Source: Pseudomonas oryzae (GTDB lineage: Bacteria > Pseudomonadota > Gammaproteobacteria > Pseudomonadales > Pseudomonadaceae). Taken from it: 64,000 nt of DNA. The translations under genes and the position numbers were made by a program. Under the pieces are notes generated by a model. The model made no database searches and was not told the DNA's origin. It was given only the letters and a program-made list of their open reading frames with translations. The stretch lies in NCBI RefSeq assembly GCF_900104805.1, contig NZ_LT629751.1, positions 930,001 to 994,000 of the forward strand, given 5' to 3'. This document shows positions 1 through 64,000 of the stretch, in pieces (within the stretch, counting starts at the first letter, position 1; every line of letters starts with the position of its first letter).

Positions 1-1778
1 CTCGGAACGAGTACAAGGTCTCCGAAGATCAGAATCTGTTGTCCCGTACCGACCGCAACGGGGTGATTACCTATGCCGCACAGGCATTCGTCGAGGTCAG
101 TGGTTATTCCCGCGAGGAACTGGTCGGTTCGCCGCACAGCATCGTGCGCCATCCCGACATGCCCCGCGAGGCCTTCGCCAATCTCTGGCAAACCCTCAAG
201 CGCGGCGAGATCTGGGTCGGTCTGGTGAAGAACCGGCGCAAGAACGGCGACTACTACTGGGTGCGCGCCCATGTCACGCCGATCGTCGAAAATGGCGAGG
301 TCGTCGGCTATACCTCGGTGCGGGTCAAGCCGGACGATGCCGAGGTCCGCCTGGCCGAGCAGACCTACGCGCGTCTGCTGGCGGGCGACAGTCGTGGGAT
401 CAGGCTGGATCGCGGACGCATCAAGCGTACCGGCTGGATGGGCTGGCTGAGCCAGTTCAGCTTCAGCAGTCTGCGCACGCGCATCCAGGCGGCCCTGCTG
501 GCCAATGTCGTCCTGCTGCTGCTGGCGCTGAGTGTCGTGTTCTGGCGCGAGAGTGCCCTGCAGGCGGAGCTGGAGCGCCTGGACGGAGGGGGAGCCAAAT
601 TGCGGGACGTGGCTGGCGAGATCGTGCGGGCGCAGGGGATGTTCGATTATCTGCAGGTCGGCGTGCTGCTGCTCATCGCCCTGCTCAGTGCGGGGGTCTT
701 CGCCTTCATGTTGCGCGCCATCCAGCGTGAAGTGCGGCGGGCGACGAATTTCGCCATGCAGATGGCCGCCGGCAACCTAAGCGCCCTACGCCCGGAGTGC
801 CAGCACCGGGAGTTCGCCGTGCTGACCGAAATGCTCGCGGTAATGCAGCGCAGCCTGAGCAATATCGCCACCGAGGTGCATCGTAGCCTCGACGCGGTCA
901 GGCCGGCGGCCAGCCAGGTTGCCGATGGCAGCGACAACCTGTCCGCGCGCACCGAGCAGCAGGCCGCCTCGTTGCAGCAGACCGCCGCGAGCATGGAGGA
1001 GATCACGTCCACGGTGCAGATGAATGCCGGGCATGCCAAGCACGCCAGCCAGCTGGCCGATGCGGCGGCGAGCGAGGTGCGCAACAGCGGTACGGCGATG
1101 CATCAGGTCGTCGAGCGCATGGCGGGTATCACGACCAGCTCGCGGAAGATCGCCGAGATCATCGGTGTGATCGACTCGATCGCCTTCCAGACCAACATCC
1201 TGGCCCTGAATGCCTCGGTCGAGGCGGCGCGGGCCGGTGAGCATGGTCGCGGTTTTGCGGTGGTGGCCAACGAGGTGCGCAGTCTGGCGACGCGCTCGGC
1301 CAGTGCGGCGGAGGAGGTGCGCAAGCTGATCGAGGCATCGCGCCAGGAGGTGACGCTGGGCGAGAAGCAGGTGCAGCAGGCCGAGCAAGCCATCGCCGGG
1401 GTCACCGAGGCCGTGCTAAAGGTCAATGACATCATGAACGAGATCGCGGCGGCGTCGGACGAGCAGAACCGCGGTGTCGAGCAGGTCAACATCGCCATCG
1501 CGCAGATGGATCAGGTCACCCAGAGCAATGCGGCGCTGGTGGTCGAGTCCGCGCAGTCCGCGCACACCATGGAGACCCAGGTCGCGGAGCTGGCCAATAC
1601 CATTTCGGCGCTGCGCCTGGCCGGACAGGGCCGCGGGGCGGTGCAGAGGCCCCGGGTCGTCCCTGCTGGAGTCCAGCAGCGCGCCCCTGCGGCGCCGTCA
1701 CGTGCCGCTCATGGGCGTTCGCTTCCGGCACGCGAACCGATGGGCGGCACCCAGCAGCAGGAGTGGAGCGAGTTCTGA
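1..1778 (+). CDS. aer: Aer-like PAS chemoreceptor (5' end outside window)
   Basis: The reading frame is open to the left window edge, so the start codon lies just outside; 591 residues are visible. The first ~110 residues are a PAS domain of the Aer aerotaxis type (GVITYAAQAFVEVSGYSREE, then an HPDMP segment). Two hydrophobic segments (about residues 160-182 and 218-240) flank a short stretch, and a HAMP-like region and a methyl-accepting signalling domain follow. The signalling tip includes IAFQTNILALNASVEAARAG. The protein ends in EWSEF, which fits the xWxxF pentapeptide that tethers CheR/CheB in high-abundance receptors. Aer proteins sense redox or oxygen through PAS-bound FAD and signal to CheA. 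The FAD ligand is inferred from the family, not read directly. A deletion pseudogene follows immediately. Confidence 0.88.
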   Translation, partial: RNEYKVSEDQNLLSRTDRNGVITYAAQAFVEVSGYSREELVGSPHSIVRHPDMPREAFANLWQTLKRGEIWVGLVKNRRKNGDYYWVRAHVTPIVENGEVVGYTSVRVKPDDAEVRLAEQTYARLLAGDSRGIRLDRGRIKRTGWMGWLSQFSFSSLRTRIQAALLANVVLLLLALSVVFWRESALQAELERLDGGGAKLRDVAGEIVRAQGMFDYLQVGVLLLIALLSAGVFAFMLRAIQREVRRATNFAMQMAAGNLSALRPECQHREFAVLTEMLAVMQRSLSNIATEVHRSLDAVRPAASQVADGSDNLSARTEQQAASLQQTAASMEEITSTVQMNAGHAKHASQLADAAASEVRNSGTAMHQVVERMAGITTSSRKIAEIIGVIDSIAFQTNILALNASVEAARAGEHGRGFAVVANEVRSLATRSASAAEEVRKLIEASRQEVTLGEKQVQQAEQAIAGVTEAVLKVNDIMNEIAAASDEQNRGVEQVNIAIAQMDQVTQSNAALVVESAQSAHTMETQVAELANTISALRLAGQGRGAVQRPRVVPAGVQQRAPAAPSRAAHGRSLPAREPMGGTQQQEWSEF

Positions 1779-1801
1779 CGCGGACAGGGGCGCCGTAGCG
1801 A

Positions 1802-2237
1802 GCCCTGGCCGAGCTGATCCGTAATGCCGAGTGTGTTCACGGCCAGCGCGTGATGGTGCTGGTGGACGAGTACGACAAGCCGATCCTCGATAATCCGACC
1901 CGTCCGGAGATCGCCCGCGAGATCCGCGACGGGCTGCTGCTGTTCCAATTACGCCAGTGTGTTCTACAGCCACTTCGCCGCGCTGGGGCTGGATGTCCGT
2001 CTGGAGGATGCGACCCACCGCGGGCGCATCGACATGGCGGTGCTGTTCAACGGTCGGGTGTATCTGTTCGAGTTCAAGGTGGTGGAGCTGGCGCCCGAGG
2101 GCCGCGCCCTGCAGCAGCTTCGGCAGCGTGGCTATGCGGAGAAGTACCGTGCCCGTGGCGAGCCGATCCACTTGGTCGGTGTGGAGTTCAGTCGCGACAG
2201 TCGCAGCGTGGTGGGCTTCGAGGTGGAGCAGCTGTAG
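1802..2237 (+). pseudogene. Deletion remnant of an AAA-ATPase / PD-(D/E)XK nuclease-like protein
   Basis: Two pieces of one known family are visible in different frames. At about 1802-1950 the translation gives ALAELIRNAECVHGQ then VMVLVDEYDKPILDNP, the Walker B region of the AAA-ATPase-like domain (PF09820). At about 1945-2237 a second frame gives NYASVFYSHFAALGLDV, GRIDMAVLFNGRVYLFEFKV and a C-terminal tail, typical of the PD-(D/E)XK nuclease module (PF08011) that ends these ~500-residue proteins. The N-terminus with the P-loop and ~250-300 residues between the pieces are missing, and the pieces are out of frame. This is best read as a dead gene after internal deletion. It could formally be re-expressed as the short second frame (92 residues), but no ribosome binding site supports that. 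Confidence 0.75.
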
Positions 2238-2250
2238 CCGGCAATCCGCT

Positions 2251-2307
2251 GCAGGGGCGAATTCATTCGCCAAAATACCCCGCCGAGGCGAATGAATGCG
2301 CCCCTGC
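2251..2307. repeat. REP-like palindromic pair (GGGGCGAATTCATTCGCC family)
   Basis: Two inverted copies of a ~20-bp arm (core GGGGCGAATTCATTCGCC) face each other with a short spacer, so the unit can fold into one long hairpin. The same element occurs at 51539-51599 and 52417-52511. Here it overlaps the 3' end of the receiver-AraC gene, so the last ~14 residues of that protein are encoded by the repeat. It may also act as a 3' end signal between convergent genes. Confidence 0.8.
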
Positions 2308-3180
2308 GGACTGGGCAATCGCGTCAGTGATTGGTGAGGCTGACGCTAGCCTGGCGGCCATGGGGCGCGCACTGGAGGACTGCTCGGCACCTGTACGGGT
2401 CTGTCGATACTGGCTGGGCGAGACGCCGAAGCGCTCGCGGAAGGCGGTGGCGAAGTTGGCGCCGCTGGTGAAGCCCAGTTCCAGGGCGATGGCCTGCACC
2501 GGCAGCTCGGTATTCTCCAGCATGAACTGCGCCTGTTGCATGCGCTCCTCGCGCAGGTAGGCGAACACGGTGACGCCCGCGCACTTGCGGAAGGCCTCGT
2601 TGAGCCGCTTGGCGTTGGTGCGCAGGGTGCTGGCCAGTTGATGGAGGTCGGGCGTTTCGGCCAGGTGCGACACCAGTTGACAACGGGCCGACTGGAACAG
2701 GATGTGATCCAGTGCAGAGGCCGAGTCGAGCGGCGGCCTTTCGAGGCTGGGAGCCCGGCCGCCTCGCCAGCGCAGGTGCACGGCGAGGCGCAGGCGCAGC
2801 TCCTCGTTGTTGAAAGGTTTGGTTACGTAGTCCACGGCGCCGGCCTGCAGGCCTTGCACGCGCTCTTCGGGAAGGGCCGCCGCGGTGAGGAAGATGACCG
2901 GCACCCGGTGGGTGCGTTGATCGGCCTGCAGCAGGCGGCAGGCTTCGAGTCCGTTGCAGACCGGCATGTGCACGTCCATGAGGATCAGGTCGGGCTGCAC
3001 CTGCAGGGCCTTGTGTACGCCTTGCTGGCCATTGGCCGCCTGATAGACGCGATAGCCTAGCCCACGCAGAAAGTCGACCAGCAGATAGCGCTCGGTATCG
3101 TTGCCTTCCACGACCAGGATGCGGCGTCCTTGCATTTCATCGAACTTTTTGAAGTGAGGCGGTGTGATCATGTTGGGCAT
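2263..3180 (-). CDS. Response regulator with C-terminal AraC-type DNA-binding domain
   Basis: The N-terminal ~120 residues form a receiver domain (RRILVVEGNDTERYLL; phosphoacceptor Asp in LILMDVHMP; Lys in YVTKPF). A linker leads to an AraC/XylS double helix-turn-helix around residues 190-275 (LHQLASTLRTNAKRLNEAFR and ALELGFTSGANFATAFRERF). It is therefore a transcriptional output regulator. The start was placed at the ATG at 3180 because AGGTG sits five to eight bases upstream; a GTG two codons earlier is possible. The C-terminal tail (about AGAHSFASAGYFGE) comes from the REP-like palindrome, suggesting that the original stop was lost or overwritten by repeat insertion. The cognate kinase is not adjacent and the targets are unknown. 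Confidence 0.85.
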   Translation of the reverse strand: MPNMITPPHFKKFDEMQGRRILVVEGNDTERYLLVDFLRGLGYRVYQAANGQQGVHKALQVQPDLILMDVHMPVCNGLEACRLLQADQRTHRVPVIFLTAAALPEERVQGLQAGAVDYVTKPFNNEELRLRLAVHLRWRGGRAPSLERPPLDSASALDHILFQSARCQLVSHLAETPDLHQLASTLRTNAKRLNEAFRKCAGVTVFAYLREERMQQAQFMLENTELPVQAIALELGFTSGANFATAFRERFGVSPSQYRQTRTGAEQSSSARPMAARLASASPITDAIAQSAGAHSFASAGYFGE

Positions 3181-3513
3181 TTTCACCTATCGCCGAGTAA
3201 GCCGACTGTTTTGTAAGGTTTTTTCCCTGTGGGCAAAGGCGCGTTTGCTCTCCGGCAAACAGGCGGTGTCTCCCGCTGCAAGCGCACGGCGCCGCCGATG
3301 CTCGCAGGAGCCAGCAATCCGGTTTCTGCGGCAGCGTGCGTGCGGCTGCTCTTGCGCATAGAAGCCGACTGCTCCGCCATCATCCTCTTGTCGCCGCCAT
3401 GCACCGGTACGATAAGCCGGCGAATCGTCGCGCTGTTTCAGCGATTGACGGCATGCGTTCGCCGGCACAATGCCGTTTTGCCCGGATAGGTCGCCGCACG
3501 CGCGCACAAGACC
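3181..3513. other. Intergenic region between receiver-AraC gene and flhB
   Basis: This 333-bp divergent spacer should hold the promoters of flhB and of the receiver-AraC gene. I found no convincing sigma-28, sigma-54 or sigma-70 match, no small gene with a good ribosome binding site, and no RNA gene. Confidence 0.5.
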
Positions 3514-4680
3514 ATGGCTGACGACAGCGATCAGGACGACAAGACAGAAGCGGCGACACCCCGGCGCCTGGAGAAGGCCCGCGAGGAGGGCCAGGTCGCC
3601 CGTTCCCGCGAATTGAGCACCTTCCTGCTGCTGGCCGGCGGCCTGGGCGGGCTGTGGGCGATGGGCAGCAGCCTGTACGCCCAGCTCGGCCTGGTGGTCG
3701 AGCAGTCGTTCCTGTTCGAGCGCAGCGTCGCCTTCGATCCGGCGGTGATGGTCGCGCACTTCTGGGCTCTGGCCCAGCGCAGCCTGCTGGCCCTGCTGCC
3801 GCTGTTCATCCTGCTGCTGCTGATCGCCCTGGTGGCGCCGATGTTGCTCGGCGGCTGGCTGCTGTCGGCCAAGTCGCTGGCGCCGCAGTTCTCCCGTCTC
3901 AACCCGCTCAAGGGCCTGGCCCGGCTGTTCTCCACCCATGCGCTGGCCGAGCTGGGCAAGGCCATCGCCAAGTCGCTGCTGATCGGCTGGGTCGCCGTGC
4001 AGTTCATCGCCAGCCACGTCGGCGAGATGCTCGCGCTGATGAACCAGCCGCTGAGCCAGGCGCTGGCCAACGCCCTGCACCTCACCGCCTGGGCCTGCGC
4101 GGTGATCGTGCTGACCCTGGTGCTGGTGATCGGCATCGACGTGCCCTACCAGCTGTGGAGCCACGCCAGGAAGCTGCGCATGAGCAAGGAAGACCTGCGC
4201 CAGGAACACAAGGAGTCCGAGGGCGACCCGCACGTCAAGGGCCGCATCCGCGCCCAGCAGCAGGCGGTGGCGCGGCGGCGGATGATGAGCAAGGTGCCGA
4301 CCGCCGACGTGATCGTCACCAACCCGACCCACTATGCGGTGGCCCTGGCCTACCAGGAGGGCAGCATGGGCGCGCCGCGGGTGGTGGCCAAGGGCACCGA
4401 ACTGGTCGCCGCGCGCATCCGCGAGCTGGGCGCCGAGCACGGCGTGCCGCTGCTCGAGGCGCCGCCGCTGGCGCGTGCGCTGTACCGCCACGTGGATCTC
4501 GACAAGGAGATCCCCGCCGAACTCTACACCGCGGTGGCCGAGGTCCTGGCCTGGGCCTACCGCCTCAAGCGCGTGCGCGAGGAGGGCGGCGAAATGCCGC
4601 CGGCCCCGCACGACCTGCCGGTCCCGGCCGAGCTGGCCGATCCGCCGCCGCGCGCCGCCAATGACGAGGAATCCCGATGA
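3514..4680 (+). CDS. flhB: Flagellar export switch protein FlhB
   Basis: FlhB sits in the inner-membrane export gate of the flagellar type III apparatus. It switches substrate class from rod/hook to filament after autocleavage. The 388-residue protein has the family layout: a charged N-terminus (DKTEAATPRRLEKAREEGQV), four hydrophobic segments in residues ~30-210, and a cytoplasmic C-domain with the autocleavage site NPTH near residues 270-273 (VTNPTHYAVAL). Its stop overlaps the flhA start in ATGA, so the two are translationally coupled. No clear Shine-Dalgarno sequence precedes the ATG. The tail beyond residue ~355 is rich in Pro and Glu. fliPQR are not next to it in this window. Confidence 0.97.
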   Translation: MADDSDQDDKTEAATPRRLEKAREEGQVARSRELSTFLLLAGGLGGLWAMGSSLYAQLGLVVEQSFLFERSVAFDPAVMVAHFWALAQRSLLALLPLFILLLLIALVAPMLLGGWLLSAKSLAPQFSRLNPLKGLARLFSTHALAELGKAIAKSLLIGWVAVQFIASHVGEMLALMNQPLSQALANALHLTAWACAVIVLTLVLVIGIDVPYQLWSHARKLRMSKEDLRQEHKESEGDPHVKGRIRAQQQAVARRRMMSKVPTADVIVTNPTHYAVALAYQEGSMGAPRVVAKGTELVAARIRELGAEHGVPLLEAPPLARALYRHVDLDKEIPAELYTAVAEVLAWAYRLKRVREEGGEMPPAPHDLPVPAELADPPPRAANDEESR

Positions 4681-6761
4681 ATGCACTGAGCGCCATGCTG
4701 GGGCGCGCCGGCCTGTCCGGCCAGGGCGACATGAAGCTGTTCGCCGGCCCGCTGCTGATCATCCTCATCCTGTCGATGATGATCCTGCCGCTGCCGCCGT
4801 TCGTCCTCGACCTGTTCTTCACCTTCAACATCGCCCTGTCGATCATGGTGCTGCTGGTCAGCATGTTCACCCAGAAGCCGCTGGACTTCGCCGCCTTCCC
4901 GGCGATCCTGCTGTTCACCACGCTGCTGCGCCTGTCGCTCAACGTCGCCTCGACCCGCGTGGTGCTGTTGCACGGCCACGAGGGCGGCGACGCGGCGGGC
5001 AAGGTGATCGAGGCGTTCGGCCACTTCCTGGTCGGCGGCAACTTCGCCGTCGGCCTGGCGGTGTTCCTGATCCTGGTGATCATCAACTTCATGGTCATCA
5101 CCAAGGGCGCAGGGCGCATCGCCGAGGTCGGCGCGCGCTTCACCCTCGACTCGATGCCCGGCAAGCAGATGGCCATCGACGCCGACCTCAACGCCGGCCT
5201 GATCGGCGAGGAGGAGGCGCGCAAGCGCCGCCGCGAGGTGTCGCAGGAAGCCGACTTCTACGGCTCGATGGACGGTGCCAGCAAGTTCGTCCGCGGCGAC
5301 GCCGTGGCCGGCCTGGTGATCATGGTGGTCAACGTGGTCGGCGGCCTGCTGATCGGCATGCTGCAGCACGACCTGGCCTTCGCCCGGGCGGCCGAGACCT
5401 ACGTGCTGCTGACCATCGGCGACGGCCTGGTGGCGCAGATCCCGGCGCTGGTGATCTCCACCGCCGCCGGCGTCACCGTGTCGCGGGTCAATACCGACCA
5501 GGACGTCGGCCAGCAGATGCTCGGCCAGCTGTTCAACAACCCCAAGGTGCTGTGGCTGGCCGCCGGGGTGATGGGCCTGCTCGGCCTGGTGCCGGGCATG
5601 CCCAACCTGGTGTTCCTGCTGTTCACCGCGCTGCTCGGCGGCCTGGCCTGGTGGCTGACCCGCCGCGCGGAGCAGCAGCAGGTGGAGAAGGTGATGAACC
5701 CCGAGTTGCCGCCACCGGCCGAGACCCCGGAAGCCAGCTGGGATGACGTGCAGCTGGTCGACACCCTCGGCCTGGAAGTCGGTCACCGCCTGATTCCGCT
5801 GGTCGACCACCGCCAGCAGGGCGAGCTGCTCGGCCGCATCAAGGGCGTGCGCAAGAAGTTCGCCCAGGAAGTCGGCTTCCTGCCGCCGGTGGTGCACATC
5901 CGCGACAACCTGGAGCTCGGCCCGAACACCTACGTGATCCGCCTCAAGGGCGTGGAGATCGGCCGCGCCGAGCTGCAGCCCGGCAAGTGGCTGGCCATCG
6001 ACCCCGGCCAGGTCTCCGGCAAGCTGGAAGGCCAGGCCACCACCGACCCGGCCTTCGGCCTCCCGGCGGTATGGATCGACCTGGCGCAGCGCGAGCTGGC
6101 GCAGGTCTACGGCTACACCGTGGTCGACGCCAGCACCGTGGCCGCCACCCATCTCAACCACCTGCTGCACCGCCACGCCAGCGACCTGCTCGGTCGCCAG
6201 GAGGTCCAGCAGCTGCTCGACCGCCTCGGCGAGGACAACAAGGCGCTGGTCGAAGAGGTGGTGCCCAAGGCGGTCAGCCTCACCACCCTGCAGCGCATCC
6301 TGCAGAGCCTGCTGGAGGAGGAGGTGTCGATCCGCGATCTGCGCAGCATCCTCGACACCCTCGCCGAGCACGCCGGCGTGCAGGCCGACGCCCAGGAACT
6401 GGTCGGCGTGGTGCGCGTGGCCCTCGGCCGGGCGATCACCCAGCAGTGGTTCGGCAGCGAGGGCGAGCTGCGCGTGATCGGCCTCGACGCCGGTCTTGAG
6501 CAGGTGCTGGCCCAGGCCCTGAACAACGGTGGCGCGCTGGAGCCGGGTCTGGCCGGCAACCTGATGCAGCTGACCGAAACCGCCCTCGCGCGCCAGGAAG
6601 CCAACGGCGACGCGCCGGTGCTGGTGGTCCAGCACCGCCTGCGCGCGCTGCTGGCGCGCTTCCTGCGCCGCCGCCTGCGCCACCTGGTGGTGATGTCGCT
6701 GGCCGAGATTCCCGATGACCGCATGCTGCGGGTGACCAGCCTGATCGGAGGCAATAACTGA
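4677..6761 (+). CDS. flhA: Flagellar export gate protein FlhA
   Basis: FlhA is the ring-forming proton-coupled gate of flagellar export; its cytoplasmic domain docks chaperone-substrate complexes. The 694 residues match the family length. About eight hydrophobic segments fill residues ~15-310. The conserved loop includes LLRLSLNVASTRVVLLHG and the FHIPEP-type segment MPGKQMAIDADLNAGLI. A soluble C-domain starts near residue 340. The gene overlaps flhB by 4 bp, and its TGA overlaps the flhF ATG by one base (TGATG), so this is one operon. Confidence 0.97.
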   Translation: MNALSAMLGRAGLSGQGDMKLFAGPLLIILILSMMILPLPPFVLDLFFTFNIALSIMVLLVSMFTQKPLDFAAFPAILLFTTLLRLSLNVASTRVVLLHGHEGGDAAGKVIEAFGHFLVGGNFAVGLAVFLILVIINFMVITKGAGRIAEVGARFTLDSMPGKQMAIDADLNAGLIGEEEARKRRREVSQEADFYGSMDGASKFVRGDAVAGLVIMVVNVVGGLLIGMLQHDLAFARAAETYVLLTIGDGLVAQIPALVISTAAGVTVSRVNTDQDVGQQMLGQLFNNPKVLWLAAGVMGLLGLVPGMPNLVFLLFTALLGGLAWWLTRRAEQQQVEKVMNPELPPPAETPEASWDDVQLVDTLGLEVGHRLIPLVDHRQQGELLGRIKGVRKKFAQEVGFLPPVVHIRDNLELGPNTYVIRLKGVEIGRAELQPGKWLAIDPGQVSGKLEGQATTDPAFGLPAVWIDLAQRELAQVYGYTVVDASTVAATHLNHLLHRHASDLLGRQEVQQLLDRLGEDNKALVEEVVPKAVSLTTLQRILQSLLEEEVSIRDLRSILDTLAEHAGVQADAQELVGVVRVALGRAITQQWFGSEGELRVIGLDAGLEQVLAQALNNGGALEPGLAGNLMQLTETALARQEANGDAPVLVVQHRLRALLARFLRRRLRHLVVMSLAEIPDDRMLRVTSLIGGNN

Positions 6762-9127
6762 TGAGTGTCAGACGTTTTGTCGGAGCCAACAGCCGCGAGG
6801 CGATGCGCCAGGTGCGCGCGGCGCTGGGCGAGGATGCCCTGATCCTGTCCAACCGCACCACCGCCGAGGGCGTGGAGATCCTCGCCATGGCCGACGACGA
6901 GCACCAGCGCCTGGTGCCGGAGCCGGACGTCGCCACGTCGGGCGCCGCCGCGCCAGCAGTCGCACCGGTCGCACCGCGCCCGGCATCGGCCATGCAGCCG
7001 CCTGCGGTGGCACCGGCAGCCGCCCCGCAGCCGGCGCCGAGCTTCGCCGCCCAGCGCGCCGCCGCCTACCAGCGTACCCAGCAGGACAGCGCCGCGCCCG
7101 GCCCGGGCGCTCCGGCCGCCGCCGCGCTGGACTTCGCCACCCTCGGTGCGCGCCTGCTCGACGAGATGGCCGACATGCGCGCGCTGCTCGACCGCCGCAC
7201 GGCGCCCGCCGCGGTGCCGGACAGCACCGCCGGCCGCCTGCGCCAGCGCCTGCTGCTGGCCGGCTTCGGCGCCCGCCTGGGCGACGAGATCCTCGCCGCG
7301 CTGCCCGCCGAGCTGCACGACTGCGGCGCCGACGCCCCGGCCGTGCGCGCCTGGCTGGAACGCCAGCTGGCCGCGCGTCTGCCGGTGCCGGCCGACGAGA
7401 ACGACCTGCTCGACGCGGGCGGCGTGCTGGCGCTGGTCGGTCCCACCGGGGTCGGCAAGACCACCACCACCGCCAAGCTGGCGGCGCGCTACGTGATGCG
7501 CCATGGCAGCGGTCAGGTCGCTCTGCTCAGCACCGACAGCTACCGGATCGGTGCCCACGAGCAGTTGCGCATCTACGGCCGCCTGCTCGGCGTCGAGGTG
7601 CAGGCGCTGCCTGCCGAGGCGGCGCTCGACGCGGTGCTGGCCCAGCTGGCCGACAAGCGCCTGGTGATCATCGACACCATCGGCATGAGCCAGCGCGACC
7701 AGCGCCTGATCGGCCAGATCGCCCAGCTCGGCGGCGCCGGCCATGCGGTGCGCCTGATGCTGCTGCTCAACGCCGCCAGCCACGGCGACACCCTCGAGGA
7801 AGTGGTGTCCACCTACCAGCGCGCCGCCCGCGCGGCCGGTTCGCGCCTCGACGACTGCATCGTCACCAAGAGCGACGAGGCGGCGCGCCTCGGCCCGGTG
7901 CTGGACATCCTGATCCGTCACAACCTGCGCCTGCACTACCTGTCCTGCGGCCAGCAGGTGCCCGAGGACCTGCATCCGGCCGAGGCCGGGGCGCTGGTCC
8001 GCCAGGCGCTGGCAGCCAGCCAGGATTCGCCGTTCGTGGCGGCCACCCCCACGGCGGCGGCGCCAGCGCAGCGCCTGGAAGCGCTGTCGCGCGGCCTGCT
8101 CGGCCACGGCCGGGCGATGGCCACGGCGCTCGACGGCCTGCGCCGCGAAGTGGAGGGCTTCGCCCTGCTCGAAGCGGCCTGGCAGCTCGCCGCGCTGCCG
8201 CGCAGCCTGCAGGGCGAGCGTCTGGCCGAGCTGCTCGCCGCCTGCCCGCTGGTGGACGCCGGCCTGCTGCTGTGGGGCCGCGCCGGCGCGCTACCCGGGC
8301 AGACCTGGCAGATGCCGCTGCTGACCCTGTCCGCGGCCGGTCGCCTGCAGGCCCGCCCTTGGCTGGCCCACCAGCTGCCGGCCGGCGCCAGCGCGCGCCT
8401 GGAGTGGGCCGCGCAGCAGTGGCCGCAGGCCGACCACCTGCTGGCCGCCGCCCCCGACGCCATCACCCTGCGCGCCCTGGCCGCGCAGGGCAGCACCTGG
8501 CTGGCGGCGGCCAAGGGCAACAGCCGGGTCGAGTACCTCGGCGAGCGCTATGCCCTGCAGACCCTGGCCGAGATCGCCATGCCGCAGGCCAGCCTGAGCT
8601 GCCGCCATCGCGGCCACGTCATGCAGCTCGACCTGGCGCTGCTCGACGTCGGCCTCGACGCCGGTCGCGAGCGCAGCCAGCACGGTGGCGCCTGGCCGCT
8701 GCAGGCCTGGTTCGGCCAGCTGCACGACCCCGACGGCGCGCGTGCGCCGCTGCAGCGCTTCTGGCTGGCCAGCAGCGCCCAGCCCGGCGAGCAGGGCCTG
8801 CGGCAACAGCAGCAGCTGCTGCTGCGCCAGCTGCACTGCGACGACCTGCCGAGCCTGACCGGCCGCGCCTGGCTCAGCCTGGACAGCCTGTTCGGCCCGC
8901 TGCAGGCCGAGCTGCGCCTGTTCCTCGCCGCCGGCCTGGCCGCCAGCGCCAGCCATCTGGAGCAGGCCGAAGGCGACTGGGCGATGGACGTGCGCGCCCA
9001 GCTGCTCAGCCTTACCGGCGGCCGCCGCCAGCGCAGTGCCCAGCAGCAGCTGGATGCCCTGCTGCACCTGCTGGCCGCGCGTGACACCCTGCGCCAGGTG
9101 GCCGACAGCGCCGGCCTGCACGGATGA
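6761..9127 (+). CDS. flhF: FlhF, SRP-like flagellar GTPase with long C-terminal extension
   Basis: FlhF is a SIMIBI GTPase that sets flagellar position and number, usually with FlhG/FleN. Visible parts are the N-terminal B domain (MSVRRFVGANSREAMRQVRA), an Ala/Pro-rich linker (~residues 60-140), and the NG domain with Walker A LVGPTGVGKTTTTAKLA near residues 224-240, DTIG near 304 and TKSDEA near 368. The canonical protein (~430 residues) would end near SCGQQVPEDLHPAEAGALVR. This one runs on for ~350 residues with no recognised domain; the extension is Leu/Ala/Gln-rich, soluble-looking and without membrane segments. Longer FlhF proteins occur in some betaproteobacteria as far as I recall, but I do not recognise this extension. 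The gene overlaps the next gene in ATGA. Confidence 0.92.
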   Translation: MSVRRFVGANSREAMRQVRAALGEDALILSNRTTAEGVEILAMADDEHQRLVPEPDVATSGAAAPAVAPVAPRPASAMQPPAVAPAAAPQPAPSFAAQRAAAYQRTQQDSAAPGPGAPAAAALDFATLGARLLDEMADMRALLDRRTAPAAVPDSTAGRLRQRLLLAGFGARLGDEILAALPAELHDCGADAPAVRAWLERQLAARLPVPADENDLLDAGGVLALVGPTGVGKTTTTAKLAARYVMRHGSGQVALLSTDSYRIGAHEQLRIYGRLLGVEVQALPAEAALDAVLAQLADKRLVIIDTIGMSQRDQRLIGQIAQLGGAGHAVRLMLLLNAASHGDTLEEVVSTYQRAARAAGSRLDDCIVTKSDEAARLGPVLDILIRHNLRLHYLSCGQQVPEDLHPAEAGALVRQALAASQDSPFVAATPTAAAPAQRLEALSRGLLGHGRAMATALDGLRREVEGFALLEAAWQLAALPRSLQGERLAELLAACPLVDAGLLLWGRAGALPGQTWQMPLLTLSAAGRLQARPWLAHQLPAGASARLEWAAQQWPQADHLLAAAPDAITLRALAAQGSTWLAAAKGNSRVEYLGERYALQTLAEIAMPQASLSCRHRGHVMQLDLALLDVGLDAGRERSQHGGAWPLQAWFGQLHDPDGARAPLQRFWLASSAQPGEQGLRQQQQLLLRQLHCDDLPSLTGRAWLSLDSLFGPLQAELRLFLAAGLAASASHLEQAEGDWAMDVRAQLLSLTGGRRQRSAQQQLDALLHLLAARDTLRQVADSAGLHG

Positions 9128-9651
9128 CGGTAGGCGATCAGGCCGCCGGCCTGCGCCGTTGGGCCGAGCAGTTCGGCCGCGCCGAGGCGGCGCCCGAAGC
9201 CGAGCCGGCAGCTGTCCCGCTGCCCGCGTCAGTGCAGCCCGAGGCGCCGCCGGTGACCCTGCTGGTGGTCGGCCTGCCCGGGCCGCGCCGGGGGCAGGTC
9301 GCCCGCGTGCAGGCCTGCCTGGCGCGCTGGCTGGCCAACGGTCACCGCTGGGTCGGCGACCCGGCGCGCTGGAAGGTGGTGGCGCTGGAGGCGGACAGCC
9401 CGCATCTCGAGGTGCTGGCCAGCCAGCAGTCGCGCTGGGCGCTGTGGGTCGAGGACGACGCCGATGGTTTCCGCCGCACCTTCCGCACCCTGCGTCTGCT
9501 GCGCGAGCGCGGCGGGCCGCCGCGTCTGCTGGTCCTGCATGGCGGCATCGCCAGTCACGCCGGCCTGCTGCGCAACCTGCAGCAGGCGGCGGCTAGCTAT
9601 CTTGGCCTCGAGCTGCTGCTGCTGCCCGAACAGCCGGGGGCGGCGTGCTGA
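9124..9651 (+). CDS. Protein in the flhG/fleN position, lacking a P-loop
   Basis: The 175-residue product lies between flhF and flhE with overlaps on both sides, where flhG/fleN normally follows flhF. No KGGVGKT-type Walker A motif is present. The first 40 residues (Ala/Pro/Glu-rich, starting DQAAGLRRWAEQFGRAEA) are followed by a small alpha/beta core beginning VTLLVVGLPGPRRGQVARV. The C-terminal half (DGFRRTFRTLRLLRERGG ... RLLVLHGGIASHAGLLRN ... YLGLELLLLPE) resembles by eye the late MinD-like strands and helices of FleN that follow its PTSL-type segment. I infer a degenerate or minimal FlhG-like partner of the enlarged FlhF. Similarity is weak and an unrelated flagellar accessory protein is possible. 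Confidence 0.5.
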   Translation: MTVGDQAAGLRRWAEQFGRAEAAPEAEPAAVPLPASVQPEAPPVTLLVVGLPGPRRGQVARVQACLARWLANGHRWVGDPARWKVVALEADSPHLEVLASQQSRWALWVEDDADGFRRTFRTLRLLRERGGPPRLLVLHGGIASHAGLLRNLQQAAASYLGLELLLLPEQPGAAC

Positions 9652-10049
9652 GGCGCTTGCTGGCACTTGCCCTGCTCGGCAGCCTGCTGGGCGCAGCGGG
9701 CGGGGCGCCTGCGCAGGGCGCACCCGGCAGCTGGCAGGGCAGGGCGCCGGCCCTGCTGGTGGCGCGCAGCGACCAGCGCGTCTGTTCCGAGCCGCTGCCG
9801 CCGCCGCCCCTGGCCAGCGGGCAGCGGCTGGCCAGCCTGGCCTGGCAGTTCAGCGTGCCGGCCGGTGCGCCGCTGCGCGCCTGGCTGTGTCACCCGCAGC
9901 AGTGCCTGGCGCTGCCTGCCAGTCGCGGTCGCAGCCGGGCGCTGGGCGGACTCGACGCCGGTCAGCCGCTGCAGTTGTGCTTTCTGCTCGACGCCGGCGG
10001 CCGGCCGCAGCGCGTCGCCGATCTGCAGGTGCTGGTCGAGTACCGCTGA
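9645..10049 (+). CDS. flhE: Flagellar accessory protein FlhE
   Basis: FlhE is a periplasmic protein encoded after flhBA in peritrichous enterics and linked to control of proton leak through the export gate. The 134-residue product has a signal peptide (about 24 residues, ending ...GGAPAQG). The mature part shows FlhE landmarks: an early [42 protein letters not shown], then GLDAGQPLQLCFLLD, and a terminal VLVEYR matching the VNYR-type end of the family. It starts with a GTG overlapping the previous stop. FlhE together with FlhF in one operon is an unusual mix of peritrichous and polar modules. Confidence 0.8.
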   Translation: MLRRLLALALLGSLLGAAGGAPAQGAPGSWQGRAPALLVARSDQRVCSEPLPPPPLASGQRLASLAWQFSVPAGAPLRAWLCHPQQCLALPASRGRSRALGGLDAGQPLQLCFLLDAGGRPQRVADLQVLVEYR

Positions 10050-10077
10050 GCGTCGCCGGAGGCCGGTGCCGCGCCGT

Positions 10078-11262
<1,185 letters not shown>

Positions 11263-11335
11263 GATGACCTGCGGGCAAGAGCATTGTGCGGACTGGGCGG
11301 GGATGCCGGCGAGCGCCGCGGCATGGCGCGGGCCA

Positions 11336-11746
11336 CTAGCCGGCCAGCGGCGTTGCCCGTGCCTGCGGCGCGGCGGCCAGCTCCTCTGCCAGCGCCAGGC
11401 GATACCCCCTGCCGTAGACGGTCTGGATCAGCACGGGGTGGGCGGGGTCGCGCTCCAGCTTGCGGCGCAGGCGCACCACCAGGGTGTCCACGGTGCGCAG
11501 GTCGCCGAGCTTGTCGTGCTGCCCGGGATGCAGCGCCGCCAGCAGGGTGCTGCGCCCGACCACCTGGCCGCGCTGGGTGAGCAGGCAGGCGAGCAGGGAG
11601 AACTCGCCGGGGGTCAGTTGCAGTGACCGGTTGTCGTGGGTGCGGATGTGGCGCTGCAGGAGATCGACCCGGTAGTCCCCCAGCTGCACGATTGCCAGCA
11701 TGAACGGAACTTCTGTTATCGGGGATCTGGTGTTCTGGGTTTTCAT
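11336..11746 (-). CDS. Stand-alone OmpR-type winged-helix regulator
   Basis: The product (~136 residues) is a Trans_reg_C winged helix without a receiver: RSLQLTPGEFSLLACLL, a recognition region VDTLVVRLRRKLERDP, and the wing VYGRGYRLAL. It should bind DNA but cannot be phosphorylated. The start is uncertain: ATG 11746 (chosen), GTG 11776 and ATG 11701 are all in frame, and the last still contains the whole domain. It is divergent from a full response regulator at 11941 across an AT-rich spacer with an inverted repeat, which suggests mutual or self regulation. Confidence 0.78.
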   Translation of the reverse strand: MKTQNTRSPITEVPFMLAIVQLGDYRVDLLQRHIRTHDNRSLQLTPGEFSLLACLLTQRGQVVGRSTLLAALHPGQHDKLGDLRTVDTLVVRLRRKLERDPAHPVLIQTVYGRGYRLALAEELAAAPQARATPLAG

Positions 11747-11776
11747 TTTTGGATTCTGCTCTTCAACCAGAGACAC

Positions 11777-11794
11777 AAATAGTGTTAACTATTT
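11777..11794. promoter_or_regulatory. AT-rich inverted repeat, candidate operator
   Basis: AAATAG-TGTTAA-CTATTT is a perfect 6-bp inverted repeat around an internally palindromic centre. It lies between the divergent winged-helix genes at 11746 and 11941 in locally AT-rich DNA. The size and symmetry suit a dimeric regulator; which protein binds is inference. Confidence 0.4.
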
Positions 11795-11940
11795 CACACT
11801 TCTTAAACTGACAAGTTCTGACGAATGTCGTGCCGCAGGCCGCGGCCGACTGTCCCCGATGCCAGAAACGGTTGGTTTGCGTCGGTCATGGCGATGATAT
11901 TTTTTGAATAAGTCCAGGATGTTGAATTGGTCGGAGTGCT

Positions 11941-12609
11941 ATGACGCGCGTCGTATTGTTGGATGCTGAAGAAGAGTTCTGCGTAAATGCTGCCGGCTTT
12001 CTGACTGAGCGCGATTTCGAAGTATCTTTCACCGAAAGTCATGATGAGTTTCTGACGCTGATCGGCGCGGCCGATATCGCCGTACTCGATATGGCCCGGC
12101 CCGATGGCACGGGGCTGGATCTGGTCAGAAGCCTGCGCGCGCGCTATCCGCACATCGGCATCATCGCCCTGGGCGGCTGCCTCAGCATCGAAGGCAAGCT
12201 GCAGAGCCTGCAGGCGGGGGCCGATCATTTCCTGTTCAAGCCGGTCGAGCTGGCCGAACTGCTGGCGGTGCTCAAGGCGCTGGCGCGTCGGGTCGGCTGC
12301 GCCTGCGCCTGGCAGCTCAAGGTGAGCATGCGCCTGTTGCAGGCCCCCGAAGGCCAGCAGGGCATCCTTTCCGCGTCCGAACTGGCCATTTTCCGGCTGT
12401 TCGCCGTGCATGCCGGCGAGGTGGTCAGCCGCCGGCAGATCGTCGAGGCCATGGGCTACAGCTGGCTGGACTACGATCTGCGCCGCCTCGATACGCTGAT
12501 CAGCCGCCTGCGCCGGCGCTGGCGCGAGCAGCTGGGCCTGGAGCTGCCCCTGCGTACCGAGCATCGCGACGGCTACAGTTTCTGCGCGCAGTTGCGCTGC
12601 ACGGCCTGA
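11941..12609 (+). CDS. OmpR-family response regulator
   Basis: The 222-residue protein has an N-terminal receiver (RVVLLDAEEEF, phosphoacceptor Asp50 in AVLDMARPDGTGLDLV, Lys in FLFKPVE) and a C-terminal winged helix (SASELAIFRLFAVHAGEVVS, DLRRLDTLISRLRRRW). The acidic pocket begins LDAEEE rather than the usual DD, but acidic residues are kept. No kinase gene is adjacent. It sits between the flhBA operon and fliA and is divergent from the receiver-less regulator, so a role in motility control is plausible but unproven. A hairpin with a T-rich tail follows the stop. Confidence 0.88.
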   Translation: MTRVVLLDAEEEFCVNAAGFLTERDFEVSFTESHDEFLTLIGAADIAVLDMARPDGTGLDLVRSLRARYPHIGIIALGGCLSIEGKLQSLQAGADHFLFKPVELAELLAVLKALARRVGCACAWQLKVSMRLLQAPEGQQGILSASELAIFRLFAVHAGEVVSRRQIVEAMGYSWLDYDLRRLDTLISRLRRRWREQLGLELPLRTEHRDGYSFCAQLRCTA

Positions 12610-12618
12610 GCGGTGCGG

Positions 12619-12649
12619 GCCCGCGCTCTGCTCGCGGGCTTCTTCTTCG
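12619..12649 (+). terminator. Probable rho-independent terminator after OmpR-type regulator
   Basis: Stem GCCCGCG / CGCGGGC with a 7-nt loop is followed by TTCTTCTT, a broken T-tract, just after the stop at 12609. Confidence 0.55.
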
Positions 12650-13087
12650 CTAATACCTGTCGCCGGCATTGCCGGGCGCAGTTGCACGGTATTTCTGCGC
12701 GGCAGTATTTCATCCCGAGTTGCAGTACGCAGTCGCCGGTCTTGCGCAAAGTCCCGTCGCAGACAGTCCGCCGCAGAGCGCAAGCGGTGCGCCGCACGCT
12801 GCGTTACTTGTCGCCGATCTGCCGCGGCGGGTGCGGATATTGGCGCGTCGACTGTCCGGCAATCGATGAGGATTTCCCTGTCGTTGATCCAGGCCAATTG
12901 CATGGCGTGCGGCAAAGCCGGGAATAGTCGCTGCCGAGACTGACTATTCGACGCTTGGTGCGTTCGGGCCTGCCGCCACAATGCTCGAAGGGCTGGCCTG
13001 CCTGCGACGGGGCGCTGGTCCCGTGTCCTGTTCCACGCCGCCCGGATGGCCAGGACGCACCGCTTGGACTGGCCCAGGGGCAGACGG
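12650..13087. other. Intergenic region upstream of fliA
   Basis: About 440 bp before the fliA start hold no ORF with family resemblance and no RNA gene that I can see. It presumably contains the fliA promoter, but no confident match was found. Confidence 0.5.
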
Positions 13088-13783
13088 ATGTACAACGCAC
13101 AAGGCAAGATCAGACAGCGTGACCTGTTCGACGAGCACCTGCCGCTGGTGCGCCGGCAGGCGCTCAACCTGCAGGTGCGCCTGCCGGCCAGCGTCGAGCT
13201 GGACGATCTGATCCAGGCCGGCATGATCGGCCTGCTCGACGCGGTGAATCGCTACGATGCCGGCCAGGGCGCCAGCTTCGCCACCTTCGCCAGCCAGCGC
13301 ATCCGCGGCGCGATGCTCGACGAGCTGCGCAGCCGCGACTGGGTGCCGCGCAGCGTGCGGCGCAACACGCGCATGCTCGACGAGACGATCCGTCGCCTCG
13401 AGCAGCAGCTCGGTCGCCCGGCCGAGGAGCGCGAGATCGCCGCCGCCCTCGAGGTCAGTCTCGAGGAGTTCCGTCACCTGCTGATGGATGCCAACGGCAG
13501 TCAGCTGGTCGCCCTCGACGAACTGCCGGAAGAGGAGGGCGACAGCCTCTGCGCGGGAACGCATGCCACGCCGCTGGCCGAACTGCTCGAAGGGCGTCGC
13601 CGCACCGATCTGGTCGCGGCCATCGAGCGCCTGCCCGAGCGCGAGAAACTGCTGCTCGGCCTGTATTACCAGGAAGATCTCAACCTCAAGGAAATCGGCG
13701 CGGTGCTCGGCGTCAGCGAGTCGCGGGTCTGCCAGCTGCACAGCCAGGCCGTGGCTCGCCTGCGCGCCGCGCTGGCGGACTGA
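13088..13783 (+). CDS. fliA: Flagellar sigma factor FliA (sigma-28)
   Basis: FliA directs RNA polymerase to late flagellar promoters. The 231-residue protein has region 2 (HLPLVRRQALNLQVRLP, ELDDLIQAGMIGLLDAVNRY, FATFASQRIRGAMLDELR, DWVPRSVRR), region 3 (EEREIAAALEV) and region 4 (LPEREKLLLGLYYQEDLNLK, LGVSESRVCQLHSQAVARLR). I chose the ATG at 13088, preceded by AGGGGC, over an upstream in-frame start at 13046 whose extra 14 residues look non-native. Several of its likely target promoters are in this window. The gene is separated from flhF and the FlhG-like gene by several regulator genes, unlike the usual flhF-fleN-fliA order. No anti-sigma factor FlgM is in view. Confidence 0.95.
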   Translation: MYNAQGKIRQRDLFDEHLPLVRRQALNLQVRLPASVELDDLIQAGMIGLLDAVNRYDAGQGASFATFASQRIRGAMLDELRSRDWVPRSVRRNTRMLDETIRRLEQQLGRPAEEREIAAALEVSLEEFRHLLMDANGSQLVALDELPEEEGDSLCAGTHATPLAELLEGRRRTDLVAAIERLPEREKLLLGLYYQEDLNLKEIGAVLGVSESRVCQLHSQAVARLRAALAD

Positions 13784-13795
13784 AAGGCGGGCGGC

Positions 13796-14908
13796 TCAGG
13801 CGAGCGCCGCCGTGAGCCGTTGCGCCTGCGCCGCCGTCTCGCCGAGCACGATGCCGCCACCCTGGCGCTTGGCGGCATACATCAGCTGGTCGGCGCAGTG
13901 GATCAGCTCCAGGGCGTCCAGCCAGTGTTCCGGGCCGTTCTGCACGATGCCGATGCTCAGGCGGGGCGCGTTGGCGCTGTCGGCCAGCCGCTGCAGCAGG
14001 CGCTCGGCGAACTGTCTGGCGCCCCGCTGGGTGCAGTCGGGCAGCAGCACGCAGAACTCGTCGCCGCCATAGCGGCAGCAGATGTCGTAGGTACGGCTTT
14101 CCTCGAGCAGGGCGGTACCGATGTTGCACAGCACCGCGTCGCCGGCCAGGTGGCCGGCACTGTCGTTGATCTGCTTGAAGTTGTCGACGTCGAGGTACAG
14201 CAGCGAGTGCGGCTTGCCCGCGCGTTGCGAGCGCTTCAGCTCGCATTTCAGGCAGTCCATGAGGAAGCGCTGGTTGTACAGGCCGGTCAGCGAATCCTGG
14301 CGGGACAGCTCCTCGAGTTCGCGGGTGCGCTCTGCGTTCTGCTCTTCCAGCGACAGCGCATAGCTCACCGCCTTGTTCTTGGCCGATTCCATTTCGGCCA
14401 GCAGGCTGCCGATGTAGGTATCGAATACCAGTTCATTGTCGAAGTACAGCAGCTTGTCCAGCGCCTGCCAGGTAGCATCGCGCTGCTGGCGGTCGTGCAG
14501 GTGCGCGTCGAGGGTATCCAGCAGCAGGCCCTTGAGCATCCGCATCGCCGATAGGTAGTACTTGGGTTCGACGCCGATGCGCTTGTGCACCAGGCCGATA
14601 CGCAGCCGGTCGTTGACATAGTCCTCGCCGTAATTGCCGGAGAACAGGTCGATGATATAGCGGACCATTGTCGCGCGCAGGCGGCTTAGCGTATCGACGT
14701 CACTGATGATGGCGGCAACCTCGTTGATGGAAGTCTGATGATCGTAGAACTGCTCCACCAGATCCTCGACCTTGTCGCTGATATACGGCTTGCAGGCCGC
14801 CAGCAGTTCCGCATCCTGGCGAGTGAAGCCCAGCAGCTCCTTGCGTCTGGTGATTTCCAGATCGTGGATGTGCATCTGTTCCGCCAGACTCTTCTGTGTC
14901 GGATTCAT
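13796..14908 (-). CDS. Globin-coupled diguanylate cyclase
   Basis: The N-terminal ~165 residues match the sensor-globin fold (LLGFTRQDAELLAACKPYI; proximal His108 in GLVHKRIGVEPKYYLSAM). A middle helical region (ALDKLLYFDNELVFDTYI) and a coiled linker lead to a GGDEF domain with an intact RYGGDEFCVLL active site. Family members such as DosC bind heme and change c-di-GMP synthesis with oxygen. Start ATG 14908 follows GAGGTAAG. A sigma-28 site at 14975-15001 lies just upstream, so this oxygen-sensing cyclase is probably made with the flagellum. It is convergent with fliA across a 12-bp gap. Heme binding is inferred from the fold. Confidence 0.88.
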   Translation of the reverse strand: MNPTQKSLAEQMHIHDLEITRRKELLGFTRQDAELLAACKPYISDKVEDLVEQFYDHQTSINEVAAIISDVDTLSRLRATMVRYIIDLFSGNYGEDYVNDRLRIGLVHKRIGVEPKYYLSAMRMLKGLLLDTLDAHLHDRQQRDATWQALDKLLYFDNELVFDTYIGSLLAEMESAKNKAVSYALSLEEQNAERTRELEELSRQDSLTGLYNQRFLMDCLKCELKRSQRAGKPHSLLYLDVDNFKQINDSAGHLAGDAVLCNIGTALLEESRTYDICCRYGGDEFCVLLPDCTQRGARQFAERLLQRLADSANAPRLSIGIVQNGPEHWLDALELIHCADQLMYAAKRQGGGIVLGETAAQAQRLTAALA

Positions 14909-14974
14909 GGACTTACCTCGGCTGGCCAGGGTCGGATGGGGGAGGGGAACAGCCCTCGCGGCAGGCCGCCCCTG

Positions 14975-15001
14975 TTATCGGCGGGCAGGGCGGCGGCTTG
15001 A
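14975..15001 (-). promoter_or_regulatory. Sigma-28 (FliA) promoter for globin-coupled cyclase
   Basis: On the minus strand: TCAAGCCG, 11 bp, GCCGATAA. The -10 element matches the consensus (TAAAGTTT-N11-GCCGATAA) perfectly and the -35 is a partial match. It ends 67 bp upstream of the start at 14908. Confidence 0.65.
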
Positions 15002-15014
15002 GGCACGGCGCGCT

Positions 15015-17126
15015 TCACGAGTCGACCCTGGCGACCAGCGGGCGTATGGGGATGGACGGTCGCCTGCTTTGCAGGTGTTCGGCGTACAGGCGGCGCAGCT
15101 CTTCCTCGCGCATCGGCTTGCCGATCAGGTAGCCCTGGATCTGGCTGATGCCGATCGCATCCAGATAGTCCTGCTGGCGCTGGGTCTCGACGCCCTCGGC
15201 GATGGTGGTCAGGCCCATGCTCTGCGCCATGACGGTGACCGCGCGGACGATCGCCCGGTCGCTGGGCGACTCGACGATGTCCTTGATGAAGGCGCGGTCG
15301 ATCTTGATCGCGTCCAGCGGGAAGCGCAGGACATACTCCAGCGAGGAGTAGCCGATGCCGAAGTCGTCGATGGCGATCTGGAAGCCGCGCTCGCGCCACT
15401 CGCGCAGTTGCTCGACTGTCCCCTGCGGGTCCTGCATGGCGGTGCTCTCGGTGATCTCCAGCTTGAGATCCGCCGGGCGGATGCCCGCCTCGGCCACCGC
15501 CTGCTCGAGCTTCGCCGACAGGTGGCTGTCCTGGAACTGGCGTGGCGACAGGTTGATGCTCATCTGCAGCTGGATGCCGCTGTCCTGCCAGCTGCGCAAC
15601 TGCTGGCAGGCGGTGCGCAGGATCCACTCGCCGAGCTGGTTGATCAGGCCCAGCTCCTCCATGATCGGGATGAAGCGCGGCGGTGCCACCGGGCCGAGTT
15701 CGGGATGGCTCCAGCGGATCAGCGCCTCGACGCCGACGATGCGGCTGTCGCTGAGGCGCATCTGTGGCTGGTAGACCAGATGGAACTGGGCGAAGTTGTC
15801 CTCCAGCGCCGCGCGCAGGGCGAACTCCAGCTTGAGCTCGATGGCTTTGTTGGCGCTGACCGGGCTGGCGATGGCCAGCGGCCGGCCCTGCTGGCGGGCG
15901 TGCTGGCGTGCGTCCTGGGCCGCCTGGATCATCTCCTCGGCGCTGCCGGCATGTTCGGGAAACAGGGCGATGCCGGCGGTCATCGAGACGAACAGGGTTT
16001 CCTCGCCGATGGTGATCGGCTGGCTGGCACGGCTGAGTACCGCCTCGGTCTTGGCGCGCACCCGGTCGAGGTCGTTGTGATGGACGAACAGGGCGAACTC
16101 GTCACTGTCCAGCCGGGCGATGCTGGTTTCCAGCGGCAACACCTGGCGCAGGCTGTTGGCGATGCGGCCGAGCAACTGGTCGCCGGCCTGCATGCCCAGT
16201 GCGTCGTTGATGCGGCTCAGGCGATTGAGGTCGAACAGCACCATGGCCACGCCGTGGCCCTGCTGACGGGCGCGCTCGATGGCCGACTCCAGCTGGCGCA
16301 GGAACAGCTTGCGGTTGGGCAGGCCGGTGAGGCTGTCGTGCAGGGCCATGTGCTGCACCATCTGCTCGGTTTCGCGCACGTGGGTCAGATCCTGGAAAGC
16401 GCCCTCGAACAGCTCGGGGTTGCCCGGCGAGGGGTGGTGGGCGGCCACCAGGTGGATCACCCGCACCGTGTCCTCCGGCGCCAGCAGGCGGATCTCCTGG
16501 TCTAGGCGGGTGCGCGCGCGGCGCGCCACCTGCAGGGCCAGGGTCAGGCGCTTGCGGTCATCCGGGTGGGTGTGGGCGAGCAGGGCCTCGAGGCTGCCGA
16601 GCCGCTCGGCGGCCAGCCCCGTCAGTTCCGCCAGATCCGCCGACCATTCGAGGCTGTCGTCTTCGGCATCCCAGGCCCAGAAGCCCATGCGGGCGATCTT
16701 CTGCGCGTACTCCTGGCGCAGGCGGATGCGCAGCAGCTCATGGCTGGTGCGTCGGGCGCGCAGCGCGTGGCGTACCCGGGCGATCAGCAGCGGCCAGCTG
16801 ATCGGCTTGCTGATGAAGTCGCTGGCGCCGGATTCGAAGGCCTGCTCGACATCCGCGCCGGCATCGGCGGCGGTGAGCATGATGATCGGGGTGCCCGGGT
16901 CCTGTTCGAGCTGGCGCAGGGCGCGGCAGGCCGCGTAGCCGTCGAGCCGCGGCATCATCACGTCCATCAGGACCAGGTCGGGATTTTCCCGCTGAAAGGC
17001 TTCGACGCCTTCCTGGCCGTCGGCGACTTCGAGAATGCGGTAGCCCTGGCGGGCGAGAACGGACCTGATCAGTCGGCGCGTCGAGCTGTCGTCGTCGACG
17101 ATCAGGATGGTTTCCACGCTGGTCAT
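15015..17126 (-). CDS. Receiver-PAS-GGDEF(degenerate)-EAL c-di-GMP phosphodiesterase
   Basis: The 703-residue protein starts with a receiver (ILIVDDDSSTRRLI; Asp in LVLMDVMMPRLDGY; Lys in FISKPI), then a PAS-like region (~170-280). The GGDEF domain has LDSDEF in place of GGDEF and is likely non-catalytic. A complete EAL domain follows (VGVEALIRWSHPE, LKLEITESTAM, AIDDFGIGYSSLEYV, KIDRAFIKDI), so the expected activity is hydrolysis of c-di-GMP. It lies 10 bp downstream of the Hpt gene in the same direction, and both probably share the sigma-28 promoter at 17641-17667. The Hpt protein is a natural phosphodonor candidate for its receiver (inference). Confidence 0.92.
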   Translation of the reverse strand: MTSVETILIVDDDSSTRRLIRSVLARQGYRILEVADGQEGVEAFQRENPDLVLMDVMMPRLDGYAACRALRQLEQDPGTPIIMLTAADAGADVEQAFESGASDFISKPISWPLLIARVRHALRARRTSHELLRIRLRQEYAQKIARMGFWAWDAEDDSLEWSADLAELTGLAAERLGSLEALLAHTHPDDRKRLTLALQVARRARTRLDQEIRLLAPEDTVRVIHLVAAHHPSPGNPELFEGAFQDLTHVRETEQMVQHMALHDSLTGLPNRKLFLRQLESAIERARQQGHGVAMVLFDLNRLSRINDALGMQAGDQLLGRIANSLRQVLPLETSIARLDSDEFALFVHHNDLDRVRAKTEAVLSRASQPITIGEETLFVSMTAGIALFPEHAGSAEEMIQAAQDARQHARQQGRPLAIASPVSANKAIELKLEFALRAALEDNFAQFHLVYQPQMRLSDSRIVGVEALIRWSHPELGPVAPPRFIPIMEELGLINQLGEWILRTACQQLRSWQDSGIQLQMSINLSPRQFQDSHLSAKLEQAVAEAGIRPADLKLEITESTAMQDPQGTVEQLREWRERGFQIAIDDFGIGYSSLEYVLRFPLDAIKIDRAFIKDIVESPSDRAIVRAVTVMAQSMGLTTIAEGVETQRQQDYLDAIGISQIQGYLIGKPMREEELRRLYAEHLQSRRPSIPIRPLVARVDS

Positions 17127-17136
17127 GCGTTGCTCG

Positions 17137-17559
17137 TCACTCCGTGCCGAGGGGGCGGGGGCAGAGGGGGGCGTCAGTGGAGGCTTGAGCCTGCCGCTGG
17201 TAGCGCTCGCCGAGGGCGCTGTGCGTGGCGGCAGCCAGCGCGCTGAGCGCGTCGGCCCGGCAAGCCGGGATCGCCCGCCGCTGGCGCGCCAGTTGCTCGA
17301 TTTCCTGCGCCAGGCTCGACAGCGCCAGGGCGCCCATGCTGCCGGCGCTGCCCTTCAGCCTGTGCGCCTGCTGCTGGATCGGCTCGTGATCGCCCGCGCG
17401 CAGGCTGTGCAGCAGGGTGTCGATCATGTCGGGCAGATTGCTGCAGAAAAAGGCGACCACATCCTGCAGATCCTCTCCCAGCACGGCTTCGAGGGTGCCG
17501 AGCAGCTCGGTGTCCAGCACCATCTGCCCGTTCGTGGGGGAATGCAGCTCTTGCGTCAT
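17137..17559 (-). CDS. Histidine phosphotransfer (Hpt) domain protein
   Basis: A single Hpt domain protein (~140 residues) with phosphoacceptor His in the HxxKG motif (QQQAHRLKGSAGSMGA), preceded by ELLGTLEAVLGEDLQDVVAF and followed by a helical tail. Such proteins relay phosphate from a hybrid kinase to a receiver. The downstream receiver-EAL gene and the hybrid kinase at 19.5 kb are plausible partners, though that pairing is inference. An in-frame GTG at 17637 is rejected as start because it sits at the predicted sigma-28 -10 element, so ATG 17559 is preferred; its Shine-Dalgarno is poor. Confidence 0.82.
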   Translation of the reverse strand: MTQELHSPTNGQMVLDTELLGTLEAVLGEDLQDVVAFFCSNLPDMIDTLLHSLRAGDHEPIQQQAHRLKGSAGSMGALALSSLAQEIEQLARQRRAIPACRADALSALAAATHSALGERYQRQAQASTDAPLCPRPLGTE

Positions 17560-17640
17560 GCTGGCGGGGGCCTGTTGCTCATCCGGGTGGCGCAGTGGCG
17601 AGTGCGCTGCTGCGGCCTGAAGTGTGACCTCTTTCACATG

Positions 17641-17667
17641 TTATCGGAAGCTCGCCGCCAAACTTGA
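17641..17667 (-). promoter_or_regulatory. Sigma-28 (FliA) promoter for Hpt / receiver-EAL operon
   Basis: On the minus strand: TCAAGTTT, 11 bp, TCCGATAA, differing from TAAAGTTT-N11-GCCGATAA at one -35 and one -10 base. Transcription would start near 17634, which excludes the GTG at 17637 as a translation start. Confidence 0.75.
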
Positions 17668-17702
17668 GGCGCACGGCAGGGGCGCGGCACCGGCTCGCTC
17701 GC

Positions 17703-17730
17703 TAAAGAAATCCGCCCGGTCGGCCGATAT
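17703..17730 (+). promoter_or_regulatory. Sigma-28 (FliA) promoter for PilZ/HD-GYP operon
   Basis: TAAAGAAA, then GCCGATAT with 16 bp between TAAA and GCCGATAT. Spacing and both elements fit the FliA consensus. It lies ~45 bp upstream of the start at 17776. Confidence 0.7.
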
Positions 17731-17775
17731 AGAGCAGCCAGGCGGTGTTGCGTGGTTGACCAGTAGAGGGATGTG

Positions 17776-19463
17776 ATGGAAGAGCAAATCGACACGCCCA
17801 CCCGGATCGAGCATCCCGGTGAGTGCCTGTCCCTGCTTGAGGGGCTCTGCCAGCCGGGCGGCGCCTCACTGCTGTTCGCGGCGCAGCCGGGACAGCCGCA
17901 TCCGGTGGTGCTGATGGAGCTGGTTCCGGAGGAGGGGCTGGTGATCGATATCAGCGCCGTACCGGAGCTGGCCGGGCGAATCGGTCGCGGGGATCCCTTC
18001 TATCTGTGCGGCCAGGTCGATGGCGCCATGCTGCGCACCCCCGGCCTCAGCGTGCTGGAACGCCGCGAGGTGGAGGGCCGGGTGCAGTATCTGTGCGCCT
18101 ATCCGCAGTGGCTGGAGCTGATGCACAGGCGCAGTTCCTATCGGGCCGAACTGCGCAGCGACATGCTGGTGCCGGTCGAGCTGCAGCTGCAGGAGGACGC
18201 GGGCAGCCTGCGCGGACGCCTGGTCAACCTGTCGCTGGGCGGCTGTCTGGTCGAGCTGCCGGCCAGGGAGGCGGTGCGTATCGAGGGGCCGCAGCTGCTC
18301 GATCGGCTGGTACTCAATTTCCCCGGCGGCCAGCGTCTCGAGCTGGCGGCGCGGATCTGTCACATGCACGGCGAACTGGACTGGCAGCACCTGCGCTTCG
18401 GTTGCCAGTTCCTCGGCGTGAGCGGCGACCAGGAGCGCCGCCTGTGGTTGTACGTGCGCGAGATCGAGCGGGAAAAGGCGCGCTCCAGCCATGCCGGCAG
18501 CCGGGCCTTGCAGCCCTCGGCGCTGTTCACCCGGCGCACGCCGGCGGCGCAGGCGCTGCTTGCCGCCAGCAATCCGCTGCCCGGCAGCAGCATCGGCCGC
18601 CGCCTGGGACGGGTGGCGGGCTACCTGGACACCCAGCTGATCAAGCTGCGCCTCGGCGCGGCCGTCGACTCCAGGCAGCTGTCGCGCCACGCCGACCTGC
18701 TGCTCGATCTGCTGGCCACCGATCGTGATGCCCTGCTGTTCGCCGTGCAGCATCAGCCGGACGAACCGCTGCTGGTGCAGCACGGCATCGCCCTGGCGGT
18801 GCGCATGGCGGACATGGCCCAGGCGCGCAATCTGCCGCGTCAGGCGATCAAGACGATAGTCGCCGCGGCCCTGGTGCATGACCTGGGCAAGGCCCTGCTG
18901 TCGGCCGATCTGCGTCAGGCCAGACACCTGGATGCCGGCCAGCGCCAGGCCTTCGGTAGTCACGTCGGCCTGCTGCGCGAGCGCCTGGAGAGCTGCAAGT
19001 GGCTGGCCGGGCCGGTGCTGGATGCCGTGGTCGGCTCGATCAACGAGCGTCTGGATGGCAGCGGCTACCCGCAGGCGATGCCGGGCGAACGGCTGGGCGA
19101 GCTGGCGCGCATGGCCACGGTGATCGATGTGATCGACGCCATGAGCCGCCCGCGTGCCGACCGTGCGCCGCTGCCGATCGACGCCATCTATCGCCACCTG
19201 CAGACCAGTAGCGCTCAGCTCGATCCGCAGTGGAGCCAGCGCTACATGCGCCACTTCGGCCTGATCCCGATCGGCAGCCTGGTGCGCTTCGCCAGCGGCC
19301 AATTGGCCTGGGTGCGCCGTCTGGACGGCGACGGGCGGGTGGCCCAGGTGCAGCTGACGGCCAGCCCGGTCTTCACGCCCCAGCTGAGCGGGCCGTTGCT
19401 CAGCGATGCCGAGCTGTCAGGACTGGGGCAGATCGAGAACCCCATGGTGCCGGAGCTTGAGTG

Positions 19464-19464
<1 letters not shown>
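17776..19464 (+). CDS. PilZ / HD-GYP protein with incomplete metal ligands
   Basis: The 562-residue protein has a YcgR-like N-terminal region (~1-120), a PilZ domain (c-di-GMP-binding RRSSYRAELR around residues 119-128 and VNLSLGG), and a C-terminal HD-GYP domain (VHDLGKALL, RLDGSGYPQAMPGERL, ATVIDVIDAMS). The usual HHE before DGxGYP is replaced by INE, so two metal-ligand histidines are missing and phosphodiesterase activity is doubtful. It may bind c-di-GMP and act as a brake or scaffold. Start ATG 17776 follows AGAGGG; a GTG one codon earlier is possible. First gene of a three-gene operon with 1-bp and 4-bp overlaps; sigma-28 promoter upstream. Confidence 0.85.
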
Positions 19465-21457
<1,993 letters not shown>

Positions 21458-21461
<4 letters not shown>

Positions 21462-22480
21462 CCAGCGACACCGCCGAACGACGCCAGACACTCCTTCTTG
21501 TCGATGACGAGCCGAGCAACCTGCAGGTGCTGCGGCACATCCTGCAGGACAGCTACCGCCTGCTGTTCGCCCGCGACGGCGACAAGGCCATCGAACTGGC
21601 CTGTCGCGAGCAGCCCGACCTGATCCTGCTCGACGTGATGATGCCGGGCATGACCGGCTACCAGGTGTGCCGGGTGCTCAAGCGCGAGCCGGCGACCCGG
21701 GGCATCCCGGTGATCTTCATCACCGCCCTGACCGATACCGACGACGAGGCCGAGGGCTTCGAGGCCGGTGCGGTGGACTACATCACCAAGCCGGTCAGCC
21801 CGCTGATCGTCAAGGCGCGGATCCGCACCCACCTGTCGCTGGTGCGGGTCGACGAGCTGCGCGAGACCCGCCTGCAGATCGTCCAGCGCCTGGGCATGGC
21901 CGCCGAGTACAAGGACAACGAGACCGGCCTGCACGTGATCCGCATGAGCCACTATTCGCGCCTGCTGGCGCTGGCCGCCGGCCTCGGCGAGGACGAGGCG
22001 GAGGACCTGCTGCACGCTGCGCCCATGCACGACGTGGGCAAGATCGGCATCCCCGATGCCATCCTGCGCAAACCCGGCAAGCTGGATGCGGACGAGTGGC
22101 GGGTGATGCGCGAGCACGCGCGCATCGGCGCGAAGATCATCGGCGAACACCCTGGCGGCCTGCTGAAGATGGCGCACAACATCGCCCTCTGCCACCACGA
22201 GAAGTGGGACGGCAGCGGCTATCCCCACGGCCTGCGCGGCGAGGCGATTCCGCTGGAAGCGCGCATCGTGGCGATCGCCGACGTGTTCGACGCCCTGACC
22301 AGCGAGCGCCCGTACAAGCAGGCGTGGAGCGTGGAGGAGGCGGTCGCGCTGATCCGCAGCGAGGCCGGCCGCCACTTCGAGCCGCGGCTGGTGCAGCTGT
22401 TCATCGACAGCTGCCTGCCGCAGGTGCTGGAGGTCAGGGAGTTGTGGAAGGAGCGCGAGGTCAGCTGCGCATCAGCCTGA
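21458..22480 (+). CDS. Receiver-HD-GYP c-di-GMP phosphodiesterase (RpfG-like)
   Basis: The 340-residue protein has a receiver (TLLLVDDEPSNLQVL; Asp in LILLDVMMPGMTGY; Lys in YITKPVSPL) and a complete HD-GYP domain: MHDVGKIGIPDAIL, a second His region VMREHARIGAKII, CHHEKWDGSGYPHGL and ADVFDALTSERPYK. All metal ligands appear present, so c-di-GMP hydrolysis is expected. The ATG overlaps the kinase stop (ATGA), which makes the hybrid kinase the likely phosphodonor. Its 3' end overlaps the convergent gene at 22461 by 20 bp. Confidence 0.93.
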
Positions 22481-22970
22481 GCATCTCCGCCTCGGCCTTC
22501 CACAGCTTGTCGAACAGCGTGGCGGCGGCTTTGCTGGCGGTCGGCGGCACCTCGCTGGTGATCTTGAAGCGGTGCTCGCGGGTCAGGCCGATGGCTTCGC
22601 CGAGCAGCGCCATCACCTCCAGCGGCAGCACCGCGCCATGGCGGGCCAGGTATTCGCCGAGGGCCGTGTCGATCTTGGCGAAGTCGTAGGCGATCTCGTT
22701 GCACGCCGCCTCCCACTCCATGGCCGGGAAGTGGAAGGTCGGCAGGAACTGGCGCAGCAGCGCCACCAGCGCCGAGGTGGCCTCGAATTCCTTGTCCAGC
22801 AGCAGCGCGGCCTTGCGTGCCTGCAGTTCCAGTCCACGGTCCTGCTCGCGGCGCACCCGTTCGGCCCAGCGCCGGCCGATCCAGCCGGCGAGCGACAGGG
22901 TCAGCAGGCTGCCGGCGGCGAGGGCGGCGAACAGGACGATGGCAATTTCCGTGGTGGGGCGCAGTTCCAT
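22461..22970 (-). CDS. Unknown protein with one N-terminal membrane segment
   Basis: I do not recognise this 169-residue protein. Residues ~7-30 are hydrophobic (IAIVLFAALAAGSLLTLSLA), followed by a basic stretch (RRWAERVRREQDR) and a cytoplasmic helical domain with repeated heptad-like Leu spacing. It is convergent with the RpfG-like gene and upstream of the flaG-fliC block in the same direction as them. Its codon and base use match the neighbours. No catalytic motif is seen. Confidence 0.7.
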   Translation of the reverse strand: MELRPTTEIAIVLFAALAAGSLLTLSLAGWIGRRWAERVRREQDRGLELQARKAALLLDKEFEATSALVALLRQFLPTFHFPAMEWEAACNEIAYDFAKIDTALGEYLARHGAVLPLEVMALLGEAIGLTREHRFKITSEVPPTASKAAATLFDKLWKAEAEMLRLMRS

Positions 22971-23137
22971 GGCAAGGCTCGAACGAGAAATGGGGCAGGG
23001 GCCGCAGGCCGGAGGCAGGGCGTCAAACAGTTATCGTCAGAACCGTGGCGGAACTTTAGGACGGGGCTGATCGATGCTGCCCTCGGTTACCCAATGGAGC
23101 CACATTTCTTACAGTCGCCAGGTCGGATATGGCCAGC

Positions 23138-23199
23138 GTAGGGTGCGCCATGCGCACCGCTTCGGCTTTGGGCTCCATGGTGCGCATGGCGAACCCTAC
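23138..23199. repeat. GTAGGGTGCGC palindromic repeat pair
   Basis: Arms GTAGGGTGCGCCATGCGCACC and its imperfect complement face each other over a ~25-bp spacer. This is the same family as the tandem array at 48.0-48.7 kb. It lies directly downstream of flaG. Confidence 0.75.
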
Positions 23200-23222
23200 T
23201 CAGGAATCATTACCGACGCTGA

Positions 23223-23591
23223 TCAGGCCTTTTCCTGGAGAAGCAGGCCGATCCGGTTCTCCATGCGCTGCGCCATGCGCAGAACCTCCTCGCTGGGAAT
23301 CTGGCGGATCAGCTCGCCGCTCTCGCGATCCACCACCCGGGTGACCAGATGATTGCCGGGCTCGCTGAACTCGAACTCGATACCGAAACTCTGCAGTCCG
23401 GCGTTCAGTTGCTGCAGGCTGGCCGCCAGCTGCGCGGCGCCCCCCTGGGTGGGCTCCCTGGTCGAGGGCTCGTTGCGTGGTTCGCTGGCGATGACACTCG
23501 GCGACTCGCTGGGGGGAGATACAGACAGCGCGGCCTGCTCGGTGGGAAAGGGAAACAGCTGGATGACGTCGAGAGAGGGCGGTGTTGTCAT
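23223..23591 (-). CDS. flaG: Flagellar protein FlaG
   Basis: The 122-residue product ends in the typical FlaG domain (FEFSEPGNHLVTRVVDRESG, ELIRQIPSEEVLRMAQRM). The N-terminal half is a variable Pro/Ser/Glu-rich stretch. FlaG proteins influence filament length and are usually encoded between fliC and fliD. Here flaG is downstream of fliC in the same direction, but fliD and fliS do not follow. A ribosome binding site (GGAG) precedes ATG 23591, and a sigma-28 site lies at 23646-23673. The gene is bracketed by two GTAGGGTGCGC palindromes. Confidence 0.9.
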   Translation of the reverse strand: MTTPPSLDVIQLFPFPTEQAALSVSPPSESPSVIASEPRNEPSTREPTQGGAAQLAASLQQLNAGLQSFGIEFEFSEPGNHLVTRVVDRESGELIRQIPSEEVLRMAQRMENRIGLLLQEKA

Positions 23592-23645
23592 GGTGGCTCC
23601 ACTCCGAGCGGCGCTGGGCGCGTTTTGAAAGGGGATTTTCGTCTT

Positions 23646-23673
23646 CTATCGGCAGGCGGGTGGGGGATCTTGA
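23646..23673 (-). promoter_or_regulatory. Sigma-28 (FliA) promoter for flaG
   Basis: On the minus strand: TCAAGATC, then GCCGATAG with 16 bp between TCAA and GCCGATAG. The -10 differs from consensus only at the last base. It lies ~55 bp upstream of the flaG start. Confidence 0.6.
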
Positions 23674-23702
23674 GGGCGAAAGACCTTGGGTGATGTCATG
23701 TT

Positions 23703-23763
23703 TAGGGTGCGCCGTGCGCACCAGTCCAGGCATTCTGTCAGCGGTGCGCATGGCGCACCCTAC
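23703..23763. repeat. GTAGGGTGCGC palindromic repeat pair
   Basis: TAGGGTGCGCCGTGCGCACC and an inverted copy ending GGCGCACCCTA lie between flaG and fliC; same family as at 23138 and at 48 kb. Confidence 0.75.
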
Positions 23764-23785
23764 GGGAGTCTGTGTTCGTGGCTGT

Positions 23786-23816
23786 AAAACGAACAGGGCG
23801 CCCGAAGGCGCCCTGT
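23786..23816 (-). terminator. Rho-independent terminator of fliC
   Basis: On the minus strand: 10-bp stem ACAGGGCGCC / GGCGCCCTGT with a TTCG tetraloop, then TTCGTTTTAC. A second 13-bp hairpin (GCCGAGGTGCGCG arms, 23829-23864) precedes it right after the fliC stop, so the message end is doubly structured. Confidence 0.85.
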
Positions 23817-23871
23817 AGTGGTGCTGGAGCCGAGGTGCGCGCTTTCCTGGTCGCGCACCTCGGCGAGCCGC

Positions 23872-25617
23872 TTAGCGCAGCAGGGACAGCACGCCCTGCG
23901 GCAGCTGGTTGGCCTGGGCCAGCACCGAGGTACCGGCCTGCTGGAGGATCTGCGCACGGGTCATGTTGCCCACTTCCACGGCGTAGTCGGCGTCCTGGAT
24001 GCGCGAACGAGCGGCGGTGATGTTGGTCTCGTTGGTGCTCAGGTTGGTGATCGCCGACTCGAAGCGGTTCTGCACGGCACCGAGGTCGGAGCGCAGGGAG
24101 TCGATCTGCTTCAGGGCGGCGTCGATGGTTTTCAGCGGGTTCTCGGTCTTGGTGCCCTTGGTGGTTTCGGCAGTGGTCAGCTTGCCGTCCTGACCGACAA
24201 AGTACTGGACGCCATCAGTGTCGGTGACCTTGCCATTGTCGCGCACATGCAGGGTGGTGTCGGTGGTCGCTGCGGTGGTGAGAGCACCGTTGGCGTCGGC
24301 ACGGACGGTGTTGCCACCGGACTTCACGGTGGTGGTGCCGCCGTTGCTGCTGATGGTGACTGTCTGAGCGGCAACGCCGCCAACTGTAGTTTGGAAAGAG
24401 AGATCCTGGGCGGTGTTGGCTTCGGCGGCAGCCAGCAGCTCGCTGCGGCTGATCTTGGCGCCGGCCACGTTGACCCCGGCGTTATTGGTACCGGTCAGGG
24501 TGCTGCCATCATCCAGGGTGATCTTGGCAGTGGAGATGTCGGTAGTGCTGACGTCAAAGCCGTTGCCATCAATGTCCGAGGCATCAGTAGCCATAGCATT
24601 GGTCAGGCGCCCAACAGTGGCTTCAACGTAGTCGGTACCAGCAGTGCCCGAGGTGGTTGCGGTCAGGTTGCCGGAGCTGTCGATGAACAGCGCCTTGCCG
24701 TCTTTGCTGGTGATGTCACCGGTATTGGTGATCAGCACGTCCATGGCAGTGCCGCCGATCTCGATCTTGGCCGAGCGGGGAGCTTCACCGGCTTTCGGGG
24801 TCAGGGCAGCGGCGGCATTGGTTTCGGTCACGCCAGTAGCGCCGTAGGTGAAGGAGTCCTTGGCGCTGTCATAGGTGTAGGTGCCGCCAGTTGCAGCAGT
24901 ACCGTAGGCGTTGTTGGTGCCGTTGAAAGTTGCAGTGCCAGCGTTGGCCAGCTTGCCCAAGGCGTCGGCTGCGCTGACAGCGGTATTGTCAGTCTTCAGG
25001 GTGTACTGCTTGTCGGCAACGGCTTCAGTGACATTGCTGGCCAGCTTGAGGTCGGACAGGGAGGCGGCCTTGTTGGCGATTTCGGCCTTGCCGTCAACGT
25101 TGAAGCCCTTCAGGTTCAGGGTTTCGGCATTGATTTCCTTCAGGTTGATCTTGATGGTCTGGCCATCCTGAGCGCCAACCTGGATGCTCAGCTCCTTATC
25201 GCCAGCCAGCACATTCACGCCGTTGAAGCTGGTTTCCTTGGAGATGCGGTTGATCTCTTCCAGGCGCTGACCGATCTCGTTCTGGATCGAGGTCAGGTCG
25301 TCGCCGGAGTTGGTGCCGTTGGAAGCTTGCACGCTCAGCTCGCGAATGCGCTGCAGGTTGTCGTTGACCTGGTTCAGCGCGCCTTCGGCGGTCTGGGCGA
25401 CGGAGATGCCGTCGTTGGCGTTGCGCTGGGCCTGGGCCAGACCCTTGACCTGGGCGGTCATGCGGTTGGTGATGGCCTGGCCGGCGGCATCGTCCTTGGC
25501 GCTGTTGATGCGCAGGCCGGAGGACAGGCGCTCCATGGCGGTGGTCAGGGCGCTCTTGGAGCTGGTCAGGTTCTTCTGTGCGATCACAGAAGTGATGTTG
25601 GTGTTGATCACGGACAT
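23872..25617 (-). CDS. fliC: Flagellin FliC
   Basis: Filament subunit of 581 residues. Conserved D0/D1 ends are clear: MSVINTNITSVIAQKNLTSS, LSSGLRINSAKDDAAGQAI and NRMTAQVKGLAQAQRNANDG at the N-terminus, and SRIQDADYAVEVGNMTRAQI and QLPQGVLSLLR at the C-terminus. The central ~300 residues are a variable Thr/Ala/Gly-rich D2/D3 region and are AT-richer than the surroundings, as is common in flagellin genes. The MSVINTN start resembles peritrichous/lateral flagellins more than the MALTVNTN of typical polar Pseudomonas flagellins. Start ATG 25617 follows AAGGAGT; upstream in-frame codons lie beyond the sigma-28 promoter and are not used. Confidence 0.96.
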   Translation of the reverse strand: MSVINTNITSVIAQKNLTSSKSALTTAMERLSSGLRINSAKDDAAGQAITNRMTAQVKGLAQAQRNANDGISVAQTAEGALNQVNDNLQRIRELSVQASNGTNSGDDLTSIQNEIGQRLEEINRISKETSFNGVNVLAGDKELSIQVGAQDGQTIKINLKEINAETLNLKGFNVDGKAEIANKAASLSDLKLASNVTEAVADKQYTLKTDNTAVSAADALGKLANAGTATFNGTNNAYGTAATGGTYTYDSAKDSFTYGATGVTETNAAAALTPKAGEAPRSAKIEIGGTAMDVLITNTGDITSKDGKALFIDSSGNLTATTSGTAGTDYVEATVGRLTNAMATDASDIDGNGFDVSTTDISTAKITLDDGSTLTGTNNAGVNVAGAKISRSELLAAAEANTAQDLSFQTTVGGVAAQTVTISSNGGTTTVKSGGNTVRADANGALTTAATTDTTLHVRDNGKVTDTDGVQYFVGQDGKLTTAETTKGTKTENPLKTIDAALKQIDSLRSDLGAVQNRFESAITNLSTNETNITAARSRIQDADYAVEVGNMTRAQILQQAGTSVLAQANQLPQGVLSLLR

Positions 25618-25703
25618 GGAGTGACTCCTTGCTGTTTCAAGTTGGTGCCAGTGGCGAGCTGTGCTGCGCCTGGCGACAACGGCGCCGTTGGCCGTTACCT
25701 CAG

Positions 25704-25730
25704 ATATCGACGGGCTGCGGGGAAGCTTTA
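25704..25730 (-). promoter_or_regulatory. Sigma-28 (FliA) promoter of fliC
   Basis: On the minus strand: TAAAGCTT, 11 bp, GTCGATAT. The -35 differs from TAAAGTTT by one base and the -10 by two from GCCGATAA. It gives a ~80-nt leader before ATG 25617. Confidence 0.75.
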
Positions 25731-25845
25731 GGGCTGGCAGCGATTTTTTGTGAATGGATCGGCACTTTTTGATCTGTCTCAATCCTGTGGCGTCGTGCCG
25801 GCTGTCTAGCCGGCGGTGCGGGGACTGAGGTGGCGCCGGTCTGTT

Positions 25846-27603
25846 TCAGGCAATCGCCTGCTGCTCCCGCCCCGCACAGAACTCCACGAACTGCTCCACC
25901 TTCAGCGGCGCCGAATACCAGTAGCCCTGGGCCAGTTCGCAGCCCATGTCCCGGAGCATTTCCGCCTGTTCCGGTTTCTCCACGCCTTCGGCGACGGTGA
26001 TGCAGCCGAAGTTGCGCGCCATGTCGATCACGGTTTCGGCCAGGCGGCTGTCCTGGGGTTCGGTGTCCATGTTGCTGACGAAGGCGCGGTCGATCTTCAG
26101 CACCGAGACCGGCAGGGTCTTCAGGTAGGCCAGCGAGGAGTGGCCGGTGCCGAAGTCGTCGATGGCCACCGGTACGCTGTGGCGGGACAGCAGGCGCAGC
26201 TGGTCGCGGGCCAGTTCGACGTTCTGCATCAGGCCCGATTCGGTGACCTCGACTTCCAGCGCGCCGGCCGGCAGGCGGCTGCGCAGCAGGCGGTTGAGCA
26301 GGTTGCGGGCGAAGTCCGGGCGGGTCAGTTGCTGTACCGAGACGTTGACCGCCAGGCGGAAGTTCGGTGCCACCTGGCGGGTGGCCAGCCATTCCTCGAG
26401 CTGGCGGATTGCGCGCTCGATCACCCATTCGCCGATGCGCAGGATCTCGCCGCTGTCTTCGGCCATGGGAATGAAGTCGGCCGGCGAGACGAAGCCCAGG
26501 GTCGGGTGTACCCAGCGCAGCAGGGCCTCGGCGCCGATGACCCGGCCGCTGGCCAGTTCGATCTTGGGCTGGTAGACGAGGAAGAATTCCTGGTTGTCCA
26601 GGGCGGCGCGCAGGGCCTCGTGCAGGCGCGTGCGTTTCTGCAGGTCGTCCTCGATGCTCGAGTGGTACAGGCGCCACTCCGCGCTGGTGTCCGGCAGGGC
26701 GAGCGCCGCCAGGCGCAGCAGGTGGTCGGCCGACTCGTGCGGCATTTCGGTGTGGCTGATGCCGATGCGCGCGTCGAGGCGGACCTGCACCTGGTCGATG
26801 CCGAAGGGCTGGGTGATGCAGTGCAGCAGGCTGCGGGCCTGCTCGTCGAGGCGGTCGGCGAGCATCGGCTGCTGGGCGATGACCAGCCACTTGTTGGTGT
26901 TCCACACGCCCACGGTGGCCTGCGGCGCGAAGCGTTCGAGCAGGCGGTCGCGCAGGCGCAGGCTGAGAGTCTCGCTGGTGGCGTAGCCGTGCAGGCGGGC
27001 GATGTCGTCCATGCCTTCCAGGGCGATGAAGTACAGCGCCGCCGGCGCCTTGTCCTGCAGGCTGGCTTCGAGCTGGGCGAGCAGGGCGCGGCGGTTGGGC
27101 AAGCCGGTGACCGGGTCTTCGCGGGACAGACGGGCGATGGCGGCGGTGCGTTCTTCCACCAGGTTCTGCAGGAGGATGGCGCGGTCGTTACGCTCCTTGA
27201 GCAGGAAGTGCACCTCGAGGGAGTTGCGGATGCGCTGCATGACTTCCTGCTGGTCGAACGGCTTGGTGAGGAAGTCCCGCGCGCCGAGATCGAGGGCCTG
27301 CATGCGGGTGTCGCGGCTGGTCTGTGCGGTGAGCACGATCACCGGCGGCGCCTGGTCGCCCCAGCGGGTCTTCAGCCAGGCGAGGATGTCGTGGCCGCTG
27401 AGGTGCGGCATGTTGATGTCGAGCAGGATCAGGTCGGGCAACTGCTCCTCGAGCATCGGCTCGACCCAGCGCGGGTCGTTGATGCCCTGGCTGTTGGTGT
27501 AGCCGTAGTGCTCGAGCAGGGCCAGCAGCAGCTTGACGTTCACCGAGCTGTCGTCGACCACCAGGATATAGGCGTCCCTGTGGAGCGGGGCGGTTGACTG
27601 CAT
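25846..27603 (-). CDS. Receiver-GGDEF(degenerate)-EAL phosphodiesterase
   Basis: The 585-residue protein has a receiver (YILVVDDSSVNVKLL; Asp in LILLDINMPHLSGH; Lys in FLTKPFDQQE), a coiled linker and a GGDEF-fold domain whose active site reads NTNKW, so it has lost cyclase function. An intact EAL domain follows (GAEALLRWVHP, LEVEVTESGLM, AIDDFGTGHSSLAYL, LKIDRAFV). It should degrade c-di-GMP when its receiver is phosphorylated. Start ATG 27603 has a strong AGGAGG five bases upstream, which rules out a start 22 codons earlier. The promoter at 27685-27711 has a perfect sigma-28 -35 element. It lies between fliC and motAB and is divergent from motAB. Confidence 0.93.
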   Translation of the reverse strand: MQSTAPLHRDAYILVVDDSSVNVKLLLALLEHYGYTNSQGINDPRWVEPMLEEQLPDLILLDINMPHLSGHDILAWLKTRWGDQAPPVIVLTAQTSRDTRMQALDLGARDFLTKPFDQQEVMQRIRNSLEVHFLLKERNDRAILLQNLVEERTAAIARLSREDPVTGLPNRRALLAQLEASLQDKAPAALYFIALEGMDDIARLHGYATSETLSLRLRDRLLERFAPQATVGVWNTNKWLVIAQQPMLADRLDEQARSLLHCITQPFGIDQVQVRLDARIGISHTEMPHESADHLLRLAALALPDTSAEWRLYHSSIEDDLQKRTRLHEALRAALDNQEFFLVYQPKIELASGRVIGAEALLRWVHPTLGFVSPADFIPMAEDSGEILRIGEWVIERAIRQLEEWLATRQVAPNFRLAVNVSVQQLTRPDFARNLLNRLLRSRLPAGALEVEVTESGLMQNVELARDQLRLLSRHSVPVAIDDFGTGHSSLAYLKTLPVSVLKIDRAFVSNMDTEPQDSRLAETVIDMARNFGCITVAEGVEKPEQAEMLRDMGCELAQGYWYSAPLKVEQFVEFCAGREQQAIA

Positions 27604-27684
27604 CGGTCCTCCTGGCGGGCGATGGGGCGTGCGGCGGGAAAAGGGGGGGGCTGTCGGGAGCCGGCGCAAGGCTGTTCCGCAACG

Positions 27685-27711
27685 CTATCGGCAGGGGCGG
27701 CGAAAACTTTA
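27685..27711 (-). promoter_or_regulatory. Near-perfect sigma-28 (FliA) promoter for receiver-EAL gene
   Basis: On the minus strand: TAAAGTTT, 11 bp, GCCGATAG. This equals the consensus except for the last -10 base, the best such site in the window, ~82 bp before ATG 27603. Confidence 0.85.
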
Positions 27712-27890
27712 TGAAAATATGACATTTTTTGGACGTCCGACTGTTGACGCGCGTCGAGGCGCGATCCGCCCGGCGGGCGCGGTGCAGCTGGTGGTCCGCC
27801 GGCGACACCCGTTCCGGGCTCAACCATTCTCCAGGCCAGTCCGTGGCGTGCCGGGCCATCTTCCGCAGCGGGCAATTTCGCATCACGGCT

Positions 27891-27917
27891 TCAGAAGTGC
27901 GCCGCCGCTGCCGATAG
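27891..27917 (+). promoter_or_regulatory. Candidate sigma-28 promoter for motAB
   Basis: GCCGATAG at 27910-27917 matches the -10 element well and lies 63 bp before the motA start. The -35 position (TCAGAAGT, 11 bp upstream) matches poorly, so confidence is limited. Confidence 0.4.
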
Positions 27918-27979
27918 ATGGGCAAGGGCACGTCCGGGTGGCGTGTCGTCTTGTCCATCGGTCCGCACATGGAGTCTGC

Positions 27980-28789
27980 ATGAATCCCTCCACGCTAATC
28001 GGCATCCTTTCCAGCGTCGCGCTGCTGGCGGTGGTGCTGATGTTTTCCGCCGAGGATCCGGCCCTCTTCCTCGACCTGCCCAGCCTGGGCATCGTGCTGG
28101 TGGGCACCATGGCGGCCACCTTCATCAGCTACCCGCTGGGCGAGGTGCTGCGGGTGTTCGGCCTGTTCGCCACGGTGATGCGCAACGAGAAGCTGTACAC
28201 CCGCGACGACATGGAGGAGCTGGTGAACATCTCGCGGCTGTGGATGTCCGGCAACCTGCGCCAGATCGAGGAGGCGCTGCAGCACGTGCGCAATCCCTTC
28301 CTGCGCACCGGCGTCCAGCTGGTGGTCGACAACACGCCCGAGGAGGACATCATCGAGCTGCTGCAGTGGCGCATCTCGCGCCTGCGCGCGCGCGAGCATG
28401 CCGAGGCGCAGCTGTTCCGGGTGATGGCCAGCTTCGCGCCGGCGTTCGGCATGGTCGGCACCCTGGTGGGCCTGGTCAACCTGATGTTCCTGCTCGGCGA
28501 CGGCGACATGACCGCCATCGGTCGGCAGATGGCGATCGCGCTGATCACCACCTTCTACGGCGTACTGCTGGCCAACCTGGTGTTCAAGCCGGTGGCGGTG
28601 AAGCTGGAGCGGCGCACCGAGCAGCGCGTGGTGGTGATGAACATGGTGGTGCAGGGCATCTCGATGATGTGCAACAAGCGCAGCCCGGGGCTGATGCGCG
28701 AGACGCTGAAGTCGTTCATGGCCCAGTACCAGGACGAGATCAACGACGGCGGCGCCGGGGCGCGCAGCGCCGATGGCCGCCGAGCCTGA
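27980..28789 (+). CDS. motA: Flagellar stator protein MotA
   Basis: MotA with MotB forms the proton-driven stator of the flagellar motor. The 269-residue protein has four hydrophobic segments (~4-22, 34-52, 150-172, 183-203). It has the charged cytoplasmic loop that touches FliG, and a conserved Pro154 in ASFAPAFGMVGTLVGLVNL. The layout (MNPSTLIGI start, compact loop) resembles PomA/MotC-type stators rather than the longer E. coli-type MotA. Start ATG 27980 follows GGAG; longer upstream frames are not supported. motB begins 13 bp after the stop. Confidence 0.94.
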   Translation: MNPSTLIGILSSVALLAVVLMFSAEDPALFLDLPSLGIVLVGTMAATFISYPLGEVLRVFGLFATVMRNEKLYTRDDMEELVNISRLWMSGNLRQIEEALQHVRNPFLRTGVQLVVDNTPEEDIIELLQWRISRLRAREHAEAQLFRVMASFAPAFGMVGTLVGLVNLMFLLGDGDMTAIGRQMAIALITTFYGVLLANLVFKPVAVKLERRTEQRVVVMNMVVQGISMMCNKRSPGLMRETLKSFMAQYQDEINDGGAGARSADGRRA

Positions 28790-28802
28790 GGAGCGCCGAG
28801 CG

Positions 28803-29633
28803 ATGAGCGAACAGGCGACCGAGGGCACCGAGAACGGTGCCGGCAGCACGACGGCGATCCCCGCCAAGCAGGCGCTGCTGATGCGCCAGCGCGAGCTGGA
28901 GGCCGAGCTGGCCCATGCGCGGCAGGTGGCCGGGCGGGCCAGACGCAAGACGGGCGGCGACGAGGTGTTGGCCACCGAGCCGGAGGAGGAGAGCTGGCTG
29001 CTCACCTACCTGGACATGATGACCCTGATGCTGGTGCTGCTGGTGGTCATGCTGGCCTTCGCCGGCAAGGGCGCGCTGGACGGGCTGCGCCAGGCGTCCA
29101 GCCACCTGCGGCCGGCCCACGAGGGGGTGCTGCCGGCCAGCGACGGCCTGCTGCCGGAGACGGCCCTGCAGGTGCCGTCGCCCCTGCCGTCCAAGGCGCC
29201 GGTCGATCCGCTCAAGGGCCTGCCGCTGGACCAGCTCGGCGACGACATCGACGTGGTGGTCAACGAGAGCACGGTGAGCTTCCGCATCAGCAGCGAGATC
29301 CTGTTCAGCTCCGGCCAGGCCGATCTCAGCCTGGCCGGTCTGGCGGTGCTCAAGCGCCTGGTGCCGGTGCTCAACAGCAGCGACCACCGCATCGCGGTGG
29401 AAGGGCACACCGACTCGGTGCCGGTGCGCAGTGGCCGCTATCCGTCCAACTGGGAGCTGTCCGGTTCGCGGGCGGGCGGGGTGGTGCGCTATCTGGAGGC
29501 CAACGGCGTGGCCAGCGAGCGCCTGCGCGCGGTGGGCTATGCCGACACCCGGCCGCTGGGCGACAACGCTACAGCCGAGGGTCGGGCGAGCAACCGGCGC
29601 GTCGAGCTGATCATGGAGGCGCCTGGTTCATGA
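28803..29633 (+). CDS. motB: Flagellar stator protein MotB
   Basis: The 276-residue protein has a single membrane helix at ~65-88 with the proton-carrying Asp71 (WLLTYLDMMTLMLVLLVVM) and a C-terminal OmpA-like peptidoglycan-binding domain (SSEILFSSGQADLS, VEGHTDSVPVRSGRYPSNWE, RASNRRVELIM). The cytoplasmic segment before the helix is ~64 residues, about twice the usual length, and rich in Ala, Gly and Glu. Start ATG 28803 follows GAGGAGC; an in-frame start at 28773 inside motA is less likely. The stop lies within a perfect 13-bp inverted repeat. The pore residues suggest H+ rather than Na+ coupling, but this is not certain from sequence. Confidence 0.94.
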   Translation: MSEQATEGTENGAGSTTAIPAKQALLMRQRELEAELAHARQVAGRARRKTGGDEVLATEPEEESWLLTYLDMMTLMLVLLVVMLAFAGKGALDGLRQASSHLRPAHEGVLPASDGLLPETALQVPSPLPSKAPVDPLKGLPLDQLGDDIDVVVNESTVSFRISSEILFSSGQADLSLAGLAVLKRLVPVLNSSDHRIAVEGHTDSVPVRSGRYPSNWELSGSRAGGVVRYLEANGVASERLRAVGYADTRPLGDNATAEGRASNRRVELIMEAPGS

Positions 29634-29659
29634 TGGTGCACTGAGCTGCACCATCATGA
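29628..29659. terminator. Perfect 13-bp inverted repeat at the motB stop
   Basis: TCATGATGGTGCA / TGCACCATCATGA with a 6-nt loop includes the motB stop codon. It forms a strong hairpin at the end of motAB but is not followed by a T-tract, so it may stabilise the transcript 3' end or be a protein-binding site rather than a classical terminator. Confidence 0.5.
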
Positions 29660-29721
29660 TGCGCGTGCCCGCCAATCGGGCGCGGGGGATTTCGGCTGCA
29701 CGCAATATGCTGGCATTTTGA

Positions 29722-29737
29722 TGGCATGGATCTTGCT
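29722..29737 (+). promoter_or_regulatory. Sigma-54 (RpoN) promoter for chemoreceptor
   Basis: TGGCATG-GATC-TTGCT fits the -24/-12 consensus TGGCACG-N4-TTGCW, with exactly 10 bp between GG and GC. Transcription would start near 29748, and the gene begins at 29775 after AAGGAAG. Confidence 0.75.
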
Positions 29738-29774
29738 GGGCGCAGTGGTCAATTCGCTGTAAGGAAGAACCACC

Positions 29775-31901
29775 ATGTCGTCACTGCAAAGCAAGCTCAT
29801 GGAACTGTCGTCTGCCGAGCGGCGCTGGCTGCCCTGGCTGGGCAGGACCGGCAAGCTGGCCATGGGCTGGTCGTGCTGGCTGAACCGCGACACCTGCCAC
29901 GAGGTGGAGAAGGTCTTCGAGGGCATCGCCCAGACCCGCGGCCGCCTGCTGCAGAACTGGGCGCGCAGCCAGTGGGCCTGGCTGGCGGAACTCGCCGACT
30001 GCCTGGCGCGTGACTTCACCTGGCTGGACAACCGCCTTCTGCAGGACAAGCTCGGCCAGGCCGCGGACTGCACCGAGCTGTTCGTGGTGTCGCCGCAGGG
30101 GCTGGTGCTGGCCTCCAGCTGGGCCGCGCATTGCAACGCGCAGGATCTCGATCCCGCCGCCCTGGCGGCCGGCCTGCGCCAGCCGTTCCTGCACGGCCCC
30201 TACGTCGATCCGCTGACCCTGGAAATCGGCCCGTCCAGTTCGCGCTTCCACGACGAGGTGACGCTGATGTTCTATCAGCCGATCCGCCGCGACGATCAGT
30301 TGCTCGGCTGCCTGTGCGCGCGGGTGCCCAACGACGTGCTGGGCGACCTCATCCAGCGCGAGGCTGGCCACGTCTACGCCGAATCCGGCGACAACTACCT
30401 GTTCATGGTCGAGTCGCGCTTCGACCCGCGCATCCTGCCGGGCACCGCGCTGTCGCGCTCGCGCTTCGAGGACGACACCTTCAGCCACGGCGACAACCTC
30501 AAGGCCGGGGTGCGCACCCGCTGGGGCACGGTGCAGGTGCGCCGCCACACCGAGCTGGAGTTGCGCTTCATCGATCCGGCCACCGGCGAACTGCACCCGG
30601 GCGTGCGCGAAACCATCCGCAAGGGCGCCAACCTGTTCGTCACCTATCCGGGCTACTCCGACTACCGGCACGTGCCGGTGGTCGGCAAGGGGGTGACCTT
30701 CCGCCTGCCCGGCTCGCCGGATCGCTGGGGGATGATGTGCGAGGCCGACCTCGAGGAGGTCTACCGGCGCCGTTCGCTGACCTTCGGCCTGATGCAGACC
30801 TTCCTGCTGGTGATGGGCGGCTGGTACGCCGCCAGCACCGCCCTGCGGCACTACAGCGGCCTGCCGCAGGGCCTGCTGGATCTGCTCGAGCTCGGCCTGC
30901 TGGGGCTGTGCGCGCTGCTGTTCGCCGCCTTCGGTCCGCGGCGGCTGGCCGCGCGCATGCGCGAGATGAGCGGGGTGATCCGCACCATCGCCGAGGGGGG
31001 CGGCAACCTCAGCCAGCGCCTCGACCGCAGCGACATGGCCGGCGACGAGACCGGCGATCTGGCGCGCTGGATCAACAGCTTCATCGACAATCTCGACGGC
31101 ATCGTCGGCGAGGTGATCCGTGCCTCGCACAGCGTCGGCCAGACCAACGCGCAGATGCTCACGCACAACAGCGAGGCCTGCACCACCTCGACGGCGGTGG
31201 CCGCGTCCATGGGCGACATGCTGCGCTTGGTCGAGGCGCAGCTGGCCGAGATCCAGCAGGCCTCGCTGACCGCCGAGGAAATGAAGAGCGCCATGGAGGC
31301 GGTGATCGGCAGCGCCCGCGAGAGCACCCAGGCGATCCGCAACGTGGTCGATCGCTCGGCGCGCAGCGTGCAGTCGCTGGACAGCCGCATGGGGCAGATC
31401 GGCAACATCGTCTCGCTGATCAGCGAGATCACCATCCAGACCAACCTGCTGGCGCTCAACGCCGCCATCGAGGCGGCGCGCGCCGGCAGCCACGGCCGGG
31501 GCTTCGCCGTGGTGGCCGGGGAGATCCGCACCCTGGCCTCGCGCACCGCCAGCGCCGCCGACGAGATCCGTCAGGTGATCGAGGGGCTGCAGACGGAAAC
31601 CCGCGACGCGGTGGCCTTCATGACCCACGGCGTGGCCAACGTCGACGTCAGCCTGCGCCAGGCCGAGCAGGGCTCCAGCGAGAACCTGCGCCTGCAGCAG
31701 GCCGTGCAGCGCATGTTCGAGCTGATCAAGCAGCTCGACCAGCGCAGCCAGCACTACGGCACCACCATCCGCGGTGTCGACCGCGTCTCCCAGGACATGC
31801 AGCAGACCCTGCGGGTCCTGCAGGGCAGCACCTCGCGGGTCCGCCACACCACCAGCCGCTTGCAGCAGCTGGTGGGGCAGTTCGCGGTCAGTCAGGGCTG
31901 A
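29775..31901 (+). CDS. Methyl-accepting chemotaxis protein with large N-terminal sensor
   Basis: The 708-residue receptor has an N-terminal ~330-residue region without a signal peptide. It contains a Cache/PAS-like core ([37 protein letters not shown]) and [15 protein letters not shown]. Hydrophobic segments lie at ~340-360 and ~370-392, then a HAMP-like linker and a signalling domain with [20 protein letters not shown] and [20 protein letters not shown]. The sensor sits mostly before the membrane segments, so it is probably cytoplasmic, as in Aer-like receptors. No C-terminal xWxxF pentapeptide is present. A sigma-54 promoter precedes it. The ligand is unknown. Confidence 0.9.
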
Positions 31902-31955
31902 AGTCTGCGGCACCGGCGGGCATGCTGATGCCGGCCGGTGCGGAGCGGGCTGGGC

Positions 31956-32786
31956 TCAGCCGCCGAAGGCGGCGGCGAGGGAGGCGGCGAGTTCGTTGTC
32001 CTCGGCGTTGTCCACCTCGCAGTCGAGGCCGAGCTTGGCGAAGGCGGCGACCTGGCTCCAGTCCACGGCGGCCAGCAGGTGGTCGCTGCCCAGGTAACTC
32101 TGCAGCACGGCGACCTGGACGACATCGGCGTAGTCGGCCTCGTCGCTGTCGCGGCTGAAGTTCAGGTGCTGCGAGGGAATCGAGGCGATCGACTCGGGGA
32201 AGTTCCACTGGTGCAGGATGCGGTTGCCGATGCTCGGGTGGACCTCGTCGATGACGAAGGTCAGGCTCTGCGGGTCCTGCAGCAGCTCGGGGTGGCTTTC
32301 GGCGTAGGTCAGCACCGGCAGGGCGCCGATCTGGTGGACCAGCCCGGCCAGGGCGGCCTGGTCCGGCACCAGGGTCGTGTAGTTGCGGCACAGCACGTAG
32401 CTGATGCTCGACACCTCGAGGCTCTTGCTCCAGATCTCGTGCATCTTGCGCTGGATCAGCGGCGACTTGGCGCGGAACATCTGCTCCAGCGCGACGCCGA
32501 TGGCCAGGGTGCTGGTGTAGTTGATGCCAAGACGGCTGATCGCCATCTGCAGATCGGTGATCTCCGTGCGAGCGCGCAGCAGCGGGCTGTTGGCCACCCG
32601 GATCAGGCGTGCGCTGAGGGCGGTGTCGCTGCCGATCTCCCGCGCCAGCTCGGTGATGCCGATGTCCGGCTGTTGCACGGCATTGCGGATCCGCAGGGCC
32701 GCCTCGGGCAGGGTGGGGAGGACCAGTTGATCATCGCGAATGGCCTGCAGCAGCTCCCGACTGACCGTCTCTGCAAGTCGGCTCAT
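31956..32786 (-). CDS. HDOD-domain signalling protein
   Basis: The 276-residue protein is a HDOD domain: LPTLPEAALRIRNAVQQPDI, AREIGSDTALSARLIRVANS, AISRLGINYTSTLAIGVALE, and helices around IWSKSLEVSSISYVLCRNY and LAGLVHQIGALPVL. HDOD proteins are HD-like folds without catalytic metal ligands, often tied to c-di-GMP or chemotaxis regulation. Start ATG 32786 follows AGGAAC; the frame is open further upstream into the antisense of the LysR gene, but that is incidental. It is convergent with the chemoreceptor gene. Confidence 0.87.
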   Translation of the reverse strand: MSRLAETVSRELLQAIRDDQLVLPTLPEAALRIRNAVQQPDIGITELAREIGSDTALSARLIRVANSPLLRARTEITDLQMAISRLGINYTSTLAIGVALEQMFRAKSPLIQRKMHEIWSKSLEVSSISYVLCRNYTTLVPDQAALAGLVHQIGALPVLTYAESHPELLQDPQSLTFVIDEVHPSIGNRILHQWNFPESIASIPSQHLNFSRDSDEADYADVVQVAVLQSYLGSDHLLAAVDWSQVAAFAKLGLDCEVDNAEDNELAASLAAAFGG

Positions 32787-32986
32787 GGCTTGGTGTTCCT
32801 TATCGATTCTGGATGTGACGCTGGTGGAGCGCAGGGCTGGCACCGGGGTCGGCAGTATTGCCGATCCGGCAGACGAGCGCGAGATAGCGGAACGGTTTCG
32901 TTGCCCCCGGCTGTGACGTGATACCAGGCTGCGCGTGGATGCGACACGGCCAGCGGCCGCTGCCGGAGGCGATGACGGCACGGTCG

Positions 32987-33895
32987 TCAGTCCGGATGGC
33001 CCGGCTCGTTCCCCGGAGCGGCGTGCTCCACCGCCTCGTCGACCACCTGCAGGAACGCCTCGATCAGCCTGCGCGCGCTCTGCTCGCGCAGGCACACCAG
33101 CGTCTCGGTCATCCGCTGCCGGCAGTCGCGGATCGGCAGGGCGTGCACCTGCGGGTGATCGCCCAGCTCCGCCGCCGACACCACGCCGACGCCCATTCCC
33201 GCCAACACCAGCTCGCGCACCGCCTCGCGGCCTTCGACCTCGATGGCCGGGCGCAGGCGCAGGCCGGCCTGGCGCATCTCCTCCTCGAGCAACTGGCGGG
33301 TCATCGAGCCCTGCTCGCGCAGCACCACCGGCAGGTCGTCGAGGTCGGCCAGGGCGATGTCGCGGCGCTGCGCCCACGGATGGCTGCGCGCGACGAAGGC
33401 CGCCAGCGGGCCGCGGCTCAGGGTCCGGCACAGCAGGCGCTCGTCCTCCACCGGACGGCCGACCACGGCGAGATCGGCGCGGTAGCCGAACAGACGACCG
33501 AGGGCTTCGTCGGTGTTGCCGGTGACCAGGCTGATGCGGATGCCGGGGTAGCGCGCGTTGAACCGAGCGATGTAGGGCAGCACGTGGATGGGCGCATCCA
33601 CCGCCAGGGTCAGCTGGCCGGTGCGCAGGGCGCGCGAGCTGGACAGCAGCTCCTCGGCTTCGCCCTCGGCGGCGAACAGACGCTGGGTGATGGTCAGCAG
33701 ACGCTCGCCCAGCTCGCTGAGCTGCACCGAGCGCTTGGTGCGGTGGAACAGCTGCACCCCGTAGTGCTCCTCGAGCTTGCGCACCTGGTCGGAGATCGCC
33801 GGCTGGCTGAGGAACAGGCGCTCGGCGGCGCGGGTGAAGCTGCCGTGCACCGCCACCGCGTGGAAGGCCTTGAGCTGGGCATGGGAGATCGCCAT
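32987..33895 (-). CDS. LysR-type regulator divergent from phnW
   Basis: The 302-residue protein has an N-terminal winged helix (LKAFHAVAVHGSFTRAAERL, LSQPAISDQVRKLEEHYGVQ) and a LysR substrate-binding domain. It is divergently transcribed from phnW across 128 bp, which is the usual arrangement for an activator of that operon. It resembles the aminoethylphosphonate-associated LysR group, as does the second LysR gene at 44.3 kb. AEP or a catabolite as effector is inference from context. Confidence 0.88.
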   Translation of the reverse strand: MAISHAQLKAFHAVAVHGSFTRAAERLFLSQPAISDQVRKLEEHYGVQLFHRTKRSVQLSELGERLLTITQRLFAAEGEAEELLSSSRALRTGQLTLAVDAPIHVLPYIARFNARYPGIRISLVTGNTDEALGRLFGYRADLAVVGRPVEDERLLCRTLSRGPLAAFVARSHPWAQRRDIALADLDDLPVVLREQGSMTRQLLEEEMRQAGLRLRPAIEVEGREAVRELVLAGMGVGVVSAAELGDHPQVHALPIRDCRQRMTETLVCLREQSARRLIEAFLQVVDEAVEHAAPGNEPGHPD

Positions 33896-33937
33896 GGGTT
33901 TCTCGCATTAATAAGCTGTAGTTGTTTTTGAAATACC

Positions 33938-33952
33938 ATAAAACGATTTTAT
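33938..33952. promoter_or_regulatory. AT-rich inverted repeat in LysR-phnW spacer
   Basis: ATAAAA-CGA-TTTTAT is a perfect inverted repeat in the 128-bp AT-rich divergent spacer; a candidate LysR box or promoter element. Confidence 0.4.
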
Positions 33953-34023
33953 TTATTAGTGCCGAATTGATTTGATCGTCGCCAGGCAGTCATCCACTGC
34001 GTCCTACCGAACAGGAGACGATC

Positions 34024-35193
34024 ATGAGCAAAGCCGAATTCATCGCCGTATCCCAGCCGCTGCCCGCGCCGGCCCAGGGCGAGCCCTTCCTGCTCACCCC
34101 CGGGCCGCTGACTACCTCGCTGGCCACCAAGCAGGCCATGCTGCGCGATTGGGGGTCGTGGGACGGTGAGTTCAACCAGGTCACCGCCGAGATCCGCCGC
34201 GAGCTGGTGGCGATGGCCGGGGTGGCGGACGACAGCTACGTCTGCGTACCGCTGCAGGGCAGCGGCACCTTTGCCGTCGAGGCGGCGCTGGCCGCCGCGG
34301 TGCCGCGCGACGGCAAGGCGCTGGTGCTGATGAACGGCGCCTACGGCAAGCGCGCGCGGCAGACCCTCGACTACCTCGGCCGCGCCCACGTCAGCCTGGA
34401 CAAGGGCGACTACCTGCCGCCGCAGCCCGAAGAGGTCGACCAGCTGCTGCGCGAGCACCCCGAGGTCACCACGGTGTTCCTGGTCCACTGCGAGACCAGC
34501 TCGGGCATCCTCAACCCGCTGCGCGAGATCGCCGCGGTGGTCAAGGCGCACGGCAAGCTGCTGATGGTCGACGCCATGAGCTCGTTCGGCGCGGTGCCGC
34601 TGACCGTCGACGAGATTCCCTTCGATATCCTGGTGTCCTCGGCCAACAAGTGCATCGAGGGCATCCCCGGCTTCGGCTTCGTCATCGCCCGACGCGACCT
34701 GCTGGAGGCCTCCCAGGGGCGCTTTCACTCGCTGAGCCTCGACCTGTTCGAGCAGTGGCAGTACATGGAGCGCAGCGGCCAGTGGCGCTTCACCCCACCG
34801 ACCCACAGCGTGGTGGCCTTCCGCAGCGCACTCGAACAGCACCGCGCCGAGGGCGGGGTGGCCGGACGCCTGGCGCGCTACTCGCGCAACCGCGACGTGC
34901 TGGTGGCCGGCATGCGCGCCCTGGGCTTCCGCACCCTGCTCGAGGACCGCTGGCTGTCGCCGATCATCACCACCTTCTTCTGCCCCGAGCACCCGAACTT
35001 CGAGTTCAAGCGCTTCTACGACGAGCTGAAACAGCGCCAGTTCATCATCTACCCCGGCAAGCTGACCCTCGCCGAGAGCTTCCGCATCGGCCACATCGGC
35101 CAGATCGACGAGGGCATCGTCCACCAGTTGCTGCGCGCCATCGCCGACAGCCTGGCCGCGATGCAGGTGGACATCCGCCGCCCGGCCGCCTGA
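34024..35193 (+). CDS. phnW: 2-Aminoethylphosphonate-pyruvate transaminase
   Basis: PhnW converts AEP and pyruvate to phosphonoacetaldehyde and alanine with PLP. The 389-residue protein is a fold-type I aminotransferase: [49 protein letters not shown], Asp183 in [14 protein letters not shown] and the PLP-Lys209 in [17 protein letters not shown]. It is ~20 residues longer than many homologues because of extra residues at both ends. Start ATG 34024 follows AGGAGAC. It is first in an operon with the MFS permease, phnX and an aldehyde dehydrogenase, which together complete AEP use as a C, N and P source. Confidence 0.96.
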
Positions 35194-35350
35194 AGCGTCG
35201 GCCGCGAGTCCGGCTGGCTCGCGGCAGCCCACCCCGTGGCGGTGCGCGCCAGGCCGATCGACGGCCCTTCGCGCACGTCGCCCGGTGCGATAACAAGAAC
35301 GACTTCCAGCTTTGAACTGCCGATTCCTACAAGCAAAAGAGGCCAGATTC

Positions 35351-36667
35351 ATGACGCAGCACGCGAGCGGTTCGTCCTTCCGATTGTTCAGCAGCGATCT
35401 CCAGCGCTGGCGCTGGCAGATCTTCGCCATCACCTGGCTGGCCTACGCCGCCTTCTACTTCACCCGCAAGGCCTTCTCGGTGGCCAAGCTCGGCATCGGC
35501 GAGGACCCCGACTTCACCCTCGACAAGGCCGCCATGGCCAACCTCGACGCCCTCTACCTCGGCGCCTACGCCGTCGGCCAGTTCGTCTGGGGAGTGTTCG
35601 CCGACCGCTTCGGCACCCGCGTGGTGGTGTTCGGCGGCCTTCTGGTCTCGGCGCTGGCCGCCCTGCTGATGGGCACCTTCGCCACCCTGCCGATCTTCGC
35701 CACCTGCATGGTGGTGCAGGGCCTGGCGCAGTCCACCGGCTGGTCGGGGCTGTGCAAGAACATCGGCTGCTTCTTCGCTACCCGCGAGCGTGGCCGTGTG
35801 CTCGGCCTGTGGAGCAGCTGCTACGCCTTCGGCGGCCTGGTCGCCGCGCCCTTCACCGGCTGGTGGGCCTACCAGGCGTTCGGCGACTGGCGCATGGCTT
35901 TCGTCTCCGGCGCGGCGGTGGTGGCGGTGGTCGCCGTGCTGTTCCTCTGGCTGCAGCGCAACCGCCCGCAGGACGTCGGCCTGCCGGCGGTGGAGGAGGA
36001 GCACGCCGCGGTGGGCGAGCACCCGGGCTTCTGGGAATCGCTGCGCACCATCCTGCGCAACCGCACGGTGCTGGTGCTCGGCCTGGCCTACTTCCTGCTC
36101 AAGCCGGCGCGCTACGCGATCCTGTTCTGGGGGCCGGTGATGGTCTACGAGCGCATGCCGGAGCTGGGCAAGGTGGCCGCCGCGCTGGTGCCGTCGGCCT
36201 TCGAGGTCGCCGGCCTGGTCGGCCCGCTGCTGATCGGCCTGCTCTCCGACAAGCTGTTCGGCGCGCGGCGCTTCCCGGCCTGCGTGGTCAGCCTGCTGGC
36301 CCTGGCGGTGGTGCTGGCCCTGTTCGTCCCGGCCATGCAGAGCGGCAGCGTGCTGCTGGTGGTCGGCCTGCTGTTCCTCATGGGCCTGACCCTGTACGGG
36401 CCGGACTCGATGATCAGCAGCTCGGCGGCCATCGACTTCAGCAAGGGCGCCGCCGGCACCGCCTCGGGCTTCGTCAACGGCTGCGGCTCCACCGGCGCCA
36501 TCCTCGGCGGTCTGCTGCCCGGCTACTTCGACACCGAAACCGTGTTCCTCGTCTTCACCTGCACCGCGCTGGTGGCCACCGTGCTGCTGATCCCGCACTG
36601 GAACAGCCGCCCGCAGGCCAGCGCCGAACCGGCCGTGGCCGGCGGCCCGCGCAAGGCCCTGGCCTGA
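35351..36667 (+). CDS. MFS permease, organophosphate:phosphate antiporter type
   Basis: The 438-residue protein has twelve predicted membrane segments. GlpT/UhpT-like features include AAFYFTRKAFSVAKLGIG at the first helix, LGAYAVGQFVWGVFADRFGT and GWSGLCKNIGCFF. OPA-family carriers swap organic phosphates for inorganic phosphate. Located between phnW and phnX, it is a likely importer of AEP or a related phosphonate, or an exporter of released phosphate; the substrate is inferred only. Start ATG 35351 has GAGG nine bases upstream. Confidence 0.88.
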   Translation: MTQHASGSSFRLFSSDLQRWRWQIFAITWLAYAAFYFTRKAFSVAKLGIGEDPDFTLDKAAMANLDALYLGAYAVGQFVWGVFADRFGTRVVVFGGLLVSALAALLMGTFATLPIFATCMVVQGLAQSTGWSGLCKNIGCFFATRERGRVLGLWSSCYAFGGLVAAPFTGWWAYQAFGDWRMAFVSGAAVVAVVAVLFLWLQRNRPQDVGLPAVEEEHAAVGEHPGFWESLRTILRNRTVLVLGLAYFLLKPARYAILFWGPVMVYERMPELGKVAAALVPSAFEVAGLVGPLLIGLLSDKLFGARRFPACVVSLLALAVVLALFVPAMQSGSVLLVVGLLFLMGLTLYGPDSMISSSAAIDFSKGAAGTASGFVNGCGSTGAILGGLLPGYFDTETVFLVFTCTALVATVLLIPHWNSRPQASAEPAVAGGPRKALA

Positions 36668-36708
36668 GTCCCAATTCCTTTATCCGTCGTCATCCGGAGT
36701 AACCAGAA

Positions 36709-37536
36709 ATGAACTATCAAGCACCCACCCAGCTGCAAGCCGCCATCCTCGACTGGGCCGGCACCGTGGTCGACTTCGGCTCCTTCGCGCCGACCCAGAT
36801 CTTCGTCGAGGCGTTCGCCGAGTTCGGCGTCGAGGTCAGCCTGGCCGAGGCCCGCGGGCCGATGGGCATGGGCAAGTGGGACCACATCCGCACCCTGTGC
36901 GACGTGCCGGAGATCGCCGAGCGCTACCGGGCGCGCTTCGGCCGCCTGCCCAGCGACGCCGACGTCACCGCCATCTACGAGCGCTTCATGCCGCTGCAGA
37001 TCGAGAAGATCGCCGAGCACTCGGCGCTGATCCCCGGCGCCCTGGAGGCCATCGCCGCGCTGCGCGATAAGGGCCTGAAGATCGGCTCCTGCTCCGGCTA
37101 CCCGGCGGTGGTGATGGACAAGGTGGTCAAGCTGGCCGCCAGCAACGGCTACGTCGCCGACCACGTGGTGGCCACCGACGAGGTGCCCAACGGCCGCCCG
37201 CACCCGGCCCAGGCGCTGGCCAACGTGATCGCCCTCGGCATCAGCGACGTCTCCGCCTGCGTCAAGGTAGACGACACCTGGCCGGGCATCCTCGAGGGGC
37301 GCAGCGCCGGCATGTGGACGGTGGCGCTGACCATGTCCGGCAACGCCCTCGGCCTCACCTACGCCGAGTACCAGGCGCTGCCGGCCGAGCGCCGCGTCGC
37401 CGAGCGGGCGCGCATCGCCCAGCTGTTCGAGGGCGCGCGCCCGCACTACCTGATCGACACCATCGCCGAGCTGCCGGCGGTGATCGACGACATCAACGCC
37501 CGCCTGCAGCGCGGCGAGACGCCGCAAGGCTGCTGA
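36709..37536 (+). CDS. phnX: Phosphonoacetaldehyde hydrolase (phosphonatase)
   Basis: PhnX cleaves the C-P bond of phosphonoacetaldehyde to acetaldehyde and phosphate. The 275-residue HAD-fold protein shows nucleophile Asp15 in [14 protein letters not shown] and the Schiff-base Lys56 in [11 protein letters not shown] (equivalent to Asp12 and Lys53 of the Bacillus enzyme). It also has [30 protein letters not shown] and [18 protein letters not shown]. All catalytic residues appear present. It is third in the phnW operon. Confidence 0.97.
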
Positions 37537-37614
37537 GCCGTGCCCGGGGCCGCTGCGGCGGCCCCGGCCTTCGCCACATCGTGTCGCCACAACGCCAACA
37601 ACAGAGGCCGCCAG

Positions 37615-39135
<1,521 letters not shown>

Positions 39136-39233
39136 CCCTGCCGTTCTCCACGCGCCCCGACGCAAGGGTCGGCAGGTCGGGGCCGTCCGGGGTGGCTGCC
39201 GGTTTCCCTCAGTCTCCGGCAGCACCTCTTCGC

Positions 39234-39260
39234 AGCGCGGCTTCGGCCGCGCTCTTTTTT
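39234..39260 (+). terminator. Strong rho-independent terminator between the two AEP arms
   Basis: AGCGCGGC-TTCG-GCCGCGCT followed by CTTTTTT; a classic UUCG-loop terminator ending the phnW operon just before the convergent FAD oxidoreductase stop. Another inverted repeat (GCTGCCGG / CCGGCAGC, 39195-39222) precedes it. Confidence 0.9.
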
Positions 39261-39271
39261 GCCTGCGCGAA

Positions 39272-40411
39272 TCAGCCGGCCGCCTCGCCGAGCAGCGCCG
39301 CGATGGTCCGCTCGCCCAGCGCCGGGCCGACGCTCATGCCCAGCCCGGTGTGCATCAGCACCGCGGTGACGCCTTCGGCCGCCTTGGTGACCGAGAAGGG
39401 CGCCGGCCCGCGCCCGCCGTACACGCCCTGCCAGCGCTCGACCACCCGCAGCGGGGTGGCCAGGGTGTGCTCGGCGAGCTGCAGCAGCAGCTTGTCCACT
39501 TCCTCGGCGTTGAACGGCGAGGCGTCCTGGCCGTAGTCGTGGGAGTCGCCGATGATCAGCTCGCCGCTCGGCGTCGGGCTGACCAAGAGGTGGATGCCGA
39601 AGCGCTCCAGCGCCGGACACTCGCGGCGGATCTGCGCGCGCACCGCCTCGGCTTCCGGCAGGTCGTCGAAGGCGCCGTAGTGCACGCCGGACAGGCCGGT
39701 GAGCACCGCGTGCTGCAGGTCCAGCGCCTGCTGCGGGGCGACGCGCAGCATCTGCAGGCGGCAGACCTGCGGCTCGAGCGCGCGCAGCTGCTCGGCCAGC
39801 AGGGTCAGGTAGTCGTGACCGGAGCAGACGACGATCTGCCCCGCCTGGAAGCGCCCGGCGGTGGTGTGCAGCAGGCCCGGCTCGACGTCGCGTACCAGGG
39901 TGGCGAAGTGGAACTCCACGCCGAACTCGCGCGCCAGCCAGGCGGCCAGTGCCGGCAGCGCCTCGCGCGAGTACAGCTGCTGGTCGTCGAAGCCGTGCAG
40001 GGCGGCGCGGTGGTGGCGGAAGCGGCCGGCGTAGATGCTGCCCAGCGCCTCGCGGCCGAGCAGCTCGACACGGTAGCCGTGCTCGCGGGCGCGGCCGGCG
40101 CAGAACGCCTCCAGCAGCCGTTCCTCGGCTTCGCTGCGAGCGAACAGCAGCGAGCCCTCGCGCTTGACCGCGAAGCCCGCGGCCTGCGCCCAGCCGGCCC
40201 AGATCGGCCGGCTGGCGCGGGCCAGCTCGAGCATCGGGCCGGGCGCCTGGCCGGTGATCAGGCCCATGCCGAAGTTGCGCACCGAGGCGCCGAGGGCGCG
40301 CTCGCTGCGCTCGAACACGCGGACCTTGAGGCCGCGGCGGGCGGCGGCGAAGGCGTGGGCCAGGCCGAGGATGCCGGCGCCGACGATGGCGATGTCGCAG
40401 TGGTTGCTCAT
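39272..40411 (-). CDS. Phosphonate-associated FAD-dependent oxidoreductase (TIGR03364 type)
   Basis: The 379-residue flavoprotein has an N-terminal Rossmann motif (CDIAIVGAGILGLAHAFAAA), a second FAD motif near ERSERALGASVRNFGMGLI and a DAO-type fold. It matches the clade found next to phosphonate transport and phosphonatase genes (TIGR03364), proposed to deaminate or demethylate AEP-related aminophosphonates oxidatively. It is the last gene of the leftward AEP import operon, 10 bp after phnS. It may widen the substrate range, for example to N-methyl-AEP; this is inference. Confidence 0.85.
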   Translation of the reverse strand: MSNHCDIAIVGAGILGLAHAFAAARRGLKVRVFERSERALGASVRNFGMGLITGQAPGPMLELARASRPIWAGWAQAAGFAVKREGSLLFARSEAEERLLEAFCAGRAREHGYRVELLGREALGSIYAGRFRHHRAALHGFDDQQLYSREALPALAAWLAREFGVEFHFATLVRDVEPGLLHTTAGRFQAGQIVVCSGHDYLTLLAEQLRALEPQVCRLQMLRVAPQQALDLQHAVLTGLSGVHYGAFDDLPEAEAVRAQIRRECPALERFGIHLLVSPTPSGELIIGDSHDYGQDASPFNAEEVDKLLLQLAEHTLATPLRVVERWQGVYGGRGPAPFSVTKAAEGVTAVLMHTGLGMSVGPALGERTIAALLGEAAG

Positions 40412-40421
40412 GCCGGGCTCC

Positions 40422-41435
40422 TCACTGCTTCTCGGACTTGCCGTCGTAGCGCTGGCGCCACTCGGCGAGGATGCGCTCGCGCTCCTTCGAGGCCCAGGCG
40501 AAGTCGTTGGCGATCAGGCGCTGCTCGTAGTCGGCCGGCAGCTCGCTGATGCGCTGGGCGATACCCGGCTGGGCCAGCACGGCGAAGTTCTGGCTGTACA
40601 GCTGCATGGCTTCCGGGCTGGCGGAGAAGTCGGCGAGCTTGCGCGCCGCCTCCATGGCGTCGCTGCCCTTGAGGATGGCGGTCGCCTCCACCTCCCAGCC
40701 GAGGCCCTCCTTGGGCAGCACGATGTCCAGCGGCGCGCCCTGGCGCTGCAGCTGGATGGCCGGGTACTCGAAGGAGATGCCGATCGGGAACTCGCCGGCG
40801 GCGGCCAGCTTGCACGGCTTGGAGCCGGAGTGGGTGTACTGGCCGATGTTGGCGTGCAGCTTGTCCATGAACGCCCAGCCCTGCTGCTCGCCGAAGGTCT
40901 GCAGCCAGGCGCTGACGTCCAGGTAGCCGGTGCCGGAGGAGGCCGGGTTGGGCATGACGATCTTGCCCTGGTAGACCGGGTCGGTCAGGTCTTCCCAGCG
41001 TACCGGCTTGGGCAGGCCCTGCTTCTCGGCCTCGACGTGGTTGAAGCACACGGTGGCGGCCCACACGTCCATGCCGACCCAGCTCGGCGGATTGGCGGCG
41101 TCGCGGTACTTGGCGTCGATCTTGGCGAGGTTCTGCGGCGCGTAGGCCTCCAGCATGCCCTGCTGGTCGAGGATCGCCAGGCTGGAGGCGGCCAGGCCCC
41201 AGACCGCGTCGGCCTGCGGGCGATCCTTCTCGGCCAGCAGCTTGGCGGTGATGATGCCGGTGGAGTCGCGCACCCAGCGGATCTCGATGTCCGGGTGTTT
41301 TTTCTCGAAGGCTTCCTTGTAGGCCTTGAGCTGCTCCACCTCGAGGGCGGTGTAGACGGTCAGTTCGGTGGCGGCCTGGGCCTGCAGGCTGAGGCCGGCG
41401 GCTACGGCGATGGCGAGGGCGAGACGTTTGCGCAT
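40422..41435 (-). CDS. phnS: 2-Aminoethylphosphonate ABC transporter, periplasmic binding protein
   Basis: The 337-residue protein has a clear signal peptide (MRKRLALAIAVAAGLSLQAQA, cleaved before ATELTVY) and an extracellular-binding-protein-1 fold like iron/AEP binders (LTVYTALEVEQLKAYKEAFE, TGIITAKLLAEKDRPQADAV, YTHSGSKPCKLAAAGEFPIG). It fits the TIGR03261 group. Start ATG 41435 follows GGAG. It belongs to the operon ATPase-permease-phnS-oxidoreductase. Upstream continuation of the frame into the permease gene is fortuitous. Confidence 0.92.
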   Translation of the reverse strand: MRKRLALAIAVAAGLSLQAQAATELTVYTALEVEQLKAYKEAFEKKHPDIEIRWVRDSTGIITAKLLAEKDRPQADAVWGLAASSLAILDQQGMLEAYAPQNLAKIDAKYRDAANPPSWVGMDVWAATVCFNHVEAEKQGLPKPVRWEDLTDPVYQGKIVMPNPASSGTGYLDVSAWLQTFGEQQGWAFMDKLHANIGQYTHSGSKPCKLAAAGEFPIGISFEYPAIQLQRQGAPLDIVLPKEGLGWEVEATAILKGSDAMEAARKLADFSASPEAMQLYSQNFAVLAQPGIAQRISELPADYEQRLIANDFAWASKERERILAEWRQRYDGKSEKQ

Positions 41436-41455
41436 GGTGGTTCTCCGGGAGTGAG

Positions 41456-43162
41456 TCAGGGGTTCGGGTCCTGGCGCCAGGCCTGGCTGCGGCGCAGCAG
41501 CCCGCGTGAGGCGGCGGCCAGCAGCAGGGACACGGCGGCGGAAGTGAGCAGGATCAGGGTGGACATGGCGGCGGCGCCGCCGACGTTGCCGGCGTCGTCC
41601 ATGTTCAGCACGGCGATGGCGGCGAGCATGCTGTCCGGGCTGTAGAGGAAGATCACCGCCGAGACGGTGGTCATCGCCGAGACGAACAGGTAGCGGACGA
41701 TGTCCAGCAGCGCCGGCAGGCACAGCGGCAGGGTGACGCGCAGGTAGTGGCGATACAGCGGTACGCGCAGCGACAGCGCGGCCGCCTCGAACTCGCCGTC
41801 GAGCTGGCGCAGCGCGGTGCTTGCGGTGATCTGCGCGGTGCTCAGAAAATGCGCCACGGTGCAGACGGTGAGCAGCAGCAGGCTGCCGTACAGGCCGCCG
41901 AGCGGGTTGCCCGGCAGGTTGAAGAAGAACACGTAGCCGAGGCCGAGCACGAGACCGGGCACCGCCATCGGCACGAAGCACAGCAGGCGCAGGACCTGGG
42001 TGAGGGCGTCCTGGCGGGTCTTCTCCAGCAGCCAGGCGCCGGTGAAGATCAGCAAACCGCCGATCAGCGCGCTGGCGGAGGCCATCAGCAGGCTGTTGAA
42101 GTACGGCTGCCAGCCGCCGGGCAGGTCGGCGAAGGCGTAGTGGCGCAGCGACAGCGCCAGGTTGTACGGCCAGAACTTGACCAGCGAGGAGTACACCGCC
42201 ATGCCGAACACCAGCAGGAGCAGGCTGCACAGGGCGATCACTACGGCGAGGAACACGGCGTCGCGTCGCGGCGCAGGCACCGGGCGGTAGAGCTGGGCGC
42301 GGCCGCTCATGGCGTCGCGCTGGCGGCGGCGCAGCCAGGCGTCGACCGCGAAGCTGAGCAGCGCCGGCACCAGCAGCACCAGGCCGATCAGCGCGCCGCG
42401 GCCGAACTGCTGCTGGCCGACCACCGCCTTGTAGGCCTCCAGGGCCAGCACCTGGTAGTCGCCGCCGATCACCACCGGCACGCCGAAGTCGGTGATGGTC
42501 AGGGTGAACACCAGGCAGAAGGCGGCGAACACGCCCTGGCGGCTGCCCGGCCAGGTGATGCTGCGAAACGCCTTCCACGGACTCGCGCCCATGCTCGCCG
42601 CGGCGTCGAACAGCCGTGCGTCGGCCAGCGCCAGCGCCGAGAGCAGGATCATCAGCGCGTGGGGGAAGGTGTAGATCACCTCGCCGAGGACGATGCCCCA
42701 GAAGCCGTAGATGTTGTCGGCGAACAGCCCGCGCAGCAGGCCCTGGTTGCCGAACAGGTAGATCAGCGCGATGCCCGGCAGCATCGACGGCGCCAAGAGC
42801 GGCAGCAGCGAGATGCCGCGCCACAGGCCCTTGGCCGGGATCAGCGTGCGCTGCAGGGCGTAGGCGAACAGGTAGGCCAGCGGCACCACGATCAGCGCCA
42901 CGGTCAGCGCCACCTTGAGGCTGTTGCCGAGCAGCCAGCGGAAGTTGGCGCTGGCCAGCAGCTCGGTCGCTGCGGCCAGACCGCCGCCCTGGCCCGGCTC
43001 GCCGGCAAAGCCGCGCCAGAGCATGGCGGTCAGCGGCAGCAGCACGGCGAGGACGAGGAGGGCGAGCATCAGCCACTTGCCGCCGTCGACGAACAGGCGG
43101 TCGGCGCGGGCGCAGCGCAGGCCGGCTTGGGCGCCGGCGGGGAGGGAGAGGGTCCGATGCAT
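41456..43162 (-). CDS. 2-Aminoethylphosphonate ABC transporter permease (fused two-domain)
   Basis: The 568-residue protein carries two MetI-like permease halves in one chain with about twelve membrane segments. EAA-type loops occur around DAAASMGASPWKAFRSITWP and GEFEAAALSLRVPLYRHYLR. The fused arrangement matches the PhnU2-type permease (TIGR03262), so no separate phnV is needed. It overlaps no gene but is only 1 bp from the ATPase stop, so they are co-transcribed. Confidence 0.9.
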   Translation of the reverse strand: MHRTLSLPAGAQAGLRCARADRLFVDGGKWLMLALLVLAVLLPLTAMLWRGFAGEPGQGGGLAAATELLASANFRWLLGNSLKVALTVALIVVPLAYLFAYALQRTLIPAKGLWRGISLLPLLAPSMLPGIALIYLFGNQGLLRGLFADNIYGFWGIVLGEVIYTFPHALMILLSALALADARLFDAAASMGASPWKAFRSITWPGSRQGVFAAFCLVFTLTITDFGVPVVIGGDYQVLALEAYKAVVGQQQFGRGALIGLVLLVPALLSFAVDAWLRRRQRDAMSGRAQLYRPVPAPRRDAVFLAVVIALCSLLLLVFGMAVYSSLVKFWPYNLALSLRHYAFADLPGGWQPYFNSLLMASASALIGGLLIFTGAWLLEKTRQDALTQVLRLLCFVPMAVPGLVLGLGYVFFFNLPGNPLGGLYGSLLLLTVCTVAHFLSTAQITASTALRQLDGEFEAAALSLRVPLYRHYLRVTLPLCLPALLDIVRYLFVSAMTTVSAVIFLYSPDSMLAAIAVLNMDDAGNVGGAAAMSTLILLTSAAVSLLLAAASRGLLRRSQAWRQDPNP

Positions 43163-43163
43163 G

Positions 43164-44213
43164 TCAGGCGAACACCTGCAGGCGGTGCGGCGGCAGGGCG
43201 ACCCACAGCTCGCTGGCCGGATGTGGCAGCGCCTCCGGGGCGACCTCGGCCTGCAGGGGGTGGCCGGGCAGCTCGGCCAGCTCGAAGCTCAGCCGGCAGC
43301 GGTTGCCGAGGAAGGTGATCTCGCGCATCTGCGCGCGGCACAGGTTGGGCTCGTGCACCGGCGGGTTGATCACGATGGCCTCGGGGCGGCAGAACAGCCG
43401 GCCGCGCGCGGCGCCGGTCGCCACCGGCAGGCGCAGGTCGAGGTTGCCGACCCGGGCGAAGCCCTCGCCGGAGCGCTCGAAGGGCAGCCAGTTGCCCTGG
43501 CCGACGAACTCGGCGACGAACGGGCTGGCCGGATGGGCGTAGATATCCCTGGGGGTGGCGTACTGCTCGACGCGGCCGTGGTTGATCACCGCGATGCGGT
43601 CGGCCATCAGCATGGCCTCGTCTTGGTTGTGGGTGACCATCAGGGTGGTGATGCCGAGCTGGCGCTGCAGGGCGCGCAACTCGGTGCACAGGTGCTCGCG
43701 CACGCGGGCGTCGAGCGCCGACATCGGCTCGTCGAGCAGCAGCAGCGAGGGTGCCGGCGCCAGTGCGCGGGCCAGGGCGACGCGCTGCTGCTGGCCGCCG
43801 GAGAGCTGGCCGGGATACTTCTTCTCGCTGCCGGTCAGACCGACCAGTTCGAGCATCTGCGCGACCCGCGAACGGATCGCCTCGCGCTCGCTGCCGGCCA
43901 GGCCATAGGCGATGTTCTGCTCGACGGTGAGGTTGGGGAACAGTGCGTAGGACTGGAACAGGATGCCGTAGTCGCGCGCCTGCGGCGGCAGTTCGGAGAT
44001 GTTGCGCGAGCCGATGTGCAGGGTGCCGCCGTCCTGGCGCTCGAGGCCGGCTACGCAGCGCAGCAGGGTGGTCTTGCCGCAGCCGGAGGGGCCGAGCAGG
44101 CAGACCAGTTCGCCGGCGGCGATGTCCAGCGACACGCCATCGAGGGCGGTGAAACCGGCGAAGCGCTTGCGCAGCTCGTGCACGCGCAGGTGCGGGGTGG
44201 ACGTGGGGAGCAT
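43164..44213 (-). CDS. phnT: 2-Aminoethylphosphonate ABC transporter ATPase
   Basis: The 349-residue protein is an importer ATPase with Walker A LLGPSGCGKTTLLRCVAGLE, Q-loop ILFQSYALFPNLTV, signature LSGGQQQRVALARALAP, Walker B LLLLDEPMSALDARV and a C-terminal TOBE-like regulatory domain. It begins the import operon at ATG 44213, 116 bp downstream of the LysR gene that points the same way, and likely has its own promoter in that spacer. Confidence 0.92.
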   Translation of the reverse strand: MLPTSTPHLRVHELRKRFAGFTALDGVSLDIAAGELVCLLGPSGCGKTTLLRCVAGLERQDGGTLHIGSRNISELPPQARDYGILFQSYALFPNLTVEQNIAYGLAGSEREAIRSRVAQMLELVGLTGSEKKYPGQLSGGQQQRVALARALAPAPSLLLLDEPMSALDARVREHLCTELRALQRQLGITTLMVTHNQDEAMLMADRIAVINHGRVEQYATPRDIYAHPASPFVAEFVGQGNWLPFERSGEGFARVGNLDLRLPVATGAARGRLFCRPEAIVINPPVHEPNLCRAQMREITFLGNRCRLSFELAELPGHPLQAEVAPEALPHPASELWVALPPHRLQVFA

Positions 44214-44329
44214 GATGCGTTCCTCGTGGAGCGGTATGACGCGACGAGGGTCATGCTAGGGCGTCCGTGCGAAAGCCCTGTGGCAGTTGGGCAAAGACTG
44301 CCGATGGGTGTATCGGGATTTTTGCGAAG

Positions 44330-45202
44330 CTACGCTGACGTGCTGTTTTCGGTCAGTTCGCGCGCCACGGCGAGGAAGGCCGCCGGCAGGCGCGCCAGGC
44401 GGCGCTCCTTCAGGCAGTAGAGGTATTCGACGATCTGCGGCGCGTCCTCCAGCGCCAGCACGCGCAGCTCCGGGCTGTGCGGCACCTCGTGACGGGCGAT
44501 GATGCTCACCCCGATGTTGCGCAGCACCGCCTCGCGGATCGACTCGCGGCTGCCGATCTCCAGCAGCGCCTGCGGGCGCACGCCGGCCTCGGCGAGCATC
44601 CGCTCTGTCAGTTCGCGGGTGGTGGAGCCGGCCTCGCGCATCAGCAGGCAGTGGCGGGCCAGGGCGGTCAGCGGCACGCTGCTCAGCGCCGCCAGCGGAT
44701 GCTCGCGGTGCACCGCCAGCACCAGCGGATCGCGGCCCAGTTCCAGGCGCACCAGGCGCGGGTCGTCGAGGCGCTGCGAGGAGGCGGCCAGGTCGACGCG
44801 GAACTCGTCGAGCGCCTCCAGCACCTCCTGGGAATTGCCGATCTGCACCGCCACCTCGACCTGCGGCAGGCGCTCGCGGAAGCGCTTGAGCAGGTCGAGC
44901 ACGTAGTAGGGCGCGGTGGCGCCGAGGCGCAGGCTGCCCTGCTGCTGGCCGCTGTTGCGCAGGAAGAACTCGATGTCGGCCTCCTGCTGCAGCAGCGCGC
45001 GCACCCTGGGCAGCAGCTCGGCGCCGACGTCGCTCAAGGTCAGCCGGCGGCCGCCGCGGTAGAACAGCTCGATACCGTAGCGCGCCTCCAGCTGGCGGAT
45101 CTGGGTGGTCACCGTCGGCTGGCTGAGACCGAGCTTCTTCGCTGCCTGGGTGATGCTGCCCAGTTGCGCCACCTGGTAGAAGGCTTTCAGTTCGCTGCTC
45201 AA
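44330..45202 (-). CDS. LysR-type regulator of the AEP import operon
   Basis: The 290-residue protein has a winged helix (LKAFYQVAQLGSITQAAKKL, LSQPTVTTQIRQLEARYGIE) and a LysR effector domain; it fits the aminoethylphosphonate-catabolism LysR group (TIGR03339). It appears to start with TTG at 45202; no better start is seen. It is upstream of and collinear with the importer genes, whereas the other LysR gene is divergent from phnW, so each arm has its own regulator. Confidence 0.86.
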   Translation of the reverse strand: MSSELKAFYQVAQLGSITQAAKKLGLSQPTVTTQIRQLEARYGIELFYRGGRRLTLSDVGAELLPRVRALLQQEADIEFFLRNSGQQQGSLRLGATAPYYVLDLLKRFRERLPQVEVAVQIGNSQEVLEALDEFRVDLAASSQRLDDPRLVRLELGRDPLVLAVHREHPLAALSSVPLTALARHCLLMREAGSTTRELTERMLAEAGVRPQALLEIGSRESIREAVLRNIGVSIIARHEVPHSPELRVLALEDAPQIVEYLYCLKERRLARLPAAFLAVARELTENSTSA

Positions 45203-45283
45203 GATCGTCGTCTCTGCGGATGGAGCGCCTAGTCTAAGGCCTCGGCCGCGGGAGCTGTCGATCCGCCGTGCCCTCGCGGCCGC

Positions 45284-46042
45284 TCAGGGCAGCGCCTTGC
45301 GCGCCTCGGCGCCTGCCAGCCGGTCGAGGGTGGCCACGCTCTTGCCCAGGTACAGGCTGGCGCTGCGCGCGACCACCTGCTGTTCGCTGGTCTTCAGGCG
45401 CTGGCGGACGAAACCGTAGTTCTGCCGGACTTCACGCAGCTCGTTGCCGGCCTCGGGCAGCAGTTGCGCCAGGTTCTCGTGGCTGGCGCCAATCCGCTGG
45501 TCGAGTTCGCTGAAGCTGTTCTCGTGGACATCGAACGAATAGATACCGGTGCGGCTGAATGCCTGGCTCTCGTAGAGCAGCAGCATGCGGCCGATGTCCA
45601 GACTCAGGCTATGCAGGGTGGCCAGGCTTGCCTGCTGCTCGCCGGACGCCTGATAGGCTGCCGCGGCATGTCTGTCGAGGTCGCCCTGCGCGCGCAGCAC
45701 CGGATTGAGCCAGACGCTGTATTCGATCTGGCTGTCCTCGGGCTGCTTCTCCAGCCGGGCGATGGCCGACTGCAGCTCGCGCAGCGCTGCGCTCAGCGCG
45801 GGTCTGTCCCGCAGCGGCGCGCTGAGTGCGTCGAGCTCGGCAAGATGCTGCCGGTAGGCCTCGCGCGCCGCGGGATAGAACGCCGCGGCCGGGTCCAGAT
45901 TGTTGTAGTAGACCAGCAGGTTGGCGCAGAGCAGAAAGCCCCGGGTGCGGATCTCGTGCAGGCGCTGGGCGTCGGATACGTCCGCGCGCGCCGGGCCGCA
46001 AAGAATAGACAAGACCAATGCAAGAATAAGCCCGTTCTTCAT
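45284..46042 (-). CDS. Secreted all-helical protein of unknown function
   Basis: The 252-residue product has a signal peptide (MKNGLILALVLSILCGPARA, cut before DVSDAQRL). The mature part looks entirely helical, with RGFLLCANLLVYYNNLDPAA and later LGRMLLLYESQAFS-type segments recalling PilJ-like or nitrate-sensor helical bundles, but there is no membrane anchor or signalling domain. I do not recognise it with confidence. Start ATG 46042 was chosen for the signal peptide; a TTG 27 codons upstream is less likely. Confidence 0.65.
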   Translation of the reverse strand: MKNGLILALVLSILCGPARADVSDAQRLHEIRTRGFLLCANLLVYYNNLDPAAAFYPAAREAYRQHLAELDALSAPLRDRPALSAALRELQSAIARLEKQPEDSQIEYSVWLNPVLRAQGDLDRHAAAAYQASGEQQASLATLHSLSLDIGRMLLLYESQAFSRTGIYSFDVHENSFSELDQRIGASHENLAQLLPEAGNELREVRQNYGFVRQRLKTSEQQVVARSASLYLGKSVATLDRLAGAEARKALP

Positions 46043-46378
46043 GTTTTTTATCCGTGGGTGCGAATTGGCATCTATGTCGAATCCTGTCTTCGACGGTAGT
46101 TCGCCAGAAGTTGCAACACTCAATGACTCTTGCGTCCGGCGAAGTTGCCATTAGAGCCGCACTCCGTTGCCCGGCCATAGTCTGGATGGACGATGATCCC
46201 GCCGCTGGCGGCAATAGAATCGGAAGCGGAAACAGCGACCCCGTGAAGGAAACCCTGAACAGGTAGGCGTTGCCGTGCAGGCGTGGATCCAGAGGGCTCC
46301 GGCCCATTTCACGCAAGTGCGCCGGCAAGTGTCCGCTTCGGCGTTTTCCGAGCGTCTCCGACTGCTGGAAGGCTCGCG
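46043..46378. other. Divergent intergenic region, nothing recognised
   Basis: This 336-bp spacer is between a secreted-protein gene and a small membrane-peptide gene. No promoter motif, RNA or gene is recognised in it. Confidence 0.45.
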
Positions 46379-46540
46379 ATGAAAATAGAAAAACAAACTC
46401 TGATTCTGCTGCTGTTGTTCGTCGTCACGGCCGCCATGCTGGTATTCGTGGCCGTGCACGATCCTTATGCCGAGCGATCCCGTAACGAGATCATGCACCT
46501 GATACTGCCGTTGATGAGCGGCGTGCCGTTCTTCAACTGA
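46379..46540 (+). CDS. Small single-span membrane protein (53 residues)
   Basis: The peptide begins MKIEKQTLILLLLFVVTAAM, giving one membrane helix at residues ~7-27, then DPYAERSRNEIMHLILPLMS and a hydrophobic end. GGAAGG lies seven bases before the ATG, and a strong terminator follows 43 bp after the stop, so this looks like a real monocistronic small gene. Function unknown. Confidence 0.65.
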   Translation: MKIEKQTLILLLLFVVTAAMLVFVAVHDPYAERSRNEIMHLILPLMSGVPFFN

Positions 46541-46583
46541 CGAGTTTCCCCTGTGGTTTTCCCACACTTGCGCTGAGCGACTG

Positions 46584-46617
46584 GCGGCACTCCTGCAAAA
46601 GGGTGCCGCATTTTTTT
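46584..46617 (+). terminator. Rho-independent terminator of small membrane-protein gene
   Basis: Stem GCGGCAC / GTGCCGC with a 12-nt loop followed by ATTTTTTT. It may also serve the convergent MFS gene poorly, because the T-tract is on the plus strand. Confidence 0.85.
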
Positions 46618-46688
46618 GCCCGCAATTCGGCCGCCGCCCGTCATGACGCCCAGCCGGCGGCAGGAGTCCCGCCGGCTGGGCGCAGGCG

Positions 46689-48014
46689 TCAGCCGTCGCC
46701 GACCGTCAGCGGCGGCACCGCCGGCGCGCCCTGGCGGAACAGCGCGTAGACACGCAGCAGCAACAGCAGCGGCACCACCACCGTCAGGCTGCTGGCCAGC
46801 AGGGCATAGCGCAGCGACTCCTGGCCGAAGGCCGGCAGCAGCAGATCGCTGAGCATGCCGGTGGCCAGCGGGCCGAGGCCGACGCCGAGGATGGTGGAGA
46901 GGATGGTCTGCAGGGCCATCGCCGTGCCGCGCCGGTCCGGGGCGACCAGGTGGGTGATCAGGGTGTAGGACGGCGCCACCCACCACACGCTGAAGAAGCA
47001 GGCCAGCGCGCACCACAGCAGCGCCGTCGGCACCGCCAGGGCGCCGAACTGGGCGAGGGTGCCGGCCGGCCACAGCAGGTAGGCGCTGATCGCCAGGGCG
47101 CCGAGCAGGTTGCCGAGCAGCGGGATGCCGAGCAGCCACAGGCGGCTGCGCTGCGCCAGGCGATCGGTCAGCCAGCCGCTGGTCAGGGTGCCGATGCCGG
47201 CCACGCCGCCGCCGACCAGGCCGGCGAGCAGCCCGGCCTGCTGCAGCGACAGGCCGTGGGAGCGCACCAGGAAGCTGGCGTTCCACATCGCCAGGGCGTA
47301 GCCGCTCAGGGTGCAGAAGCCGCCGGCGATGAGCAGGCAGCGCAGCGCCGGCTCGCGCCACAGCTCCAGCGCGGTGCGCAGCAGGCCCTGCGGTGCTGCC
47401 GGTACATGACTGATCTCCCAGCGGCCGCGCTGCGGCTCGCGCACGGTCACGGCCAGCAGCGCAGCGATCAGCAGCCCCGGCAGGCCGATGAGGATGAAGG
47501 TGCTGCGCCAGCCGTGGGTTTCCACCAGCCAGGCGCCGACCGACAGGCCGAGCAGCGCGGCGAAGGTCGGCGCGGCGGTGAAGCAGCTGATGGCGAACGA
47601 GCGGCGGTGCGGCGGGTAGAGGTCGGCGATCAGCGAGAAGGCGGTCGGCGTCGCCGGCGCCTCGGCGCTGGCCACCGCCATGCGGATCAGCACCAGTACC
47701 ACGAAGCCGCCGGCCAGCCCGCAGGCCATGGTCGCCAGCGCCCACAACAGGCAGGAGGCGGCGAGCAGGCGGGTGCGCGGCAGGCGGTCGGCCAGACGCC
47801 CGGCGGGCAGGCCGAGCACCGCGTAGACGGCGGCGAAGGCGAGGCCCGAGATCAGCCCCATGGCGCTGTCGCTGGCGCCGAACTCCTGCTTGATCGGCTC
47901 TATCATCACCGCGAGGATCTGGCGGCCGACGAAGTTGTCGGCGTACATCAAGGCCAGCAGGAACAGCAGGCCGTGGCTGTGCCACAGGCCGGGGGAGGGG
48001 GTGGCGCGGGCCAT
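46689..48014 (-). CDS. MFS transporter, spinster-like
   Basis: The 441-residue protein has twelve predicted membrane segments and typical MFS motifs (YADNFVGRQILAVMIEPIKQ, VLGLPAGRLADRLPRTRLL, FSLIADLYPPHRRSFAISC). The spinster-like group often sits in catabolic clusters for aromatics and steroids. Location beside lower-pathway and steroid-type genes suggests uptake or efflux of a hydrophobic substrate, but this is inference. Start ATG 48014 was chosen; the frame continues upstream only because the repeat array lacks stops. Confidence 0.85.
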   Translation of the reverse strand: MARATPSPGLWHSHGLLFLLALMYADNFVGRQILAVMIEPIKQEFGASDSAMGLISGLAFAAVYAVLGLPAGRLADRLPRTRLLAASCLLWALATMACGLAGGFVVLVLIRMAVASAEAPATPTAFSLIADLYPPHRRSFAISCFTAAPTFAALLGLSVGAWLVETHGWRSTFILIGLPGLLIAALLAVTVREPQRGRWEISHVPAAPQGLLRTALELWREPALRCLLIAGGFCTLSGYALAMWNASFLVRSHGLSLQQAGLLAGLVGGGVAGIGTLTSGWLTDRLAQRSRLWLLGIPLLGNLLGALAISAYLLWPAGTLAQFGALAVPTALLWCALACFFSVWWVAPSYTLITHLVAPDRRGTAMALQTILSTILGVGLGPLATGMLSDLLLPAFGQESLRYALLASSLTVVVPLLLLLRVYALFRQGAPAVPPLTVGDG

Positions 48015-48037
48015 GGCGGCCTCCTTGGCGGGGGAGT

Positions 48038-48744
48038 CGTGGTGCGCAGGGCGCACCCTACGGGTCGTGTCTGGTGCATGCCGTAGGGTGCGCCGCGCGC
48101 ACCATGGGCGCGGCGGAGGCTTCCCGGTGCGCATGGCGCACCCTACGGGGCGTGTCTGTGCATGGCCGTAGGGTGCGCCGCGCGCACCATGGGCGCGGTG
48201 GAGGCTTCCCGGTGCGCAGGGCGCACCCTACGGGTCGTGTCTGTGCATGCCGTAGGGTGCGCCGCGCGCACCATGGGCGCGGTAGAGGCTTCCCGGTGCG
48301 CATGGCGCACCCTACGGGGCGTGTCTGGTGCATGCCGTAGGGTGCGCCGCGCGCACCACGGGCGCGGTAGAGGCTTCCCGGCGCGCATGGCGCACCCTAC
48401 GGGGCGTGTCTGGTGCATGCCGTAGGGTGCGTCGCGCGCACCACGGGCGCGGTAGAGGCTTCCCGGCGCGCAGGGCGCACCCTACGGGTCGTGTCTGGTG
48501 CATGGCCGTAGGGTGCGCCGCGCGCACCATGGGCGCGGTGGAGGCTTCCCGGTGCGCATGGCGCACCCTACGGGTCGTGTCTGTGCATGGCCGTAGGGTG
48601 CGCCGCGCGCACCATGGGCACGGTGGAGGCTTCCCGGTGCGCAGGGCGCACCCTACGGGTCGTATCTGGTGCATGTCGTAGGGTGCGCCGCGCGCACCAT
48701 GGGCGCGGTGGAGGCTTTCCGGTGCGCATGGCGCACCCTACGGG
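48038..48744. repeat. Tandem array of eight ~85-bp palindromic units
   Basis: Each unit is an arm GTAGGGTGCGCCGCGCGCACC, a spacer (ATGGGCGCGGTGGAGGCTTC type), the inverse arm GGTGCGCATGGCGCACCCTAC, then GGGTCGTGTCTGGTGCATGCC. Left arms start at 48083, 48168, 48252, 48337, 48422, 48508, 48593 and 48678, a period of 84-86 bp. An extra right half-unit is at 48038-48061. Units differ at a few bases (GG versus GC, CATG versus CACG, short indels). The array fills the gap between the MFS start and the aldolase stop, ending about 2 bp from the latter. All frames through it are open but are not genes. Confidence 0.95.
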
Positions 48745-48745
48745 C

Positions 48746-49777
48746 TCAGACCGGCAGGCCGCGCTGGCGGGCCATGGTCATCGCGGTGTCCTCGATCATG
48801 TCCTCCTGGCCGCCGACCATGCCGCGGCGGCCCATCTCGACGAGGATCTCGCGGGCCGACACGCCGTACTTCTTCTCGGCGCGCTTGGCGAACAGCAGGA
48901 ACGAGCCGTACACCCCGGCGTAGCCCATGGTCAGGGCGTCGCGGTCGCTGCGGATCGGGAAGTCCATGATCGGCACCACCAGGTCCTCGGCCACGTCCTG
49001 GATGCCGAACACGCTGACGCCGGTCTCGATGCCCATGCGGTCGCACACCGCGACGAGGATCTCCATCGGCGTGTTGCCGGCCCCGGCGCCGAGGCCGGCG
49101 CAGGCGGCGTCGATGCGGGTGGCACCGGCGCCGATGGCGGCGATGGAGTTGGACACGCCCATCGACAGGTTGTGGTGGCCGTGGAAGCCGATCTCGGTGG
49201 CCGGGTCGAGCACCGCGCGCAGCGCGGCGACCCGCGCGGCCACGTCGTCGGGCAGCAGGTAGCCGGCCGAGTCGGTGATGTACACGCAGTTGGCGCCGAA
49301 GCTCTCCATCAGCTTGCCTTGTTTGGCCAGGCCTTCGGGGCTGTTCATGTGCGCCATCATCAGGAAGCCGACGGTGTCCATACCCAGCTTGCGGGCGATG
49401 CTGATGTGCTGCTCGGAGACGTCCGCCTCGGTGCAGTGGGTAGCCACGCGGATGGTGGAGACGCCCAGCTCGTGGGCCATGCGCAGGTGGTCGACGGTGC
49501 CGATGCCCGGCAGCAGCAGGGCGGAGACCTTGGCCTGCTTCATCAGCGGGATCACCGCCGACAGGTATTCCTCGTCGCTGTGCGCCGGGAAGCCATAGTT
49601 CACCGAACGCCCGCCGAGGCCGTCGCCGTGGGTCACCTCGATCAGCGGCACGCCGGCGGCGTCCAGGCCGCTGGCGATGTCCTTCATCTGCTGCAGGCTG
49701 ATCTGGTGGCGCTTGGGGTGCATGCCGTCGCGCAGGCACATGTCGTGGACGGTGATTTTCTTGCCGCGAAGATCCAT
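48746..49777 (-). CDS. 4-Hydroxy-2-oxovalerate aldolase
   Basis: This aldolase cleaves 4-hydroxy-2-oxoacids to pyruvate and an aldehyde. The 343-residue protein matches DmpG/BphI/HsaF/TesG: Arg16-Asp17 and His20 in [15 protein letters not shown], metal ligands in [28 protein letters not shown], and a C-terminal helical domain ([20 protein letters not shown]). It forms a channelling complex with the acylating dehydrogenase encoded directly upstream (10-bp gap). In steroid degradation the substrate would be 4-hydroxy-2-oxohexanoate; in aromatic pathways, 4-hydroxy-2-oxovalerate. Specificity cannot be read here. Confidence 0.95.
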
Positions 49778-49787
49778 GGTCGGCTCC

Positions 49788-50708
49788 TTAGGCGAGGGCG
49801 GGTTGCGGGGCGAGGGTCAGTTCGCCCTTGAGGATTTCCTCGGCGAACATCTCGGCGGTGCGCGCGGCGGCGGCGGTCATGATGTCGAGGTTGCCGGCGT
49901 ACTTGGGCAGGTAGTCGCCCAGGCCCTCCACCTCCATGAAGATCGACACGCGGTTGCCGTCGAACACCGGGCCGTTGACCAGCTTGTAGCCGGGCACGTA
50001 CTGCTGGACCTGCTCGATCATCGCCAGGATGGCGGCGGTGATCGCTTCGCGGTCCGGCGCGGTCTCGGTCAGGCAGTGCACGGTGTCGCGCATGATCAGC
50101 GGCGGCTCGGCCGGGTTGATGACGATGATCGCCTTGCCCTGCTTGGCGCCGCCGACCTTCTCGATGGCGCCGGCGGTGGTGCGGGTGAATTCGTCGATGT
50201 TCTTGCGGGTGCCCGGGCCGACCGACTTGGAGGCGGCGGTGGCGACGATCTCGGCGTATTCCACCGGCTGCACGCTGGACACCGCGGCGACCAGCGGGAT
50301 GGTCGCCTGGCCGCCGCAGGTGACCATGTTGACGTTCATCGCCCCGGCCTTGAGGTTGTGCTTGAGGTTGACCGGCGGCACGCAGTAGGGGCCGATGGCG
50401 GCCGGGGTCAGGTCGATCATCAGCACGCCCAGTTCGTTGAGCTTGCGGCTGTTCTCGGCGTGCACGTAGGCGCTGGTGGCGTCGAAGGCGATCTGGATGT
50501 TGTCTTCCAGCACGTGGGGCAGCAGACCGTCGACGCCGTCGCTGGTGGTCTTCAGGCCCATCTCGCGGGCACGGGCCAGGCCCTCGGAGGTGGCGTCGAT
50601 GCCGACCATCCATACCGGCTCCAGCACCGGGCTGCGCTTGAGCTTGTAGAGCAGGTCGGTGCCGATATTGCCCGGCCCGATCAGGGCACATCTGATCTTC
50701 TTGGTCAT
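49788..50708 (-). CDS. Acetaldehyde/propanal dehydrogenase (acylating)
   Basis: The 306-residue protein matches DmpF/BphJ/HsaG/TesF: Rossmann motif [19 protein letters not shown], catalytic Cys131 in [18 protein letters not shown], and [19 protein letters not shown]. It converts the aldehyde released by the aldolase to acyl-CoA with NAD+ and CoA. Start ATG 50708 was chosen over an upstream frame extension. It lies 25 bp after the hydratase gene in the same operon. Confidence 0.95.
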
Positions 50709-50733
50709 GGTTTCGCTCTCGAAAATTGGGGCG

Positions 50734-51525
50734 TCAGGGCACGAAGCGCAGCGAGGCTTCGCCCAGGCCACTGAGGGAGAGGTGGATGCTGTCGCCGGCG
50801 GTCACCGGCACCAGCGGGGCGAGGGCGCCGGAGAGGATCACCTCGCCCTTGCGGAACGGGATGCCCAGTTCGCCCAGGGTGTTGGCCAGCCAGGCCACCG
50901 CCGCGCAGGGATGGCCCTGCACCGCGCTGCCCAGGCCGCTGCCGGCCGGTTGGCCGTTCTTGCTCATCTCCAGGCGCACGGCGGCCAGATCCAGGCTGCG
51001 CGGGTCGATGCGCTGCTCGCCGAGGGCGAACACGCCGCAGGAGGCGTTGTCGGCCACGGTGTCCTGGATGCGGATCTTCCACTCGTGGATGCGCGAGTCG
51101 ACGATCTCGAAGCAGGGCACCACCCAGGCGGTGGCGGCCAGCACGTCCTCGGCGGTGATGCCGGGGCCGACCAGGTCCTCGGCGAGGATGAAGGCGATCT
51201 CGCCCTCGGCGCGCGGCTGGATCAGGCGGTGCTCGGTGAGGCTGACGTCGCTGCCGTCGGCCACCTGCATGCGGTCGGTGAGGAAGCCGAAGTCCGGCTG
51301 GTGGACGTTGAGCATGTCCTGCACGGCCTTGCTGGTGACGCCGATCTTCTTGCCGATCACCTGCTCGCCCTGCTGCTCGCGCTGGCGGAGGAAGCGCAGC
51401 GAGATGCGGTAGGCGTCGTCCAGGGTGATGTCCGGGTGGCGCTCGGTGAGCGGCGCCAGGGTGCGCCGGTCGCGCAGGGCGGCGAACAGCTCGTCGCCGA
51501 GGGTGTCGATCAGGGATTCGTTCAT
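50734..51525 (-). CDS. 2-Keto-4-pentenoate hydratase (2-hydroxydienoate hydratase)
   Basis: The 263-residue protein is of the fumarylacetoacetase-like hydratase family (MhpD/DmpE/TesE/HsaE): [55 protein letters not shown] and [20 protein letters not shown]. It hydrates the 2-hydroxydienoate from meta-cleavage to a 4-hydroxy-2-oxoacid, the substrate of the next enzyme. First of the hydratase-dehydrogenase-aldolase set. A REP-like palindrome separates it from the SDR gene. Confidence 0.94.
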
Positions 51526-51538
51526 GCGATTGCCTTTG

Positions 51539-51599
51539 CTGTAGGGGCGAATTCATTCGCCACATCACCCCGGCAAGGCGAATAAATTCGCCCCTACAG
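51539..51599. repeat. REP-like palindromic pair (GGGGCGAATTCATTCGCC family)
   Basis: Inverted arms of ~22 bp with a ~15-bp spacer in the SDR-hydratase spacer; same element as at 2251 and 52417. Confidence 0.85.
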
Positions 51600-51615
51600 G
51601 GGATATTTTGGGGCT

Positions 51616-52389
51616 TCAGCCCGGCCAGACGCTGTTCTCGGCGCCGCCGTCGACCTCGAGGATCTTGCCGGTCACCCAGCGCGCGGCCGGGCTGGCCAGG
51701 TACAGGGCGGCGCAGGCGATGTCCTCGACCTCGCCGAGGCTGCCCAGCGGGGTGCCGGTCTCCATCGCCGCGCGCATCTCCGCCGGCATCACCCGCTGCA
51801 GGGCGTCGGTGAGGATCGGTCCGGGGGCGATGCCGTTGACCCGCACCTCGGGGGCGAAGTCCTGGGCCAGCAGGCGGGTCATCTGGGTCAGCGCTGCCTT
51901 GGCGGTGCCATAGGCGCTGAACTGGCGCTGGGCGTAGCGCGCGGCGCCGGAGGTGATGTTGATGACGTTGCCGCCGCCGGCCGCGCGCATGTGCGGCACG
52001 CACAGCTGGGTGAGGTGGTAGGCCGAGGTGACGTTGAAGCGCAGGATCTCCTCCAGGCGCTCCGGGGTCAGCGTCAGCGGGTCGTTGGGACCGGCGCCGC
52101 CGGCGTTGTTGACCAGGTGGGTGATGCGCCCGAACTGCTCGCGGGCGGCCGCCACCAGCGCCTCGCGCTGCGCGCCGTCGTTGACGTCGCAGGTGAGGGC
52201 CAGGGCGCGGCGGCCGAGGGCGCGGACCTCGTCAGCCACGCCCTGCACGTCGGCCAGGGTGCGCGCGGCGCAGACCACGTCGGCGCCGGCTTCGGCGTAG
52301 GCCAGGGCGATGGCGCGGCCGATGCCGCGGCCGGCGCCGGTGATCACCGCGACGCTGCCGTCGAGGGTGAAGCGCTGCAGGATGTTCAT
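51616..52389 (-). CDS. Short-chain dehydrogenase, 7-alpha-hydroxysteroid dehydrogenase-like
   Basis: The 257-residue SDR has the cofactor motif AVITGAGRGIGRAIALAYAE, NNAG in LVNNAGGAGPNDPL, catalytic Ser in INITSGAARYAQ and YxxxK in SAYGTAKAALTQM. The loop VRVNGIAPGPILTDALQ and the tail TGKILEVDGGAENS resemble E. coli HdhA (7-alpha-hydroxysteroid dehydrogenase) closely by eye. Such an enzyme fits oxidation of a bile-acid or steroid hydroxyl, consistent with the neighbouring ketosteroid-type genes, but SDR specificity is hard to assign. It is collinear with the hydratase operon. Confidence 0.82.
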   Translation of the reverse strand: MNILQRFTLDGSVAVITGAGRGIGRAIALAYAEAGADVVCAARTLADVQGVADEVRALGRRALALTCDVNDGAQREALVAAAREQFGRITHLVNNAGGAGPNDPLTLTPERLEEILRFNVTSAYHLTQLCVPHMRAAGGGNVINITSGAARYAQRQFSAYGTAKAALTQMTRLLAQDFAPEVRVNGIAPGPILTDALQRVMPAEMRAAMETGTPLGSLGEVEDIACAALYLASPAARWVTGKILEVDGGAENSVWPG

Positions 52390-52416
52390 GGCGTATCTCC
52401 TTATGGTTGTCAGCCT

Positions 52417-52511
52417 GTAGGGGCGAATTCATTCGCCATGGGCTGCAACGCGGCCCCAGGGGTTGCCAAGGGCAGGCCGGTGGCCTGCGTGGCGAATGAA
52501 TTCGCCCCTAC
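52417..52511. repeat. REP-like palindromic pair with long spacer
   Basis: Arms GTAGGGGCGAATTCATTCGC at 52417 and the inverse near 52491-52511 flank a ~52-bp spacer; same family as 2251 and 51539. It separates the flavin reductase and SDR genes. Confidence 0.8.
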
Positions 52512-52518
52512 GAAAAAC

Positions 52519-53499
52519 TCAGCGGGCGGCCCACAGGTCGGGCAGGCCCGGATCGGTGGCGGCGACCAGGCGCTTGAGCAGCACCTTGAGCGCCATCACG
52601 TCGCCGGGTTCCAGCTGGTCGGCGACCTCGCTCTCGACGGCCTTGGCCAGGGCGATCTCGTGCAGCGAACGCTCGCGGCCGGCGGCGGTCAGCAGGTAGC
52701 GGCGGGTGCCATCGCCGTCCTGCTCGCCGGCGATCAGCTCGTTGCGCTCCAGCTCGGCCAGCGTCTGCGCGCTCACCCGGTGGCCGGTGTAGCCGACGAA
52801 GGCGTTGAGCTCGTCGAGGGTCAGGTTGTCGCGGATGCACAGCACCGAGAGGATGAAGAACACGTGCTCGTCGAGGCTCTGCGCGGCCAGCAGGCGGCGC
52901 AGGCTGTCGAGCATCTGGTAGTGGGCGCGGCCGAGCAGGTAGCCGAGCAGGTCCTCGGTGTAGCTGCACTCCGGCGGCGGGGTGGCGCCCAGGCGCAGTT
53001 CCTGGCGCGGCTTGCGCGCGGCCAGCGCGTACTGGCCGCTCTGGAATGCCAGCGGCGGCCGCGCGCTGCTGTCGAAGGCGAGCACCTCGCCGACGAAAAT
53101 CACGTGGTCGCCGCCCTCGTACTGGAAGGCGGTGCGGCACTGGAAGCGCGCGGTGCAGTCGGGCAGCAGCGGCGCGGGGCCGATTCCTTCGTCCAGCTCG
53201 ATGCCGTCGAACTTGTCGCTGCCCTGGGTGGCGAAGCGCCCGGACAGCGGCTCCTGCTCGGCCGCCAGCACGTGCACGTTCCAGAAGCGGCTGTCGCTGA
53301 ACGCCGCCAGGCTGCGCGCGCTCTTGGCCAGGCTCCACAGCACCAGCGGCGGGTTGAGCGACACCGAGTTGAAGCTGTTGGCGGTGATGCCGACCGCCTC
53401 GCCCTCGGCGGTGCGGGTGGTGATGATGGTCACCCCGGTGGTGAAGGTGCCCAGGGCGGCACGGAAGGCCTGCGGGTCGAAGGTAGCCGGAGCGTTCAT
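52519..53499 (-). CDS. Flavin reductase fused to a MarR-like domain
   Basis: The 326-residue protein has an N-terminal FMN-binding flavin-reductase domain (FRAALGTFTTGVTIITTRTA, GITANSFNSVSLNPPLVLWS) to about residue 175. A winged-helix MarR-like C-domain follows (LDEHVFFILSVLCIRDNLTL, GHRVSAQTLAELERNELIAG). The same fusion is known in the reductase (C1) of Acinetobacter p-hydroxyphenylacetate hydroxylase, where the MarR-like part senses the substrate. Here it should supply reduced flavin to the HsaA-like oxygenase encoded 7.6 kb away. Start ATG 53499 was chosen; an upstream ATG at 53565 is not supported. It is divergent from the aldehyde dehydrogenase gene. Confidence 0.9.
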   Translation of the reverse strand: MNAPATFDPQAFRAALGTFTTGVTIITTRTAEGEAVGITANSFNSVSLNPPLVLWSLAKSARSLAAFSDSRFWNVHVLAAEQEPLSGRFATQGSDKFDGIELDEGIGPAPLLPDCTARFQCRTAFQYEGGDHVIFVGEVLAFDSSARPPLAFQSGQYALAARKPRQELRLGATPPPECSYTEDLLGYLLGRAHYQMLDSLRRLLAAQSLDEHVFFILSVLCIRDNLTLDELNAFVGYTGHRVSAQTLAELERNELIAGEQDGDGTRRYLLTAAGRERSLHEIALAKAVESEVADQLEPGDVMALKVLLKRLVAATDPGLPDLWAAR

Positions 53500-53660
53500 G
53501 CTCTGCCTCGCTGGATCGGGGGTTATGGTGAGGCGAGTATTCGCAGCGCAGGTGGGACGTGGCATCGTCTCTATGGACGAGGCGTCGGCAAGGCGGCCCT
53601 CGCCACTATCGCCGCAGGGCGCCGCACCGGCCGCCGCCGCAGGGATTTCGAGGAGGTTCG

Positions 53661-55094
53661 ATGAGTTCCGTGATTACATCCGTCGAGGGGCTGGCCACGC
53701 TGCTGGCCGCGCAGAAGTCCGCCTTCGTCGCCGAGGGCGCCGTCCCTGCCGCCGAGCGGCGCCGGCGCATCCAGCAGGTGATCGACCTGCTGGTGGCCTG
53801 GCACAAGCCGCTGGCGCAGGCGATGGATGAGGACTTCGGCCACCGCCCGGCGGGCTTCTCGCTGATGAACGACGTGCTCGGCTCGCTGGCCTCGCTCAAG
53901 CACGCCTGCGACCACCTGGAAGAGTGGATGCAGCCGCAGGAACGCCAGCCGTTCCCGCCCTACGACCAGCTCGGCGCCAAGGCGCGGGTGCTCTACCAGC
54001 CCAAGGGCTCGGTGGCCATCGTCGGCACCTGGAACGCGCCGCTGTTCACCCTGCTCAGCCCGCTGGCCTACGTGCTGGCCGCCGGCAACCGAGCGATCCT
54101 CAAGCCCTCGGAAATCGCCCCGCACACCGCCGAGGTGCTGGCCGCCGCCTGCGCCGAGCACCTCGATCCGCTAGTGGTCGGCGTGGCCATGGGCGGTGCC
54201 GAGATGGCCGAGGCGGTGACCCGCCAGCCGTTCGACCACCTGGTGTTCACCGGCAGCACCGCCATCGGCAAGCTGGTGATGCGCAACGCCGCCGACAACC
54301 TGGTGCCGCTCACCCTGGAGCTGGGCGGCAAGTCGCCGACCATCGTCTCGCGCAGCGCGGATCTGGCCACCGCCGCCTTCCGCATCGCCGCCGCCAAGGC
54401 CAGCAACGGCGGCCAGCTGTGCGTCAACCCGGATCTGGTGTACGTGCCGCGCGAGCAGACCGAGGCCTTCCTCGCCGAGCTGAAGGGCGCCTACGCCAGC
54501 CTGTTCCCGCAGGTGCAGGGCAACCCGGACGTGGTGGCGGTGGTCAACGAACGCCATCTGGCGCGGGTCGAGGGACTGGTGGAGGACGCCGTGGCCGCCG
54601 GGGTGCGCGTCGAGTCGCTGCCCGAAGCATTGCCAGCCGATGCCGCCGACCGCCGCCGGCCGCTGCGCGTGGTGGTCGATCCGCCGGCCGGCTGCCGCAT
54701 CCAGCAGGAGGAGATCTTCGGTCCGGCCATGGTGCTGCTGCCCTACGACACCATCGACGCGGTGCTCGCCGACATCAACGGTCGCGACCGGCCGCTGGCG
54801 CTGTACTGGTTCGGCAGCGACGAGGCCGAGAAGCAGCGGGTGCTGGAAAACACCCTGTCCGGCGGGGTGACCATCAACGACGCGATGATGCACGCCGCCA
54901 TGCAGGACGCCCCGTTCGGCGGCATCGGCGCCTCCGGCATGGGCCACTACCACGGCCGCGAGGGCTTCCTCGAATTCAGCCACGCGCGCACCGTGTTCGA
55001 GGCCGGCGCCTACGACCCGCGCCGCGAGTGGGGGCTGTTGCCGCCCTATGGCGAGCATTTCCTCGCGGCGATGGAGGCGCAGATTACGCCCTGA
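53661..55094 (+). CDS. Aldehyde dehydrogenase, coniferyl-aldehyde-dehydrogenase-like
   Basis: The 477-residue ALDH is of the shorter CALDH group: KGSVAIVGTWNAPLFTLLSP, TLELGGKSPTIVSRSADLAT (catalytic Glu) and SNGGQLCVNPDLVYVPREQ (catalytic Cys). Its C-terminus lacks the extension of betaine-type ALDHs. Substrate is not clear from sequence; in a steroid context a side-chain aldehyde is possible. A perfect AGGAGG precedes ATG 53661. It is divergent from the flavin reductase. A hairpin follows the stop. Confidence 0.9.
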   Translation: MSSVITSVEGLATLLAAQKSAFVAEGAVPAAERRRRIQQVIDLLVAWHKPLAQAMDEDFGHRPAGFSLMNDVLGSLASLKHACDHLEEWMQPQERQPFPPYDQLGAKARVLYQPKGSVAIVGTWNAPLFTLLSPLAYVLAAGNRAILKPSEIAPHTAEVLAAACAEHLDPLVVGVAMGGAEMAEAVTRQPFDHLVFTGSTAIGKLVMRNAADNLVPLTLELGGKSPTIVSRSADLATAAFRIAAAKASNGGQLCVNPDLVYVPREQTEAFLAELKGAYASLFPQVQGNPDVVAVVNERHLARVEGLVEDAVAAGVRVESLPEALPADAADRRRPLRVVVDPPAGCRIQQEEIFGPAMVLLPYDTIDAVLADINGRDRPLALYWFGSDEAEKQRVLENTLSGGVTINDAMMHAAMQDAPFGGIGASGMGHYHGREGFLEFSHARTVFEAGAYDPRREWGLLPPYGEHFLAAMEAQITP

Positions 55095-55112
55095 TCGGCT
55101 CGTCATGACTCG

Positions 55113-55156
55113 CGGGCGGGAGGCTATGGTGGTGGTCTCCCGCCCGTGGTCGTTTT
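55113..55156 (+). terminator. Probable terminator after aldehyde dehydrogenase
   Basis: 10-bp stem CGGGCGGGAG / CTCCCGCCCG with a 14-nt loop, then TGGTCGTTTTGG; the T-tract is short. Confidence 0.6.
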
Positions 55157-55803
55157 GGGACGCGAGTTCGTTTGCGAGGGTAGGGGGCTATGGCTGTTAG
55201 CTGTAGCCGGCTATAAGCAACACCCGCGCTTTTCTGCTGGTAGCTGCCAGGAGCGGCAGCAGTTTAGAAACCTTGTATCGGCCTCAACGGCGGCCCGGAG
55301 ATGAAGCGCAGAGAGGCGTTCTTCTACCAGGTCGCCACCAGCGGCCACGCTGAAAGCGACCAGTTGCTGTGATCGACGCGGCTCGGCGTGGTTGATGCGC
55401 GACGCGAGGATCGGTTGGCGACCCTCGCGAATGGCTGTGGTGGCGGCGCTTACGCGAGCTGACTACTGCGCCAAGGCAACAAGTGGCGACTGGCAGGAAT
55501 CGGCCATTAGCTGCCCTTCGTGACCGGTTGCCACCTTCCGACTACACAGTGTTATCGTTGTGCTCTGTCCCGACCGCAGACGCCTCAGGTGACGTTTTTT
55601 AGGTAATGCAATCTGAGAAAAAACGCCACTAACAGTCAGCAACGACGCGGTTTTCAGGGAATTTCGGTTTCTGCGAATATCGGAGATTTTTTGACCTTGC
55701 TTCCGTCCACCGGCCTCCAAGATGGCAATTTTTGACTGAGAAACAGATTAGGGCATGCACTACAGGGAAAAACAAAGGGCTAACGAAAAAGGCGTGGAAT
55801 TTT
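55157..55803. other. Gene-poor junction with falling GC
   Basis: About 650 bp show no supported gene. Base composition shifts from GC-rich to AT-rich around 55.5 kb, marking the left edge of a foreign-looking insertion. I could not identify direct repeats, an att site or a transposase remnant. Confidence 0.5.
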
Positions 55804-57276
55804 ATGTCGCAACCTGAAAGTGAAGAACAAATTTCGCATGAGCCTGAGAGCGAACGGTCAGAGAAGCGAACTCCTATTTATCAGATCCAATTGGAGGATC
55901 TATCTGTTGAGCATATTGATGAGATCAAGATGCTTGAGGAGGGCTGGTTTGTAGAGTTCAAGTCAATTTTTACCGATACGGCAAAAATTGCAAAAAGCAT
56001 TAGCTCTTTTGCAAATGCTTACGGTGGCGTGCTAATTGTTGGAGTCCAGGAGGCCGCGAAAGGCAGAAAGTTTGATCATTTCACCCCGTTAAGCAAGAAT
56101 GAAGCGGAGGAGACGATTTTACGACTTAGGCACGCAGTTGAGGCACACCTTAGTCCGTGCCCTTTTTTTGAAAGCAAACTAATTGCAATCCCGGAATTTG
56201 GCGTCGCCGACCCTCACGATAAATGGATTGTTTTTGTAAAGATTCCGAAAGGTGAAAAAGCGCCTTACTTGCACAGTAGTGGTGCTGTATACACAAGAAA
56301 AGGAGATTCATCTTCACCTGTTGCACTCACAGATCAAGGCCTATTAGAGAGATTATGGTCTGATCGCACCAAGAAAGTGGGGGAAATAGAGAGTAGAATT
56401 AATTTTCTGCGCGAGCAGTCTGCAAGCGATTTACCAAGGCTTGATATATTTATAGCAAGAACTGTGAGTCCTAGAAGGGCCGCCGGCGCCATTAATTTCA
56501 AGGACTTTATTGATGTAGCTAGTCAACCTGTTTTTCCAGGGAATCCTCCTCTCTTAGATAATTTCTACCCAATAGATAGTTCGTTTGTTGCTAGGCGCAC
56601 AGAGGGCACCCTCGACAATTATGGAATAATGTGGGATTTCGATTGGCACAGATATATTCACCATATTCATATCCCTCTAGCCTGCCATGAATGGGACGGG
56701 TCTGGGCTTAATAATGAACGGTCTGGGAACGAGAGGATTGCAGCTCTTGAAGATTATCTCGCCACCAGAAAAGAATTTGAAGGGAAAAGGATTTTTATCG
56801 TAGACCTGACACTCTCCATCTTCATAATGTCGGCGATTTTTTACATGGTATCGAAGCTTCACCTAAATAGAGGCGACGAAGATAAGTTTGCTATAAACAT
56901 AAAGGCATCCTCGATAAGAAAGGTTGTCGTTTATTCAGATCTCCCCAGATACAAGGAGCACCTGGAGAAAATGGGGCTTCCATTTGTTCATCGCGATATA
57001 GGGTTCCTGTCTAGCTCTATGAATCCTGATGACTGGCTGGAGTTCCCCATAGCCGAGAACAATAAAGTTCTATATGAGAATGCCAATCTCGATGTTAGAA
57101 ATGCATTTTTGAATTTTATCGATATGGCTCAAGCTTTGGGCATTTCGCGACATGTATTGCTTGGTCAGCACGACCGCTCTAGTGGGGAGTCAACCGTTAG
57201 TGATTTGCTTGATGCATTTGGAAGAATAATTTCCACAAGCTTTTCATATTCGTGCTCTCCAAATCCGGCTAGTTAA
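55804..57276 (+). CDS. AlbA_2 (Schlafen-like) domain protein on an AT-rich island
   Basis: The 490-residue protein has an AlbA_2 domain at ~residues 40-165: EEGWFVEFKSIFTDTAKIAK, SFANAYGGVLIVGVQE, and a later KIPKGEKAPYLHSSGAVYTR then KGDSS. The remaining ~320 residues are not recognised. They contain a hydrophobic segment near 340-355 (IVDLTLSIFIMSAIFYMVS) and a helical tail. The gene is clearly AT-richer, with codon use unlike its neighbours, so recent transfer is likely. AlbA_2 domains occur in Schlafen-like regulators and in several phage-defence proteins; no partner gene is adjacent. ATG 55804 was chosen; a TTG at 55732 is possible. Function unknown. Confidence 0.72.
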   Translation: MSQPESEEQISHEPESERSEKRTPIYQIQLEDLSVEHIDEIKMLEEGWFVEFKSIFTDTAKIAKSISSFANAYGGVLIVGVQEAAKGRKFDHFTPLSKNEAEETILRLRHAVEAHLSPCPFFESKLIAIPEFGVADPHDKWIVFVKIPKGEKAPYLHSSGAVYTRKGDSSSPVALTDQGLLERLWSDRTKKVGEIESRINFLREQSASDLPRLDIFIARTVSPRRAAGAINFKDFIDVASQPVFPGNPPLLDNFYPIDSSFVARRTEGTLDNYGIMWDFDWHRYIHHIHIPLACHEWDGSGLNNERSGNERIAALEDYLATRKEFEGKRIFIVDLTLSIFIMSAIFYMVSKLHLNRGDEDKFAINIKASSIRKVVVYSDLPRYKEHLEKMGLPFVHRDIGFLSSSMNPDDWLEFPIAENNKVLYENANLDVRNAFLNFIDMAQALGISRHVLLGQHDRSSGESTVSDLLDAFGRIISTSFSYSCSPNPAS

Positions 57277-57648
57277 GTTCGAATGCCTCACTCAACGCAG
57301 TCCATTTTTTGTAACTGATGCACTTAAATTTCGGAATCATCGGAGGATGTCGTTTGAAGAGCGTAGAAGAAGCGGTACTGCCGTCGACGCGAGCGACCTC
57401 CTCCTGCCGCGATCAAAACATGCATCGTTGGCCCCTCCCATCACACCCTCTCAATCTGCATCCTCAACCGCTGATCGACCAGTTCGGCCCGTGCCGATAG
57501 CGGCCCTTGGCGCAATGCAGCAGGCATAGGGTGCTCACACGACCAAGGGAGGCCCTTCGATAACCCAGATGGCAGCGTGGGAGCGCCAGGCGGGCATGGC
57601 GCGGCAGGGCGGTGAGGCCCATCCCCCGCACCATGATTCGCGGACCCG
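57277..57648. other. Intergenic region, right flank of the AT-rich island
   Basis: 372 bp with short open frames but no recognisable gene, ribosome binding site, RNA or repeat; GC content returns to the chromosomal level here. Confidence 0.45.
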
Positions 57649-58380
57649 CTATCGGCTCAACTCATACGCACACATATTGACCGTCGTCGCCAGGTTCAGC
57701 GATTCGATGCTGCCGCAGCCGGCAATCGTGAAGGGCTGGGCATGCAAGGCGGTCAGCTGCTCGCGGGGCACGCCGCGGGCTTCGTTGCCGAACAGGTAGC
57801 AATCGAAGTCCCTGAAGCTGGCCGCCTGCACGCGCTCGCCCTGCATGTCCAGGCAGGCGATGCGGGCAAAGCGCGTGCGCAGCGAATCCAGCTCGACATC
57901 CAGCTCCAGCGGCGTATGGAAGATGGCGCCCATGCTGGCGCGCACCACCTTGGGGTTGTACGGATCGACGCTGTTGGGGCTGAGCAGGCAGCGAAAACCG
58001 CCGAACCAGGCCAGGGTGCGCAGGATGGTGCCGAGGTTGCCCGGGTCCTGGATTTCGTGCAGGTAGATGGCGCGCTCGTGCCCTGCGGGAGCGGCAAGCG
58101 GCGCGGCGGTTTCCGGCATCGGCACCACGGCAAGGATGCCTTGCGGGGTCTTGGTGTCGGCGATCTGCGCCATCTGGCGCTCGCTGATCACTTGCGTCTT
58201 GAACGGGCTTTGCCAGTGCTCGTAGGCGCCGGTCACGTACAGCTGACTGCGCAGCAGCCGCGGGTCGTGGACCGCGGCTTTCTGCAGCTCCAGCAGCAGG
58301 TGCTCGCCCTCCACCAGAAAATGCCCGAACTCGGCCCGGTACTTTTTCTGGTGCAGTTTCTTGATGTCGTCGAGTTTCAT
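57649..58380 (-). CDS. TrmH/SpoU-family RNA methyltransferase
   Basis: The 243-residue protein has the N-terminal substrate-binding part of rRNA 2'-O-methyltransferases (IKKLHQKKYRAEFGHFLVEG) and a SPOUT knot domain with motif 1 HEIQDPGNLGTILRTLAWFG, motif 2 LFGNEARGVPREQL and motif 3 SIESLNLATTVNMCAYELSR. It should methylate a ribose in rRNA or tRNA using S-adenosylmethionine; the target nucleotide is unknown. Start ATG 58380 is the first codon with homology. It lies 10 bp after the FAD-dependent gene, probably in one operon. Confidence 0.9.
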   Translation of the reverse strand: MKLDDIKKLHQKKYRAEFGHFLVEGEHLLLELQKAAVHDPRLLRSQLYVTGAYEHWQSPFKTQVISERQMAQIADTKTPQGILAVVPMPETAAPLAAPAGHERAIYLHEIQDPGNLGTILRTLAWFGGFRCLLSPNSVDPYNPKVVRASMGAIFHTPLELDVELDSLRTRFARIACLDMQGERVQAASFRDFDCYLFGNEARGVPREQLTALHAQPFTIAGCGSIESLNLATTVNMCAYELSR

Positions 58381-58390
58381 CGAGGCTCGC

Positions 58391-60013
58391 TCAGTGGCTC
58401 TGCGCGGCGGCCAGCATCGACTTGGCCACCGCTTCGGCGACCTTGATGCCATCCACGCCCGCCGACAGGATGCCGCCCGCATAACCGGCGCCCTCACCGG
58501 CCGGGAACAGGCCGCGCAGGTTGAGGCTTTGCAGGGTCTCCGGGTCGCGGGTGATGCGCACCGGCGACGAGGTGCGGGTTTCGATGCCGGTGAGTACCGC
58601 ATCGTTGCGGTCGAAGCCGCGGATCTGCTTGCCGAACACCGGCAGCGCCTCGCGGATGGCCTCGATCGCATAGTCCGGCAGCGAGGGCGCCAGATCGCCG
58701 AGGCGCACGCCGGGCTTGTAGGAAGGCTCGACCTCGCCGAACTCGCTCGACGGCACGCCGCGGATGAAGTCGCCGACCAGTTGCGCGGGTGCGCAGTAGT
58801 CGCGGCCGCCCAGCTCGTAGGCGCGCGACTCCAGGCGCTCCTGCAGCTCCACGCCGGCCAGCGGGCCGCCGGGGAAGTCCTGCTCCGGGTTGATGCCGAC
58901 GACGATGCCGGCGTTGGCGTTGCGCTCGTTGCGCGAGTACTGGCTCATGCCGTTGGTCACCACGCGCTCCGGTTCGGAGGTGGCGGCCACCACGGTGCCG
59001 CCCGGGCACATGCAGAAGCTGTACACCGCGCGGCCGTTCTTGGCCTGGTGCACCAGCTTGTAGTCGGCGGCGCCCAGCTCCGGATGGCCGGCGTATTTGC
59101 CCAGGCGCGCCTGGTCGATCATCGATTGCGGGTGTTCGATACGGAAGCCCACGGCGAACGGCTTGGCTTCGATGAACACGCCCTGGCGGTGCAGCATGCG
59201 GAAGGTGTCGCGCGAGCTGTGGCCCAGCGCCAGCACCACATGGCGGCTGCGCAGGGTTTCGCCGCTCTCCAGCACCACGCCCTCGAGCTGGCCGTCGTCG
59301 ATCAGCAGGTCGGTCACCTTGCTTTCGAAGCGCACCTCGCCACCCAGGGCGATGATCTCCTCGCGCATGGTCGAGACCACGCCGGTCAGGCGGAAGGTGC
59401 CGATGTGCGGCTTGCTGACGTACATGATCTCTTCCGGCGCGCCGGCGCGGACGAACTCGTGCATCACCTTGCGGCCGTAGAACTTGGGGTCCTTGATCTG
59501 GCTGTAGAGCTTGCCGTCGGAAAACAGGCCGGCACCGCCCTCGCCGAACTGCACGTTGGATTCCGGGGTCAGGGTCTTCTTGCGCCACAGCGCCCAGGTG
59601 TCCTTGGTGCGCCGGCGCACGTCCTTGCCGCGCTCCAGCACGATGGGCTTGAAGCCCATCTGCGCCAGCAGCAGGGCGGCGAACAGGCCGCAGGGACCGA
59701 AACCCACCACCAGCGGTCGCTCGCTCAGCTCGGCCGGCGCCTGGCCTACCGGGTAGTAGTTGGTGTCCGGGGCCGGGCGGATGTTCTTGTCGTCGGCCAG
59801 GCGCGCCAGGATCGAGGCTTCGTCGCGGGCTTCCAGGTCGATGATGTAGATGAACAGGATGACGCTGTTCTTCTTGCGCGCATCGTAGCTGCGCTTGAAC
59901 ACGCTGAAGTTCAGCAGGTCGGCGTCGCGGATGTTCAGGCGCTTGACGATGGCCGCGCGCAGCTCCTCGGGGGAGTGGTCGAGGGGCAGGGACAGTTCGT
60001 TGATGCGAATCAT
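58391..60013 (-). CDS. NAD(P)/FAD-dependent oxidoreductase (COG2509 type)
   Basis: The 540-residue protein starts with a ~95-residue RNA-binding-like region ([38 protein letters not shown]). The FAD domain follows ([20 protein letters not shown]), with [20 protein letters not shown] and a C-terminal [20 protein letters not shown]. This family of uncharacterised FAD dehydrogenases is widespread and conserved. No substrate can be named. Start ATG 60013. It is upstream of the TrmH-like gene and divergent from rlmE. Confidence 0.88.
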
Positions 60014-60222
60014 GGGGTAATCCTGGCCGGTGTCTCCGGCAAAGGAAGCAACTGGGGGAGGGGAAAGGCGCGAATTGTAGCTGCTGGCGCCGCCCGCTGT
60101 CAGGCCGCCCTGCCGGGGCGGTGCCGCGCGAAGCCCTATCGGCGTATACTTGCCGCCATTTTGCGGCCCCATGCCCCCTGCGCTGGCCCGCTACTCACCT
60201 GATTTCCGTGGTTGGCTCCATC

Positions 60223-60843
60223 ATGAAACGCTCCAAAAGCAGCAGCCGCTGGCTGAACGAACACGTCAACGATCCCTACGTCAAACAGGCGCAGAAGGAC
60301 GGCTATCGCTCGCGCGCCGCCTACAAGCTGCTCGAGCTGAACGAGAAGGACAAGCTGATCCGCCCCGGCATGCTGCTCATGGACCTGGGTTCCGCGCCCG
60401 GTGGCTGGTCGCAGGTGGCGGGCCGTCTCGTTGGCGACCAGGGCCGCGTGCTGGCCAGCGACATCCTGCCGATGGACTCGCTGGAAAACGTCGACTTCAT
60501 CCAGGGCGACTTTTCCGACGACAAGGTGTTCCAGCAGATTCTCGACAAGCTCGATGGCCGGCAGCCCGACCTGATCATCTCCGACATGGCCCCCAACATC
60601 AGCGGGGTTGCCGCCGCCGATCAGGCCTCCTCGATGTACCTGGCCGAACTGGTCCTCGACATGGTCCGCCAGGTGCTCAAGCCCAACGGCAACTTCGCGA
60701 TCAAGATCTTCCAGGGCGAAGGCTCGGACGACTACCTGAGGGATGTCCGCAGCTCGTTCGAAAAGGTCGTGGTGCGCAAGCCCGACGCCTCGCGCTCGCG
60801 CTCGCGCGAGGTGTATTTCGTGGCCAAGGGCTTCAAAGGCTAA
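60223..60843 (+). CDS. rlmE: 23S rRNA 2'-O-methyltransferase RlmE (FtsJ/RrmJ)
   Basis: RlmE methylates U2552 of 23S rRNA. The 206-residue protein has [20 protein letters not shown], catalytic Lys and SAM motif [59 protein letters not shown] and [19 protein letters not shown]. The K-D-K-E catalytic set appears intact. In pseudomonads rlmE normally precedes ftsH; here it stands alone beside the FAD-dependent gene, so it may be a second copy. ATG 60223 was chosen because upstream residues are not homologous. A strong terminator follows. Confidence 0.92.
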
Positions 60844-60921
60844 GCCAGCCACGGCACTGTTCGCGCAAGGCCTGCGAGCCGTCACGCCACGCCGCTACCG
60901 ACTCCCCATCTTCCTCTGCCC

Positions 60922-60949
60922 AAGGCCCGGCCCCAGCGCCGGGCCTTTT
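60922..60949 (+). terminator. Rho-independent terminator after rlmE
   Basis: AAGGCCCGGC / GCCGGGCCTT with a 6-nt loop and TTTT tail, ~80 bp after the rlmE stop. Confidence 0.85.
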
Positions 60950-61067
60950 GCTGTCCGCCGTCCACACGCTTCTGCCTAGTCCGGTTTGACGATGAGCGCA
61001 GCCGGGCCGCGCCGGATCATCGAGTCATGAGCAGATTCGCTCGATGAGATCGACGGAGGAGTAGGCG

Positions 61068-62255
61068 ATGCATGTGATGCGAGAGAAAACCGCGGTAGAG
61101 ATCGAGCTGATCGCTCGCGCCCGCCGCCTGGTTCCCGCCCTGCGCGAGCGGGCCGAGCGGGCCGACCGCGAGGGCAAGGTGCCCGACGAGACCATCCGCG
61201 AGATGCAGGAGGCCGGCCTGTTCCGCGCCCTGCAGCCGAAGCAGTGGGACGGCTACGAGGTCGACCCGCGCACCTTCTTCGAGATCCAGATGACGCTGGC
61301 CGAAGGCTGCATGTCCACCGCCTGGATCTACGGCGTGATGGGCGTGCACCCCTGGCAGCTGGCCCGCTACCCGGTCGAGGCCCAGCAGGACGTGTGGGGC
61401 GAGGACACCAGCACGCTGATCTCCTCCACCTACATGCCGGTGGCCAAGGTCACTCCGGTGGAAGGCGGCTACCGCATCAGCGGGCGCTGGGGCTTCTCCA
61501 GCGGCAGCGAGCACTGCCAGTGGTGCCTGCTCGGCGGCATCCTGCCGGGTACTGAGGAGCAGCCGGCCGAGCACGGCACCTTCCTGGTGCCGCGCAGCGA
61601 CTACCGCATCGAGAAGAACTGGGATGTGCTCGGCCTGCGCGGCACCGGCAGCCACGACATCGTGATCGAGGACGCCTTCGTCCCCGCCCACCGCGTGCAG
61701 CGCACCAACAACTCCAGCCTGGCGGCCACCCCGGGGCGCGAGGTCAACACCAACCCGATCTACGCGCTGCCTTTCGCCCAGGTGTTCACCCGCGCGGTGT
61801 CCAGCTCATGCCTCGGCGCCCTGCAGGGGGCGATCAACGAGTTCAGCGACAACGCCAAGAAGCACATCGGCAAGCACGGCGCCAGGACCGCCGAGGACCC
61901 GGTGGCGCAGACCGCGGTGGCCGAGGCGATCACCACCGTCGATGCCTTCAAGCTGGTGCTCGAACGCAACTTCGCGCACATGCTGGCGCTGGCCGAGCAG
62001 GGCGAGATCCCCGACACCGAGACCCGCCTGCTGTACCGCTACCAGTCCGCCCAGGTCACCAACGTGTGCGCCGAGCGGGTCAGCGACCTGCTGCGCTCGA
62101 TGGCCGCCTCCGGCCTGTACAACACCAACCCGGTGGCGCGCACCTTCCGCGACCTGCACCAGGCGCGCGGACACATCTCCAACAACGTGGCCGCCTACGG
62201 GCGCAGCTACGGCGCGGTGCAGCTCGGCCTGCCCAACCCCGATCCCTACGTCTGA
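61068..62255 (+). CDS. Flavin-dependent hydroxylase, HsaA/TesA2-like
   Basis: The 395-residue protein has the acyl-CoA-dehydrogenase fold used by two-component flavin monooxygenases: VPALRERAERADREGKVPDE, ALQPKQWDGYEVDPRTFFEI, GYRISGRWGFSSGSEHCQWC, NWDVLGLRGTGSHDIVIEDA. It best fits the oxygenase of 3-hydroxy-9,10-seconandrostatriene-dione hydroxylation (HsaA, TesA2), though p-hydroxyphenylacetate-type oxygenases share the fold. The reductase partner is probably the MarR-fused reductase at 52.5 kb. GGAGGAG precedes ATG 61068. It lies 34 bp before the ketosteroid dehydrogenase gene. Confidence 0.88.
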   Translation: MHVMREKTAVEIELIARARRLVPALRERAERADREGKVPDETIREMQEAGLFRALQPKQWDGYEVDPRTFFEIQMTLAEGCMSTAWIYGVMGVHPWQLARYPVEAQQDVWGEDTSTLISSTYMPVAKVTPVEGGYRISGRWGFSSGSEHCQWCLLGGILPGTEEQPAEHGTFLVPRSDYRIEKNWDVLGLRGTGSHDIVIEDAFVPAHRVQRTNNSSLAATPGREVNTNPIYALPFAQVFTRAVSSSCLGALQGAINEFSDNAKKHIGKHGARTAEDPVAQTAVAEAITTVDAFKLVLERNFAHMLALAEQGEIPDTETRLLYRYQSAQVTNVCAERVSDLLRSMAASGLYNTNPVARTFRDLHQARGHISNNVAAYGRSYGAVQLGLPNPDPYV

Positions 62256-62289
62256 ACATCCAGCGACCACGGCACAGGACAGCACAACA

Positions 62290-63996
62290 ATGACAACACA
62301 GGTTCGGCCTCAAACCGCCTACGACGTGATCGTCGTCGGCTCCGGCGCGGGCGCCATGTCGGCGGCGGTGGTCGCCGCCGACCAGGGCCTCTCGGTGCTG
62401 GTCGTCGAGAAGAGCGACAAGTACGGCGGCACCTCGGCGATCTCCGGCGGCGGCATCTGGATCCCCAACAACCACTACTTCGCCGAGAAGGGTGGCAAGG
62501 ACAGCTACGACAAGGCCTTCACCTACCTGAAGGCCTCGACCAACGGCCTGGTCGACGAGGAGCGCCTGCGCGCCTACCTCGAATACGCGCCGCGGATGAT
62601 CCACTACCTCGAGACGCGCAGCCGTGTGCGCTACGCGGTGGCGGAGAAGTATCCCGACTACTACCAGCACCTGCCCGGCTCGCTGCCCGGCGGGCGCAGC
62701 CTCGACCCCGAGCTGTTCGACACCAGCCTGCTCGGCGACGAATACGACAACATGCGCAAGCCGTCGCCGACCACCCTGCTGATGGGCTGCATCGCCTGGA
62801 CCGCGCGCCACGCGCACAAGGCGATGTCCCGCGAGTTCGGCTGGCGGCTGATGATTCTCGGCCTGATCGCCCGCTACAAGCTCGACTTCAAGTGGCGGCG
62901 CAAGACCAAGATGGACCGCCGCGCCGCCCTCGGCGCCTCGCTGATCGCCGCGCTGCGCCGTTCGCTGATGGACCGCGACGTGCCGCTGTGGCTGAACACC
63001 GACTTCCGCGAGCTGGTGGTGGAGAACGGCCGGGTGACCGGCATCACGGTGGTGCAGGGCGGCCAGAAGATGACCCTGCAGGCGCGCCGCGGGGTGATCT
63101 TCGGCAGCGGCGGCTTCGAGCAGAACCAGGCGCTGCGCGACAAGTACCTGCCGCAGCCGACCAAGGTCGGCTGGAGCGCCACCCCGCCGGGCAACAACAC
63201 CGGCGCCGCGCTGGAGGCCGCGCAGGCCATCGGCGCCGCCACCGACCTGATGGACTGGGGCTGGTGGGCGCCGACCATCCACGTCCCCGGCGAGGAGAAG
63301 CCGCGCGGCATCTTCGCCGAGCGCGCCTTCCCCGGCGCCATCGTGGTCAACGGCCACGGCAAGCGCTTCGTCAACGAGGCGGCGCCGTACCTGGAGTTCG
63401 TCGACGCCATGTACCGCGAGCACCAGAAGGACGGCAAGAGCATCCCGGCCTGGGTGATCTTCGACGCCCACTACCGCTTCAACTACGCCATGGGCCCGCT
63501 GATGCCGGCGCAGGTGATGCCCGACAGCCGCCTGCGCAAGGAATGGCTGAACAGCGTGTACTGGAAGGCCGACAGCCTGGCCGACCTGGCCAAGCAGATC
63601 GGCGTCGATCCCGCCGGCCTGGATGCCACGGTGAAGCGCGTCAACGAGTTCGCCCGCAGCGGCGTCGACGCCGATTTCGCCCGCGGCGGCAACGTGTTCG
63701 ACCGCTACTACGGCGACAGCAACGTCAAGCCCAACCCGTGTCTGGCGCCGATCGCCAAGGGGCCGTTCTACGCCATGCGCCTGGACGCCGGCGACATCGG
63801 CACCAAGGGCGGCCTGCTGACCGACGCCAACGCCCGGGTGCTGCACGAGAACGGCCAGCCGATCCCCGGCCTGTACGCCATCGGCAACACCTCGGCCTCG
63901 GTGATGGGCACCAGCTATCCCGGCGCCGGCGGCACCCTCGGCCCGGCGATGACCTTCGGCTACATCGCCGCCCGGCACATTGCCGCCAGCGCCTGA
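62290..63996 (+). CDS. 3-Ketosteroid-1-dehydrogenase-like flavoprotein
   Basis: The 568-residue protein starts with an FAD motif (YDVIVVGSGAGAMSAAVVAA, EKSDKYGGTSAISGGGIWIP). It ends with the KstD signature around Tyr543 and Gly547 (MGTSYPGAGGTLGPAMTFGY), equivalent to the catalytic Tyr487/Gly491 pair of Rhodococcus KstD1. The family removes hydrogens from C1-C2 (or C4-C5) of 3-ketosteroids, opening the way to ring cleavage. Which of the 1- or 4-dehydrogenase activities it has is not clear. It follows the HsaA-like gene by 34 bp; the window ends 4 bp after its stop, so downstream operon genes are unseen. Confidence 0.9.
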   Translation: MTTQVRPQTAYDVIVVGSGAGAMSAAVVAADQGLSVLVVEKSDKYGGTSAISGGGIWIPNNHYFAEKGGKDSYDKAFTYLKASTNGLVDEERLRAYLEYAPRMIHYLETRSRVRYAVAEKYPDYYQHLPGSLPGGRSLDPELFDTSLLGDEYDNMRKPSPTTLLMGCIAWTARHAHKAMSREFGWRLMILGLIARYKLDFKWRRKTKMDRRAALGASLIAALRRSLMDRDVPLWLNTDFRELVVENGRVTGITVVQGGQKMTLQARRGVIFGSGGFEQNQALRDKYLPQPTKVGWSATPPGNNTGAALEAAQAIGAATDLMDWGWWAPTIHVPGEEKPRGIFAERAFPGAIVVNGHGKRFVNEAAPYLEFVDAMYREHQKDGKSIPAWVIFDAHYRFNYAMGPLMPAQVMPDSRLRKEWLNSVYWKADSLADLAKQIGVDPAGLDATVKRVNEFARSGVDADFARGGNVFDRYYGDSNVKPNPCLAPIAKGPFYAMRLDAGDIGTKGGLLTDANARVLHENGQPIPGLYAIGNTSASVMGTSYPGAGGTLGPAMTFGYIAARHIAASA

Positions 63997-64000
63997 GGAG

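Follow-up and report, generated by a model that had tools for sequence, protein, structure and literature searches.

The genes downstream of fliA in Pseudomonas oryzae most probably represent the class-IV (FliA/sigma28) end of the flagellar system, with a c-di-GMP control module built into it. In the window (the whole stretch of 64,000 nucleotides that was analysed), a sigma28 weight matrix found seven sites of at least 20 bits (20.2–25.0; the next best scored 14.0), all confined to positions 14975–27711. The fliA gene, which the first-pass annotation had placed nearby, is the ORF at 13046–13783 (+) and adjoins a globin-coupled cyclase gene. It matches TIGR02479 (E 3e-81) and the Pfam sigma70 regions 2, 3, and 4, and it is the sole match in the genome above the cut-off of the FliA model.

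The matrix was made by hand from the sigma28 consensus, without training on this genome. We adopted it because the literal consensus patterns gave no matches, neither TAAA-N15/16-GCCGATAA in the whole window nor TAAAGTTT-N11-GCCGATAA in the whole genome. The actual sites have a looser form, with T(A/C)AAG at −35, (N)CCGATA at −10, and a spacer of 11 or 12. In this form, the seven sites quoted by the first-pass annotation were all found at their positions and strands; six of them are among the seven that reach 20 bits, while the remaining one of these, at 23031, was absent from its list. The comparison with background that it had proposed also came out in favor of the sites. Indeed, 18 sampled 20-kb stretches of the genome (360 kb) contained two sites of at least 16 bits and none of at least 20, and 20 Markov-1 simulated windows contained a mean of 0.1 sites of at least 16 bits (maximum 1). 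Upstream of 199 background ORFs, the top score was 11.9 and no region reached 12 bits, so the occurrence of several chance sites within a single locus is very unlikely.

We also searched the genome with simple patterns. The spacer-11 pattern with one mismatch was uninformative as a whole (43 matches versus 47 for the reversed control), and only its exact matches were used, eight of the nine lying within 884–958 kb. The exact spacer-12 pattern matched seven times genome-wide, versus once for the reversed control. Two of these matches are sites of the window, and four, inside ORFs of at least 150 aa, were treated as chance. One is intergenic, ahead of a lone EAL gene.

The same matrix found sites before flgM, flgK, fliD, a second motA, an MCP gene, and cheB in the neighboring 884–924 kb, which served as positive controls. 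The whole is therefore read as an ordinary class-IV regulon that includes a c-di-GMP arm. The earlier idea of a FliA regulon made largely of c-di-GMP genes stands for the four c-di-GMP units that carry sites, but not for the regulon, which is not mainly devoted to c-di-GMP. On sequence grounds, the control of the c-di-GMP gene group by FliA is well supported. The flanking region also holds a strong-looking site at 910852 (17.7 bits) with no clear gene behind it.

Among the filament genes, the flagellin gene fliC (23872–25617, −; Pfam on ORF 23872–25782) is preceded by TAAAGCTT-N11-GTCGATAT at 25704–25730 (−, 21.4 bits), which was found in 5/6 loci having fliC and is missing in L045. The site of flaG (23223–23591, −; Pfam FlaG), TCAAGATC-N12-GCCGATAG at 23646–23673 (−, 20.2 bits), was present in all six loci where tblastn found the gene. 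The site added by the matrix, TAAAGTTC-N12-GACGATAA (23031–23058, −, 22.4 bits), precedes an unnamed gene (22461–22970, −) and was kept in the five relatives where this gene was found. Its 169-aa product has a hydrophobic N-terminal stretch, matches no Pfam or NCBIfam model, and is 95% identical in G025 and G061. The genes motA (27980–28789, +) and motB (28773–29633, +), recognized by Pfam and by NCBIfam below the curated cut-offs, have a weak site, TCAGAAGT-N11-GCCGATAG (27891–27917, +, 12.6 bits). We accepted it despite its low score because TTCAGAAA followed by GCCGATAG is conserved upstream of motA in 5/5 relatives in which motA was found.

Within the c-di-GMP arm, the gene of the Hpt phosphotransfer protein (17137–17559, −; Pfam Hpt on ORF 17137–17637) follows the site TCAAGTTT-N11-TCCGATAA at 17641–17667 (−, 25.0 bits), present in both relatives with the gene. 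The start was set at ATG 17559 because GTG 17637 lies only 4 bases past the −10, before the expected transcript start. Ten bases after the Hpt gene comes a gene for a REC-PAS-GGDEF(degenerate)-EAL protein (15015–17126, −), a predicted phosphodiesterase on the basis of Pfam and of motifs read in the sequence. A second predicted phosphodiesterase, REC-GGDEF(degenerate)-EAL (25846–27603, −; Pfam on ORF 25846–27669, motifs read), is preceded by TAAAGTTT-N11-GCCGATAG at 27685–27711 (−, 25.0 bits). The EAL and DDFG motifs are found in both EAL proteins (by eye; Pfam). The globin-coupled diguanylate cyclase (13796–14908, −; Protoglobin and GGDEF in Pfam, GGDEF motif present) has a sigma28-like site, TCAAGCCG-N11-GCCGATAA, at 14975–15001 (−, 21.4 bits). 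This site is degraded in the relatives, being kept in neither of the two having the gene, so by sequence the cyclase is the weakest member of the proposed regulon. In G077, another GGEEF cyclase (4853–6205 of L043) occupies the corresponding position, with fliA on one side and PilZ-HD on the other, and has its own sigma28 site. The earlier assignment of sites to named units thus holds at 20 bits or more for six of them and by conservation for motAB, but the globin-cyclase site lacks this conservation.

A narrower reading, which we regard as rather improbable, is that the real FliA genes are only the long-conserved ones, namely fliC, flaG, motAB, the 169-aa gene, and the fusion gene FlgZ-HD (PilZ-HD), with the cyclase and EAL sites partly fortuitous or weak. 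The loss of the globin-cyclase site (0/2) fits it, as does the site of the REC-GGDEF-EAL gene, where the −10 is changed to GCCGTTAT in 4/4 relatives; the −35 of this same site is, however, identical in those relatives, its stretch TAAAGTTTTCGC being identical in 5/5 sequences. The reading is also at odds with the conserved Hpt-EAL site (25.0 bits, 2/2) and with the 199 background regions, all below 12 bits.

On the plus strand, the PilZ-HD gene (17776–19464, +) follows the site TAAAGAAA-N12-GCCGATAT at 17703–17730 (+, 22.4 bits). Its end overlaps the start of a hybrid histidine kinase gene (PAS-HisKA-HATPase-REC in Pfam; 19461–21461, +), which in turn overlaps the start of a gene for a REC-HD-GYP protein (21458–22480, +; Pfam on ORF 21176–22480). 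The latter is a predicted phosphodiesterase, with a receiver domain and intact HD, HH, and GYP motifs. Hybrid kinase, Hpt, and receivers co-occur in the cluster according to Pfam, i.e., the parts of a multistep phosphorelay are present. The PilZ-HD site is found in 8/10 loci read in other families, with L160 and L169 lacking it, and it is absent from the second G050 copy (L042). It is also absent from all three g17 genomes, where PilZ-HD comes after fliA; hence, FliA control of PilZ-HD is not universal. Among culturable relatives, Geopseudomonas sagittaria carries the PilZ-HD and REC-GGDEF-EAL genes, and Pseudomonas sp. A-1 a fuller set.

It may be asked whether transcription of FlgZ-HD comes mainly from a sigma54 promoter or from polymerase reading on out of the fliA operon, so that expression would precede hook completion and the FliA site would only add to it. 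We consider this unlikely. In g17 (which has no sigma28 site), G085, G050, and G069, PilZ-HD does lie no more than a few hundred bases behind fliA and in the same orientation, but in the window the opposite-strand globin-cyclase, EAL, and Hpt genes intervene, which makes readthrough from fliA unlikely there, and the FliA site is kept in 6/6 congeneric orthologues. As to sigma54, readthrough into P. putida flgZ from such a promoter is published (PMC6093933). In the window, just one match with one mismatch to the sigma54 pattern stands upstream of a c-di-GMP unit; it falls within the Hpt gene at 17282 (+), some 480 bases ahead of PilZ-HD. One-mismatch matches over the whole window number 7, fewer than in shuffles (mean 14.9). 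A strict sigma70 scan of 13700–28200 gave no sites.

The less expected part of the locus is the FlgZ-HD fusion itself, in which a FlgZ/YcgR-type brake (a YcgR-like N-terminal part plus PilZ) forms one protein with an HD-GYP domain that lacks the HH pair. Pfam alone marks only PilZ in the brake part. The match to PDB 2gjg (PP4397) has an E value of 2.3e-16 over profile positions 19–236, with residues 23–242 of the 248 of 2gjg aligned. Furthermore, an HMM built from 13 FlgZ sequences picked up the 11 fusions of A1 at 46–69 bits, and none of the other PilZ ORFs supplied. The ligand table shows the c-di-GMP-binding motifs RxxxR and (D/N)xSxxG in the window protein, RxxxR being kept in 20/21 fusion homologues. 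A scan of 10 genomes with the fusion turned up no separate FlgZ, versus one in each of the 13 non-fusion genomes sampled, and from these sequences the fusion seems to stand in for it. The flgMN-flgZ synteny was not found in the window genome, where an MCP gene comes after flgM-flgN.

The first-pass annotation named this gene as part of a PilZ/HD-GYP operon. The HD-GYP domain is there, but the HH metal-ligand pair is absent in 21/21 fusions and present in 20/20 comparators, and given the ligand table we no longer take PilZ-HD for an additional phosphodiesterase. As its HD-GYP domain lacks the HH pair, the fusion should not simply be counted as such an enzyme. One could argue that the domain is active with altered metal ligands, so that the brake destroys its own ligand; the first H, HD (kept in the window protein), the third H, the final D, and DGSGYP are indeed preserved in 18/21 fusions, yet the HH position reads [I/V/L/A]N in 18 of the 21 and a single H remains in L042, and we find an active enzyme doubtful. 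Our tentative suggestion, which may well prove wrong, is that FlgZ-HD is an unrecognized class of flagellar brake whose HD-GYP part has turned into a non-catalytic sensor or docking module and which is conserved in several families of the order. With the phosphorelay-controlled phosphodiesterase of the same FliA operon, it would form a motor-localized c-di-GMP circuit, further FliA-driven c-di-GMP enzymes being recruited into the interval that separates fliA from the brake gene. No description of a PilZ-HD-GYP flagellar brake was found in the open-licence literature, judged on titles and abstract openings among the matches listed.

As for the origin of the system, FliA of the genus is 66–72% identical to that of family f36, versus 48–56% to that of 13 other Pseudomonadaceae, and FlhA of the window is 79–81% identical to that of three f36 genomes, versus 55–57% for five Pseudomonadaceae. 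By sequence identity, both are closest to proteins of other families. In the FliA tree, 13 rows split from 17 at 100/100. We considered whether the genus acquired its flagellar system horizontally and did not retain this reading; the best tree still keeps the 20 Pseudomonadaceae rows on one side of a branch, with weak support (62/25).

In this family, FlgM is exported once the hook is complete, and FliA is thereby set free. By analogy, the same export would release FliA here, which would then transcribe the filament and motor genes together with the FlgZ-HD brake, the hybrid kinase, Hpt, three receiver enzymes (two EAL, one HD-GYP) and, in this species at least to judge by sequence, the globin cyclase. 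Judging by their domains and co-regulation, the kinase probably phosphorylates the receiver enzymes by way of Hpt, although both it and Hpt could have other partners. If the predicted catalytic directions are right, c-di-GMP would be low during swimming with the brake already in place, and the brake would engage once the phosphorelay or the haem-sensing cyclase allows c-di-GMP to rise. Both the timing after hook completion and the phosphorelay wiring are what we infer, and the proposal that c-di-GMP is set only once the hook is complete holds only if FliA is the sole promoter.

The idea of FliA driving c-di-GMP genes is not new, since the bifA and flgZ cases are already published. In P. putida, expression of the phosphodiesterase gene bifA is FliA-driven, and bulk c-di-GMP was not clearly altered by fliA deletion (PMC5300878). 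The window resembles that case in having a sigma28-type promoter before a predicted c-di-GMP phosphodiesterase and a feedback that would favor swimming, but bifA is one gene, partly under FliA, whereas here several enzymes, a kinase, Hpt, and a receptor are clustered beside fliA. Legionella lpp0952 is likewise a GGDEF/EAL gene in the FliA regulon, but a single listed one (PMC5655016). In the HptB-HsbR-HsbA-HsbD system of P. aeruginosa, too, an Hpt and a cyclase among flagellar genes link phosphorelay, c-di-GMP, and FliA (PMC5085249); control there runs via HsbA-FlgM partner switching, while the window cluster has receiver-EAL and receiver-HD-GYP enzymes. With the FlgZ/PP4397 and YcgR brakes, the fusion shares the YcgR-like N-terminus, PilZ with RxxxR and (D/N)xSxxG, a place in the flagellar regulon, and a FliA-type promoter (PMC3913639, PMC6093933). 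Unlike them, it is joined to HD-GYP without HH, and its gene follows fliA (in other families it is close to fliC), whereas flgZ comes after flgMN. The standard FlgZ is reported to be conserved in all sequenced pseudomonads (PMC3913639).

This single locus makes it testable whether bacteria tie c-di-GMP control to flagellum completion via a sigma factor shared by the brake, the c-di-GMP enzymes, and the phosphorelay that controls them. FlgZ-HD, in turn, offers a natural experiment on how a motor brake functions when it shares one polypeptide with a phosphodiesterase-like domain.

We evaluated whether sigma28 (FliA) sites precede the flagellar and c-di-GMP genes around fliA (13046..13783, +) using a matrix built from the sigma28 consensus, without sequences from this genome. 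The first-pass annotation had proposed here a local FliA regulon made largely of c-di-GMP genes, with sites upstream of the globin cyclase, the Hpt/EAL operon, the PilZ/HD-GYP operon, flaG, fliC, a receiver-EAL gene, and perhaps motAB. Its exact consensus had no match. With the matrix, seven sites score 20.2–25.0 bits, and the next best in the 64 kb reaches 14.0. Simulated Markov-1 windows (n = 20) contained on average 0.1 sites of at least 16 bits, with a maximum of one. The genome background covered 360 kb in 18 of the 20 fetched stretches (L053 and L068 were excluded, as picked near a flagellar region or a known hit) and gave two sites of at least 16 bits and none of at least 20, while 0/199 background upstream regions had a site of at least 12 bits. 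Genome-wide, eight of nine exact spacer-11 matches fall within 884–958 kb, a range running from the flagellar genes preceding the window on into the window itself (930–994 kb).

As positive controls, the same matrix placed sites before flgM (884250), flgK (892470), fliD (906831), a motA (911901), an MCP gene (916569), and cheB (924186); a further site, at 910852 (17.7 bits), lacks a clear gene behind it. Since most of these control genes are expected members of the class-IV flagellar regulon, the matrix works in this genome, and the local group of sites belongs to a normal FliA regulon. The observation made in the first-pass annotation was confirmed; one member is weak, and one site was added. 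At L072 (genome 1107057–1108093), well outside the flagellar region, a sigma28-like site of 20.4 bits with a 12-base spacer occupies an intergenic position ~170 bases upstream of a solitary EAL-domain gene, possibly a further FliA-linked phosphodiesterase.

Other promoter types were also searched. A strict sigma70 scan of 13700–28200 gave no site, and sigma54-like matches in the window were fewer than in shuffled sequence (7 vs a mean of 14.9). These include a one-mismatch match at 17282 (+), within the Hpt gene and ~480 bases upstream of PilZ-HD (17776..19464, +). Another one-mismatch match, TGGCATGGATCTTGCT at 29722–29737 (+), is directly upstream of the MCP gene at 29775.

The conservation of the sites was assessed gene by gene. 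The family search for PilZ-HD, on 298 genomes, found some match in 54 and a near full-length one in 10, including the window's own; ten stretches from the other nine genomes were examined, and the counts for Hpt, the 169-aa gene, flaG, fliC, and PilZ-HD refer to the loci where tblastn found the gene. The PilZ-HD site lies 42–76 bases upstream of the start in 6/6 congeneric orthologues and was found in none of three genomes of another genus of the family. The site was kept for Hpt in 2/2 loci, for the 169-aa gene in 5/5, for flaG in 6/6, and for fliC in 5/6. Upstream of REC-GGDEF-EAL (25846..27603, −), the −35 stretch TAAAGTTTTCGC is the same in five sequences, but the −10 is changed to GCCGTTAT in the four relatives. 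Before motA, TTCAGAAA and GCCGATAG are present in 5/5, one from the other genus, and the globin cyclase site (gene at 13796..14908, −) is conserved in 0/2. Therefore, the motAB site, previously listed with a "perhaps", is sound, whereas that of the globin cyclase, previously listed as firm, is the weakest case.

The 169-aa protein (22461–22970, −) belongs to no known family, and its 95% identity in G025 and G061 is the highest among the cluster proteins compared there; it may be an unrecognised flagellar protein. G025 appears to carry two tandem flagellin genes (L039, 12913–15760) in place of the window's single one, and a separate sigma28 site precedes the second.

The c-di-GMP module of the window comprises the globin-GGDEF cyclase; Hpt with REC-PAS-GGDEF-EAL (15015..17559, −); a run of PilZ-HD (also FlgZ-HD), hybrid kinase, and REC-HD-GYP genes that overlap at their ends; and REC-GGDEF-EAL. 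Inspected by eye, the globin cyclase has a GGDEF motif, and both EAL proteins carry EAL and DDFG motifs while their GGDEF domains are degenerate; REC-HD-GYP retains HD and HH. On these motifs, the FliA-linked set is predicted to hold one cyclase and three phosphodiesterases. Of the genome's 30 GGDEF matches, three are within genes carrying these sites. The module is incomplete in some relatives: the kinase and REC-HD-GYP follow PilZ-HD in G025, G061, and G077, and only G025 and G061 showed Hpt-EAL and the globin cyclase. In G077, the position between fliA and PilZ-HD is taken by a different cyclase (L043, 4853–6205), which bears GGEEF and, on visual inspection, two PAS-like repeats; it has a sigma28 site as well.

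With a profile built from 11 PilZ-HD proteins, PP4397 (FlgZ, PDB 2gjg) is matched over nearly its whole length (E 2.3e-16), and YcgR more weakly. An HMM of 13 stand-alone FlgZ proteins scores the 11 fusions at 46–69 bits and matches no other PilZ ORF among those given. Scanning 24 picked genomes for PilZ, and judging by frame length and match, a FlgZ-like entry is absent from all 10 fusion genomes (the G050 and G077 entries nearest FlgZ in length were inspected and are not FlgZ) and occurs once in each of 13 Pseudomonadaceae outside the two genera. The remaining genome, the congener G009, has neither the fusion nor FliA above the cut-off, which suggests loss of the entire flagellar system.

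The PilZ motifs RxxxR and (D/N)xSxxG are kept in the window protein. We aligned 21 fusions with 20 comparators chosen for carrying a GYP-type motif: all 20 comparators have the HH pair, and none of the 21 fusions does. Eighteen fusions read [I/V/L/A]NERLDGSGYP; the exceptions are L042, which keeps one H, and G600 and G584, both degraded further. A second, diverged FlgZ-HD copy in G050 (L042, 10037–11674; 45% identity) has an altered GYP motif and no upstream sigma28 site.

The order-wide search (390 genomes) gave 36 genomes with a match at E 1e-30 or better, 14 of them to the HD part only and 22 full-length or nearly so; besides the window's own, the latter belong to three other families of the order, f36 (14), f43 (5), and f40 (2). 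Among ten loci examined from these 21 genomes, a sigma28 site of at least 15 bits lies within ~160 bases upstream of the fusion in eight (L161–L168), and fliC is beside it in five (L163, L166–L169). FliA and FlhA of this genus are far closer to those of f36 than to those of other Pseudomonadaceae, but the FliA tree does not discriminate between transfer and retention. Among the relatives are Pseudomonas (now Geopseudomonas) sagittaria and Pseudomonas sp. A-1. The FlhF ORF (6761–9127, +) encodes 788 aa; in five typical Pseudomonadaceae, the frame spans 441–454 aa.

That c-di-GMP genes can be under FliA control is already published. Reports concern FliA control of bifA (PMC5300878), flgZ under FliA and sigma54 (PMC6093933; PMC3913639), the BifA feedback idea (PMC5026340), a FliA-regulated Legionella GGDEF/EAL gene (PMC5655016), and, in P. 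aeruginosa, a cyclase and Hpt linked to flagellar genes (PMC5085249). Among the open-licence literature matches listed, none described a FlgZ/YcgR brake fused to HD-GYP.

The earlier interpretation, in which FliA ties c-di-GMP control to hook completion, is partly supported: the principle was already known, and here it takes a locally richer form. From the observed sites, conservation, domains, and layout, we infer transcription, phosphate flow, activity, and timing as follows. FlgM export would allow FliA to switch on the filament and motor genes, together with a c-di-GMP module of mostly c-di-GMP-degrading enzymes; these would be controlled by a kinase–Hpt–receiver relay, with a FlgZ-type brake already in place. 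This fusion brake is the part likely to catch specialist attention.
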